Positions 1 to 64,000 of a stretch of DNA of 64,000 nucleotides are shown here, piece after piece. The notes beneath the pieces are model-generated. The model was given only the letters and a program-made list of their open reading frames with translations. It did not search any database and had not been told where the DNA came from. Location of the stretch: positions 25,435,901-25,499,900 of the forward strand of contig CM028326.1 of assembly GCA_016647705.1 (NCBI GenBank), given 5' to 3'. Each line of letters begins with the position of its first letter. Within the stretch, counting starts at the first letter, position 1. This DNA comes from Eucommia ulmoides (taxonomy: Eukaryota > Streptophyta > Magnoliopsida > Garryales > Eucommiaceae). The position numbers and the translations under genes are program-made.

Positions 1-187
1 TTGAAATACGATATTTAAATATGATATTTATATATTTGTTATTTTTGGTATCTTGATTGTAGGGCATTATTAGCCCATTGATTCCGGTGATATATTTCCT
101 AATTTCGCATACTCCTACAGTTATATAATTAAGGATATAGAACTCTTTCTAAACAATTAATATAATACAATAGATTATTCTCCCTTC

Positions 188-412
188 CGTGATATGCAAA
201 GCCATAAAATCAAGCCCGATCACTTCACAGTCGTTGCTTTGTTGACGAATTATGCTCAATTGGGCGCATTGGAGAAAGGAAAATGGATTCACGAATATAT
301 AAACGGAAACAAAATCGCAATTGATGTCGTTGCAGGCACAACTCTTATCGACATCTATGCAAAATGCGGGTGCATAGAGAAATCCATGGAGATCTTCAAC
401 GGGTTGGAAGAA
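188..412 (+). pseudogene. Pentatricopeptide repeat (PPR) gene fragment
   Basis: The frame reads FRDMQSHKIKPDHFTVVALL, then GALEKGKWIHEYI, then LIDIYAKCGCIEKSMEIF. This is the pattern of about two PPR motifs of the PLS type found in organelle RNA-editing factors. PPR similarity stops at about position 412, after NGLEEK; the frame stays open to 544 but the following residues do not look like PPR. Full PPR proteins have ten or more motifs, so this is a relic or the edge of a broken gene. No other PPR motif is seen downstream before the LTR element at 1242. The piece could also be an exon of a gene lying left of the window, but the loss of similarity argues against a live gene. Confidence 0.7.
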
Positions 413-540
413 AAATATTTGGGCTCACAGACTTCGATTATCCCTCAAAGTCTTTGGCGGTTCTGTGTCTTGGGCATTGTTTGTCACTTCGACGCTGTCG
501 AAAGCCGCAACCGAAAAGCTAAACAGAAAGGGTCAAAGGG

Positions 541-840
541 GTGAGAGAGAGGTTGTGCAATCTTGATAGAAGAGAGAAAGGCTGGTATGGAGAAGAAGAA
601 AGGAAAAAAAAAAAAAGGAAAAAGGAAAAAAATAATATAATATATATATAATGACTATTTTACCCCTTAAAAAGACTCTCTTAGTTTGGATGAAAAATCT
701 AACAGAATGACTAATTAAAACCACTTATATATCTAGAGGATTTAAACTGAAACGCCACAAACGTTTTAGATCACATAGAAATATGTCAATAGGTAGAAGG
801 TTTAAAAGGTAATTTGCCCCTTGTTATAATCCTAAATTGA
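541..840. repeat. Purine-rich tract and remnant of the foldback family seen at 39367-39997
   Basis: An A/G-rich tract (about 545-640) is followed by a stretch at 735-815 resembling the right arm of the foldback element at 39367-39997: both contain GAAATATGTCAATAG(G)TAGAAGG followed by TTTAAA, in the same order relative to an AGATCAC motif. It looks like a decayed half copy. The next 400 bases (841-1236) show no gene. Confidence 0.45.
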
Positions 841-1241
841 AGAGTAATCATGAAATTTTCTGAAATACGTGAAAAACTATTGTCTTTCCTTTAAACGAAA
901 CCAATCTGATGATGCCCCAAATTGGTTGATTAGATATGGTCCTTTCCAATATCGGGAGATTTTAGGTTAATGCAAACCAATGCACACACATGTGGGTCTA
1001 TCAGCGTTGCTCTCCAGTGTGAGAATTAGTAGTTTTCTAGAGAAAAATAGGTAGAGTTTTAGCTTAAAAATAGTTTGTATGTTTATCTGGCATTCCCCGT
1101 AGTATTTATAGGAATAAAAAGACTTGTTTGACAAGTCTTCCCTGAATCTTGATCGATCTTCATTAATGCCCACAGAATTCGAAGAATTAAAGAGTAGTCT
1201 AACTCATCCTTGGTTAGGATGCAATCTGACTCATCCTCGGT

Positions 1242-3307
1242 TGACGTACCCCATTTTTTCGAAAGGGAAAAGAATATTAAATAATAAATAAGCTTAAGGA
1301 GAGAGGGGTTTTTAAAGCGCCGATTTTCTCAAAAGATATACTTAGACCATTTTAAAAAATAAGGAGTCACCACCTAGCATTGGGTTTAAATGGTGTGCTA
1401 GGTCACCGAATTTTTAGAAAACAAATTAAAAGGTCCAAGTAAAAAAAAATTGACTCCACAAAACACGGTCAAACCAAAGATTCATTTAAAGGCTAAGGGG
1501 TCGGTTACACTCGGGGAAGGTGTTAGGCACCCCAAGACGTCCGTCCAAAAACGGTACCTTATATTCAATTAAGTCCAATTAGTTTCGTTCGAGTATTTTA
1601 TTTTATTTTAAAATCATTCCCTTCTTATAAAATCTTTTTGGTATTTTTCACAAATAAGGTGAGACAACTTTTTGGATTTTTGGAAATGTTCCCCCAGTAT
1701 AACCTCTTATCAAATATTAAGGATTCGACAAGGATGGTCCCCAAGGGGGTTTATATATGTTTCCGAGAGACTTCTTTAATTTAAATAGACAAACTAAAAT
1801 AGATGAATGAGATTTGAAAATATGAATGCAAAACTAATATCTAAATGAGTTTCATTTTTTTATGCAAAAGTGACTAAAAAAATTGAATGATTTAATTTAA
1901 ATATGTTGATGCAAACTGATATGAATATGAGAATCGAATAGGGGACACTACGTGAATTAACGTGATTATGCATGACAATGATTTAATTACGAAATATAAG
2001 TGATGCACATGTCATGACTAGATGTGAAAAAGTAGCGTGGATTCGTAAAAAAAAAAAAAAAAAAAAAAAAAACAAAAACTATGTATGAAAAATGTGAGTG
2101 GTGAAAGTGTCCTAAACATGCCGTCTAAATGATACAATAAATAAACATGCTAAGTGGATGCAAAGAAAATCTACTTTGAGTTTTCGTGATTAATTTAAAG
2201 AAATCCCATTTTGAAATTCTCTAAAATCCTTTGAATAAGAAAATCGAGAGAGGTTCGCGGAAACAATTTAGTTGAAATTAATCTTTTCGATACTTTAAAA
2301 GAAATCCCACGAAAAACTTACCGAGGGAAGAGATTTTCTAAAACCATTCGTTTCTAAATTCCACTCGAGTTGGGGAATGGAAATGAGGTCATGAAAAACT
2401 CTCCCACGATTTATCGAATCGTCGGATTCACTTTAAGGTTCGTAAGGATTAATTTTTACAAATAAAAGATTTTATTATTATTATTATTATTATTATTTAG
2501 GGTTTTAATAACAAGAATAAAAATAAACAACGAAAACATCCTTCACCTAACAATCGAGGGTTAGGTTTAAACACGAAAAACTCACCCCGACGTTTTCATC
2601 GGATCATCGGACTACTTTATTTTTTTGTGTTTATGAATTTATAAACAAAACAAAATAAAATAAAATAAATAATAAAAATGTCCTTCACCTAACGATCGAG
2701 GGTTAAGTTTAAGCACGAGAAATTCACCCCGACATTTTCATCGGATCATCGGACGATAATACATAAATAAATAAATAAAACTTGCAGAAATTTAAATTGC
2801 AAAAAGAATAAAGTAAACTGAAAGAAGAATTAAAAATTAGAAAAATATACATGTTCTAGGCCAAGAATCTTGATACCCTTATTTTCCTCTCTCGCAGATG
2901 GCTTCCCGAAAGAGCTTTGAGAATCACTCTTCTAAAGGGGGTGACTTCTCTCAATTTTTGAATCTTCCCGAAGGGTTTCTCTCTGAATTTTTTTTTGTGT
3001 CTAAATTATGAGAATGAGGGTCTTATTTATAGGAAAGAGGTGGAGTGAAAAATCCTAGTAACCTTAAGAAACCCTAGTTCAAATTCAACGAGGAAAAGGA
3101 AACAAAACCTAAAAAGAAAAAGAAAATGAAAACTTATCCCATTTTGACAAGGAAACATTTTCTTTTCAATTTTTTATTCTTTTTTTTTTATCTCTCTTTT
3201 CTTTTTTTCATTTTTCTCTATTTTTTTAGTTTTTTAAAATGAAAATAAAATAAATTTTAAAATAAAGTATATTTTTTTTGCGAGACGGTCAAAATGTCAT
3301 GTATACA
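1242..3307 (-). repeat. 3' LTR of the gag-only element
   Basis: Direct repeat partner of 8024-10103. It shares long blocks such as GAATATTAAATAATAAATAA near the left end and the ACGGTCAAAATGTC block at the right end. The outer left edge abuts the TCGGT target duplication. Confidence 0.9.
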
Positions 3308-3429
3308 GTTGTCCCTCTTTGTCATGCGAGTTCCACTTACTTGACAAAGATAGGAGATCACGTCATTTTGAATGACCCATTTTCTGATTTTTTTCATAGT
3401 GCATTTTTCAATGACAAAACAAATAAAAT

Positions 3430-3745
3430 AAAATGACTCATGACGATACTCATGACGAACAAATATCCGTTTAGAAAATCATTTAGAGTAATGAGAAAAA
3501 AATACTCATGACGATATTCATAACGAACTAGTGTCCGTTTAGAGTAATGAAAAACAGACTCATGACGAACAAATGTCCGTTTAGAAGATTATTTAAAGTA
3601 ATGAAAAAAAGACTCATGACGATACTCATGACGAACAAGTGTCCGTTTAGAGGATCGTTTAGAGTAATAAAAAAATGACTCATGACAATACTCATGATGA
3701 AAAAATGTTCATTTAGAGGATCGTTTAGAGTGATACAAAATAACT
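3430..3745. repeat. Tandem repeat, about 60-bp units, inside the gag-only element
   Basis: About five imperfect units contain ACTCATGACGAACAAGTGTC followed by CGTTTAGA and GTAATGA motifs. The block lies between the internal region and the 3' LTR (in element orientation), where Ogre/Tat-group elements commonly carry satellite-like tandem repeats. Units differ in length by a few bases. Confidence 0.8.
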
Positions 3746-5689
3746 CAAGCCCAATCCCTCTTAGTTGGGGGACAAAAGAAAGTCCAGAGGTATAAAATAT
3801 ACCTCAGCTTGTGGTTAGGCAAAAATAAGAGAGCAAAGATATAAAATGTGTCCCAGCCTTCGGCTGGGGCTGACTCTCAAATGACTGAACCTTTACAGGT
3901 TGCCTACGTACCTTAGCATTACGCTGAGGATTAGGTTTAGCATAGTTCACTAGATGCCCCTTTTAGGGCAAAACGCATACATGAATGCTCATTTAGAGTT
4001 TCTGAGTTTTCAGCAATAAGAGTCTCTAACTCGAGTCGGAAGGTAAGAAGTCCTAATGGTAGGGAAATCCATACTTCCAGTCCCTTTAAGATCCCTGTAA
4101 CTGGACAAACATAAAAATTTAGTCTGAAAAACTTGTTACCTTTGACAACTCGCAATTCCGTTCCCCCCTTCAGCCGTAATCGCTTCGACTGATAGTGCTC
4201 GGATCGAAGTGATATCAAGATATTCTTCCATTTGATTTTAGAAGCTTCTCTTTCCAACTCAGGGCAGGGCATGTCTCGGGTGATTTGATGAAACTTTTTT
4301 TTTTTTTTTTTACTTCCGATATTTCACTTTTCAACTTGTGGGAGGGTCTAACATGTTTCATCAAGGTCTATTTAGCTTGCTCGACTGGATTCTTGTCTTT
4401 TCAAATTTCTAGGTGATTCGATGCTTGGAATTTTAATAATCCTGCTTGCTCTGTGTTTTCTCAAGTCCTGCAAAACTGATTTAGTCCAAAAGAATGGCCA
4501 AATGTCGAAAATTACTAAAACGAGTACCTTCAATGCCCGATATGATTTTTTGTGAGATCTTGAGTTGGATTGCAACGGAATACGGTTCCAATACATTTCC
4601 AGACCACGACCAATGTTTCTTTTCACAAATTCTGATTCCACTCAAATTCATCAAGTTCTGATCCCGAAAAACGTCGTTTGCTCGCCAATTTGGACCGAGG
4701 CGAAAAACTTGAACAAATCAATCTATCCTCTTTCTTTCCTTTCTTCCACATTTGCAGCAGCGCTTCTTACTCGGTTACCCCACTTTTCAATTTTTCTTTC
4801 ACATTTTTTTTTTTTTTTTTTTTTGCTTTTTTTTTTTTTTTTCTTTCATTCATTTTTTTTTTTTTAAATAGATAATCGAACTTACAATGGTTCAAGCGCA
4901 GCTGAGCTTATCAATGAACTTGATCTTCTTTGCGAATTGAGATCCTCATGCAACATTTGAGAGCTTCTTCATTGGGATCACTGGCCTAGAATGATTGTGT
5001 TCCCTTTTCGCCATTGGGTCTGACAGCAGATGAACCAAGATGTTTACACCCGATTTTATCAAATCACTAAAGGACCACCGGAGACGGCTTGATCAGCTTG
5101 CAGCCACATCAAAGTATCGTTAGGGCAATGAAATCCAATCTTGATTTTTGAATCCTCGGATACTTTAGAATTACTGTCAGATTTAGTTAGGGGCCTTTTG
5201 GATCTCACCATCATTTGGCTAAATATAATTTTCCTTTGTTTCTAGTCCAATTAGATCATGGTCTACCTCTATATTAAAACCATATACTCGCATCCTCGCC
5301 CAGTCACATCACATACGACATATGCAGGCGATTTTGGGTACCTGAAAGAGTAAAATTAAAATATTAGACCACAGTTTTGGATAAACAGTATTGCATTATT
5401 GAAATTTGAAAATCCGTTATAGAGAAAATCATTTTTCATCCAAAAGACCAACGGAATGGAAAGGTGAGTACGTGAAGATGTCCCAATTTTATCAAAACAC
5501 CTATCATATTGAAAGTAAGCAAGAACCCCAGTTTTGCAGCCTTTAGATTTTTTCAAATCGAGCCTCAAACAATGACTCGCTCCCATCTCTGCCAACGGTT
5601 TGCTAAAGATCGGTTTCACCACTCCCTGAAAAGGCATGCTCAGGTAACGGATTCTGTTGACAGTTTGGTGCATTGGTCTCAAGTTTTTT

Positions 5690-7430
5690 AGGAAATATGA
5701 TGGCTCATGTCCGTATGAACTCTCGGATCTTGTCCTTTAGCTGAAAGCACTGCTCGGTCGCATGTCCTCTAGTTCTCGAATAGTATTCACATAAAGCATT
5801 CGAAGAAACGGATTTACTCCCAGGCTTGGGTTCGTAGGATGGAAGGGGTGCCAGCATCCCCTGCTTCAAACAACTCTGGTACATCTCGATAATTGGGATT
5901 GGAAGGTCTGGTGGTTCCTCGTCATCATTCCGAAAGTTCCTCCCAGTAGTGCGAGGTAGATAACCTGGGTGGTATTGGGTTCCTGGCTTTAAGGTGTAGT
6001 TAGGAATTTGAGGTGGTAGATTTTGGTTTGGCTTATATGAGGGTATATGGTAAGCGGGTGTTTGGTAGGTTTGAGGGTAGTATTGGGGAGTGTGGTTTTA
6101 GTAAGATGGAGGTGCATTTTGGTAGTAGCAGGGATAACTTTGGGAGTAGGGTTGGTTTCGAGGATAATGTTGGTTTTGGCAATTTTAAGGAGGGTAGTTG
6201 AGATATTGGTTGTTCTGGTTCGGGTAGTTTTGGGGATAAGAATCTTGGGAGTAGTTCTGGTGAAGAGTTTGTTGGGGAGAAATGAGAATGGCTACCTCGT
6301 CTTCGTTTTTCTTTGGTGGAGCTGACCTCTTTATCGGATCAGGCAAGGCCCCTTCAATCATTCCACTTCTTATTCCCTCTTCTATTACCTCGGCTTGTTT
6401 GATCACATCGCCGAATGAAGTCACTGCTATGATCGATAGATCTCGATAGAACAGCGGCATCTGGATTGACTTGAATATCTCCAATTGAGCCTCCTCGCTC
6501 AGCCTAGGGACAACTTTGGCAGCTTCCTTTCTCCAGCGGGCAATGTACTTTCAGAAGCTTTCATCTTTTTTCTTCAGTATCTGGTAAAGGGTATTACGGT
6601 CTGGCACGGCATCTTTATTGTACACATACTGTTCACAGAAGGCCTCTACCAGATCCTCAAATGTCTTAATCTGCGCTAGGTCTAAGGTCATGTACCAACT
6701 GAGAGTCGATCCTTTCAATGATCGCCGGAACATCTTCAGGCAAATGTATTTGTTCCAAGCATGAACCCTCAACTCCTCCTTGTAGATGGTGACATGCCAT
6801 TTTGGGGGGCCAGTACCGTCATACTTCATAAGCTCCGGAACTATGAAGTTTTCCGGATATACCACCCGGGGTGGTGCTGAACAACTCCTTGTACGTCGTT
6901 TTTCTGGATAACTTCTCCATTTTTAGTTCTTCTATGGTTTTCTCCAATTCCTCCATTTTTAGAACCTAGGCCGGAGAGGGTCCATCTTCGTTTTTGTTTG
7001 CGGTTTCGACGGGCGGGGCCGATCGATTAGCATTCAGATCGTTCAGCGGAGCAACGACCCTCTCCGGGTGGATGAAGATCTGGGTTGCAGAAGGGGCCAA
7101 ACCTTTGGGTGGAGTCTGATAGATATGCCCCTGGCTAGGGTATACTGGTGCTTCGTAGGCGAAAAGATGAGGGCCCATCTGGGGTCCATAGTAGACTGAT
7201 CCAGCGAAGTTCGGGCCGGCATGATTCAAATTTGGCATGGAGTTCTCTATCTCGGCACTCGGAGGGTTTCCATTTGGTGATTCAGTCACGGAAGTTCCAC
7301 TAGACGGGGGAACAGGCGCCTCCTGAGGCCGACTAAGTTCGTTAATCCTTTCCCTCAGCATGTCAATGGTTTCCTGCATACGAGCTATCTGGGCCGCACG
7401 GGGAGATTCGGGATCGTTTTCTAATGTCAT
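5690..7430 (-). pseudogene. gag-like region of the LTR element
   Basis: The N-terminal part (7430-6966) has a short coiled-coil-like segment (MQETIDMLRERINELSRP) and a proline-rich stretch. The middle part (6865-6551) has the retrotransposon gag core signature (KYDGTGPPKWH, then STLSWYMTLD and FEDLVEAFCEQY). The part near 5710-5790 has a Cys/His cluster (CEYYSRTRGHATEQC) like the zinc-knuckle-like motif of this gag family. It lies directly downstream of the 5' LTR and primer-site motif, as expected. The region is fossil with several breaks. Confidence 0.8.
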
Positions 7431-8023
7431 TCTGGAGTGAGTCTGGGCCTGGCTGCGAGTAAAGACTAGACTTCGGATAGGAAAAACTGGAATTGCTTTT
7501 CTGGGACCAATTTTTATGTCTCGTCCTGTTCTATAACAAGCCCATTTATTAGTCCACGCGGATGTTAGGTAGCCTTAAAATCCATTCGAGTTCGAAGTTT
7601 TTAATTCCGATAATGACCGATCAAAACAGATAAATATTTGTGAAAATTCTTTCGTTACTTAGTCGGTATTGGAAACTTTGAACTTGTTTAGTTTTTAAGG
7701 CTTCCTAAGACAACATCAATCCATCAAGTATGAACCCCCCCTCCCGCGCATGCGCGCGCGTCTTGTATCATAGAATCCCGAGGGGATAATATGGATACAA
7801 GACGACCGTACTAGTGTCAGAGGGTTTATAACAATATAAGAGCCCGAGAGAGAAGAAAGAAAGAAAAATAAATAAACATCACAACTTATTTACAAAAAAT
7901 TACAAAAAAAAAATAGAAAGAAAAGATAACAAAATAAAATATAACATTCAGACATGAAATAGTAGAACTTATTTGGACATATTAGGCTCGACCCTCTAAA
8001 CAATCCCCAGTGGAGTCGCCAGC

Positions 8024-10103
8024 TAACGCGCCCCGTTTTTCCAAAAGGAAAAAGAATATTAAATAATAAATAAGCTTAAGGAGAGAGGGGTTTTTAAAGC
8101 ATCAATTTTCTCAAAAGATATACTTAGGCCGTTTTAAAAAATAAGGAGTCGTTACCTAGTATTGGATTTAAATGGTGTGCTAGATCACCGAATTTTTAGA
8201 AAACAATTTAAAAGGTCTAAGTAAAAAAAAATGACTCCAAAAATACGGTCAAACCAAATATTTATTTAAAGGCTGAGGGGTTAGTTACGCTCGGGGAAGG
8301 TGTGAGGCAACCCAAGACGTCCGTCCAAAAATAGTACCTTATATTCAATTAAGTCCAATTAGTTTAGTCTGAGTGTTTTATTTTATTTTGAAATAATTCC
8401 CTTCTTATAAAAAAAAAAATTGGTATTTTTCACAAATAAGGTGAGACAAGTTTTTGAATTTTTGGAAATGTTCCCCCGGTATAACTTTTTATCGAATATT
8501 AAGGATTTGACAAAGATGGTCATCGGGGGGGTTTCTGTATGTTTCCGAGAGACTTCTTTAATTTAAATAGACAAACTAAAATAGATTAATGAGATTTGAA
8601 AATATGAATGCAAAACTAACATCTAAATGAGTTTTTTTTTTTTTTTTAATACAAAAGTGACTAAAAAAACTGAATGATTTAATTTAAATATGTTGATACA
8701 AACTGATATGAATACGGAAATCGAATAGGGGACACTACGTGAATTAACGTGATTATGCGTGACAATAATTTAATTACGAAATATAAGTGATACACATGTC
8801 ATGACTAAATTTGAAAAAATAGCGTGGATCCGTAAAAAAAAAAAAAAAAACTATGTATGAAAAATGTAAGTGGTGAAAGTGTCCTAAACATGTTGTCTAA
8901 ATGATACGAGAAATAAACATGCTAAGTGGATGCAAAAAAAATCTACTTTGAGTATGCCTAATTAATTTAAAGAAATCATGTTTTGAAATTCCCTAAAATC
9001 CTATGAATAAGAGAATCGAGGGAGGTTCGAGGAAATAATTTAGTTGAAATTAATCTTTTCGATACTTTAAAAGAAATCCCACGAAAAATTTACCGAGTGA
9101 AGAGATTTTCTAAAACCATTCGTTTCTAAATTCCACTCGAGTTGGGGAATGAAAACGAGGTAATGGAAAACTCTCCCACGATTTATCGAATCGTCGGATT
9201 CACTTTAAGGTTCGTAAGGATTAATTTCTACAAATAAAAGATTTTATAATTTTTTTTATTTTTTTTTAGGGTTTTGATAACAAGAATAAAAATAAATAAC
9301 GAAAACATCATTCACCTAACAATCAGGGATTAGATATAAGCACGAGAAACTCATCCCGACGTTTTTATCGGATCATCGGACGACTTTATCTTTTTGTGTT
9401 TATGAATTTGTAAACAAAACAAAACAAAATAAAATAAATAATGAAAACGTCATTCACCTAACGATCGGGGGTTAAGTTTAAGCACGAGAAATTCACCCCG
9501 ACGTTTTCATCGGATCATCAGACAACAATAAATAAATAAAACTTGCAGAAATTTAAATTACGAAAAGAATAAAGTAAACTGAAAGAAAAATTAAAAATTA
9601 GAAAAACATATATGTTCTAGGTCAAGAATCTTAATACCTGTATTTTTCTCTCTCGCAGACGGCTTCCCGAAAGAGCTTTAAGAATTATTCTTCTAAAGAA
9701 GGTGACTCCTCTCAATTTTTGAATCTCCCCGAAAGGTTTCTCTCTGAATTTTTTTTTTTTTTTTTTTTGTGTGTGTGTCTAAATTATAAGGAGGATGATC
9801 TTATTTATAGGAAAGAGGTGGAGTGAAAAATCCTAATAACCTTTGAAAATCCTAATCCAAATTTGACGAGAAAAAGGAAACAAAACCTACAAAAAAAAAA
9901 AAAAAAAAAAAAAAATAAAGGAAACATAATCTCATTTTTTACAGGAAACTTTTTCTTTTCAATTTTTCATTCTTTTCTTTCTTTTGTCTCTCTTTTCTTT
10001 TTTTCATTTTTCTCTATTTTTTTATTTTTTTAAAATAAAAATAAAATAAATTTTAAAATAAAGTATAATTTTTTTACGGAACGGTCAAAATGTCGTATCT
10101 ACA
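8024..10103 (-). repeat. 5' LTR of the gag-only element
   Basis: Partner of 1242-3307. Its inner edge is followed by the TGGCGACTCC primer-site motif on the minus strand. Its outer edge (10103) abuts the right copy of TCGGT. It lies about 1.07 kb beyond the stop codon of the argininosuccinate synthase gene. Confidence 0.9.
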
Positions 10104-10108
10104 TCGGT

Positions 10109-11173
10109 TATTTCGAGGATGATTTGTCTCGGGAGTACTTGAGCTTAATGCTCGGGGGGCCCTATTACAGTCAATGCTAATGTCGTCTTCGATTTTGACC
10201 TTTAGATCCAGGGTAGAATCCTTGGGGTCCGAATATTGAGTTTGGCTTCGCGTGCGTTGCACGCGATTCTTGAGAAATGATGCTCAAGGGTTCACGTGTA
10301 CTATATGTGGACTTCTTCATATATATATAGCATTATTGGAAGTTTCCAAAATACCACTCATCATTTTCATTTCCAATTCCAATACTCCATGAAATCAAAT
10401 GCTGCACAAGTTTTTGTACTAAAATATCATATCAAAAACTCAATTCACATGTTGGCGAAAGTTTCTAAATTTCATTGTCAAAATAATTAGTTTGTGCCCG
10501 GGCTTGTTCATTGTGTGTCCATTTGCAATTCGATGGGCTCATCAAGAATCTGCAGGTCTCTACATAACATTTAAAGTACAAAGTCTAACATTTGGAACAT
10601 TTGAAATACGGATATAGACACAAAAACACGACATTAAATTAACATGAAATTATCGCATAAAAATTTAACTTATTAGGTTTTGGATAGCATCAAACACAAT
10701 ATACATGAAAATAAACAGATCGTGTATCGAATTTACCAACTAACCAATAATTGACACAAATATGACAATAATTTTGGATCGTGTTTTAAATTGTCTATTA
10801 ATAATTAACATAAAATTATTATACAATTTATCAAGTACTTTAATAAATTATTAATACCTAATAAATTATTAAAAATAAATATAATTTAAATATTAAATTG
10901 ATGTGTTGTAGATTAAACAAATCTTGTACGACAAGGATACTCATCGTACCTCATGTCAATAGATGACACAGCTATGATGCGACTTAAAATACAATCCAAG
11001 GACAAGAATTGCCAATTTTACTCCAAACTACACCGTCAAAAGATTTTATTCTAAACCAACTGATTTTTCAAATTTTCTAAAACACCACAATTCAAAGCCC
11101 TTCAAAAAAAAAAAAAAGTCCCGCCAAACAGGTCCTTAATGGATTCCACATATTAAAAAGGAAAAAAAAAAAA
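10109..11173. other. Spacer without a recognised gene
   Basis: AT-rich DNA between the LTR element and the 3' end of the synthase gene. It probably includes the 3' untranslated region and polyadenylation region of that gene near 11000-11170. Short ORFs here have no recognisable motif. Confidence 0.5.
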
Positions 11174-14100
11174 TTAAAGCCCCTTCTCAAGCATAGCCCT
11201 AACCCTCATTGGTAGTCCATAGAGCCTAATGAACCCAGCAGCATCAGCCTGATCATAAATATCCCCACTCTCAAAAGAAGATATATCTTGCCTGTACAGA
11301 CTAAACTTACTCTTCCTACCCATCACCGTGACCGAGCCCTTGTACAGCTTCAGCTTCACCGACCCGGTCGTGGTCGCCGTGATCTTCTCCATGAACGCAT
11401 CCATGGACTCCCTGAGCGGATCAAACCACCTTCCTGCATACACTAGCTCAGCGTACTTGAGTGCCAGTGAATCTTTGACCTGTATCATTTCGCGGTCCAG
11501 GGTTAGGGATTCTAGCTCGCGGGCAGCGGTGAAGAGGATGGTCCCGCCAGGAGTCTCGTACACTCCGCGGCTCTTCATCCCAACAAGACGGTTCTCAACC
11601 ATGTCGATGCGTCCAATCCCGTGGAGGCCACCGATCTCATTTAGTGCAGAGAGGAGGGATGCCGGGGAGAGGTCTTTTCCATTGAGCGATACGGGGAGTC
11701 CAGAAACGATCCCGATTTCTATGTATCTGCATTTTGCGTTCTTAGAAAATTCGGAACAGAAATAGAAAAGCCAAATATATATATATATATATATTGTTTT
11801 GTTTCCAAAATTTTATAACAAATTTTAGGGATCAAAATGGAGGGTCTATTAAATCCATCCTTCAACTTAACCGCAAACTGACTGAAATGGGCATAGGTGC
11901 TAGGTTCAAATCATTTGCAACGTTTTCCATCCATTCTAACGAAAAGATAACAGAACTCAAAAAAAGGAACAGACAAACAGAAACAAAAAAAACATATGTT
12001 TCTTGTTTTGTTCCCATATTTTTAGAACAAAGCTGTAAAAGAACTTACTCAGGCTTATCAGGAGCATCTTCAGGGTCAACACTCATCATGTACATATCCT
12101 TACTTGGCTCATTTGCTGGGTCTTCGAGGATGTCCCCCTTCAAACATATACAAGCAAGTTCGAGAGAGAAGTACAGAAGAAAGCAACAATCAGTTCATTT
12201 CCAACAGAAAAGATAAATTCACTGGCAAGATGGAGAGAAAGTGTTATGCAATTTTGGTCTATTTAAGGCACCGATTTAGTGTTCTGTTTCTGTTTTTCTG
12301 TTCTTGCTCCCACAGAACTGTAATAGAAACAAAAATCTAGGAACAAAATAATATTATCTGTTCTGTTCCCAAATTTTTAGAACAAATATCACGGAAAAGA
12401 ACAGAACAGAACAGAAACAGTTTTTTTATTAATACTTTTGGGAACAAAAAAATAAATCTCGGAACAGAAAGAATAAACCAACGCCACCGAAGCTGTAACC
12501 TTGGATCTTGTTTGTTCCCAAAAGAACAAAGATTGAGAAGTCATTTACCTGTAAAAAAAGAAAAAAAGAAAAAAAGAAAAAAAAAACATCCTTCCAGGAA
12601 AGCTATTGTCCTCAAAAGTTGCAGGACGGGTCGTACGGCTTTTTTACCAAAATTACTTCATCATGTTGAATATGAAATTGTGTATATATATATGTGTGAA
12701 AGAATTACCTCATGACTCAGATGCCATAGGTTCCTGTCTCTGCTATAGATGGATTTCTTGGTGACAGGGACAGGCACATTATGTTTCTTAGCATATTCAA
12801 TAGCATCTTCTCTTCCCTTTATATCCCATTCCCTCCATGGAGCCACCACAGCCAGTTCAGGATTCAGAGCAAAGAAAGTGAGCTCAAACCGCACCTATTC
12901 ACATAAAGAAAGTAGCCTCTTCACAAAATAATAAAAAAAAAATAAAGAACAGTATGAGAAAAATAGTATTACAACATACCTGATCATTTCCTTTCCCCGT
13001 GCATCCATGGGAAACAGCATCTGCTCCAACTTCTCTGGCAACATCAACCATGGCCTGTCATTTTCTATCCATATTAGAGACAAACAAACAGGGTACATAA
13101 AGACTCTTCAAGTGTCTGTTTGTTTAGGTGGCGTTTGGTAACCGTTTCTGTTTCCATTCCAGCAGTGGAATGATAATGGGATTCGCGATGGGAATGGAAT
13201 GGGATGGAATGAGAATTTTGTTTCCTTCTTGAGAGTAGAATCGCCTTTGATAACGATAATTTTTTTTTTCTTGTTTTGGGAAGAAAATCACGTTTGGTAA
13301 GGATTTTATCCTAAAACCAATTTTTTTTTTTTTTTTTTTTTTTTTGGCCGGGCGACGGCGACGGCGGACGGCCAGCGGCGTCGGAAGTTGTCAGGTGGCT
13401 GGCGGCGGCGGCGATGCCGGAGGTGACCGGCGACAATCGCCGGAGATGGCCGGGCAGCGATGAACAGTAACTGGAAATGGAATGAGAATTATGAGAAACA
13501 ATTTTTTTTTGTTTCTCATTTCTTAAGAAAAAAATGGGCACAATTCTCAAATGGGAATGAAATGGGAACGAAAACAAAAATTACTAAACGCTATTCCCAA
13601 ACAGAATTCCCAATAATCTAGGAATGGAATGGGAATTTTTGGAATGGAAACAGTTACCAAACGGGGCCTTAGTGTTTCTGTCGACATTTTGTTCCCTAAA
13701 TTTTAGAACAAATTTCTCGGGACAGCACAGACTTGTTCCGAGACATCTGGGAATAGAAACAGAAATCTGGGGACACTAAACAAAAGCCGTGGCTCGCTAT
13801 ATCAAAGGGAAGCCTATTTTACTTCATTAAAAGGACTAATCTGGCCCCATTCCATTATTATTCAATTTTTTTAGACTTGCAATCAACTGATGTTACCAAT
13901 TAGATATATAAAGCCTCCGATATTTAATTAAGATAAAAATAGATATCCATCAAATAAAAACTACACAAGTTTTTAACCCACCAGACAATTCACACAAATT
14001 TCCGTGACTTATGAATAATTATATATAATTCCACCACATGCAGCAAACAAGGCACAAAACCCACAAAAACACGAAATATGTAAGGTTAGATAAGAAATCT

Positions 14101-17100
14101 AAAAAATGAAGCAGGAGATTAAAATCTACCGATAACTCTGTAGTGTTAATTACAGATTTGAAACATTACTTGACATTGATGCAGTAAATAATGAATAGGC
14201 AAGATGCAAATAATTCAAAGATAAGGGAGGGGAAAAGTGCTTACAGTTAACCATTAAAGGCCCGTTTGGTTGTCTACATTACCATATTTCAGGAATTATC
14301 TCATTTGTGATAAATTGAATTGTTCTAGTTTAGTTCAAATGTTTGCTGTTGCTCCAATTAGAACAGAAATAAAAAAAAGCATTAAAAGTAGAACCAAAAC
14401 GATTAGTTAGCTAATTTGATTGTTTTAATTCTTACAACCAAACATCAAAATAGTACAATTCCTAAATGGACTAATTGAAAATAGTAAAATTTGCAAATTG
14501 AAGGGAAACCAAACAGGGCCTAAGTCAAGAAAAAAAGTGGCAAAGCGGATAGATCATAGATACATTATGAGTGAATCTAGTTTGTTGGTTTTCATCAACA
14601 CAATAAGGTTTTTGCACCTCACCTTTGCAATGACAGGGCGAGCCATTGAGGTCCCAAGTAGGTATTTCCTTTCATATATTGCACCAGCTCGCAAGCAAGG
14701 AAATATAAAATCTTTGACAAACTCCTCTTGCAAATCCTTCACCACTAATTGACAAGCCCCACTGGCCTTGGCCTTTTGTTCTAAGCCTTCCAATTCCTTG
14801 ATTCCCTGATGAATTAGGGTTTGGTATGGATACCATGCTTAGAAAAGGCTAGGCTAGACTCACAAAAAATCTTAGTTTTTTCGTTACTTTTAGCACCCAA
14901 AAGAATAAATCTGCCCATAATGAACTCAGAAATGGAAACTTAAGAAATTGAAGAAAGAATTTTTAGCGTACTTGACCCACATCCGCAGTGAAGCAAACAA
15001 CCTCACAACCATAATTCTCCCTGCAGCATGAAATTTTTTTAGGAAGCATGAGAACTGGTTTCTGTATCACTTTTTCGAAAAGGAAACACATGCATATATA
15101 TATCAACAAACGGGATGTCAGGATGAGCAGAATTGTTATTTGAATATTGTGAAGCAGGAGGTATTCCCTCTGATAACAAATGTCGGTGCATAGAATTGAT
15201 GTGACATTTGATCACATTATAAGATTAGTTGCATTATCCATGTTTTCAGGAGCTCACTCCAAAATAAAAATGAAATCTATACAATGTGCGTATTACAATA
15301 CGTATTTTGCACGAAAGAGCATTTCCTTTTTTAAAATTTTATTCAATTTTTTTACTAAAAACTGTTTTTAAAACCACAATTTAATTTTGAAATCTATTCA
15401 TCCTCATCTATTAAATGCAAATGCAACTTTCAAAAAAAAAAAATTGGATAAGTCTTTTCCCAAGGTAAGTCAAAAATCTAGACACTTTTTTTTATCTTAA
15501 AATACGAAAAATGTTCAATTTTTTTTTTTTAAATATCAAAATTGTTCCCATAAAAAAATATATATATGTTTTTATTCAATAGTATGTTAAAAAATTCCAT
15601 TATTTTAAATGGCAAAAAACTTTTTTTAAATCTGTATTTGTTTTTCTTGAAAACCCATCAAAAATTAAAATTTTATTTCAAATTTTAAAAATCTATCTAA
15701 AAAATATTTTTATAATTATCAATTTGCTAATTATCACTTTAATTTAACACAACAACAACAACTAAGCCTTTGTCCCACTTATATAGGGTCGGCTACATGA
15801 ATCCATTTACGCCATAGAGATCGATCAAGGATCATCCCCTCCGTTAGGTTTAATGTCGCCAAATCATTTCTAATAGTCTCCCTCTAGAATTTGATTTAAC
15901 ACGTCTATATTAAATCAAATTCTTTCATTTATCTTTGCTTGCTACTCTCTTTAGTCTTTACTCATTATCACCAAACGATGATGGATTATTTAATAATTAT
16001 GCAAAACAATTATAAGCGATACATTCTATTATTGTTTTTCATTAAATTTTCGCTATGATTAATTGCATTTTATTTATTTATTTATTTTTGTTAGCGAAAA
16101 ATGGTTGAACTAAGTAACTTATCAAATACGTTGACCAACAATAATAGACCTTTGTTTAAATGAAATAAGTCGGTATGTGAACTATGAACCATGTTTCCAT
16201 TGCCACAACTCAGCTAGTTCATATATTTACAGAATACTCGAATTTGTTTAAAGCTTAACGTTTCATTTCTGCTTCATATTCCCATCCAATCAGATAAAGA
16301 GTAAGGATACATAAATATACCAAAGTTAGAAACAAATAACAGTTGAACCATCAAGTAGAACTTACTCTTACACAACTAAGAGTATATGATTGCCGTTACA
16401 AATGTAAAAACAGATTGAAAAAAACACTAGATGTACCTTAACCAAGGTACAATGACTGAGGTATCTAAGCCACCACTGTACGCTAGAACCACTTTATTCA
16501 ATTTTTTCCTTGGACCACTTCCCTTGGCATCACCAGAAGTTTCAGACTCTTTGTCACCGGCAACCACTGCTTGAACAGCTGCATTATTCAAGCAAAATCA
16601 ACAATTAAAGAAAAACAGCAGACAAGCATAAAGAGACCCTCAACCAAGTGAAAAAGACACCTCAAGTAGAATGTGTGATGAAAAGAGGTTTTAGTTAATG
16701 AGTTGGGTTGCTTGAGAGAGGGAGAGGAAGTCTGAAGTGGAAAGGGCAGCAGGGTTGGTGTGGTTTGAGATTTGGAGTGAGAAGGAGAAGGAAAACAAAA
16801 GAAGAAAGGTTGCCATTTCTCAGGCTATGTTGCAAAAGACAACTATAGCTTAGCTTAGGCGACGTGGTCGTGGTAGCCGTTTATGTCCCTTTCAGACATA
16901 ATCTAATATTTAAAAGAATTCACATGTACTGTATTGACTATTGAGATAATGGAGTGCATATCGAACTATGCACATATAAACATATTTCCGAATTCCATAA
17001 CCAACGAACCTCGTCTGGAGGCTAGCCACTTACTCCTTGAGAGGTGCATAATCAGTGGACTAGATTGACTATTTTTGCTATTTTTGCTAAGCAGAGTTAC

Positions 17101-19535
17101 TCTATAATCTATGCTAACTAGATTGACCAACCTAGTGGGGCCAAATTCAAAAGATAATCGCATCCTATAAACATTTAAAAAAAATTACTTCCAATCATTG
17201 GACCTTTTCATCAGTTGAGTTCAATTGAACAGATTTTTCCAACTTGGACAAGATTGAAAAACATGAATCTCATAAGTTAGACCCAATTAGAATGAGAGGG
17301 CTCATATCATACGGGCGTGAATCATTTTCATCAACGAAAGTTGGTTATGATTTGACCAAATCCATGTCAAGAACACACTATGTGGTTTTATCCCATCATG
17401 AGGGTGGGCAATGCTTTGACCTAATAGGCTAATACTATGTCAGTATGGTATGCCGCTCTATCCTCGCTGATTTATTAGCGTGCTCTTAAATGCAAAAACG
17501 TTAATGACCAAGGCTAGCATAGGAATATAAAATTCCACCACATCAAACTGACTGCAAAACAAGAAAAGCATATCAAACAACAGGATCGCGGAACTCTTAT
17601 CTTGGTACCTCGATTGCCTCTGGGCAGAGTAAGATTTCCCCAACAATGAAAAAGTTTGTGCCCACGAAACTCGCTTGCTCTCATCCCTAACTGCCAAAGT
17701 ATAAAGGGAAAAAAAAATACCCATGAATGACATGAACAAGACCTAACCTTTGGCCAAAGAAAACACTAAAATGATTGTAGCTACCTCTTGGAATGAAGCC
17801 ACTTTCTTTGAATAGCACAATTTGTCATTAAGTGGAGAAAAGTCTGAAAATAAAATCAATTTTCAATATTTCAAATAATTCAAGAAAAGAAATTCAATCA
17901 AATTCAAAAATGACATTTGTGAGATGAAATAGGGATGGAGTTTAAGGCTTCTCTCTGTAAACCTCTGTCTCTTTAGATTTTTGAGTAAGTGCTGAATCTC
18001 ATGGAGCCTACAGATGAGGGAAATCTCAGATTGCATTTATAGGATGATTTTTTAGCCAAAACAAAGTGGGAAAAGCTAAGCTGGACACTAGGTAATATTT
18101 TTGTATGAGGAAAAGGCTGGACAAACAGCTGCAAGTGTAGGATATACAGCAAATGTCATATTCCATATCGCTTTTACAAGTCAAACACAAGCACAAAACA
18201 CTGGCAATTCCTAAAATCATTGGATTCAAAATAAGATGAGAGAGCTCTCTCATAACTCAAATGCTATACTTTGTTGGTTAGAAATGGTTCTTCATGTATC
18301 AAAATGTTGAAGCTCACAGATATGTTCTTAAAGGGGGGACTTGGTATATTTCTGGTCACCACTTCTAAAGGAAATGGCAGCCTAGCCTTCACTTAAAGTT
18401 TATATAGAGGAAGTCTCTATGGGATAAGTTTTCAACAATCCTCTAAAATTTTGAGTCATGAAGGGGAACTCCACTCCATTGAGATGTTCTTATTAAATAG
18501 TGTTGTAGCTTGTTTTAGTTCTCTAGTGAATCATTGACAAGAATGGCACATGGCACGATTCCTCAATCTTGTTACAATGAGGAATCAGATAGGGTAAGGA
18601 AGGATTAGTTAGTCAAGAAAATAATATCAAATCAGGACGATCCTAATCCACAAGGAGCGGCAGATCTAAGACATGCCCAAGGGGAACTCAACCCCCCACC
18701 CCACCCCCAACTTTAAAAAATTGCACTTTTACCCCAATATTTTTTAGAAAATTCAATTAAAACCCTTAAAATTTCATATAAACCCCTTATCATTTACATA
18801 AATATCTGGTACACCTCTATTTTTTTTTTTTTTTTTTTGTACAAACCTTGAGGGAGGGAATTTTGAACACTAGATCTCCAACAATGGAAGGCACACTAGA
18901 TAATAGTTAGGCTACAGGCCTTGGGTTAATATCTGGCATACCTCTAATAAATCTTTTTTAGCCCCCTCTATCAAGTTTCAGAATCCGCATCGTCCACAAG
19001 TCCAAATAACAAGCTCAGATTCTAACTCCTCTCACCCTACCTATCGGCTCTTACCTTCTACATAAATGGTGGTTAAGCGACATGATTGTGGTAAGTGTGA
19101 GAGCGTGATTAAGCTGTACTTGTGGATGGAAAGTAGCGATGGTGGCAGCGGTGGTAGTAATGGTGGTGAAAACGTGAGAGTGGCTAAAACATAATTATGC
19201 GAAAGTTTTGCATATTTCTAAGCATAAACCGCACTCTCTCCTAAAAAAAAACTGGAATCAAATGGCATTAATCATCCAGTTGCCAGCCATTCAATCTCTG
19301 GTACAAATTCAGCAAACGAAAAAGGGCAAAATGAAATAGGCGAATTTAGTTCGAAGGGAAAGGAATTTAACAGCACATGAAAGAGAAAAAAAGTGAATTC
19401 ACGCAGTGTGCAGCAAACATTACAATCGAGTGTATATTAGATAGGTAGATATATGAGTGAAGTATAACCTCTTCTGGATCCATGAGGCAGGAGATTGGTG
19501 GATGAAGAAGGGGAAACGGCCGGCAAGGTTGCCAT
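11174..19535 (-). CDS. ASS: Argininosuccinate synthase, chloroplast-type
   Basis: The enzyme joins citrulline and aspartate with ATP to give argininosuccinate, in the plastid. Coding exons on the minus strand: 19535-19469, 17686-17609, 16578-16437, 15020-14972, 14805-14623, 13054-12980, 12894-12709, 12137-12049, 11726-11174. They sum to 1422 nt, in frame, giving 473 aa; plant homologues are near 490. The ATP-binding P-loop SGGLDTS lies at about residues 83-89. Other conserved blocks are [55 protein letters not shown] and [20 protein letters not shown]. The first roughly 70 residues ([20 protein letters not shown] and following) are Ser/Pro-rich and poorly conserved, as in a transit peptide. 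Exon 2 is chosen by phase: only the acceptor after TTAG at 17687 keeps frame into exon 3. No stop or frameshift is seen. Exons 3-9 are very secure; exons 1-2 rest on phase and family resemblance. Confidence 0.93.
12258..12500. mobile_element. MITE-like remnant in synthase intron
   Basis: The stretch is rich in GTTCTGTTTCTG, GTTCCCAAATTTTTAGAACA and their complements, giving imperfect inverted ends. Related words recur at 11950-12040 and 13676-13790, so this is a dispersed family, probably a small TIR element. Ends are not precisely defined. Confidence 0.4.
13119..13789. mobile_element. MITE split by a Tourist-like insertion
   Basis: The left piece TGTTTGTTTAGTGT-like (13119-13126) and right piece (13669-13789) are interrupted exactly by the element at 13127-13668. 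The right end GGGGACACTAAACAAAAGCC is the inverse of the left end GTTTGTTTAGTGTTTC once the inner element and one copy of its target duplication are discounted. It belongs to the same word family as 12258-12500. Confidence 0.5.
13127..13668. mobile_element. Tourist-like MITE, CCG-core family, copy 1
   Basis: TIRs start GGTGGCGTTTGGTAACCGTT and end TTACCAAACGGGGCC. The 3-bp TTA target duplication lies on both sides (13124-13126, 13669-13671). A/T-rich arms flank a short CCG/CGG-rich core near 13347-13460 next to a poly-T run. It lies in the intron between synthase exons 5 and 6. TWA duplications and the TIR are typical of PIF/Harbinger-derived MITEs. Confidence 0.8.
14259..14520. mobile_element. 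Tourist-like MITE in synthase intron
   Basis: Ends are GGCCCGTTTGGTTG and CAAACAGGGCC, with TAA at the right flank (14521-14523) and TAAA at the left. Its right arm, reverse-complemented, matches the left arm of the element at 50597 (TTCAATTTGCAAATT and following), so both belong to one family. It lies between synthase exons 5 and 6. Confidence 0.65.
15748..15900 (-). mobile_element. 3' end of an RTE-type LINE
   Basis: Read on the minus strand it runs GATTCATGTAGCCGACCC, then GTGGGACAAAGGCTTAG, then a (TTG)n tail (15749-15763 as CAACAACAACAACA on plus). This ending is very common in plant RTE-clade LINEs. It is a 5'-truncated remnant within the intron between synthase exons 3 and 4. Confidence 0.6.
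18819..18927 (-). mobile_element. SINE, antisense, in synthase intron 1
   Basis: A T-run (18819-18837, the element's A-tail) is followed by sequence that on the minus strand carries CTAGTGTTCAAAATTCCC (B-box-like). A near-identical duplication, AATATCTGGTACACCTCT (18801-18818) and AATATCTGGCATACCTCT (18928-18945), brackets it. Tail, promoter box and long target duplication together indicate a tRNA-derived SINE of about 110 bp. Confidence 0.65.
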
Positions 19536-19555
19536 TCCGGCGGCGCTGAGTGTGT

Positions 19556-19557
<2 letters not shown>

Positions 19558-19591
<34 letters not shown>
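19558..19591. repeat. (GA)n/(CT)n microsatellite in the synthase 5' leader
   Basis: About 17 GA units (CT on the coding strand) end 23 bases upstream of the chosen start codon at 19535. CT-rich leaders are common in plant genes and can form promoter or leader elements. Confidence 0.8.
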
Positions 19592-19597
<6 letters not shown>

Positions 19598-19599
19598 CG

Positions 19600-20054
19600 C
19601 CAAATCGGGAAGCAGGGTTTTAGAGACGATGAAGCCGAAGGTTGGTCACCAGCCACCAGGGGGGCCGGGGTTCTTTTTGGTAAATAATTAATTAATTTGA
19701 TTTACGATTTAGGATATTCATGATTCTTTAAAATGGGTGATTGGAAAATAATAATTCACTCTTAAAATTTTACCCTTTTCAACACTATTCAAATTTGGTT
19801 AATGGACATTATTAGGGTAATATTATATGTACATTTTTTTATTAAATATATACATTTAATAAATATAAATTATTTGGGGAAAAAATAATTAAAACAACTT
19901 GTTAAATATACGCACCTATATTTTTTTAACTATCCTTAAGAAATCAATACATTGAATATAAAAAACGAAATCTCACAAACAAACTTAGAGAAACTTGGCC
20001 GAAAATAGCAAGGATGCAATTATGTCTAACGTGGGTGCTTCTTCCACCTTATAT
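19600..20054. promoter_or_regulatory. Upstream region of argininosuccinate synthase
   Basis: The 5' leader and probable promoter lie between the start codon and the LTR element that begins at 20060. I see no secure TATA box on the minus strand here. The strip is short because the LTR element sits about 525 bases from the start codon. Confidence 0.4.
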
Positions 20055-20059
20055 GATTT

Positions 20060-20858
20060 TGTTGGTGCATAAAAGTGGTACACATCTCGAGTATGGTTCA
20101 GTCGGATGACAAGTGGGTCCTCCTGCTGAGGTGGAGTCGTTGGTTGAAAATTCTTCGAGTGAGATGTGTTGGGTCCTGGGGGGACTGACCTGCTATGTCC
20201 AGAGTCCTGCTCCTTAGGGAGTGTACCTGCAGAAGACTCAGACCGGGGTTTATCCCGGTAAAGCTCTTCCGGCGTGATAATCAGTACTCAGAGAGAAAAT
20301 GTACAGAATATAGCAAGTAAATAAATGAACTCGCGCGAAATATAAGTGTATTTCAGCGTACCTCGGGCTTACATAACCCTTGATATATATAAGCGTTGAA
20401 GATGATTAGTCGAGTCTAAACACGGTTAATTAGTTGAAACCCTGTGTTTAGTTGATAATCCGGGGCATTTAGAAGATAATCGTTGGGCTTGGGATTTTGA
20501 GCCCATTTGGCGAAACCCGCGGACCTTTGTTAGACCTGCGGTGGTGAGCTGGTGGAGGAGAATGGAGATCTGTGGAATTCTAGAGAAGAAACAAAGTGAA
20601 AATGAAAGTCGGTCGAGGTGAATGGTTAAGTCCTTGAAACTAATCGCCCAAGGCACAACGCAGAACTCAGAGCAACATGTCCCTGTGGGGCTCCTCGTTC
20701 TTCCCTGGGTACAAATAGGATTCCAAGGCAGAGTCGTAGTCAACGTATGCTCCAACGTGGCGTTGTGGATTCCGAAATGCGTCCCTATCAGCGTCGAGGG
20801 TTGACACGTGACTGAGTCCCAAGTGCTGACTCAGAGGTGCCCAAAAATACCCTCTTCA
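20060..20858 (-). repeat. 3' LTR, facing the synthase promoter
   Basis: It pairs with 24220-25018 at equal length. On the minus strand it contains a TATATATA box near 20382-20390 downstream of its start. Since it points toward the synthase start codon 525 bases away, readout transcription from this LTR is possible but unproven. Confidence 0.85.
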
Positions 20859-21380
20859 GTTGCCCCCTAGCCTTGTGCGACGAGAAAAGCAAGACGGTCA
20901 AGGATATTAATTTATGGCTGAAACGGGTGTCCTAGAGACTCCGAAATACTCGAAACATTCATATATGCCAAATTTTAAGAGTACAAAATGTCAAAATCCA
21001 TTAAAGTTAAGTGGAACTTTGAAAGGCCTTACATGGCTTATTTTGCCATAGATCATGAACCCAAAGAAAAATATGTTATCTTGATCCTTTTTTATTGTGG
21101 GGTCCAACTAAGCACTACCCTTGTCAATTTCAAAATTAAAGGTTAACAAAAAGTAGTATCTTTATATATATATTTTAAGTGTGCAGCAAGGAGCAAGGAC
21201 GAGAAGTAAGGAGCAGGGAGACCAGCACATTTCAAACAAATTAAAGTTGCCCCCCTAAATGAAAGTAAACAAAAAGAGGGGGAAGGGGGGCAGCCCTCCT
21301 CCCCCCTCACGCTGGCCTTGCGGCCAGCTCTACTGCTGGCCCCCTTGGCCAGCTATCTCCCCCCCCCCCCCCCCCTTATA

Positions 21381-21411
<31 letters not shown>

Positions 21412-22489
21412 TTGTTATTTTTTTTTTTCCACACTTATGGATTTTTTTTAGGGGAGAATTTGCGATAGACCCTCATCTGAGCCCAACCGACCTGAGGCAG
21501 CACGGCAAAACGAGGGAGCAGGATAAGACGACGTCGACCCGAGGAGATGTGGTGAAATTTATGGACGACGTTCTTGGAGAAGGTTGTTATTAGATCCTAC
21601 CGGTTAGGAGTAGTACGGCAGGGCGGTGACCGTCACTACCCAGACCCTGTCGGCTAGCAGTAGCGCGACAGGGTGGTGCCCGTTAAAATTGATAGTTCCT
21701 GTTACGGGGCACTGAGGTTAAACCCCTAGACAGTACCACGCACAAGGGCGCCGAGCAAAGGGATGTCGAAGAGGACAGTGCTGACGATTGGGCCCCTGAA
21801 GAGGGCGAGATTGATGTCACTTCTCCTCTCACGGACGCCCCTTACAACAAAGCAAGAGAGGACTGAGCTCGGCTCATCGCTTTTTCTGGACTTAGGATTT
21901 TGTAGACTCTTTTTCGCTTATTCCTATTTTTTGCACGCGAGCGTGTAAGCTTTTGAGCGGCATAGTCAAGGTACTTTAGAGTTTATTATTTCTCTCTCAA
22001 CGTTTTTGCCAAGTTACTTTCTATTGGGTCCTGTGTTTCAAAGTTGTAAAATTTTGAAAAAATTGTTGAAAAAACTTCTCGTCTCTACCTAGGGCCATAG
22101 ACCATTTGCCCCCAGTCTGGGTCACGAGTTGATTGTAAGGAAATCGTGTCGTAGACTTAGAAGGAGGGTTTCCCAGGGTGCCTGGTCCTCTCAGTCTGCA
22201 GGGGCACAATACGGTGGCTGGACCTCCGTGGCCGGTCATCGGGGAGTTCACCATAGTCAAGCTCATTTAAGAACCATTTCAAGTTATCTCCATTTAGTCC
22301 ATGCAGGAGCACCTTCCCTTTTAGAACGTAGGACGTGTGGTCGACTGGTGGGGAGAAGTATTTAACTGCAGGCCATCAGACCCAATCAATGCCCCGCCCT
22401 TGGTGGATGACCTCGGTCTTTCTCCACGTACGGACTATCAATTTTCAGAAAGGGTCTAGTTATCACCCTCGACGTTGAGCACCGGGATG

Positions 22490-22930
22490 AAGCTTATGGA
22501 GAGTTATTTGCGACGCGGAGAGTCAAGATATTGGTTAGAGAATTATCCTCCACTCAGGGGGTCAGAATGCAACTATAGAGAATCACTCGCGATGTCAAGA
22601 GCCGAGATGCGACTCAGGGGGTCGAAATATAACCGTAGAGAATCACTCGCGACGCTGATAGCCGGGGTGCGACTCAAAGGGTCGGAATGCCGCTGAGGAG
22701 AATTATCTACGATGACGAAAGTCGGGATACGAATTTGGAGAATCATCCACGACTCAGGGGGCCGGAATGCCGTTGAGGAGACAAGCGGGAGGGCGCTCGT
22801 CTCTGTCTCCGGTGGGATGGAGGGTTGCTCATCTCTGCCTTTGAGCCTCGCTCGAAGATAGGCTGTAGGGTAATTGTCTCCGTCTCTGGTGAGACGAAAG
22901 GCTGCTCGTCTCCGCCTTTGAGTTAAATGC
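22490..22930. repeat. Two tandem-repeat blocks inside the second LTR element
   Basis: Block one (about 22495-22780) has four to five units of about 59 bp with GAGAATCACTCGCGA and ACTCAGGGGGTCGGAATG-like motifs. Block two (about 22790-22925) has two units of about 65-70 bp with CTCGTCTC and TCTGCCTTTGAG motifs. Neither encodes a recognisable protein. Confidence 0.7.
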
Positions 22931-22979
22931 GCACTGTTTGCCACTATTAGGACGCCGCGGTGGAGCGAGGGCGCAACGT

Positions 22980-23563
22980 TAGGGTCAGTCATAGGCCGGG
23001 CTCTAGGTAGGGTATTACAAAAATATACCAGGCCCTAAGATCAGGCCTTATTTTCATTCTCAAGCCCGGCCCTATCAAAATAATTAGGGCCAAGCCTAGC
23101 CCTCGGGTTGGCCCGACCCTATAATTTTTTTTATTTTATTTTTAAATTTAAAAATTAAACATAAACAAAAACACCAGGCCATTCATTTCTATAAAAAAAA
23201 TGATTTCCTATCGCCGAACAAGTGTAGGTATCAGTGGAAGAGATTTAAATTACAAATGAGGACCTAAATGGAGATGTGGTTAAATGACGCATGAGGACAC
23301 ATGTTAGGAAAAACTATGAAATTGCCATCAAACTTATCTTTTATAATCTCAAGATAAGATATATATATATATAATAATACTCGGGTCGGGCTCGGGCCGA
23401 CCCTATAAATTTTGGCCTAGTTTAAGCCCAGCCCTAGATTTAGTTGGGCCTCAAAACTTTAGCCCAAGCCTTGTCTATGGGCTCAAAGCTCGAGCCCAAG
23501 CCCTAAAAATATAGGGTCGGGCTGGGCGGGCTTAGCGGGCCACCAAGCCCATGATCATCCCTA
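22980..23563. mobile_element. hAT-like non-autonomous element nested in the LTR element
   Basis: Ends TAGGGTCAGTCATAGGC and (reverse complement) TAGGGATGATCATGGGC form TIRs. The flanking 8-mers CGCAACGT (22972-22979) and CATAATGT (23564-23571) agree at five sites and differ only by transitions. Both ends are filled with GGGCC/GGGCTCGGGCC-type words. 8-bp duplications and TAGGG ends fit hAT MITEs. Confidence 0.6.
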
Positions 23564-24219
23564 CATAATGTAGGTGTCTGCCCTTGCCCACAATGGACCC
23601 TCAGGTCGGTTCTTACTGCGTGGCTGGACGCTAAGCCCAAAGATAACCCTGATCGGTTCCTAGCACCAGGTCTTCGTAGAAAAAAGGATTTAATCCAACT
23701 AGGGGACCCTCTCCAGTCTTCCAGACTTGTGGTCACGAGACGGAGGGCAGTCCCCAAGCGCGTACCTCTTCGAAGATGCCACGCAAGCGTCGTGGCCTTG
23801 AGGTCACTCCTCGAGCCCTATAGTCTGGAAAACTAGTCCCCCCTGAACGGGGAGCTACGATAGGCGTACGAGGAGGAGTTGCACATACGACTTGAACTCG
23901 CACATCTGGTGCTTAAGGAGATCAATCCGAGGTACCTCCACAACCCTCGAGGTGTGTCTCACGATCCCAGGTAGCAGAGTGGATGGTCTTACCTAGTCCT
24001 GGGAGGGTAGTTATCCTCGTTGGTGGGAGTTGGGGGTGTGCCCCTAGAGTTTCCGACACAGTCCTGGAGAATTGACCGCTTAATTTGATATCCTCCGCAA
24101 GAAGTTGATCACCCTGTTTGATTTGTCTGACCGGACCTGATGATCATCCAGGCTCAGCCGAGCAGAGAGCAGTGATCAGGGAAAGACTTTTTACACGGTT
24201 CCCATAGACGACGCCAAAT

Positions 24220-25018
24220 TATTGGTGCGTAAAATTGGTACACACCTCGAGTATGGTCCAATTAGATGACGGGTGGGTCCTCCTGTTGTGGTGGAGTCGT
24301 CAATTAAAAATTCTTCGGGTGAGATGTGTTGGGTCCTAGAAAAACTGACCTGCTATGTTCAGAGTTCTGCTCCTTAGGGAGTGTACCTGTAGAAAGCTCA
24401 GATAGGGGTTTATCTCAGTGAAGCCCCTCCGGCGTAGTAATCAATGCTCAGAGAGAAAAGGTACAGAATATAGTAAGTAAACAAATGAACTCATGCGTAA
24501 TGTAAGTGTATTCCAGTATACCTCGGGCTTACATAGCCCCCGATATATATAGGTGTTGGAGATGGTTAGTCGGGTCTAAACACGGTTAATTAGTTGAAAC
24601 CCTATATTTAGCTAATAATCCGGGACGTTTAGGAAATAATCGTTGGGTTTGGGCTTTTGGGCCCATTTGGCGAAGCCCACAAACCTTTGTCAGGCCTGCA
24701 GCGGTGAGCTGGTGGATGAGAGTAGAGATCCGTGGAGTCCTGGAGAAAGAATAAGGTGAAAAAAGGAGCCGGTCGAGGTAAATGGCTGAGTCCCTGAAAC
24801 TAATCGCCTAGGGCACGGCACAGAGCTCAGAGCGGCATGTCCCTGCGGGACTCCTCGCTCCTCCTTGGGTGCAAATGAGATTCCAGGGCGGAGCCGTAGT
24901 CGACGTGTACTCCAGCGTGGTATTGTGGATTCCGGAATGCGTCCCTATCAACATCGAGAGTTGACACGTGGCTGGGTCCCAAGTGTTGACTCAGAGGTGC
25001 CCAAAAATACCCTCATCA
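24220..25018 (-). repeat. 5' LTR of the second LTR element
   Basis: Direct repeat of 20060-20858. Its outer edge CTCATCA ends at 25018 and is followed by the GATTT target duplication. Confidence 0.85.
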
Positions 25019-25023
25019 GATTT

Positions 25024-25820
25024 GTTCAGGATTCAAAACTCTAGAACTTTTTTTCTGTATTTATACATTCACCCCCTGAACATCTTATATTCAACATTAA
25101 TATCCTTTATTTTTGCAAAGACTCTTCTAACTTCAATTAGATTGTGTGTGACTCGTTAGGTTTATATCAAACTGGAAGGTAAAATTAATTAATTAATATA
25201 CCACCAATTAATCAATAAAAATTAGAAGAGTTCTAATTTTGTCCATCTAAAATAAAACATTTTCCCCTTAAGGCATTTCATCCAACTGTGAGTCACGTCT
25301 ACCCATATATCGTAGTCAAATCCAATTGGCAGGAATTTAACAAAGAAAACCTCCATATGTGTGATTATCATATTATACGATATCTCTATCAGTGTACATA
25401 AAAGGACCAATAGGGTATGGTTAAGTCAAAACCATAGTCCAATCATATGTATTTTGATTGATAATATAATTCTTTATGACAAATGATTGGAATCTCATCT
25501 CAATTGTCACATTACTCTAACAAAAGGCTTGAGTGAATTATATTACATCGAGTCATATAGGACACGTCTTTTTTCTAAAAGTAATAGATTCTATATTTCA
25601 TACTCGTATATTCATGTATATGTCGCATTATACCCAGGGAATACCTTTGAAGTCTCATGATTAGAGAATAACACTTAATATTATCAAAGTATAGCAAGTC
25701 ATACATGTAATAAACAGTTGTCAAGCCAGGAGATCACAAAAACAATCACACCTTAGATATCCTATTTTGGCATTGAGAAAAACTACCATATAGGATATCG
25801 AGGATAATCATGTTCAGTCC
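25024..25820. other. AT-rich spacer, no gene seen
   Basis: No ORF with recognisable motifs, no long repeat. The short frames at 24968-25159 and 25222-25410 look random. Confidence 0.4.
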
Positions 25821-25825
25821 CTTAT

Positions 25826-27241
25826 TGATAGGTGTAAAATACCTATCTACTTCTAAACTGAATTTGGTAGTTTTCAAGTGTTTTAGCTATATTTAATTCG
25901 CTTTTTAGTTTGTTTTTATGTAATTCAGGTGTACGGACACAAACAAGAGACAAACGAGTGAAAACGGTGAAGAAATAAGATTTCAAGATTGCAGAACCTC
26001 GGCCTAGGCAAAAATTCCTCGGCCTAGGCCAAGAAGAGGTAGAAGTCCCTTGGCCTAGGTGGAAATTCCATCACCTAGGTGGAGAATAGACAGAAACTTT
26101 GGAGCAACTCCTCGGCCTAGGTGGAAATTCCACTGCCTACGCAGAGGAGCGGCAGAAAGTTAACCGATTTAACTTCCGCCTAGGCGGAGATTCCTTCTCT
26201 TAGGCGGAAACCCTCTGCACAGAGATATTTTCTGAGATATTTTCCAAACATTTACATAAAAACCCTTTCTCACCCAATTTAAAGAGATGTTTTTGGAGAC
26301 CCCTTGCACCTTAGATAATTTAGGAGTAGAATAGATTAGCTTAGGAAGTGATCCTTGGCCAATGAAGAAGAAGAAAAAAATCATCAATGGAGAAGAGGAA
26401 GCTCGGGAAGATCGTTCTTTGGCGAAAGTGGACCACTCCACTTTAATATTTGACTCTTCTTTCCTTGTTTCCATCTTTGTACTTAATGTTTATTATTAAT
26501 GATGATGATCTCCTCTTGGTTTAATATTGTAATGGTCAAGATCATGTTAGATTAGATATATTTTAGCTATGGTTAAATATAAGTTAATTTTAATGGTTTG
26601 TTATCCAATTCCAATTGTGTTTACTGTTATTTCACGTTTATTATACTTGTTACGATAAACCGAGAATACGGGGTTTGACACTTGGAAGAGGTAACCCTGG
26701 ATTCGGACTAGGCTTAAACACAACGCGACAATCAATAACCCAGGAGGGAGTTGGAGAGTGTGCAATCCATGAAGTTGGGTCAAGACTCACGTGACTATGT
26801 GTTCAGAAAGGTGTTCGAGAAGGACTTCGGCGTCAACGCGAAGTCATGTATCCGCTCGTTTTTCACTCGAAAGAGGAAGCGAGTGAGTTATAGATACCGA
26901 GATTGTTGGATGTGATAATAACCGTTATTGATAACTAAACTAAGCCAAATAGGAACTAAGTGAATGAAATCGATCCCTAGTTAATTAGTGTAATTAGAAT
27001 TAATCCTTAGGAGTAGTTTTAATTAGTGTAATTAGAATTAATCCTTAGGAGTAGTTTTAATTAGTTTAATTTAAATATTAAATTGAATCGTCAGGATAAT
27101 ATGACACTACGTAAATTGCGGTACTCAATTATTCACACTTTTCCTGTAGACACAATACCCGATCTTAAACGATCCACTATTCTAAAACTTTGACCTCGTA
27201 TACTTGCGAGTTTTAGTAGCGACGTATTTCACGCGCTACCA
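25826..27241. mobile_element. Solo LTR with CCTAGGCGG-type repeats
   Basis: A 1416-bp block begins TGATAGGTG and ends CGCTACCA, with CTTAT on both sides (25821-25825 and 27242-27246). No partner LTR or internal region is present, so recombination between LTRs is the likely origin. Between about 25995 and 26215 it holds about seven degenerate copies of a CCTAGGYGGAAATTCC word. Near 26988-27062 a 36-bp segment ending in TTAGGAGTAGTTTTAATTAG is tandemly duplicated. Family not assigned. Confidence 0.8.
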
Positions 27242-27246
27242 CTTAT

Positions 27247-27803
27247 TACACTAGTAAGTCCACCATGTAGTTGTTTTACTATCTCATACTAATAGTTTGT
27301 GTTTGCTCAAAGAGCTATCAAGAAATGAGAATTTGGTAGTTACAAAAATTTAATCAATTAAGTCATTTAAACACAAATAATTAATTTTTCTAATTCAATT
27401 ATTATCTTGATACGCAGTGGATATCTATTTAATACTAAGTGCGTACCCAAACACGATATAAATAATAAATCAATGTAGTACACACGAATTTATCTTGGTT
27501 CAGTAAAGAAAATGTTGCCTATGTCTAGTCCCTCGAGCTCTAGAAAATTCGCAATCCACTAACCCTTGATTCCTTTACTAGGTAGGAATCAAACCCTTAT
27601 AACTCACAATTCTTTTGTAGGCACAGAATCAACCTTTACAATTTACATTTTTCACAGGTCAAAGATGAACTCTATTTTTTTACCAGACTAAAGACTAATC
27701 TAATACTCTCTCATTAATCATTTTCATAGGAAATGGTGAATTTTTACAATTCACTCAAAATAATTCAATTGCAGGATGAATCAAGATCTAATTCTTTTCA
27801 AAC

Positions 27804-27865
<62 letters not shown>

Positions 27866-28690
27866 TTTACTAAGACAAAAATCAAACCCTAATTTTTTTT
27901 ACAGGAAAAATATTGAAACCTACCTACCCTGACTAGACATCATCCCAAACATGTTTAATCCCCTCAAACTTACAAATACAAAAAAATATGAGTTTCTTTC
28001 CACAAGGAGTTTCTACCAATTCAATACAAATATACTCGATTAATATTCCAAATAATTACTACGTGATAGATACAATGTGGGGTAATTAAAATCTGATTAA
28101 TAAATAAAGTCGTTAATACAAATTTAGCACGTAATCAGATAATCACGCAAAAATTGTTTAAAAAATATTTTCAAACTTTTAAATTTAAAACGATTTTCTA
28201 ACAATCCTAAACTAAGCAATCAAGATAAATATAACTTTAAAAAATAAGTAATAAAGCTTGGATGAATCTCATCGAAAAAACACCAAAGATAATAGCAATA
28301 TAGCAAGTAGAATTCAAATCAATGACGCCAAACAACAAGCATTTTTTATGATTAAGAACTTATATAGAATCACTATTTAAAATCTCAGCAAAAATTACAC
28401 TCTTATAATAGCTTAAACTCATGCTCTTGATATGTTTAATTCAATTTTCGTATGTCTCTATTAATAGACCAATAACTAGCCCTCCAACGACTAATTTTTC
28501 AAAGATATGTCATTAAATGACACTCTAAGACCCCATATAACATATTCTATCAATATAGGTATGTTCCACTTAAAAATATCTTATAAATCTCACTTTTAAG
28601 TCCATAAAACTATTCCCAATTTAAAACCACAAGAATATGAAATATTAAATCATTTAAATTAAGAGAATCTCAAAATATATGAACTATATC
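27247..28690. repeat. Degenerate LTR-like DNA with long (AT)n tract
   Basis: A text like TTTATCTTGGTTCAGTAAAG followed by TATGTCTAGTCC recalls the antisense LTR ends of Copia elements. An (AT)n microsatellite lies at about 27808-27862. No gene is seen. Together with 30958-31500 it may be an old outer element split by the LTR at 28697. Confidence 0.35.
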
Positions 28691-28696
28691 AATAGG

Positions 28697-30952
28697 GGTT
28701 AGACTAAGTGGTAGGATTTCCGGATAAATGTGATTTTGACGATAACACCACATTTGACGTTTTAAATAAACTAACAATGTTTTTGAAGTATATATTATTC
28801 GTGTATCATCGAACCATATCATGGAAGATGAATTCAAATCGAAAGGTATGATTTAAATTAAAACAATTTTTCATTTCGACAATATTCGAGAGATATTGAA
28901 CTCAAAACTCTATAGGATGCACACATACCCCGAGAATGTACGGAATTGTGATATATTAATTGTAACATGCCTAATATGCCAAAATATCACAATATGAATT
29001 ATCTGTTTGATAATTTCATGCAAAATCGGAAAACTCACCATTTAATCATAATTATGCGAAATTCGAAAATCACATTCTTATTATAATCATAAGGTACATT
29101 GTGTTTTTAGATCATCTAAACATCATAAATATCATTATTTCCTGTTTTAAAAGTATTTAGAATAATAAACGGTCATAATCTGAGACCAAAAACCCAAAAT
29201 GGACGAAAACGAGAAATCTCAAGAATTGTAGCATAAGTAATTGACTACTTGTGCCAAATGTAGTCGACTACATTGCAGCATAATGTTTTCCCTTTCTTGC
29301 TCTATTTTTGGCTTGACGTTTTGGCGACACTTACTTGATCTAATTATTATATGATGATTCCTATACTTTATAATGATTCTTAAATATCTTATTATCATTC
29401 AATTTGTTCTAAACAATATTGAATTGAAGAAGAATTGATTAAAATATCTTGAATATGTTCAGAACTCAATTTGCAGATTTTTGTTATGAACCGAAAATTG
29501 AATTTACATATCAAACTTTGTTTAGAATATTTAAATCATGTTATGACATGTTAGTTTAATGTGTCCACTTGATATATGCATGATCAATTGATATATATAT
29601 CATTATATCCAAGATTAATTAATAAATTGACTCAAAAACTTTGAAAATTCTGTTTTCTTCATATGAAATGTATTCTAAGTGTTCAACCTTTTGAAATGTT
29701 TGTATATACTCAAATGGATTGTATACATGTACAAAATACATTATACATGACATATTTGGATGCCCAATTTCGTGATCATGTATGTATGCAAGTATAAAGT
29801 ATGTATTTGTCAAGATTACTAAGTGGAAACACCTTTCATTAAACAATAATTTACTTTATATGTGGGGTTAGCTAAATTAATGCCTAACCATTTGATTGTT
29901 TCTCATTTAATAGCTTACCTACCTTCTTCTCAAATTAATGAGCATGTCTTGAGATAAATCCAAACAACTTTCACTATACATTTATTGAGTTGTATATCCA
30001 CTTTATTGTGTTCACACTTTTTCTTCATGAAATCAAAGGAATATGTCAATATTCAAATTTGAATACATGTGATTAATTGTAATACATTTATTGTATTCTT
30101 CATATCCTTAATTTGTGGATCTTGTTGAGATTGTGGTGTAATTAATTATCTTAAAAAAATTATTGAAATCAAGACTATCCTAAAGCTAATGGAGAGGAGC
30201 CTTATTTTTTGTCTTAACAATTTTGAAGAAAAGCCTCAACGGTCAATTGCTCTAAAACTCTTCAATTGTGATATCCTCTATACATTCTCTACATATATAA
30301 AATGAGGAAGATTACTGAAAGAAGTAACCAACTCACCAAGTATCATTCATTCAACTTGAGTTACAAAGATCAAAGAGATACTACCAAAACTTCCAAGTAA
30401 AAATTTGTGCAACAATACTTCTTTCTTTCTTTCTTGATTCATTTTCTTGAGTGATTGTTGTATTTGCTTCGCACACATAGATTCTTGAGTTCTTTATTTT
30501 GTGAGTGTTGAAGCTCCATTTTGTGAGATGGTGATAATGTTGGCTGTAAATCTTGAGTAAGGGTTTTGCTCAAGAGTAGAAATTTGTGAATGGAACAAAT
30601 TCACTCTAGATTGTAAAGTCTTAGGATACGAACTTCTCAAGTGGAGACGATAGACGGTTTGGTCTTCACCCGTAAGAAGATCAAAGATAGTGAAATCCTT
30701 GAAGGAGCTCGGGGAAGTGGACTAGGCAAATGATTTTTGACAAACCACTATAAATACCAGTGTCAATCTCTCTAACTCTACTCATTACATTTTTATTTAT
30801 ATTTGTGTTTGTGATTATTATTTTGATTGAATATCCGTTTTGCACTTCACACAATCACATAAACACTTAATTTATATTGAGTAGAATTAATTAACCAAAA
30901 AAATTTGTCAAACCTAATTCACCCCCCCTCTTGGGTAATTCTCGGGCTATCA
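28697..30952 (+). mobile_element. Putative solo LTR, Copia-like
   Basis: The right end has the common Copia LTR ending (ACCTAATTCACCCCCCCTCT, then GGGCTATCA). ATAGG lies at both proposed edges (28692-28696 and 30953-30957). Near the left end is an ATTTTGACGATAACACCAC phrase, also frequent at Copia LTR starts. Boundaries rest mainly on the 5-mer and are tentative. Confidence 0.5.
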
Positions 30953-30957
30953 ATAGG

Positions 30958-31500
30958 GATTACTAAATAGGTTGTTCATATTTAAAATATATTCAAAACT
31001 CTCAAATCCCTCTCTTGGAATCATAAAAAACGGATAGTTTTTTACCAAGAGATCAAATCAGCTGAATTGTTGATTGAAGCAGTTGATTGGCCGAGTCACA
31101 CCATTCGGTTAACTGACCTGTGCCATGGCTGAAATAGTTGTTGGCACTACATTAGTTAGTTGACTGACCCATCTAATCGGTTGACCAACTAGATTAGTGG
31201 GTTTCATCATTTTCACCCACTGCATCAACTGAATCAAATGGTTGACCGATCTTAACCATTTGGTTGACCGATTTGATCAGAGTAGTCACTTCCTCATCCA
31301 TTTTTGCCACTGTTTCAAACGGTTGACCGATTGGATTAGTAGAATTCCATTTTAACTCCAAAAACTCACTATTTCATTAAGTTGACCCACCTCTTTTGTC
31401 AATTGACGGAATTGACCCGAAACACAACTTTTTATACTTTAAAATAAAATTTTCAATTACGTCAATTATCAAAATCATTTCATATAAGGAGCACATAAAA
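30958..31500. repeat. LTR-like remnant with TTGACCGAT repeats
   Basis: Repeated CGGTTGACCGATT / CAGTTGATTGG words recall the LTRs of SIRE/Maximus-type Copia elements. Possibly the other half of the outer element interrupted at 28697-30952. Confidence 0.3.
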
Positions 31501-33576
31501 TATCTTATTTTATGATCTTAATTTTATCGCTTCTTATCATGACATACATGGAATTAAGTCATTTTAAGTGTTCTGCATGATCCTAATTCGGGTTGTATTA
31601 AAAGTATATGAGTAAAGAGTTATTTTTACCTATTTTTCTTCAACGTGTTCAAAACTCTTCATATTTTCAATATGTCCATCTTACCCCCTTTATGTTTTCT
31701 TCATCAAATCTTCCTTTTAATCAAATGTATAGAACTATAAATCTGAAATACTTGATAAAACTATTAGTTCCACCAAAAACAACAATACTTAATTGTTCAT
31801 CTAAACTTTGGATTCAACAGTTTGAGACTCATCATTCTCAAAGAGAAACAACAAAACAAGCTAGTATAAATTGTTGAAGACCATTTTTAACAATCCAATA
31901 CTGACTAAGAACAATTTAGAATATCAAATTACCAAATGTCTTAAGTCTCCTCCTTTTAATCATATTAAATAGCCAACATGCTTCAACTTAATATCTTAGG
32001 GTTTACAGCGATATTGATATAATTAAAGAAGAATATAAAAAATATCTTTTTATTAATACTTGAGATTGAAATATTTCAGATACAAGCTATAAATGTAAAA
32101 TTATAAGATTGATTAGAGGACTTACATCCAAAACTAAGGCCACGAATGGATTCATAAAGCTAAAATTAGCCAAGAACTGGTTCAAAAAATAGTGAACCGA
32201 TCAAAAGAAGTTGTCAAATAGTCTAGAGTTGACCAGATAGACACTCATTGATAACGTGGCTAATGAGAGTGATGTGGCACTAATGTGGCGTTGACTTGAT
32301 AGTTGACCAGATGATATGTTATGCTCAAACTAATGTGGCACCCAAGGTGTGGCACCGACGTGTTAGTTATAAAGTTATGTGGTTTGCTAACGTGGTAGAT
32401 GATAATAATGTGTCACTAACGTGGTCCGACATGTGGCTAGGTGATCTTAATGATGACTTGACTCAAGGTGATGACATTATGCCAACGTGGCACTGACCTG
32501 GATAATAGGTGGAAACTAACATGGTCTTGATCATTGGGTGGATAACGCGCGGTGAACATGTAGGGACTTAAATGGCGCGTTCCAGCTTGAACGAAGGTTT
32601 GGTTAGTTATTTTTTGTTCTTCTCGACAAGATAATTCTAATTATAGAGTGAGTGTGTATTTTGGAGCGATGGTGAAGTCTATAAATGTCAATGAAATCAG
32701 CAGTAGCATTGGGAGCTTCTGAAGGTGCATGAGGGCACAGGAGCACTTATTTGGCTGCAGGTTGGTGGCGTTGGACTCATATTTTTTATTTGAATCTGGT
32801 GATGATTGTGGACCTTGTGTTTAGGTTGATGAACAATGATACAGATGACGAAGGCAGCGGCAGCAGTGGTGGAGAAAAAAATATTGAATTTGGAATTGCG
32901 AAATTTTAACAAAAATAAAACCAAAAAATATTCACTCTTCATACTATATCAAAATAATTGAAAGACAGAATATTGAGAGAGAATATGAGACAATTGTATT
33001 AATGTGTATGAAGGCTACAATACACACAGATGTACATAAGAGTCTTTATATAGACAATACCTATGTTTTAACCTAATGAGCCCAAAGTTTAACCTAATGG
33101 TTTAAGAATACTCTTGAAATTTGATCATTCTCTCACTTAAGCTTTCATGATTTCAATTTTAAAAACATGACACCCTAAATTTTTCTAATTATCACAATAC
33201 TATCCAAATTATTATTTCCGTCGTAATTTTTTCACAAACTCTCATTTACCGAACATATAACTATATTTAAGATGTTTTATATACATTATATATATTCCAC
33301 AACTATTGTTTTTGTGAGATCAATAATAAAAAAAATTGCATAAAAACCCTTATCGCCAACAAGCAAACATGAAAGAAGCTTGTTTTAAGTAAAATATTTG
33401 TGTGTATGGGGTGGAAGAGGTTAGAAATATCCTTAAAATTAGGAAGGTGCAAACATGTGACTATTTATTGTCTAAAATCGTAACAAGGTTAATGATTTGG
33501 ACGAAAGTACGATGATTAAAAAACTTCATGATTTCATGTGTTCAAATTAAAATCACGATGAAATGTATCAAAAACC

Positions 33577-33632
<56 letters not shown>

Positions 33633-33751
33633 TTTTTAAATTACTCTTATATTTTATATTCGTCCTTCTCTAACCCTGGAATCCTACATATCCCAATACC
33701 TTTGGCTAAATCTATTTTCCATAAATGCCCTTTTTTATGTTGTGATCATGG
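31501..33751. other. Intergenic region, no gene seen
   Basis: AT-rich DNA. At 32230-32520 there is a loose array of ACGTGGC/ATGTGGCACTAA words, often seen in decayed plant elements. A (TA)n tract with a poly-T run lies at 33580-33637, just downstream of the WD40 gene's stop codon. No supported gene. Confidence 0.5.
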
Positions 33752-36700
33752 TTAACTCATATGATCAACATTAATCTTCTGCCTCTTCTCCTTTTCCTTC
33801 TTCTTCTTGTTTTCATGCGACACGGTTTCTTGAGTTTGAGATACTCGGAACTGCACCAAATCCTGTAGTCGCATTTGCAAATACCTATTTATCTGCATTA
33901 CGTGTTTCGTCATTCTTTCGACCCATAATCGGTTCTCAATACTTGTTTCGATCTTCATTTGTATTGCTTCCACGGTCCTTCCTCCCTGTGCAAATATAAA
34001 ACATTCAACATGCTACTATTTTCACCTTAAAAAAGGTTGTTTTTTTTATTTTCATTTTTTTTATACATATAGTATATCATCTTTACATTATCAAACACAA
34101 TTTTTATTTTTATTTTTGCAACAAAAATATTTTTTTTTTCAGTTTTTTTGTTATATCTATACTATACCTAAAGAGAGATAACAGGTAGGCGGTTACTTTT
34201 TTGTGCAACAATATGTGAAATGTCTATAATACCCCCATACAGAAGCAAAATTACGTACCTGTAAATCAAGAATTTGTTGGTTCATTGAATCGTTGCTAGG
34301 ATATTGAGAGGTGAAGAGTTGTTTGGAGGACCAATTTGAATTTGAGGGTAAAAAGGTAATTGTATCCATTAATAAATTGGGTGATTTGAGATACTTATCA
34401 AGCGAATGAAGACGAATTTGATTGGAGCGTCTCGTTTTGTTCTGGGAGCGAAACAACGCTGATTCAGGTATTACCACCAAATTAGAAATTGGCCCTGCAA
34501 AACACAAATATTGAATATAAAAGAAAAAGAGAGAGAAGTGTTTTTTTAAATAGAAAAACTTTAAGCTTACCACCCATAAAAGTTATGTTTGTCTCAATTT
34601 AGTCACTATATAATTCGATTTAAATTATACAATCCAAAAGACAATATTGTCCCTCATTAACTGTCACATGTCGAGTGTGTGACTGTTTCCATCCATTTTG
34701 TTTTTAAACAGAACTAGCGATTCGACCTAAAGTGATACTATTAAAAACTTGAGGGTTTGATGTGTCTAAATTAAATTTATAAGGACCAAAGTGAGATAAT
34801 TGTCAAACTTGAGGGGTACAAAGTGTCAAAAGCTCAAAAAAGTAACCCTGCGGAAGGAAATATGAGAAGTGTGCAATGAATATTTAGAAAGACTTAGAAA
34901 TACTTAAAAATTAACTAGTGGCCCGACTGATGGTGTGGATAAGGACCTTTAGAGCAAATTAGGTGGCGTTTGGTTAGTCTTTCCACTTTTTTGAACTTGG
35001 AATGGATTGGATTGAGAATTTTGAAAACAGAATTGTGTTTGGTAACGACAATTCTTATTTTGTGCTGAGAACAGAATGTGTTTGGTAACGATTTTATCCT
35101 AAAACTAATTTTTTTTTGTGTGTTTGGCTGCGGCGCGGCGGTGTCAGACGGTGGCCAGACGGCCGGCGGAGGTGGCCGGAGACGGCGGTCGGTCGCCGGA
35201 CGGTGGCCGGAGACGGTGGTCAGTCGCCGGCGACGGGTGGTGGTGGTCGGCCGGTAGATGAAGACGGAAGTTGAGAACTTTGGGTTGAGTTTTTTGGGCA
35301 CAAAAAGAAACGACTTTTTTTTGTTTCTGGTTTCTTTAGGATTTTGAGAATCAATTCCTATTTTTTGGGTTGGGTTGGATTGAGTTTTGTATTTGCCAAA
35401 CGCGTTCCCAAAAATCAAACCTAAAATTTTTGAGTTGAGTTTGATTGGGAATACGAACCAAACATGGCCTTAGTTACCATGAGTTGATGGACATAAAAGT
35501 GGTTGGCATTATAGATGATGATGATGGAAACTGATTTCTCCTCCCTATACTCCATATTATCTAGAATGAACAAAAAGATGTTATCATCAAAGCTAATCCA
35601 CCCAACTTCTTCCAAGAGGACTACCCAGTCTGGAGCCCCGAAGCTTAAAAAAATATTCTCTTAAATTTGTTTATTCTTTGGGGCTGGAACCCCAAAACTT
35701 TGTGTCTGATTTCAAGTGGAGTTAGCCAGAAACTGAAAACCCCTCAAAATACAAAATATAAAATATAGCTAGTGTTTCATAATAAGTTGGTAACCAATGC
35801 GTTAGAGCCCAATGATCCGAGGATGTATCGGCCTTGTGCTAAAGGTGTAAGTGTGAGAGAGAAACTATTAATCATGTATTGAGGACCTGTTACAAAGCTC
35901 AATGAGTCTGGAATCAGTTTTTAGAGGTTGAATAGTATCAAATATTTTAGGAAGGTAGTTTGTAAGGATGGATTGTAGGTCAATTAAAATGGAAAAACGT
36001 CTCCCCTAACTCCTTTTATCTTTTTATCGCTATTCTCTGGGAAATCTGGAAAGACATAAATAATTGAAGGAAAAGGCCATGAGTCACACTGGCTATTTTC
36101 CATAAAATTGCATGCCCTCTATCAAAATCTGATGGAGGCTTTCTGTCCTTCTGGGAAGTCTCAGGGAATAGTGGAGTCTTTCTATGTTGATTCAGTTTCT
36201 TTAGATGCAAGTTTTTACAAACTAAACACGGATAGATGTGCTAAAGGCTTTACGAGAGATGGGGGATTTGGTGGACTAATTAAATGCCAGCTGGGAGTCT
36301 AACTAGTAGGATTCTACGGATTTGTCCCACAGTGCACGGGATTGGAAATGGAGATCAAAGGACTCCATCAGGGTTTTACCACGGCGCTGATAGGAAAGTA
36401 CTCGAGAATTATTATTGAGACGGACTCAGCAGAGATAGCTAAATTAATGAATGAAGAATGCCCAAACAACCATCTTATGAGATTCTGGGTCCAAGACTGT
36501 AAAAGACTAATAAGAGACAAAGATTTCATCATCAAGACGATTCGAAGGGAGAAAAATCGATATGCCAATTTTCTAGATAACTTAGGTTATGAGATAAGGG
36601 AGAATTGTAAACTTCTTTTTAACCCTTTGGAGACTATGAAAAATTTAATTTTGGCGGAAATGAGAGCGGAAGCTTTTGACAGGTGTCCGTAGTCCCTCTT

Positions 36701-39140
36701 TGTTTTTATTTATATAGAAACAATAAAAAAAATTGTTTAGAATATTAATAAATTATTAAAAAATATTTGTGTGCTATTGCTAACTAAAGTATTTGCAATT
36801 AGAAAACAAATATGATGTCACTTTTATCATACAAAAGATTAATTAAAAAATTATTTTGACTTTTAATAGTACAATCCCTTACTTTTAAAAGCAATCCCAA
36901 AATATAGGCCAAAAAAATATTATTAAAATATTATAAAAATTATTTTAGGAAAAAAAAAATGTATAAAGATAAAAAAATTTTAAAAATTAAAATCATTAAA
37001 AAATAAAATACAATGCTTATAAACTTTCAGCACTTAATTTTCAGTGTTATCAAACATGTTTTTACTTGGTTATCTGGAGTTGAAGCAAAATTTAGGTAAA
37101 ATTAGGCCCCGTTTGGTAATCATTTCCATCCCATTCCATTCCCAGATTTTTGAAAATTCTGTTTGGAAATAGCATTTGGTAATTTTTGTTTCCGTTTCCA
37201 TTTCATTCCCATTTGAGAATTGTGCCAACTTTTTTCTTAAGAAATGAGAAACAAAAAAAAGTTGTTTCTCATTATTCCCATTTCATTCTCAAAACCCATG
37301 ATTACTATTCACCTACCGGCCGACCACCGACCACCGCCGTCGACCGCCACCGGCCACCGACCGCCGCCGGTCACCGTCCGGCCGGAATTTTTCCGGCCAC
37401 TTCTGGCAGTCGCCGGCGACGGCGCCACCGCCGTCTCCGTCGCCGGAGAACCGTCCCTGGCCGGCCGGCGACGGTGCCACCGCCGTCAGGCCAAAACTGA
37501 AAAGAGAAAAAAAAAAAAAAAAAAAAAAAGATTTTAGGATAAAATCGTTACCAAACACAATTCCCTTCCCAAAACAAAAAAAAAATATCGTTATCAAACG
37601 CAATTCTACTCCAAAAAAAAAAAAAAAAAAAATCCATCCCATCCCATTCCATTTCTATCCCACTGCTGAAATTGAAACAGAAACGGTTACCAAACGGGCC
37701 TAAATTTCCAGAAAAAATTTACTAAAATATAAATAAAATCTAATAGAAAAACTAAAAGCGAAGTTCAAAGAAAGAATATGCTTCCTCCAACATCACTTCT
37801 CCTGATTTTTTTAATTTTTTTAATATTTTATTTAAGCTAGTTTTAAATATTATTTAAATTGTTATTTATTATTAATATAGTAATTAAATGAATTTGATTG
37901 TTAGTAATTATTAATTAATTATATGTGAATCTCTTTTCCCTTCTCTCTCAAATAATTTATTAAGGACCCGTTTGGTAATCGTTTCTATTCCAGAAATTCT
38001 CATCTCATTCTCAGATTTTTGGGAATTCTATTTGATAATTTTTGTTTCCGTTTTCATTTCATTCCTATTTGAGAATTATGCCCACTTTTTTCTTAAGAAA
38101 TGAGAAATAAAAAAAAGTTGTTTCTCATTATTTGCATTCCATTCCCAAAACATATGGTCACTGTTTATCCGTCGGTCGACCACCGTCTGCCGCCGTCTTC
38201 CGCCGCCAGCCACTGTCTGCCGCCGCTGCCGCTGCTGGCGGCCATCTCCGGCGACCGTCGCCGGTCACCATCCAAATTTTCAGCCACTGTCACTCACCCG
38301 CCATCGCTGCTCGGCCGGCGCCGGCGCCGGCATCACCGCCATCCGCTGGCGCTAGAGCCACAGCCATCAGGCAAAAAAAAAATGATTTTAGGATAAACTC
38401 GTTACCAAACACAATTCTCTTCCCAAAAAAAAAAAAAAAAAATATTGTTACCAAACGCGATTCTACTCCCAAAAAGAAAATAAAATTCTCATCCCACTGC
38501 TGGAATGGAAACAGAAACGGTTACCAAACGCCACCTAAAATTTCCAGTCTTTATCTACGGCTACACGTTTTTTTTTTTTCCAATTTTTTTTTTTATCTTT
38601 ATTTGATTAAATTTAATCAATGTGTTAATCACACTTTGCACTCGTGGTTAGACTGAATTATATTTTGTCGTCACCGTTTACACCCTCTATATTTTAGACT
38701 TAAGTGCAACGGTTAAATTTTTCGTTAATTTTAACGGTTAAAATGCAAAAGTCAACGAAAATTATAATAGATGGGCAATTTCGTATATTTTGTCCCAAAA
38801 TTGATAAAAAAAAAATAATAATAATAACTTCATATATTTTTAAGCATATTTCGTTAATTTAAACTGGAAAAAAATATATCATTTTGTTCAAAAGCAAAAA
38901 TAGGCAATATGTAGAAATAAAGGGTCGTAAAGTGATAATTAGACAAAGTAAAAGGGAATAAAAGATAATTTACTCTAAAATAAATAGAATATAAATTAAA
39001 AAAACAATTCTATTTAAATAAAAAAAATATGTAATATTCCACCGGGTCTAAACTAGTTATTTTTAGAAAAAATGAGAAAAAACTTCACTTTTACCATTAA
39101 ATTTAAAATGGATCGTCACTTGCAAGTTTATATTGAGAAA

Positions 39141-39214
<74 letters not shown>

Positions 39215-42200
39215 CACTCAAATAAATGTTCTCTCACTAACATAATAAATGTGGAAATGCAATAACAACATAATGAATGGGATATACAAATATTGTTATA
39301 CAACAACAATATCAACTGCAACATAATAAATGAGGGATATAAATATTATCGTACAACAAACAATTATTAGGAAAAAGTACAATTTAGACCCTCTAACTAT
39401 TGACATATTTCTAAGTGGTCCCTCTAAGTTTAAACGTTTCATTTCAAACCCTCTACGTATAATAATGTTTCAAATTCGTCCCTCCGTTAGAGATTCGGTT
39501 AAAACTAACAGAATCTCAAGGGCAAAATGGTCTTTTCACGTTTTTTAAATTTTTTAATCATTTTTAATTAACTTTTTTTTTTTTTATCTCTCTCTTCCTC
39601 CCCTTCCTCTCTCTCTCTCTCTCCCGCCACCTCCCTCTCCCTCTTCCTCCCCTTCCCCTCTCTCCCTCCCACCCCACCCCCTGCAACAGGGGGTCCCTGT
39701 TGCAGGGGGTGGGGTGGGAGGGAGAGAGGGGAAGGGGAGGAAGAGGGAGAGGGAGGTGGCGGGAAGAGGGAAGGAGAGAGAGAGAGAAAAAAAATTAATT
39801 AAAAATTATTAAAAAATTTAAAAACGTAAAAAGATCATTTTGTCCTTAAATTCTGTTAGTTTTAACTGATTTTCTAACGGAAGGACGAATTTGAAACGTT
39901 ATGATATGTAGAGGGTTTGAAATGAAATGTTTAAATTTAGAGAGATCACTTAGAAATATGTCAATAGTTAGAAGGTTTAAATTATATTTTTTTCTAATTA
40001 TTATATGTCAGTTGAATTTTTTTTTAAATTTGAATGATTATATAAATATAAGAATAAATTAGTAAGTAATTTCGTCGTTTTTGATGTGCCCTTCTTTTTT
40101 GAAATAGATGAATTGGAGTACCTTTTATGTGGTTGAATCTTCGAATAATCACGAAATTCATGACATCCCAAAGGCAGGCAGTACAATCATCGGAGGCAGA
40201 AATGAGGCCTGAGCCACTGAAACATAATGCCGTGATGGATCCCCTGCATTTATTCGTACGCCAAATACTTAACAAATTACACAAATAATTACACTTCACA
40301 TATATAAAAGCTAAATTTCATTAAGCCAGCATTTTAAACTCTTTTAAAAGATATTTTGACATCAACCTCAAATTTTACAATTCTATGTAACCCACTCAAT
40401 ATAATAATTTGTCTGAGAAATATAATAATTCTGTTAAAAATCTAAAGTCAATATAAGACATGAAAGTCACTATAATATTTTGTAGGGTAATTTTAAGTCT
40501 CTCTAAACTCTAAAAGTTAGTTTATAAAGTGAGACTTTCCGTTACATTTATAACTTGACCATCAGTCCCTTACACATCTAATACTGGCTAAAACCAACAT
40601 TTTTTGCTTGAAAAATTACAGTGATTTTCATGTAGTGCAGTAATTTTAAACTTTTGAAAAATTATTATAGTGCGTGAACTATATGACCAAAATTTTTAAG
40701 TTTGTGGCCCGTTTACCAAGTGCCCATTTTTAAAGATAAAAATAATTTGATTAACAAAAAACTTCTACTAAAAGCAAAAGTAAAAAATTTAAAATATATT
40801 CGATAGTGTAAAGATAGTATCTTAGTAGTATCTTTATAAATGATCTCTTAATCCAAAAAATATAGATAATCCAGAAAAAAAAAAAAAAAAAAAAAAGTGA
40901 GTATAAATGTTATGACCCAAAATAAAAAAACAATTATTTTTTCTTTTTCTAAAAATACTTAAAATCATAATTTTACTTTTTGATTTTTAAATTGTAACTT
41001 TTCAAAGACAAAACCAACAATGCTTTTAAAATAAAAATAATTTAAAAAATTACCAATCAGTGCCTAACTTTTTTTTTTTTTTTTTTTCGATTTTTTTATG
41101 AAAAAAAATAATAATAATTAGAAGATGGTTGAAATTACTTGTGTCCTTCGAGCACAATTTGTTGAGTAGGATCGTTTATGGTCTTGAAATCAATCGAGCA
41201 TACAAAAATTCTTCCATCACTACCGCCAGAGAACAGAAGTTTCTCCGAGCGGTCAAGAGCAATTGCGGTTATAGGGAGCGGGAACACACGAGTGCATAGA
41301 GGCATTCCAGTGATCATGTCCCAGACCTTAAAAAAAAAGTTGAACGAAAATTGATTATTTTGATTGAAAAAAATAAATAAAATAATAAAAGTTTAATGGA
41401 AGTTAAAATAAATTTATATTCCCAAAATAACCTTGCAAGTGCAATCGAGGGAGCTCGATATGAAGATTAAACTCGAGTTACTTGACGTAGATAATAGGCC
41501 TGTTACAGAAGCAGTGTGCTCCGTCGAAAAGCTCACATAAAGAGGTAGGTTTTCACTATTTGTCTCATCGAGTAGACTTTTTAAACCATGGAGCAACAAA
41601 CAAATGTCAATATTTTTTTTAAGAGAATTTGGTGATATTTAAAATAAGGACCAAATTATTTTGCATAGTTTGTTTAGGAGGCGTTGTTGAGTGTTTTTAT
41701 TCCAAGATTTACATTTTTGTATAAAAAAAAAAACGAACAAAACAAAAATAAGAGAAAAATTATGTTGTGTTCCAAGAATTCTTTTTTTTTTTAAAAAAAA
41801 TAATAATAAAAAAAAAATCTAATCATAGAGTTATTTTTGTTACCATATTTTTATTTTGATCTCCACTTTTAGAGGAGCAAAAATAGAAAAACGGATATAT
41901 GAGAATACAAAAATATAACTCTAAGCAATTCAGAGAAAATTTTTGAGGAACAAGCAAAAATTGTTCTCAAATTCATGTTTTTGTTTTAAAGAAATGTTTA
42001 TGTTCCAAGCTTTTGAGAAACAAAAACATAATTTTTGAAAACAAAAATACTAGACAAATACAATTCCAAATCGCAATTTAGAGGCCAATAAATTGTATAT
42101 GTAAATTGGTTTAATTTACCTAATCATGGGCCAGACGACGATCATACCATCTTCTGAAGCCGATATTAAGAGCGAATCGTCTTGAGAGAATGCGAAAACA

Positions 42201-45200
42201 GTTAGTGCCTTATGATGGGCATGCCAATTCTTGTGCAACCTCCCATTTGAGACCTTCATATTTAAAAAAAAAAAAAAGAAAAAAAAAAAGCAATAATAAT
42301 TAAAATATATATATATATATAAACTATGGATTTATTTGCAATTTAGTTCTATTTTTTTTTTCATTTAGGTCCTTCAATTATCGCATTTATATCCATGTTC
42401 TCCGATTAACTCTGCTAAAAGAACCGCTATGTCATAATTTTAAGGACCAAAGGGCTAATATAGACCTGATTTAGGGGTTTAAGTGCCTAAGGGGTCAAAC
42501 TGAAAATAATCCCGTAATTTAGGGGGTCAAATCACAATTAACAGTTAGCAAACATAACTTATTTCACCAATTGGGACTAAAGTGAATATTAACCCATAGT
42601 TTAAGGGGTCAAAGTGAAACTATTCACACATCAAAAGAAGAAATAATAAACGAAGAGACCTCCTACAATACATTTTTTATTTTTAATGTACTAATACATT
42701 CAAATCTTACCCCGATATATTTTTGAAAAAATTACCATATAGTTTATTTAAAAGGCTCAAATTACAAGATGGTCTCCCAATTTTTTTTTTTGCACTGAAT
42801 AGTCCTATGGGAAGCAGCAGTTGTTACCAAATAGTCTTGGTTTTTAAGTAGGCTTTTTCCTTGGACGGTTTTGCCCTCCCGTGAGCTTTACAGTCAACTT
42901 CAAGCTTTGTCTTCGTTGTCGCTGGGTTGGGCGAAGTTCGGCGGACAGAAATTGGTTGCCGTGATGAGGATCGACGGATATTTTCAAAGGAATTTGCGTT
43001 GATCAAGATTTTGTATTAGATTGTGCAAAAGTGTGATGTTGAATATAACATGATCCGAATATTTGTGGAATTTTCAAGATTTTAATTGCGTGGATCAAAA
43101 TTTTTTAATTGATTATGCAACAATGTGATGTTGAATATAACATAATATTATTTTCTTAATGTGATGTATTAATTTTTGGAAAGAATTTTGTTGTAATTAT
43201 TTTGTGTTTTTGTGATAATAAGTGATGTTGAATATAACATCATGTTATTTTCAACATGATATTGATTTGTTATATTCATTTTTCCATTTGAATACAACAT
43301 GATACCATATTGAAATATAACATGATCGTGTTATATTCAACAATATTTTATTTATAAACATTATTTATTTTTTTCAAAATATTTTTCGTATTTTTTAAGA
43401 ATTATCATGATTTAAAATAAAATGATATCATGTTGAATATAACATGATGTTATATTCAACACAGATCTGGCAGTATGAAAATACCGTCTTTCATCATCTG
43501 TTCGGATTTTTTCAAGTCGATGTGTTTGATGAAATTTCTGCACAGATTTATGCAATGAATCTCTCTATTTTTTGTTGATTAAACGATAAATTTGGAGTTG
43601 CGACGAAAAGTTTTTTCGTAATGGATCTCGGATGAACAGTAACGCAGGGGTAAAATTGTCCAAAAAATGAAAAAGACTATTTGGTAACATGTTTTTAGAA
43701 AATGTTTATACTGTATTTTTTTCTTCCTTTGAGAACCATCTGGTAAGCGCTCCTATATTTTTTAGGATTTTATCTCAACTATTAATTTGCAAAAATCGAA
43801 AATCGCCTTTTAAAAAAATCCAAAAAAATTAAGAGGTGAATTTTACCTATTCAGGCGGTGACAATTTTTTCTATTTATTATTTATCTCTTTCTTAGTTAT
43901 TATCTATGCCCCCAAGCTTTTTCATTTGTCGGTTTTTATCTTCTTACTTTATTTACATAAATTTGCCCTAAACTGACATGCGTTATGATAATTTAACCCC
44001 TAATATTTTCAAGTAATCTGGAAATTGACCCTATAAAACTGCTTAATAACGTTAACAAAACATCAAATCATTCAAATATATATGTTGGAATATTAAATTG
44101 AAGTTCTTGGTCTTTTAAATTTACCCCCTATTTATTTTCACATAATTTCCAAATGAGAAGTTCATATGATAAAACATATTTATTAAATTTATTTTCTACT
44201 TAACCTTTTAATTAAACACTTCAATTTCTAAATTACATGATTGAATTGTGATATCACAAATACACTAAATTTAATCCTGAGTGAATAACATAATTTTTAC
44301 AAATTAACCCCTAATAATTTTAAATATGTGCTAATTTACGGAGATATTTCAATTTGTATTGTAATCGGTCATGTTTATTGATGAATTACGTAATCTTATT
44401 GTGAATTATCACGAAAGACATCCAATAATCTTAAGTTAAAGAAGACATTATTTTACAAATTAGCTCCCAACCCTTCAAAACATCCCTAATTAATAGACAT
44501 AATCTATTGAGTCTTGCAATTATGCAAATTGACCTTCCAATCCTAGCCCAACTTGTTTCTTCATAATTCTAAGGAATATGTATTCTAGTTAGTCTTTCAA
44601 TTGAACACCTCAATTTTTAAATTACGTATTTGGCATTATTACAAAGTATTTCGTGTATTCTTAATCATAATTTTCCATACAATTCTTAGTTTTCATATAT
44701 TTTGCAATTGACCTTCAAATTGAATTTACTCGTAAGTTACATAAACGAATTGCAAAATTATCACAAACGCAATAAATTTAATTCCAACTGAAGAATTCAC
44801 TCAAAAAATGGTCCATAATATTTCTAAATCTGTAATAATTTTCAAAGATATTCAAATTCATATGATGTTTGATTGATGAGTTATGTCATTGAATTGTGAA
44901 ATTATATCGACGGACATCTTGTAATCTTAAACTAAATAAGTTATTATTTAAAAATTGCCCCTAATCTTTCAAACATTCCCTAAACCCTAAACCTTAATTT
45001 AAACATTCTGTACCCTAAACCTTACACTTCCAATTAATCCCAAAAAACTATGTTCAACATATAATACCAGTCCCATCAGATAAAATACCGTGACCAAGTT
45101 CAAAAGATAATATTAGTGGCATCGGTTAAAGTATCGGTACCACCAACATTTTTTTTTTCTAGCAACCAGTTTCAAATGAACTTGCAAATTTGTTCAATAA

Positions 45201-47675
45201 ATTTGCAACTTTTCTACTAAATCTTGTAAGAGTAACTTATAATTTTTTTTTAAATCAAAACTTGTAATTTTTTTTTATTTTTTATTTTTTTATCAAAAGC
45301 ATTCAGATGGAACATGGATAGTTGAGATTGAGCAACATACTACTTGAATGGACATGAATGATTAAGACTCCATGTAATATTTTTATTTCCAAAGTGAATA
45401 TACATACACTCAAAACCACTAGACTGTATTAAAGTAAAATCTGTAAATGAAAGTAACCCTGTGTTTGGGTAAGGGATTTATTGGGAGGATTTCATTTAGT
45501 TAAGAGATTTCAATTTTTTTTTAATAAATTATTTGTTTGGGTGTGTTTAAAATTTGGGAAAGAGTGATTTATCAAATCCTTTGGAGAGCGAATGAAAGGA
45601 TTTCCAAATATTTTTGGGAGAGGCTGAATTTGCCAAATCCTTCCAATCTTGCTGAACACTTCTTTGTCGTTGTCTGAAAGATCGGAGGGATGAACACTTT
45701 CTTCCCTATTGTTCGTCTGTGATTCTCGAACGACAACGACTCAATTTCGATTTCGAACAATGAAATCGAAATCGAAATTGAAATCAAACGACGAAATAGG
45801 TTTCGAAGTCGATTTCGTTTTTGAAATCAAAATCGAACGACGAAATAGGGTTCAAAATCGATTCGTTTTCGAAATCGAAATCGTCGTCGTTTGTTGTCTG
45901 TTGAATCGTCGTCGTCATCGTTGATCGTGTTCGCTGCTTCGTTCGTTCGTCGTCTGTCTTCGTCCATCCGTCGTCTTCGTTCCTTCGTCCTCTTCGAAAT
46001 CGAAATAGAGTTCGATTTCAAAAACGAAATCGAATTAGGGTTTGAAATTGATTTTGAAATCAAAATTGATTTCAAAATGTCGATTTCGTTTTCGAAATCG
46101 AAATGGAAATCGTGAACGAACGAACGAACGAAATCGAAATCAAAATGTCGATTTCGTTTTCGAAATTGAAATCGTGAACGAACGGATTTTTTCTTGGATT
46201 TGTTTTTGGATCTGCTTCTGTTTTTTTTTTTTTTTTTTGGAAATGGGATCTAAAATAGAACAAAAAAAAATTATCTAAATACTTCAGTTCAAACAATTAT
46301 CCAAACAAGGAATTTGTAAAATGACGGGGTTTCGAAATCCTATCATTTTACAAATCCCTTACCCAAACGCAACCTAAAAGAAATATATGATATTTCATTA
46401 ATTATTATTTTATTTATTGTTATCAGGGGATTTTGGTGAATAATACACGAAATTAAAATTTTAGCACATGCAATTCAATAATTTTTTCAAAAATACAAAT
46501 TTATTGTAATTTTTTCATGTAAAAAAATTATAGTAACTTTTATGACATACAGTGACTTTGAGATTTTTAAAAAGCAACTTCGAACTTTTGAAAAAAATAC
46601 TGTAACACGTGAAATACATAGTTTAAAATTTAAAATTTTAATTTTATGGACTGAAAAAAAAAATCTTCTTATTATTGCTTTACCTCCCAAATATAAATAT
46701 GGCCAGAGGGAGCACCACCAGCGAGATATGCACCATCCTTTGTGCAGCAAAGTGGTCCAATGGCCTCTGGTGGGTAACTCCTTATCGGTGCTTGGGGCTA
46801 GGGAAAATCAAATAAATACATTTAATTCATTAATTTCAAAATATTGTCTATAAAAAATTACACAAAAGACCCTCCATTCACAAAATTTACACAAAAGGCC
46901 CTCAAAATTTAGAGTTGTTGCCTCTGCCACTGCATATGGCTAGAAAACCACAAGATTAACTTACACCCATATACCGTTGCTTTGGTTGGCATTAATTTGG
47001 TCTCTGATATTTTTTTTTTTTTCAAATAAGTTCCTAAATTTTTAAATTTATTTTAATTTGATTCTTGGAGCTAATTTTTGTCAATTGTACTATTAGAAAT
47101 GAGTATGTACGAGCCAAATGATTAGATGATCGACCAAATTGAAATAATTTTAAACTTTTATGGACTTAATTTAAATGTACGTAACTTAACTTATTATAGT
47201 TATTTAGTAGAAGGACCAAATCGTAACAAATTTGAAATTTTAGGGACATGACTGAAATTTGAAAATCAAGAATCAAATTGACATTGGCCTTAAACAATAA
47301 TTAAGGACCAACGGTGTTATGAAACCTATATATACAGTGTGTGGGAGAGGAATATATAATATATAGAGAGAGATGTATCTATATATATATATGCACCTTA
47401 TTCAAGGGCCAGATGAAGATGACCCCGCTGGCAAAAGAACCAGGCGTGTGAATCTGGGAGGCCACAAGGTGGTGATTTCTCAAGCAGACCATGCCATGGG
47501 GTGGTGCTGCGCAGGTTGGTATCCGTACCATCTCTTTCCCTGTCTCCACCTCCCATATTGTTATCCCTATTCCCATCTTTTTCTGGCTGCAAACCACCAA
47601 ACCCTCCTTCCATTTCCCCCCCCTTCCTCTCATCTCACCTCTCTCTCCCCTCTTTCTCTCTCTTAAATCACACAA
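33752..47675 (-). CDS. RID3-like: WD40-repeat protein, ROOT INITIATION DEFECTIVE 3-like
   Basis: Coding exons on the minus strand: 47675-47397, 46797-46684, 42253-42120, 41576-41432, 41326-41139, 40243-40122, 34494-34259, 33985-33752. They total 1452 nt, in frame, giving 483 aa. The N terminus GIGITIWEVETGKEM and ASQIHTPG, then SGHIYIWE, SASEDGMIVVW, SSSLDCTCKVWD, SGGSDGRIFVC and SASDDCTACLWD mark successive WD blades; a tail of about 155 residues holds a helical segment (RLWVERMTKHVMQINRYL) and a Lys-rich stretch. This order matches the plant RID3-like subgroup related to yeast Ipi3/WDR18, which act in ribosome assembly; RID3 itself affects meristem and root formation in Arabidopsis. The start could instead be Met15 (47633). 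Introns 2 (4.4 kb) and 6 (5.8 kb with flanks) are swollen by elements. No break in frame. Confidence 0.9.
34962..35469. mobile_element. Tourist-like MITE, CCG-core family, copy 2
   Basis: It begins GGTGGCGTTTGGTTAGTC and ends ACCAAACATGGCC, with TTA on both sides (34959-34961 and 35470-35472). The core at about 35135-35260 is CGG/CCGG-rich. This is the most diverged of the four copies. It lies in intron 6 of the WD40 gene. Confidence 0.75.
35780..36730 (+). pseudogene. LINE fragment: zf-RVT and RNase H-like domains
   Basis: From about 35850 a frame reads CERETINHVLRTCYKAQ, the zinc-binding region that follows reverse transcriptase in plant L1-type LINEs, with several in-frame stops. At 36215-36300 KLNTDRCAKGFTRDGGFGG is the start of an RNase H domain (RVT_3 type), and 36342-36692 continues it with an open 116-codon frame (IIETDSAEIAKLMN, then KRLIRDKDFIIKTIRREKNR and YANFLDNLGYE). 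The N- and C-parts of the RNase H are in different frames. Upstream reverse transcriptase and endonuclease are absent, so it is a 5'-truncated relic, in intron 6 of the WD40 gene on the opposite strand. Confidence 0.8.
37105..37700. mobile_element. Tourist-like MITE, CCG-core family, copy 3
   Basis: It begins GGCCCCGTTTGGTAATC and ends GGTTACCAAACGGGCC; flanks are TTA (37102-37104) and TAA (37701-37703). The core at about 37315-37490 is almost pure CCG/CGGCGACC words, followed by poly-A. In intron 6 of the WD40 gene. Confidence 0.8.
37964..38535. mobile_element. Tourist-like MITE, CCG-core family, copy 4
   Basis: It begins GGACCCGTTTGGTAATCG and ends GTTACCAAACGCCACC, with TAA on both sides (37961-37963 and 38536-38538). 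Same orientation and layout as copy 3, which lies only 263 bases upstream, yet each has its own flanking duplication, so they inserted separately. CCG-rich core at about 38165-38365. Confidence 0.82.
38540..39366. other. Intron DNA with (AC)n(AT)n microsatellite
   Basis: AT-rich intron 6 DNA of the WD40 gene. It has a compound (AC)n-(AT)n tract at about 39141-39211 and nothing recognisable otherwise. Confidence 0.5.
39367..39997. mobile_element. Foldback (long-hairpin) element
   Basis: The whole 631-bp element is an inverted repeat centred near 39692. The ends TTAGGAAAAAG and TTTTTTCTAA mirror each other, with TTA flanks (39364-39366, 39998-40000). The innermost arms, from CGCCACCTCCCTCTCCC to the CAACAGGG at the tip, mirror without a mismatch for about 65 bases; the outer arms diverge moderately. 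It lies in intron 6 of the WD40 gene. An RNA across it would fold into one long stem. A partial relative sits near 735-815. Confidence 0.85.
42320..42620. repeat. MITE-like remnant in WD40 gene intron 2
   Basis: Words of the type AATTTAGTTC...TAGGTCC and AAGGGGTCAAA...GTGAA recur in both orientations, as in a decayed TIR element. Ends unclear. Confidence 0.3.
42762..43752. mobile_element. TIR element with palindromic TGTTGAATATAACAT cluster
   Basis: The left end AAGATGGTCTCCCAATTTTT and right end TTTGAGAACCATCTGG are inverse, as are internal blocks around ACCAAATAGTCTTGG and AAAGACTATTTGGTAAC. The interior (43035-43465) contains at least six copies of TGTTGAATATAACATGA or its complement; one pair at 43431-43461 forms a perfect palindrome with 14-base arms and a 3-base loop. 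It lies in intron 2 of the WD40 gene. It resembles a non-autonomous Mutator-like or foldback element; no target duplication is settled. Confidence 0.55.
43760..45450. other. AT-rich intron DNA, no feature seen
   Basis: Part of intron 2 of the WD40 gene. It has recurring short words such as CAATTTCTAAATTAC and AATTGACC, suggesting very old repeats, but no ends or domains. Confidence 0.4.
45457..46374. mobile_element. Tourist-like element with GAAATC hexamer array
   Basis: Ends CCCTGTGTTTGGGTAAGGGA and TCCCTTACCCAAACGCAACC are inverted; TAA flanks both (45454-45456 and 46375-46377). The centre, about 45740-46170, is an irregular array of GAAATC/GATTTC hexamers with islands of CGTCGTC and CGAACGAACG. 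The right arm, reverse-complemented, matches the left arm of the element at 57577, so the two are one family. In intron 2 of the WD40 gene. Confidence 0.75.
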
Positions 47676-49414
47676 TAAGTACTGTATCTCTCTCTCTCTA
47701 TCGATTTATACGTGTCATATGGTGGATTGTTTGTACATTTGTTTGACATGCAGCCATGCAACCAATGAGAGCTCGACACCTCATCTTCGTATTTTTATAA
47801 ATTTGTGAAAATTGTTATTGGGTACTTTGCTTTCATTTTTGTTTTTAATGTATCCAAAATATCTCGATTAATCATTTTTTAAAAAATTTTAAGGATGCAC
47901 TTCTCTATATCGACTTGCTGCATTTAGAATTAAATTTAAAATTTATTCAAAACTTTTTTTGGGGGAGAATTTTACGATAAGTTGTGTTTGGACCAATTTA
48001 CTCATGAATCGACTAATCACTTTCTGAGGTGATCTTGAAGGAGTACTCATCCGTATCGATCTGGTGCATTCAAAATTTAATTCGTAAAATAATTTCTAAG
48101 AAAATCGAACCTTCTATAATTGACAATAAAATAGAACGTCTCCTTTTGACAACCGGACTAACACCTATAGACTATTCAGAACTTTCTTACTATGTTAGAA
48201 TATCTCTTTTTTGGGGGGATAAAGACACTTTGTCCCTTGACAAATGGCTCTGGTACTCAATTGTCTCCCATATTTGAAAGTCGATATATATTTATCCCTC
48301 TGACAGAGTGAAAAAAGCAAAAAAAATAATTAAATTTCAAATACATGAAAATATATTAAAATGGCAATTAGTCGAAACTTCCATTTGAAAGCCAAACATA
48401 CCAAATAAACTAATGTGTTTTTTGAATTACATTTCAATTATTTGTGAAGATTCGGTCAAATTTGTCATCGTAACAGTTATCAAGTTTTTCAATTTATCGA
48501 GTTCTTAAACCTGAAATAGCTATTTTTTGTACATTTTTTTTTATGATCTTATTATATTCAAATTCGTCTAAATAAATTTTTCAAAACAATATCAGGTTCA
48601 CTATTTTTTTTATTAATTTTTCTATTCGTCTTAAATCTAATATGATACTTCTGAATATTTTTTTTATTTATATTTGTGTTAAATTCAACATGATATTTCA
48701 ATAAAAATTTATAAATTTATTGTGTCATTATTGTAAAAAAAAATATGAAATATAATGATGTAAAAGGAAAATTACAAATAAAAAAAATTAAATGAACAAT
48801 TACGGATGTTGTTGAATTCAATTTGAACACATTAAAACATGAAGTATGCAAATTGTGTCAAGTTAATCAATCAGTCATATTTTATGATGGAATTCATCTA
48901 TACAGGTAATTTTATATTTGACGCATGACTGATTTTCATTATAAAAATAATAGAATTATTGATTTGGGCTGACTTGACACCATTTGGATAATTTATAGTT
49001 AATTGTGTTCAAATTAAAAACATAAAGATTAAAATGAGATTTCTCGAAGTGCAAAACACAAAATCCTCCTTTAAATATAATAATATAAAATAGTTATTTA
49101 AAAAATAAAAATTATGATTGTTGGTAATATTTTGTTGATGACTATTAAGTTAATTCGATTAACAATAAGAGATGTTTATATTTTTGTTAATCAGGATTCA
49201 AACTTTTTTGAATATCACTTTATAAATTAAATCTTAGATATATTATGTCAATGTGAATAAATTTGTTTTAAAATCGTTCGGAAACGAGAAAGTGATTAGT
49301 GGAAGTTGTCACAGACTCCCATTTTTGCTGTCACAGTCCACGCAGTTTAGCCATACGCCTAGATCCATCGAAGAGCAAAAGATCATCCATCAAGCTTCAA
49401 ATCAGAACTGCGAA
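47676..49414. promoter_or_regulatory. Divergent upstream region of the WD40 gene and CPI1
   Basis: The two start codons are about 1.74 kb apart and point away from each other. A TATAAAAATA word on the minus strand near 47791-47800 lies about 120-165 bases before the WD40 start, and a TATAAATTA word on plus near 49221-49230 lies about 190 bases before the CPI1 start; both are plausible TATA boxes. No coding sequence is seen between. Confidence 0.45.
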
Positions 49415-52400
49415 ATGGGCGGTGAGTGTGGTGTCATTAAAATTAGGGTTTGTGATTCATCTTCCCAGTCTATTTTCAGACTCCGAGGTTCTATTAATTA
49501 GTCGATACAATGGCATTTATCTGTGAACAGGAGAGGAAGCAAGCTGTTCTACTTCGGGCCTATGGTTAGCTTCGAATCCGAGCAAGAGATGGGGCGAACT
49601 GTTCTTCCTTCTTTACACTCCATTCTGGCTCACGCTCTGCCTCGGCATTGTCGTCCCGTACAAGCTTTACGAGGTACTGTGTGATTGCCCGTTTGAGCTC
49701 AGTTTGGCTGAAACTTAATTATTATATGATGAAAAATGGCAGTGCTATTGCAATCATGATGTTCTTTTTCTCTTAATCTGCCGAGTTATACGTCCATTGC
49801 TTTTTGCGGATCCGGTGGGGAATCATCAAATTGGGTAATCTAAACGTAGTTTGATTTCTTAAATAGGAACTTTGATTACCCAATTTTTCTCAAATATTTT
49901 TGCCCAATCATTTTTACCATTAACTAACTTTTGATGATCCAAGAGTATGTAGGTTTCCATACTCATGTCCTGAGCATGCATCTTTGCATATAGAAATTTG
50001 GTTACTGTAATGTTGAGTCATTATTTTGTTAGTTAGAACGGCTGTGGCTCGTCGTTTTTTGACGTTTTATTTTTTGTTTTATTATTTATGTATTTTAACT
50101 TATTGGTGAATTCTTGAAATCAGAAATAGTGAAGAACCAACTTTGTAGTTAAATCCTTGTAATCTGGGTTTCATAACATGGGAGAAATTTTAGGAAAAAG
50201 GTGAAAATATGGGCAATTCCGGGAGGATTGGGTGTTGGTGTAATTTCACATAGCTTGAACAGTCTCTGCATCTATGCTTGAACTCTTGCATTATGTTTCA
50301 GTCTTATCTATTTCACTTGTTCTGGACAGAGCTTCACAGAGTTGGAGTACTTGCTTTTGGGTCTTGTTTCTGCAGTTCCTTCTTTCCTGATACCAATGAT
50401 TTTTGTTGGAAAGGTAAGCTAAAACTCCATTTGTCCCCTTCTGGAGGCTTTCTTTATGAGGAAAAGAGTCCATGCTCTTGTTTTTTTAGATATATTGATT
50501 ATGATTATTTAGTTTGAATAAAGTTTCGATCTAATCACACTGCATGATTGCATGAGAGGGGAAGGCCAATATGTTTGCAGTTGCTATAAATACTTAGGGC
50601 CCGTTTGGTTGTCCTTCAATTTGCAAATTGTATTGTTTTTTAATTAGTCAATTTATGAGTTGTCATAGTTCAATGTTCGGTTCTAAGAGTTAAAAACATT
50701 TAAATTAGCTAGCTAACCATTTAAGTTTTAGTTCAAATTCATTTTTCTCGTGTAATTGGAGTAAAATATAGCTTAAAAAATTTAAATTAAAACAATTGTA
50801 TGTTTTTAATTGTTGAATCCCACATTGCTTGTGTTATCTGATCCTTAGCTATATATAAAGTCTAGGGCAATTCTTATCTTACAAGCCGTCTTTTGAGAGT
50901 GAGTTAGACCCATTGGGTTACTACATGGTATCAGAGTCAGAATTATTGTCTGATGTTGGGTGTATTGAATCCCACATCGATGTTGGGCCCCCCGATATCT
51001 GTTTGTAATAGTTTGTCAAAAGTCTACCCTACACATGATGGGGCATGTTGACCACATCGCTTGTGTTACTTGATCCTGAGTTATTGTCTAAAGCATAGGG
51101 CAATCTTTATCGTACAAGGTGTCTTTTGAGAGTGAATTAGGCCCATTGGATTTCTATATAAATCATGGGTAAATGGAGAAATATACAAATCTATTCATGA
51201 AAAATAAAATAATTCATAAAACAGGATAATTTACACAACCAGATAGGCCCTTGTTGACGAGTTGTTTGTCTGTCAAGGGCAAAACAAAAAAGATAACTTT
51301 TATAGCCTGTCTTTTCCTTAATCTGTTGTTATTTCTTGATAATTGACGTTGTGCCTATTTTTTTCCTCAGGCTGATCGGGACATTTGTTGGAAGGACCGG
51401 TACTGGGTAAAGGCAAGTGCTCTTGGAGAGTAGAATCTCGTTTTTTAGCTGTAAGCTAATTGGGCTACTCCAATTACAGTGATGTGAATGTCTCTTAGGC
51501 AGTGTTTGGTGGCATGGAATTGGAATTAGAAATGAATGCATGTAAATTTTTAGATGTATACATGTGTTCATTTCTAATTCCAATTCCCAGGCTTCAATAC
51601 CGTGAAACCAAATGCTACCTTAGTTTAGTTCGTGTTTTTTTTTCATCACGGTCTCTACATATGAATCTTATGGCGATGCAGAAAGATACATGGTAGTAGA
51701 TATTAGCAGTCGGCTGTTCTTGTTCGTACAATCTACTTTCGCTGTTTCTTACTCATAGCATTTCCCATTATGCAAAGCAATTTCCTTCGTAATTTTTTGT
51801 GTAACCATTGAAATTGACACCCTTTTCTGTTTCTAAGGATATACCTGTTTTGTTCGGATTTTTGTTTTTGTAAATGTTTTATTTTTGCAGGCTAGCGTGT
51901 GGATCATAATATTTAGCTATGTTGGAAATTACTTCTGGACCCATTATTTCTTCACAGTTTTGGGTGCTTCATATACCTTCCCATCATGGAAGATGAATAA
52001 CGTAAGCCTTTTTTACTTCTTTCACATTGATTGCCTAAGCAGTTCTTAGGCACTGTTTGATAATGTTTTTCACGTATTTTTTTACTTTAACTAGTACTTT
52101 TTGAGGGAAAAAAGAGTGGAAGTGCTATTTTTTAATGCAATTTTCTTTTTAATTTCTTTAACTTTCATATTTTAAAAAATTGATTGAGTAGGAGATCCCT
52201 ATCTAAACTAGATTGTGGGCCTGTTTCATTAGAAATTAAAACCAATACCGTTAGGCAAACATCAAACCCCAACACAAAATTGTTGGTTTTTTAGAAAATG
52301 GTTTTAAAATCAAATCGTTTAATTTTATGCAAAACCAAAACCAATACAGCGAAACCGTTAATGTTTTTAAATTTAGATAAAACTAAAATTAAAATTGAAA

Positions 52401-55400
52401 CCGCAAACCGTTATTTTTTATATATAAACAAAAATATAATTAAAATATTAGAAGAAATTATGAAAACCTTAAAATTAACCTAATTAATCCTATAACATAT
52501 ATATACTAGGTAACTAGGGGTCAAACTGTAAATAAATAAATAAAAAAGTGAGAGTAATATATATAATAAAATCTATCTAAAATAGGGGTTACGCAGTTCG
52601 GTTTCACGGTTATTATTCCAAAACCAAAACCAAAATCACTTTGGTTTTCAATTCCGAAACCAAAATCATTTAATCGGTTTCAAAGTTAAACCATTTGGTT
52701 CTGATGTGAGTAAAATCGGGCCTCCTCCACGTGTTAGCCCCTAAGGTCATATTCATGACATCGCCATCACCTCATATCAGCCCGGTGTATAGACAACCCG
52801 GGATGATATCTGCTTGGCAGCTCACGGGAGGTCGGAGCGCCCGAACCGACCTCCTCGCTTGGGCCCGACCTGGCCCGCTACCTTGGCAGGTCGGACGCCG
52901 GCCTCACCATCGACAGTAATGGGCCCAAGGCCCAGGCCCATAGCTCTAATCCGCCGTGCCACCCACGCGTCTGATTGCTTAACGGTAATCCGAGCTTAAG
53001 GTCTTAATCTTATTTACGCTAATCACACTTTCGCCTATAAATAGGAGTCTTCTCTAACACTTTTGACGGACGGAAAAACCATTTTAGAGAGAGACTCTGC
53101 CTCAGATCGGTCAGACAGGTCGAGGTAATAGTAACTCTCCGGCTTATATTTTTCCCGGATTCTTACTCTCACACCGGAGGGGATACGCCGGGAAAAACCC
53201 GACTGTCCTTTGTGTAGGTGACGACGAGGAGCTCGGCTCGGACAACGGCCAGGAGCTAGGAAGGAAACCAAGACCCGGGCTCGGTCTCAGGCCTGATCGG
53301 TCCTCCGACTTGGCTGCGGCACGTGAGGAAACAGGGTCAATACCCCTCTCATCCCTGATCCGAGAGTGTTCGGACCATACTGCTGGTTGGACCAAATTTC
53401 GACACCAACAGTTTGGCACCAGCAAGGTCAACCACAACAGCTCGTTCAGGCCGAGCTACCTAGGTCGCCTGGGGGGCAAAATATTAAACGTTCAACCGCA
53501 GCACATCCACTGATACATACCAAGTGATGAAAGACTGCTGGGGACTACCTAGTCGACCACCACAGCTCGAAAGAGCACGAGCTCTCCTGGTCGACTGAGG
53601 GGGCAAGGGCTGTAGGGATTGCTAGGCACATGAGTCGTGCTCCAGCTGGGCAAATCTTTACCACTTGTAAAAATTAAAATTTCTTTTATGAAAACGTCGG
53701 CAATCATCAAACAAAGCAGACGCAAGAGAAGGAAGAGCAAAAGGATATTATATTCAGATTAGTCAAATTTACAAAAGTGGAAGGGCTACTGCCCACGAAT
53801 TACAAGCCCGCTATGCGCTGGGTCGAACAAAAAGAAAGAAAAGAGATAAAGAAATAATTAAAACAAAGTTGGTTGTTCACGCTGGGCTGGTGGACTGCTC
53901 GGCGGCGGCCTCTTCTGCGGTCTCCTCCTCGCGGGTTCCAGAGGGTCGGCTCGGCTCGGTTTCCGGGATGGCCAATGTAGCGCCCGGTGCGACATCCTGC
54001 TTCGCCTGGGCTTTAGCAATGTCCTCACTGGTTAGCTCGAGGGTCAACTTGGTGTGGTCCACCTTCGGGAACTGTTGGCGCAAGGAGTTGATCGCTCTCT
54101 TGAAATCGAGCCCGATCACACTGACGGTGATGCGGTCCCGGAGCCCTATGAATTCTTCGCTTTGCTTGTACAAGGCGACCGCATTAGCCCGGGCCTCGTC
54201 ACGAGCTTTCTCAAGCTCGCCCGCTTGGTCCCTCTGAAGCTCCTTAAGCTTTGTCCGGGTCACGTGCTCGGCTCGCCTGGCCTCCGCGGCCTTCTTCTCG
54301 GTGGCCTCCTCCGCACGCGTTCGCTCGTTTTCCTTGCGGAGGTGGCTCATCTCGCCGGTCACCCGATCCACCTCTTTCTTGTAATCTTCCAGCAATTGGA
54401 TGTCCTTCTCCCTCGCTTGTACAAGCCCGTTGACCGTTTGGATGGCCTAGTGTAGGCGAGCACCGGCCTCCAGCGAGGCAAACATCGCCTGCGCGGTCAA
54501 CAACAATGTCGTTAAAAACTTAAAAGTTTAAGTACTAAAAACTGACCGGGGAGAATCACTTACCGAGAGCGTGTGCCAATTCATGTCGGCGCAAAGCTTG
54601 GCATCTGACTGTCGGCGAATCTCCTTCTGTCCGCCGGCGGCACCATTCGCATCGTGAACTGCGTCAGCACGCTAGCATTCTGCGTCGCCGGTTGGTCGGA
54701 ACGGAGCCCAGTCCAGATGATTAATTCCCCCGGTTCTTCTCCACCCCCATGTGATTGCCCTTTTTCTTGGGCCGAGGTGGCAGGACGACTTTTCTTATGT
54801 CGGCCAGACGGCGCGTCGAATGTCCCCACCTTTTTCTTCCCCTTGTCTTTTCTGACGAGGGCGGGGTCTTCCTCGGTAACCTCTTTCTGCTCGGCCATTG
54901 CAGCTACCGGGGTCTCGACTCTTCTCAGCATGGGGGCAGGCCTGACCTGACTGGCGGGCACCGTCTCCTCGGTCCTCGGTTTGGCTGGTGTGCTTTGGGC
55001 GGCCTGCCGAGAGTCCACGTCTCTCTTCGCCATATGGGCTATCGCAGCCAGATCCATCACTGAAGAACAAGCAAACATATAAATCCAATCAGCAGGAAGA
55101 AAAATAAATCAAGTTAAACAAAACAACCGGGACGAGCTCAGTGCGCTTACCGTTTTGCGACTCCGGGTTCAAGGTCGGCACCGGTAGGGATGGGTTGCTC
55201 CAAAAGTAGATGTCGTACAGACACAACGTGAGCAGAGGACCGACGTTTGTAAACGGGGTCCGAAGGATCACCTCCTTCTCCTGTAAGATCTCTGCACTGG
55301 GCTGGCGCTTCCTCGTCACTAAATGGAAAAAGAAGCTCGTTAGAACTAAAACCGGGGTGAGGGGAATGAGGTCCGAGCTGAAAAGGCTTACCCAGATCTC

Positions 55401-58400
55401 CCCGTTGCCTCTGGATTGGAAAATCAAACGACAGCTTCTCGTCGGACTCCTACCCGGTACATCCCAAGAAAAAGAACCCCGGCTTCCAGTCTTTAATGGA
55501 GTCTGGGTAGCCCTTGAGGAACTTCCGCCGGGCTGATAGGTAAAACCAGCCCTTCCCGTCGGATATAGCCTTCGCCAAGAACAGTGTGTGAAATAGGTTG
55601 AGGGACGGTGTAATTCCCTCGGCTAGACAAATGATATGGAATGACACGATCATGCGTATACTGTTGGGAGAGAGCTGTGACGGACACAAACCCAAATCCC
55701 AACAGACCTCCCTCACCCAGAGGTGGATGGGAAATCGCAGCCCAACCTGTAGTTGCTGGTCGTAAACCGGGATAAACCCCTCGGGTGGATCACATGCTCG
55801 GTCGTCTGGCCCAGCAGCCCGGACCACCATCGAGCTGGGGATCGCGTAATTATTATAGAGTTTGCGGACCGCTTTCTCCGACAGCTCGGATTCTAGCCCC
55901 CAGACCGGAGTGCCCCAAGGAACAGTACATGACGATCGACGGGAAGTCGTGCTCGCCTGGGGAGGGCGCTTAGACGTAGACAGCTTGGCAGCTGCAGAAC
56001 TGCCGGTAGAGCCCGCCTCGCATCCCATCCCCTGAGACCTACGGGGCAGACCGGCTGCAGGGAGTGCCCCGTTCCGGTCTCACCCTGAGACTCCTCGGAC
56101 GAAGATGTCCACTGAACGGCGAGCTCCTGCTCACCTTCTGACCCAAAGGCCGGAGGAACAATGAGATTTGACTCCGTCGCAAACGAGCTGAGCTCCATCT
56201 AGACGCCCGGGGAGTACGCGGCTATCACGTCTATTAAGGACGCGCTACTCCTCGACCAGTCGGCCTCAGAAGCAGAAGACATGAAGAAGAAGAAGATGAA
56301 AAGAGAAGAAAAGATGACAAGGACAGGAAGAGTACCGTGCTCAAGAGGTCGGTGCCAGCTTTCGCGACAATCTGATGAGGAAATTTGAAGAATGGGTCAC
56401 GTATTTATGGGGGTGCCGAGAAGTCGAAACGTCGCGTTGCATCGAACAGCTCGCAGAATTTCGATTCCCATGACTCAGCCACGTGTCGGGCATCTGGACG
56501 GACTAACAGTCTGGCTTCCTAGAGAAGCCAAGAGACGCGTTAGACACGTCGGTCTAGCTTCCAGGGTACGCCATTGGACATGCCTGGCTGGACTGCGTCA
56601 CCCCGGTTCCACCGACCGCTTTCTCCTTCAGCTCGGCTACTTGCTCCGTGGGGCCTGACCGCTAAACCCTCAGCGTCCCATGTTCCATTCCCACGCTAAG
56701 GCTTGGGGGGCAACTGATGTGGGTAAAATCGAGCCTCCTCCACGTGTTATCCCCTAAGGTCAGATTCGCGACATCGCCATCACCATCGCCTCATATCAGC
56801 TCGGTGTATAAACAGCCCGGGATGATATCTGCTCGGCAGCTTGCGGGAGGTCGAAGCGCCAGAACCGACCTCCTCGCTTGGGCCCGACCTGGCCCGCTAC
56901 CTCGACAGGTCGGACGCCGGCCTCACCATCGACAATAATGGGCTCAAGGCCTAGACCCATAGCTCTAATCTGCCGTGCCACCCACGCTTCTGACTACTTA
57001 CTGGTAATCCGAGATTAAGGTCTTAATCTTATTTACGCTAATCACACTTTCGCCTATAAATAGGAGTCTTCTCTAACACTTTTGACGGACGGAAAAACTA
57101 TTTTAGAGAGAGAGACTCTGCCTCAGATTGGTCAGACAGGTTGAGATAACAGTAATTCTTCGGCTTATATTTCTCCCCGGATTCTTACTCTCATACCGGA
57201 GGGGACACGCGGGGAAAAACCCGACTGTCCTTTGTGCAGGTGACGACGAGGAGCTCGGCCCAGACAATGGCCAAGAGCTAGGAAGGAAATCAAGACCCGG
57301 GCTCAGTCTCAGGCCTGATAGGTCCTCCGACCCGGCTGCGGCACGTGAGGAAATAGGGTCCATACCCCTCTCACCCCTGATCCGAGTCCGAGAGTGTTCA
57401 GACCATACTGCTGGTTAGACCAAATTCCGACACCAACAGGTTCGGTTTGGTTCGCTTACACGACGGTTTGGGGTGAATTTCCATCCCTAATCAAAACTTT
57501 TCCAACCCTATATGAAAATCGTTTATAAGAACAACAATTAAGATATTATCAAACACACTATTGCTTTTAAGTTTTAGGTTGCGTTTGGGTAAGGGATTTG
57601 AAAAGATTTGTGAAATGATGGGATTTTAAAATCTCATTTTCACAAATATCTTATTTGGATAACTATTTGAGCTGAAATAATTGATCGTGTAATTTACAAT
57701 TCACTTGTTTGGATAGGTAAAGTATTTGTAAACTGAATTTACAAGTACATTGAACAAATCAACTTCAAGAGACAAACTCCATCTATTTTTGAACAGTTCA
57801 AGATCATTATCATGCAACCTTCATGCGAAAATGCAACCATCATTGAATTAAAGCAATAAATATTAGATTTTTCGATTTCGCCAAACATCCTTTTCGATTC
57901 ATTGATCGAATTGCATTTTCCATATACCGTTATTAGACAAAAAATCATGGAATCATCAGAAATTAACCCTAATTTGAGAATAAGGGAAAGGATTTGACAT
58001 GGCTTCACACGAACGTTTGCGATCGAATGATTGCAAACGATTAACCCAAGAAACTGAATCAACGATTGCGAACAATGGCTTCACACGAAATTAACCCAAG
58101 AAACTGAATCAACGATTGCGAATGAACGACTTGTTAACCCTAATTGTTCCAAGAAACTGAATCTTGCAAACGAACGAGTGCGAACGATTAGGGTTTGTTC
58201 AATTGCGAATGAAAGATTACGAACCCTAATCGCAATTGAATCCTTACCCAGGAAGGATTGCGAACCCTTATCGAATGAATCAAACGAACTTGTCGTCGCG
58301 AGAAGGAGCAGCAACGAAGAAGATCGTTGCGAGAAGGATCGACAGTCGTCTCGAGAACTACTGCGTTAAAGGAGTTCGTCGCTGTCGGTGGTTGCGAAGG

Positions 58401-60812
58401 GAAGGAGGGCTCGTCGGTCGTCGCGAAAGGTCTGTCGTCGTGACGAGAAGAAGGAGATGAGCGCTCAGGTCAATCGTGATGGAGAAATTATGAAATCGTC
58501 TCTTGGATGGAATTGGCAAATGACACCCCTCTCAAAAGTATTTCCAAATTCCTCCTTTCACCCATAAAAAGATTTCACAAATCCCTCCCTCTTAAATCCA
58601 AACAAGGGATTTGCCAAATGAGGATTTCAAAATCCTCTCTCCAAATGAAATTCCTCCTACAAATCCTCTACCCAAACACAAACTTGAGGAAAAGTAGTTT
58701 ATTGTTCAATTTAACTTTTTTTATTATAAAAAGTTATAAAAAAAGTGTTAAAGAGCCTTAATCATCTGAATCTATTGCTTAACATCTTTTACTCTGTGTA
58801 GGTACCTCATACAACTTTCCTTCTGGCACATGTTTGCTTCTTATTTTACCATGTTACGTCAAATATAACACTTCGTAGACTAAATCATCTTGTGTCTGCC
58901 TTGCCCGGGAAAATGCAATTCACTATTAAGGCGGCCTGGATTCTGGCTCTTTCTTATTTCATCGCATACCTGGAGACATTAGCTATTGCAAATGTAAGTG
59001 GTAAAAGATGGTCTATTTCTTGAGTAAACATGTAGTTTGATGATTGATGTTACCATAATTTTAAGCTGAATAATGGAGTTAGTACCAAGAGGTGTTAGTC
59101 TGGTTGGCAAGAGGAGGTACCTATTTCCTTATGAACCAGGGTTTGACTTTCCTGGGAGCACTCCAAGAATTAAATCTTGAATTTAATCCTGAATGCATCA
59201 GGCCGATGTGGGGAGTGCACCCTTAAGATCGCCCGGTGAGGTGATTAGTCGAGGTATGCGTAAGCTGGCCCGGATACTCACCTTATGGTAAAAAAAAATG
59301 GAGTTAGCATTTGGCAAAAGAATGCTTATAACGGTGTTTTTTTTTTCTTCCTTCTGAACCTATGCAGTTCCCCTATTATGAATTTGTGGACCGAGGTTCC
59401 ATGTACAAAGTTGGGTCGTTGTTCTATGCAATTTATTTCATCATAAGCTTCCCGATGTTTCTCAGGTAAGAAAGTGGCCTTATGTTTTCTGTTTTTGACA
59501 AGCAAATGCCTTGTCTTGTCAAACATGGCAGTTCTTTATTCCTGAATGGGATTATTTATTTCCCGTTTGCTTGTCTAAATTGTCTCTTTTTTTTTAATAG
59601 TAATCTTATCTTCGATGAGTTGATTTGTTTCTTTCTCCATTAATAAATGATGGTAAGCGTTTGGTAAGGGCAGAGGCAAGAGAGGACCAAAATTAAAAGC
59701 AATTACTTTAATTTAGGTACTTTTTGAAATCAGAAGATTATTTTACCAAAAACGTATGTAAAACCGAAAAATCAAAAGCGTGTTTGATATTGTAGATATA
59801 ATATCGTAGTATTATCCCGCTAAATGATCTCTTAATTCCAAAAATGTTCATAAATGAAAAAAAGGGACAGAGATGTTCTAGTCCATCAATCTTCATCTAT
59901 CTTATATAGTATAAAAATTTCAAAAATAGCAAACACCTATTTTTCACTTTTCGAAAAATAATGTTTTTACTTTATTATTTTTAAAGGTACTTTTTTCAAG
60001 TGCAAAACAAATACTACTTTTCAAATTAAATACATTTTTTGCTTAAAAAAAATACTTAAAAAAAATGTTATGAAACAGTGCCTAAGTTAAATTTTTAGGT
60101 ATATCTTACTCCGATTATAGTTGGAAAAGGCATTTAAACTGGCTCATTTGAGTATTTTAAAAATTTCCTAAAGACCACCTATAACATAGCCTAATTCTTG
60201 AATTGGAGAACAACCAAACAGACCCTAAGAACTGTGTTTTCCTATGTTTTAGAGTAGAGCATAACATGTCCTGATTCAGGTGAGGCCTGGCCAATAAATG
60301 AGTTTAGTGGAATTTTACTATAAACCGAAAGTCGAGATTGATAGCCAATATAGGTTATGTAATTATGAAATATAGTACGAGACGCTGTCTTGCCGAATTG
60401 TTTGACTTGGGAACACCTTAAATAGAGTTTGATTGCTTGGAATTGGAGCCTTGAAATTGGAATTGAAAATGAATACGCTTGTAAAAAGCTATAAATTTTA
60501 CACATTTTTGTTCCGAATTCCAACTCCATGGATTCAATTCCGTTTGGAGCTGCAACTTTTTAGACTTTCTTTGTTCTTATGGTTAAGTCGATTCTCAGTG
60601 AATATTCACTTTTAATTTTCAGGGTTGATGAAAAATCGAGTGATGCATGGGACTTACCCAGAGTAGCGATTGATGCGCTGGGGGCTGCAATGCTTGTCAC
60701 CATATTACTCGACTGGTGGCGCATTTTTTTGGGTCCCATTGTTCCTCACCTTGACAAACAACAATGCCTTGAACCAGGCTTGCCTTGGTTTTCTGGGCAC
60801 TCCAGAGATTAA
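49415..60812 (+). CDS. CPI1: Cycloeucalenol cycloisomerase
   Basis: This ER-membrane enzyme opens the cyclopropane ring of cycloeucalenol to give obtusifoliol, a plant-specific sterol step. Coding exons: 49415-49421, 49531-49673, 50330-50413, 51371-51412, 51891-52001, 58802-58993, 59368-59465, 60623-60812; total 867 nt in frame, 288 aa, against about 280 in Arabidopsis. Conserved blocks include WLASNPSKRWGELFFLLYTP, ELEYLLLGLVSAVPSFLIP, GNYFWTHYFFTVLGASYTFP, LALSYFIAYLETLAIANFPY and DALGAAMLVTILLDWW, ending GLPWFSGHSRD. Five to six hydrophobic segments are visible. The start codon exon contributes only 7 nt (MGG) before a GTGAGT donor; frame and family length support it. Intron 4 uses a GC donor (AAG|GCAAGT). 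Intron 5 is 6.8 kb because of nested elements. No stop or frameshift is seen. Confidence 0.95.
50597..51250. mobile_element. Tourist-like MITE interrupted by a TRIM
   Basis: The left end GGGCCCGTTTGGTTGTCC and right end ACAACCAGATAGGCCC form imperfect TIRs in CPI1 intron 3. The left arm matches the family of 14259-14520. About half its length is the inserted TRIM at 50811-51158. Confidence 0.6.
50811..51158 (+). mobile_element. TRIM (terminal-repeat retrotransposon in miniature)
   Basis: Two LTRs of about 115 bp (50811-50925 and 51046-51158) start TGTTGA and share TTGTGTTA...TGATCCT, AGGGCAAT and GTCTTTTGAGAGTGA. Directly after the first is TGGTATCAGAGTCAG, the initiator-Met tRNA primer site common to Copia elements and TRIMs, and GATGGGGCA precedes the second. 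The interior is only about 120 bp and codes for nothing. In CPI1 intron 3, sense orientation. Confidence 0.85.
51498..51619. mobile_element. Short palindromic Tourist-like MITE
   Basis: A 122-bp near-palindrome (GGAATTGGAATTAGAAATGA against TCATTTCTAATTCCAATTCC) is flanked by TTA on both sides (51495-51497, 51620-51622). In CPI1 intron 4. A relative lies at about 60425-60558. Confidence 0.75.
52220..52701. repeat. Left half of an older MITE-like repeat cut by the LTR element
   Basis: AAACCAAAACCAAT and CGGTTT words run up to the LTR insertion at 52702 and resume right after it at 57439 (GGTTCGGTTTGGTTCGC ... CCATCCCTAA). The right end resembles hAT MITE ends (TAGGGATGG on minus). The left terminus is not clear. 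Confidence 0.4.
52702..53410 (+). repeat. 5' LTR of the intronic element
   Basis: 709-bp partner of 56715-57438. It contains CGCCTATAAATAGGAGTC, a likely TATA box, and is followed by the primer-site region. Confidence 0.88.
53877..54395 (-). CDS. Antisense coiled-coil ORF in the intronic LTR element
   Basis: A 172-codon open frame. Its first 110 residues are highly charged with heptad-like spacing (YKKEVDRVTGEMSHLRKE, then EKARDEARANAVALYKQSEE), predicted coiled coil; the tail is Glu/Ala/Ser/Pro-rich. In plant proteins with the PF04195 domain a C-terminal coiled coil of this kind is usual, so this is probably a downstream exon of the same antisense unit. It lies opposite to the LTR direction. 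Expression is unknown; treat as part of an old element. Confidence 0.55.
   Translation of the reverse strand: MLEDYKKEVDRVTGEMSHLRKENERTRAEEATEKKAAEARRAEHVTRTKLKELQRDQAGELEKARDEARANAVALYKQSEEFIGLRDRITVSVIGLDFKRAINSLRQQFPKVDHTKLTLELTSEDIAKAQAKQDVAPGATLAIPETEPSRPSGTREEETAEEAAAEQSTSPA
54581..55078 (-). CDS. Antisense linker-like ORF in the intronic LTR element
   Basis: A 165-codon frame rich in Pro, Lys, Glu and Ser (basic stretch VRKDKGKKKVGTFDAPSGRH). It has no named domain. Its place between the PF04195-like frame and the coiled-coil frame, and its low complexity, suit a disordered linker exon of the same unit. Confidence 0.4.
   Translation of the reverse strand: MFACSSVMDLAAIAHMAKRDVDSRQAAQSTPAKPRTEETVPASQVRPAPMLRRVETPVAAMAEQKEVTEEDPALVRKDKGKKKVGTFDAPSGRHKKSRPATSAQEKGQSHGGGEEPGELIIWTGLRSDQPATQNASVLTQFTMRMVPPADRRRFADSQMPSFAPT
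55450..56028 (-). CDS. Antisense ORF with 'putative gypsy type transposon' domain (PF04195-like)
   Basis: A 192-codon frame. After a Ser/Thr-rich lead it reads AIPSSMVVRAAGPDDRACDP, then GFIPVYDQQLQVGLRFPIHL, WVREVCWDLGLCPSQLSPNS, and ISDGKGWFYLSARRKFLKGY. This succession (VVR..G..DR...PP.G....Y...L..GLRFP......E......P.QL.PN, then KGWFYFS) is the hallmark of the plant family annotated as putative gypsy type transposon / Transposase_28. Its function is not known. It lies antisense within an LTR element lacking gag and pol. Related protein frames continue on the minus strand to about 53877. Confidence 0.7.
   Translation of the reverse strand: MGCEAGSTGSSAAAKLSTSKRPPQASTTSRRSSCTVPWGTPVWGLESELSEKAVRKLYNNYAIPSSMVVRAAGPDDRACDPPEGFIPVYDQQLQVGLRFPIHLWVREVCWDLGLCPSQLSPNSIRMIVSFHIICLAEGITPSLNLFHTLFLAKAISDGKGWFYLSARRKFLKGYPDSIKDWKPGFFFLGCTG
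56715..57438 (+). repeat. 3' LTR of the intronic element
   Basis: 724-bp partner of 52702-53410, preceded by the GGGGGGCAAC purine tract and followed by the GGTTC target duplication. Confidence 0.88.
57577..58683. mobile_element. TIR element carrying a PPR gene fragment
   Basis: Left end GGTTGCGTTTGGGTAAGGGA; right end CCTCTACCCAAACACAAAC. TTA precedes the left end (57574-57576), TTG follows the right end. Its left arm matches the right arm of the element at 45457-46374. The inside holds a PPR-like segment (57745-57960) and a block of CGAACGATTGCGAA-type words with a roughly 60-bp partial duplication (58030-58170). It lies in CPI1 intron 5 beside the LTR element. Confidence 0.65.
57745..57975 (-). 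pseudogene. PPR gene fragment inside the TIR element
   Basis: The minus-strand frame reads LILKLGLISDDSMIFCLITV, then YGKCNSINESKRMFGEIEKS and IYCFNSMMVAFSHEG. The YGKCNSINESKRMF...NSMMVAFSHEG pattern is two successive PPR motifs. It is short and lies wholly between the TIRs at 57577 and 58683, which suggests capture by the element. It is not the same PPR sequence as the fragment at 188-412. Confidence 0.65.
59083..59296 (+). mobile_element. tRNA-derived SINE in CPI1 intron 6
   Basis: An 11-bp duplication AATGGAGTTAG flanks it (59072-59082 and 59297-59307). The head has TTAGTCTGGTTGGCAAGAGG (A-box-like) and AACCAGGGTTTGACTTTCC (B-box-like) about 40 bases on; the tail is an A-run. About 214 bp, sense to CPI1, ending some 60 bases before exon 7. 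Confidence 0.85.
60425..60558. mobile_element. Short palindromic MITE, relative of 51498-51619
   Basis: GCTTGGAATTGGAGCCTTGA at the left and CCATGGATTCAATTCCGTTT at the right are inverted and resemble the arms at 51498-51619. It lies in CPI1 intron 7, about 65 bases before exon 8. Flank duplication not resolved. Confidence 0.5.
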
Positions 60813-60819
60813 GGTCATC

Positions 60820-61125
60820 TAAGTACCCATTTGGCGAACTGTAAAATTCAATTGTTCTGGGACCTTTAAATTGCGGTCTGAAAACCCAAATCGTGCTTTG
60901 GGGTCTCTGAACTGTAAGCCAAACAGGGACCACTAACGTATAATGGTTGATCCCCGTTTGCCAAATTGTCTGGAAATCTCAAACTGCAGTCTGAAAATTC
61001 AACATCAATCGTTTTGGGACCTCTAAACTGCGGTCTGAATATTCAGAATCAATTGTTTTGAGAATTTTTATTTTATTTATTTATTTTTTTAAGCCAAACG
61101 AGGTTCATTGATGTATCATGCATGT
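60820..61125. repeat. Repeat with duplicated module directly after the CPI1 stop codon
   Basis: TCAATTGTTCTGGGACCTTT...GCGGTCTGAA (from about 60848) recurs as TCAATCGTTTTGGGACCTCT...GCGGTCTGAA (from about 61008). Outer words CCATTTGGCGAACTG and AGCCAAACGAGG suggest a MITE. It probably forms part of the CPI1 3' untranslated region. Confidence 0.4.
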
Positions 61126-61884
61126 GGTTTTTAGTTTGAGAATTATCTTAGTTGCAATTTTCGAGTCTGGACTGATATTTCAGGTTAACTTGATTTTCTT
61201 TTCTCATTCGTTTGATGGGTAATTTTGTGATGGACTTGTAGCTTTTTTCCAAACCGGTGTATAGGTATAACCCGTGCCTAAAGACACTATTATAAATTCA
61301 AAATGTAAGTGAAAAATGAGAAACCAAAAAAACGAACTGAACAACGTAAGAATAATCGTCTAGTTTGATTTTTATCCCTTAAAAAAATCCAATATACAAT
61401 TTTATCTCTAATTTAATGTTCACAATCAATTATAAATCAATTAAAATAAAAATATCAACTGCATACGAGGGAACTGTGACCGAGTGAGCAAAAGTTTACT
61501 TTGATTTTAGATTTCGAATCGAACATTGTAAGTTAAAATGGTATTCTCTTCAGTCTTTGTTTCATCAGTTAGAGTCCTTGGCATCGACAAATGTTTTTGA
61601 AAACATTTAGGAACATAAAGTAATTATTTTTATGAACGATAAAACATAATTTAGAACACACCTTAATTAAATTACAATTTTTAACTTAAAACATTTAAAA
61701 TGTAAACAAACATGCATAGTAAAAACTAATAAAAGTTTGCGTATTTGAATACTATTACCATGACAAGTGTTTTCCTTTTACATACCAATATAGTAAATAT
61801 CACTTTGACTCAACCAAGAGTTCTTTACATAATAATTAGTCATTAATTTTTTTTTTTATGAAAAATGATGTTTAGAAACATATT

Positions 61885-62240
61885 AACAGGCTTATAAAAC
61901 GCAGAAGGTATGTGCGTTTTTGTAAAAAATGCAGATCCCTTCCGCGTTTTTCACCAAAAAAAGAGGAGTATAAAAACGCATTTAAGCTATGCGTTTATAC
62001 GATTTCTCTACCTTTTTTTTTTTTTTTTGAAAATGCATAAAAGATTTGCGTTTCTTGTGAGAAACGCAAATCATTTATGCGTTTCTCACAATACACTGCA
62101 TGATAAGACCAAGAGTCTAAAAAAAAAAAACACAGAGAGAGAAAACATAGAGGAGAGAGAAAGAGGAGGGACCTTGTCTCTGCATGCATGCATAGACAAG
62201 GCCAAGAGTTAAAAAAACAAAAAAAAAAAAAAGACAGAGA
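61885..62240. repeat. Cluster of short hairpins
   Basis: GATTTGCGTTTCT-TGTG-AGAAACGCAAATC (62050-62080) is a perfect hairpin with 13-base arms; CGCAGAAGG/CCTTCCGCG near 61900-61945 is another. CCTTGTCT...AGACAAGG at 62172-62202 brackets GCATGCATGCAT. A GA-rich stretch and the words GACCAAGAGT / GGCCAAGAGT followed by A-runs are duplicated here. Function unknown. Confidence 0.45.
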
Positions 62241-62739
62241 GGAAAGAGAGAGAGAAGAGGGCAAGTTTGGTCCTGGAACTGAACTTGCAGCGAGAGAGAG
62301 AGAGAGGGGAGAATGTAACATTATCTAATAATCGTTGCAATCCCAAAATCGTGTGTTAATTTAACATTGTCCAATAATATTCAAATGATCTTCGATTTTC
62401 AAACCACTGTTGTGAATGTTTCGGGCGGGGGGGGGGGGGGGAATGTAAAAAATTAAAAAAACAAAGCCAAAACAAAAAGAAGGGGTAAAAAATGTAATTA
62501 GGACCCACTTCATCCATGAACATCAATGAATTTGTATTTTCTGGAACAAAAACGGAGGATAAAGAACGAATATGAAGAATGAACAAACGATGAGACATGA
62601 AATCGCCACCGTCGTTCGCAGCTGTCATTCCCTGACGTTGCCGGTGCTCGTGTAACTAAGTGGAATTTATTGGTAAATAGAAAGTGATTTTAGGTTTTAT
62701 TGGTAATTTATTAGTATTTTAGACACTTTATACATCTAA

Positions 62740-62801
62740 AATTTGACCATTTTTTTTTCTTGTTTAATAAAACTTAAGACTTCTTCTTTTTTTTTCTTTT
62801 T

Positions 62802-62833
<32 letters not shown>

Positions 62834-63080
62834 TTTGTCTTAGACTTTTTACTCTTTTTATTTTTTTATTTATTTATTTTTTTTTTATAATTTTTAATAT
62901 TTTTACTTTGAATTCAATTCAAATTAGATTTATTTGAAATATTTTTTAAAATTAAAATTAAAAATATTTTTAATTGAATTGAAGTCAATTAAAATATTTC
63001 AATTGAATTTAAATAAAAATATTTTAATTAAAATAAAAAATATTTTTAATTGAATTTAAGTAAAAATATTTTATATTTTG
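62740..63080. other. Poly-T and AT-rich low-complexity tract
   Basis: Long T-runs (62785-62838 with few interruptions) are followed by repeating TTTTAATTGAATT words. No gene. Confidence 0.6.
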
Positions 63081-63188
63081 AATGACTTCTGCAGTGGAAG
63101 CGTCAAGTGTGCAAAATGTCAAAACTTCCGGAGTGCAAAAGTGAAATAATTTTAATGGTTCAAATTTCTAACAAACAATATACCAATA

Positions 63189-63741
63189 CTAAAACCCACT
63201 GTCCCAATGTCAGGCACGTTGTCCAAGGTGCCTCCCCACTCTAGATGAAGAAGTGACTAATTAAGTGATCCTAATTTATAATTTATAAATAAGATATTAA
63301 AAAAATAAATACAACAACAAAAAAAAAATAAAAAAAATAGAGAATTTCAAATTTGAAAAAGAAACAAATAACTAATTAGAAACCACTTAAAATTTATTAT
63401 ATTAAATATTTAATTAATTAATTGTTAGTGAGCATTATTTATAATTATTTGTCTTGTATAACTGTAAAATGAATTAAATTGAGGAGTCTTTACTAAATTT
63501 TTTATTTAAATTTTGAGTTAAGTTTAGTGATCCAAATTGTATTATCAAATAATTTTAATTAATTAATTAAATGTTTAATATAATAAATTTTAAGTGGTTT
63601 TTCATATGTTATTTGTTTCTTTTTCAAATCTGAATTTCTTTAATTATTGTTTATTTTTTTTCCTGTTGTATTTAATTTGTCACTTCTTCATCTAGGGAGC
63701 CACCTCGGACAACGTGCCTGACATTGAGACAGTAATTTTAG
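63189..63741. mobile_element. Foldback MITE
   Basis: The ends CTAAAA and TTTTAG, then AATGTCAGGCACGTTGTCC against GGACAACGTGCCTGACATT, and CTAGATGAAGAAGTGAC against its inverse, make an inverted repeat. Pairing continues inward through AAATAACTAATTAGAAACCACTTAAAATT and its inverse near 63580-63625. No clear target duplication. Confidence 0.7.
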
Positions 63742-63759
63742 GTAGTGACTGACAAAACA

Positions 63760-64000
63760 GGTATTTACACGATGACACGATATGAGACCATACAAAATTA
63801 TCATGTCTAGGTTTTGCTTATCAGGTATCGGGTTGTTATCGTGTCAGACCCGATAACCCGATAAGAAATATTGCAGGTTATTAGGTTGATCTGATAACTC
63901 AATAGGTTACACGATAAGACACGATAAGAATTTCGTGTATTCAGGTTATATGATAACTTGAGATCTAATAGGTTACCCGTTAATTTAATAAATTATTTTT
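63760..64000. mobile_element. Partial MITE at the window edge
   Basis: Repeated CGGGTTGTTATCG, ACCCGATAACCCGATAAG and CACGATAAGACACGATAAG words are typical of a common plant hAT-like MITE family. It runs past the right edge of the window. Confidence 0.35.

Follow-up and report, generated by a model that had tools for sequence, protein, structure and literature searches.

An old, internally deleted Retand-type retrotransposon copy in Eucommia ulmoides and its probable four-exon antisense accessory gene

The element described here, from a window of 64,000 nucleotides of the Eucommia ulmoides genome, is very probably a Retand-type (Tat, Ty3/gypsy) LTR retrotransposon copy that is old and has undergone an internal deletion; it carries the antisense accessory gene typical of its lineage. 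As an individual insertion it is an ordinary dead copy, and the value of the finding lies in the gene that it carries. Comparison among copies suggests that this looks like a gene of four exons with its own promoter, for which splicing and promoter use are predicted. The first-pass annotation placed the element, in sense orientation, within an intron of a putative CPI1 gene; the host stretch downstream of it (58802-58993, plus strand) is open, and Pfam gave nothing above the cut-off for that stretch.

The window element and its deletion

The first-pass annotation had described an LTR element with a matching 5-bp duplication, and both the LTR pair and the duplication were recovered. The parts of the element, in window positions, are as follows.

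52697-52701, no strand: target-site duplication GGTTC, left (sequence)
52702-53410, plus: 5' LTR (direct repeats)
53411-53420, plus: first ~10 nt of the primer-binding region, left as a remnant, and deletion junction (comparison with relatives)
53415-56714, plus: POL-3'LTR region, the sole internal part retained (alignment to the relative L020)
56699-56714, plus: polypurine-tract-like stretch 5' of the 3' LTR (sequence)
56715-57438, plus: 3' LTR (direct repeats, alignment to relatives)
57439-57443, no strand: target-site duplication GGTTC, right (sequence)

The LTRs, which start with TGATG and end with CAACA, are 92.4% identical over 709 columns (45 transitions and 9 transversions; K2P 0.082). 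From 53415 to 57438, a span that includes the 3' LTR, the element is 84% identical to L020:1562-5512. No gag or pol family of Pfam matched any of the eight window frames scanned (five minus, three plus), nor did tblastn with the gag and pol pieces of relatives find a match inside the element; as had been claimed, its only recognizable coding content is that of the antisense frames, on the minus strand.

Relative to the copy in C10, the window copy lacks about 6.6 kb comprising most of the primer-binding site (PBS), gag, and pol. Only ~10 nt after the 5' LTR are retained, so that an intact PBS for priming is absent, and because most of this site is deleted, the copy is probably not mobilizable. 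The junction shows a short microhomology of 3 to 5 nt; a value of 5 nt was cut back to this range, as the relatives differ on both sides (GGCAC in C9, GGCAT in C10, and GGCGC in C11 and C17 on the 5' side; GGCAC in C10 and GGTAC in the second C9 copy on the 3' side). This microhomology, together with the truncation of a PBS that a replicating template would have needed, inclines us slightly toward a deletion made by DNA repair in the already inserted copy, over template switching while the element was being reverse transcribed, although the same junction could come from a minus-strand jump, late in that process, onto the first bases of the PBS, and nothing here separates the two.

Exons, introns, and coding constraint of the antisense gene

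The predicted gene runs on the minus strand through the following parts.

56402-56409, minus: TATA-box position (TATAAATA in 8/8 aligned relatives; one base off in the window copy)
55392-56282, minus: exon 1, with the TRP28/PF04195 domain and the ATG at 56282-56280 (Pfam, comparison with relatives)
55319-55391, minus: intron 1, phase 1 (GT in 9/9 copies, AG in 7/9)
55151-55318, minus: exon 2 (comparison with relatives)
55060-55150, minus: intron 2, phase 1 (GT in 8/9, AG in 9/9)
54564-55059, minus: exon 3, with a lysine-rich NLS-like stretch common to a second family (comparison with relatives)
54489-54563, minus: intron 3, phase 0 in the family's frame (GT in 11/11, AG in 9/11)
53877-54488, minus: exon 4, coiled-coil-like, with a conserved C-terminal block (comparison; coiled coil read from sub-threshold Pfam hits)

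In a per-frame Pfam scan, the frame at 55450-56079 (minus) matched PF04195 (Transposase_28) with an E value of 2.1e-9 and 37.9 bits against a curated cut-off of 26.2 bits, which bears out the PF04195 signature noticed earlier. The three large antisense frames reported with it are real (54581-55108 and 53877-54446 are among them), but they are not separate genes, a reading that we ruled out: like the frame at 55089-55622, they are exon pieces of a single gene. The span first assigned to that gene, 53877-56281, starts at a stop codon, and both the ATG and the probable TATA box fall outside it. The exon 4 hits in Pfam (ADIP, spectrin, and others) were all under the cut-off, and in our reading they would reflect a generic coiled coil. 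In the window copy the gene is dead, with in-frame stops and a frame change in exon 1, a frameshift close to the end of exon 3, and an in-frame stop early in exon 4.

At least two exon pieces of the gene were found in each of 15 other copies, a recurrence that exceeds chance. The three introns, all GT-AG and of phases 1, 1, and 0, are kept among copies, with GT present in 28 and AG in 25 of the 29 copy-by-intron cells; splice sites lost in individual copies account for 5 of 58 site cells. The same introns in the same phases recur in all four copies of a second family (the L039 family), which is 48% identical to the window family in the TRP28 exon. A TATA motif is likewise conserved, 126 to 147 nt before the ATG, which is in frame with TRP28 in six of eight relatives and fully open in one of those six. 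The upstream part of exon 1 is out of frame in 2/8 relatives, and in 6/8 its ATG frame is interrupted by one or more stops, from which we conclude that most copies are decayed. The passages of PMC11963269, PMC7264820, and PMC6317226 that we covered present the antisense content as ORFs and do not mention the three-intron structure; more generally, the intron structure, the TATA motif, and the codon constraint described below were not found in print within the literature covered, outside which lie Gomez-Orte 2013, Steinbauerova 2011, and Kejnovsky 2006.

Pooled dN/dS values of the exon pieces are 0.27 (TRP28), 0.15, 0.24, 0.46, and 0.34. The divergence of the introns (0.14 to 0.19) is lower than the exon dS (about 0.42 to 0.47), a sign that the latter is probably inflated by C-to-T changes that methylation drives at GC-rich third positions. 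Since plain dN/dS was thus judged to be biased by such transitions, transversions by codon position were added as a weaker check, all of these values being pooled over non-independent pairs: transversions are rarer at position 2 than at position 3 in all five exon pieces, as in TRP28 (0.020 versus 0.051), though in exon 4 only marginally so (0.042 versus 0.045 in the window family; 0.021 versus 0.053 in the L039 family). With reverse transcriptase (RT) as a control giving 0.016 versus 0.035, the codon-position constraint of the antisense gene is comparable to that of RT.

These patterns bear on the alternative that the antisense frames are non-coding, either a stretch kept open by its GC-rich composition or a source of RNA for silencing, with the antisense RNA rather than the protein being what counts. 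Open frames do occur on both strands of the window stretch, and a role in dsRNA formation has been proposed for antisense transcripts (PMC7264820); however, the match to a curated Pfam family, the intron positions and phases common to two families, and the codon-position pattern, even with its marginal exon 4, render this alternative improbable. An RNA role may nevertheless exist alongside the protein.

Gag and pol in relatives and placement of the family

Full-length relatives carry, on the plus strand, LTRs, gag, RT, RNase H (RH), a second RNase H (aRH), and the integrase (INT), in the domain order RT-RH-aRH-INT. One relative, L019, has Pfam matches to Retrotrans_gag, RVT_1, and RT_RNaseH_2 (the last at 4483-4854), with RVT_3 and Integrase_H2C2 at 5366-6001; RVT_3, Integrase_H2C2, and rve were found in L019, L020, and L036. 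The protease region matched no Pfam family and is labeled by position. By tblastn, RT-RH-aRH-INT lies opposite the TRP28 strand in all four long-frame copies (L039-L042), with rve in L040. Among the matches listed (150 hits for each of PF04195 and INT), all 16 pairs at most 8 kb apart are on opposite strands, with INT 2.9 to 3.7 kb downstream of TRP28, whereas 200 random shifts of the hits gave a mean of 0.37 pairs and a maximum of 3.

The affinity to the Tat lineage with its antisense ORFs, suggested by the first-pass annotation, thus finds support in PF04195, in the domain order of the relatives, and in the Retand literature (PMC11963269, PMC6317226); the Retand placement rests on that domain order and on TRP28. 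An aRH between RH and INT, which is a Retand/Ogre feature (PMC6317226), is present in the relatives and deleted in the window copy. In Retand elements the accessory gene normally occupies the antisense strand of the stretch that separates pol from the 3' LTR (PMC11963269, PMC6317226), a region 2.9 to 6.6 kb long (PMC11963269); such a long region with antisense ORFs is found here too, the 3' LTR of L020 beginning about 4.3 kb after the INT piece used, and the window copy retains 3.3 kb. PMC11963269 reports antisense TRP28 ORFs, which have no known function, for 97% of the Retand clusters that were recently active. In its LTRs, its 5-bp duplication, the aRH of its relatives, its long POL-3'LTR region, and its antisense PF04195 ORF, the element resembles Silene Retand, rice RIRE2, maize Grande, and Cinful (PMC11963269, PMC6317226, PMC7264820), from which the window copy differs in that gag, pol, and the greater part of the PBS are gone.

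That lack appears to be private to the window copy. A 141-nt query across the junction was matched end to end, among the best 40 of 794 candidates, by the window only, with the other 39 matches ending no later than position 53421; among these 40, no copy besides the window has the same deletion, by which a LARD-like family would be recognized. Pol sequence occurs on the opposite strand in 14/14 readable same-family copies with the antisense gene, a count that excludes three old divergent TRP28 loci and L018, whose antisense exons are present but whose flank is too short to judge; LTR-match loci without an antisense exon (L021, L022, L023/L024, and L025), some with gag or pol pieces, are not counted. 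The LTR search of the genome scored 40 of 1,362 candidates and listed 40 matches, the two LTRs of the window copy among them. In one copy, the L003 stretch showed nothing and longer stretches (L034, L047, and L048) showed antisense exons and gag to INT. A genome search for copies with the same LTRs and frames therefore has a twofold outcome: the frames do recur in relatives, but these also have pol. As other copies have the frames plus pol, the frames are, by this sequence comparison, native to the family, and the missing gag and pol are the one-off.

The old divergent TRP28 loci (L043/L045 on C8, L044/L046/L049 on C15, and L016/L050/L051 on C8) have no recognizable pol or LTR pair in the flanks covered, which contain a weak gag-like match (L045; E value of 5e-4) and short direct repeats only. 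The earlier proposal that an LTR shell without gag or pol spreads the gene, in effect a TRP28-only non-autonomous family parasitizing autonomous relatives, could draw on these loci, on the two LTRs, duplication, polypurine-tract-like stretch, and lone antisense gene of the window copy, on an LTR divergence below that of the five full-length relatives measured (0.133 to 0.143), and on the existence of Retand clusters without gag, without gag and AP, or without RH and INT (PMC11963269), but it is highly improbable and is rejected for the window family given a junction confined to the window copy among the 40 places scored, the pol of the 14 readable relatives, the mostly deleted PBS, and the broken antisense gene.

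Possible role of the antisense protein

The Pfam name of PF04195 suggests a transposase; a PDB profile search with the antisense protein gave no matches at E values up to 1, and a fold-based function was dropped because the single-sequence AlphaFold2 model was unusable (mean pLDDT of 39). Grande gene23 encodes a nuclear protein and has its own promoter (PMC7264820). The accessory gene of Gomez-Orte 2013 (cited in PMC7264820) resembles the present one in lying antisense after pol and before the 3' LTR and in having its promoter within the element, upstream of the coding part. Retroviral antisense genes such as HTLV-1 HBZ (cited in PMC11963269 and PMC7264820) are alike in being antisense and nuclear and in their proposed regulatory role, with no sequence relation claimed; the location cited for the HTLV antisense promoter is the 3' LTR, whereas the TATA motif here is inside the internal region. 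The Ogre intron of pea and Medicago (cited in PMC6317226) is another intron in a Tat-clade element, but it belongs to the sense transcript, where it has an effect on the polyprotein, unlike the three introns of the antisense gene.

The best reading is that the protein would be nuclear, with an accessory or regulatory role, and that integrated DNA would be its sole source. Where the antisense gene is alive, Pol II would transcribe it from the integrated copy, in the direction opposite to the genomic RNA, and the transcript would then be spliced; its introns could persist through retrotransposition because, being antisense to the genomic RNA, they would meet the spliceosome there only as their reverse complement. 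The protein is probably nuclear, dimerizing, and nucleic acid binding, with a trans-acting part in the cycle of its own element, most likely in regulating element transcription or in handling the pre-integration complex; in the window copy it does nothing.

We tentatively extend this reading across families, with a confidence that falls somewhat short of even: the Retand antisense gene might be a true split gene (own TATA promoter, four exons, and three introns of fixed phases) that can retain its introns only because it is read against the genomic RNA. If this is true, the protein would come from integrated DNA alone and at no time from packaged RNA. This would link it to a trans-acting task in the nucleus after integration, such as the regulation of element transcription or of silencing, and would account for the antisense orientation of the gene. 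Where antisense TRP28 ORFs have been annotated as single ORFs, the gene would have been split or missed. The conserved exon-intron structure and promoter motif amount to a complete, testable gene model and suggest a reason for its antisense orientation.

The element and its gag/pol deletion

The copy under study was read as a Retand-type LTR retrotransposon (Tat, Ty3/gypsy):

52702-57438: element with two LTRs and GGTTC on both flanks

Its LTRs are 92.4% identical across 709 columns (K2P 0.082, versus 0.133-0.143 in five full-length relatives). At 1.3e-8 substitutions per site per year the pair would be about 3 million years old, a figure that is rough because 45 of the 54 LTR differences are transitions. 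The first-pass annotation had claimed a PF04195 signature in an antisense frame and an absence of recognizable gag and pol, and both observations stood. Pfam searches matched the minus-strand frame 55450-56079 to PF04195 (Transposase_28, here TRP28; E 2.1e-9; score 37.9 bits, cut-off 26.2) and detected no gag or pol domain in any of the eight element frames scanned; the gag and pol pieces of relatives, used as queries, likewise found nothing within the element.

A search of the genome (947 Mb, 391 contigs) placed LTR matches at 40 places, the window's own two counted (best 40 of 1362 candidates), and internal-region matches at 40, the window counted (best 40 of 147), and 20 stretches around these matches were taken for comparison. 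The antisense frames are not confined to the window: 15 further copies carry at least two antisense exon pieces. Sequence of pol, at least INT, lies on the strand opposite the antisense gene in all 14 readable copies, a count that takes in the C5 copy, judged with its upstream part, and leaves out the fifteenth, L018, whose flank is too short. The relative at C10 (L019, L020; about 11.2 kb) has Pfam matches to Retrotrans_gag, RVT_1, RT_RNaseH_2, RVT_3, Integrase_H2C2 and rve, with no Pfam match in its putative protease piece; RVT_1 was matched also in L037 and L035.

In the C10 copy, about 6.6 kb separate the 5' LTR from the downstream homologue of window position 53415. The sides of the deletion share a short string, GGC to GGCAC, its length varying with the relative compared, and microhomology at the junction is thus only 3-5 nt. 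Among the best 40 of 794 candidates, a 141-nt junction query matched end to end only in the window, the other 39 places stopping no later than position 53421; the loss of gag and pol therefore appears to be private to this copy. These junction matches, with the pol of the readable copies, argue, for this family, against the earlier proposal that an LTR shell without gag and pol spreads the antisense gene. Further movement of the window copy is unlikely, since most of its primer-binding region is deleted.

Several other features were observed in the window:

1244-3307 and 8026-10103: LTR-like pair with a spacing of about 6.78 kb, its pieces 84-93% identical, probably a separate minus-strand retrotransposon
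6518-6847, minus strand: weakly gag-like (E 2e-5), among minus-strand frames between that pair
6966-7574, minus strand: 202-aa frame inside the same pair
11174-11812, minus strand: long frame, presumably resembling an argininosuccinate synthase exon
20059-20358 and 24219-24518: direct repeat, 84% identity, spacing 4160, possibly a further LTR pair
57739-58080, minus strand: frame adjoining the element; PPR repeat match below threshold (E 3e-4; 21.2 bits, cut-off 25)

Structure and constraint of the antisense gene

What had been taken for three separate antisense frames are instead exons of one four-exon gene with conserved GT-AG introns and TRP28 in exon 1. Alignment of 9, 9 and 11 copies at introns 1, 2 and 3 (72-86, 91-94 and 75-79 nt) recovered the donor GT in 28/29 cells and the acceptor AG in 25/29. 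We read the intron phases as 1, 1 and 0 in the frame of the window family, exon 3 of the window itself being frameshifted. In a second family (L039-L042), whose identity to the window frame is 48% over 157 residues, introns occupy corresponding places in the same phases, and GT and AG are present in 4/4 copies. Homology between the two families extends to exons 3 and 4 (E 3e-6 and 7e-5), where they have in common a C-terminal block and a basic stretch that, in our reading, resembles a nuclear localization signal. Exon 1 is unbroken between the ATG and TRP28, which are in the same frame in 6/8 relatives, one of those six being free of stops. Upstream of the ATG, at 126-147 nt, TATAAATA is found in 8/8 relatives, and the window copy is one base off from it.

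For the window family, pooling gives dN/dS values of 0.27 for the TRP28 part, 0.15 for the exon 1 tail, 0.24 for exon 2, 0.46 for the exon 3 part and 0.34 for the exon 4 part. Since introns diverge by only 0.14-0.19, methylated-C transitions probably inflate the exon dS of 0.42-0.47.

Table. Transversion-only rates by codon positions 1/2/3 (single values for introns)
Window family, TRP28: 0.037/0.020/0.051
Window family, exon 1 tail: 0.032/0.000/0.056
Window family, exon 2: 0.028/0.023/0.051
Window family, exon 3: 0.032/0.040/0.069
Window family, exon 4: 0.047/0.042/0.045
Window family, introns: 0.049, 0.024, 0.037
Same copies, RT control: 0.019/0.016/0.035
Same copies, aRH-INT control: 0.034/0.018/0.030
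L039 family, exon 1: 0.009/0.003/0.012
L039 family, exon 2: 0.027/0.008/0.025
L039 family, exon 3: 0.021/0.006/0.071
L039 family, exon 4: 0.015/0.021/0.053
L039 family, introns: 0.044, 0.015, 0.085

Judged from these substitution patterns, constraint on the antisense protein is similar to that on RT, the exception being exon 4 in the window family. The gene of the window copy is a pseudogene: exons 1 and 4 contain in-frame stops, the frame changes inside exon 1, and exon 3 is frameshifted close to its end.

TRP28 and INT across the genome

The best 150 of 2445 PF04195 candidates and the best 150 of 15785 INT candidates form 16 pairs no more than 8 kb apart (200 random shifts: mean 0.37 pairs, maximum 3). 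In all 16, TRP28 is on one strand and INT on the other, INT lying 2.9-3.7 kb downstream; the remaining PF04195 matches have no INT partner among the best 150 of 15785, a result uninformative about them.

Three old, divergent TRP28 loci (L043/L045, L044/L046/L049 and L016/L050/L051), ranking 1, 2 and 8 by PF04195 score among the best 150 of 2445, were counted against our own reading of the antisense gene. The flanks read contain neither recognizable pol nor an LTR pair, only a weak gag-like match and short direct repeats downstream. These loci could be elements that carry TRP28 and no pol, Retand copies that have decayed and whose POL-3'LTR region is longer, or genes that lie outside elements. 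As to the second, Retand-like family, its copies L039-L042 are 88-92% identical to one another and have long open TRP28 frames. Some INT matches about 75% identical to L020 sit in open frames above 1100 aa, so that more recent activity is possible for some elements of this sort.

Predicted expression and precedents

The sequence comparisons demonstrate where the antisense gene lies and on which strand, as well as its exon structure, its promoter motif and its constraint. We propose that Pol II would transcribe it from the element's opposite strand, that the transcript would be spliced and that the protein would be nuclear, trans-acting and regulatory. Introns on the antisense strand could not be spliced from genomic RNA, so that they would persist through retrotransposition and the protein would come only from an integrated copy. 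No solved structure similar to TRP28 by sequence was found, and a single-sequence structure model of the protein gave nothing usable. If the window copy affects the host gene at all, it would do so as an LTR insertion in an intron and not through the protein.

Passages of PMC11963269 report that 97% of Retand clusters have antisense TRP28 ORFs, suggest DNA binding and a regulatory role, and give a POL-3'LTR region of 2.9-6.6 kb, some clusters being nonautonomous. In passages of PMC6317226, 23% of Retand elements are reported to have pfam04195, and both Retand and Ogre to have aRH between RH and INT. According to passages of PMC7264820, maize Grande gene23 is nuclear with its own promoter, and spliced antisense transcripts are worth examining. 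The passages found of these three sources make no mention of intron structure in the antisense gene. The kind of element is already known, and the split structure of its antisense gene may be the new part.
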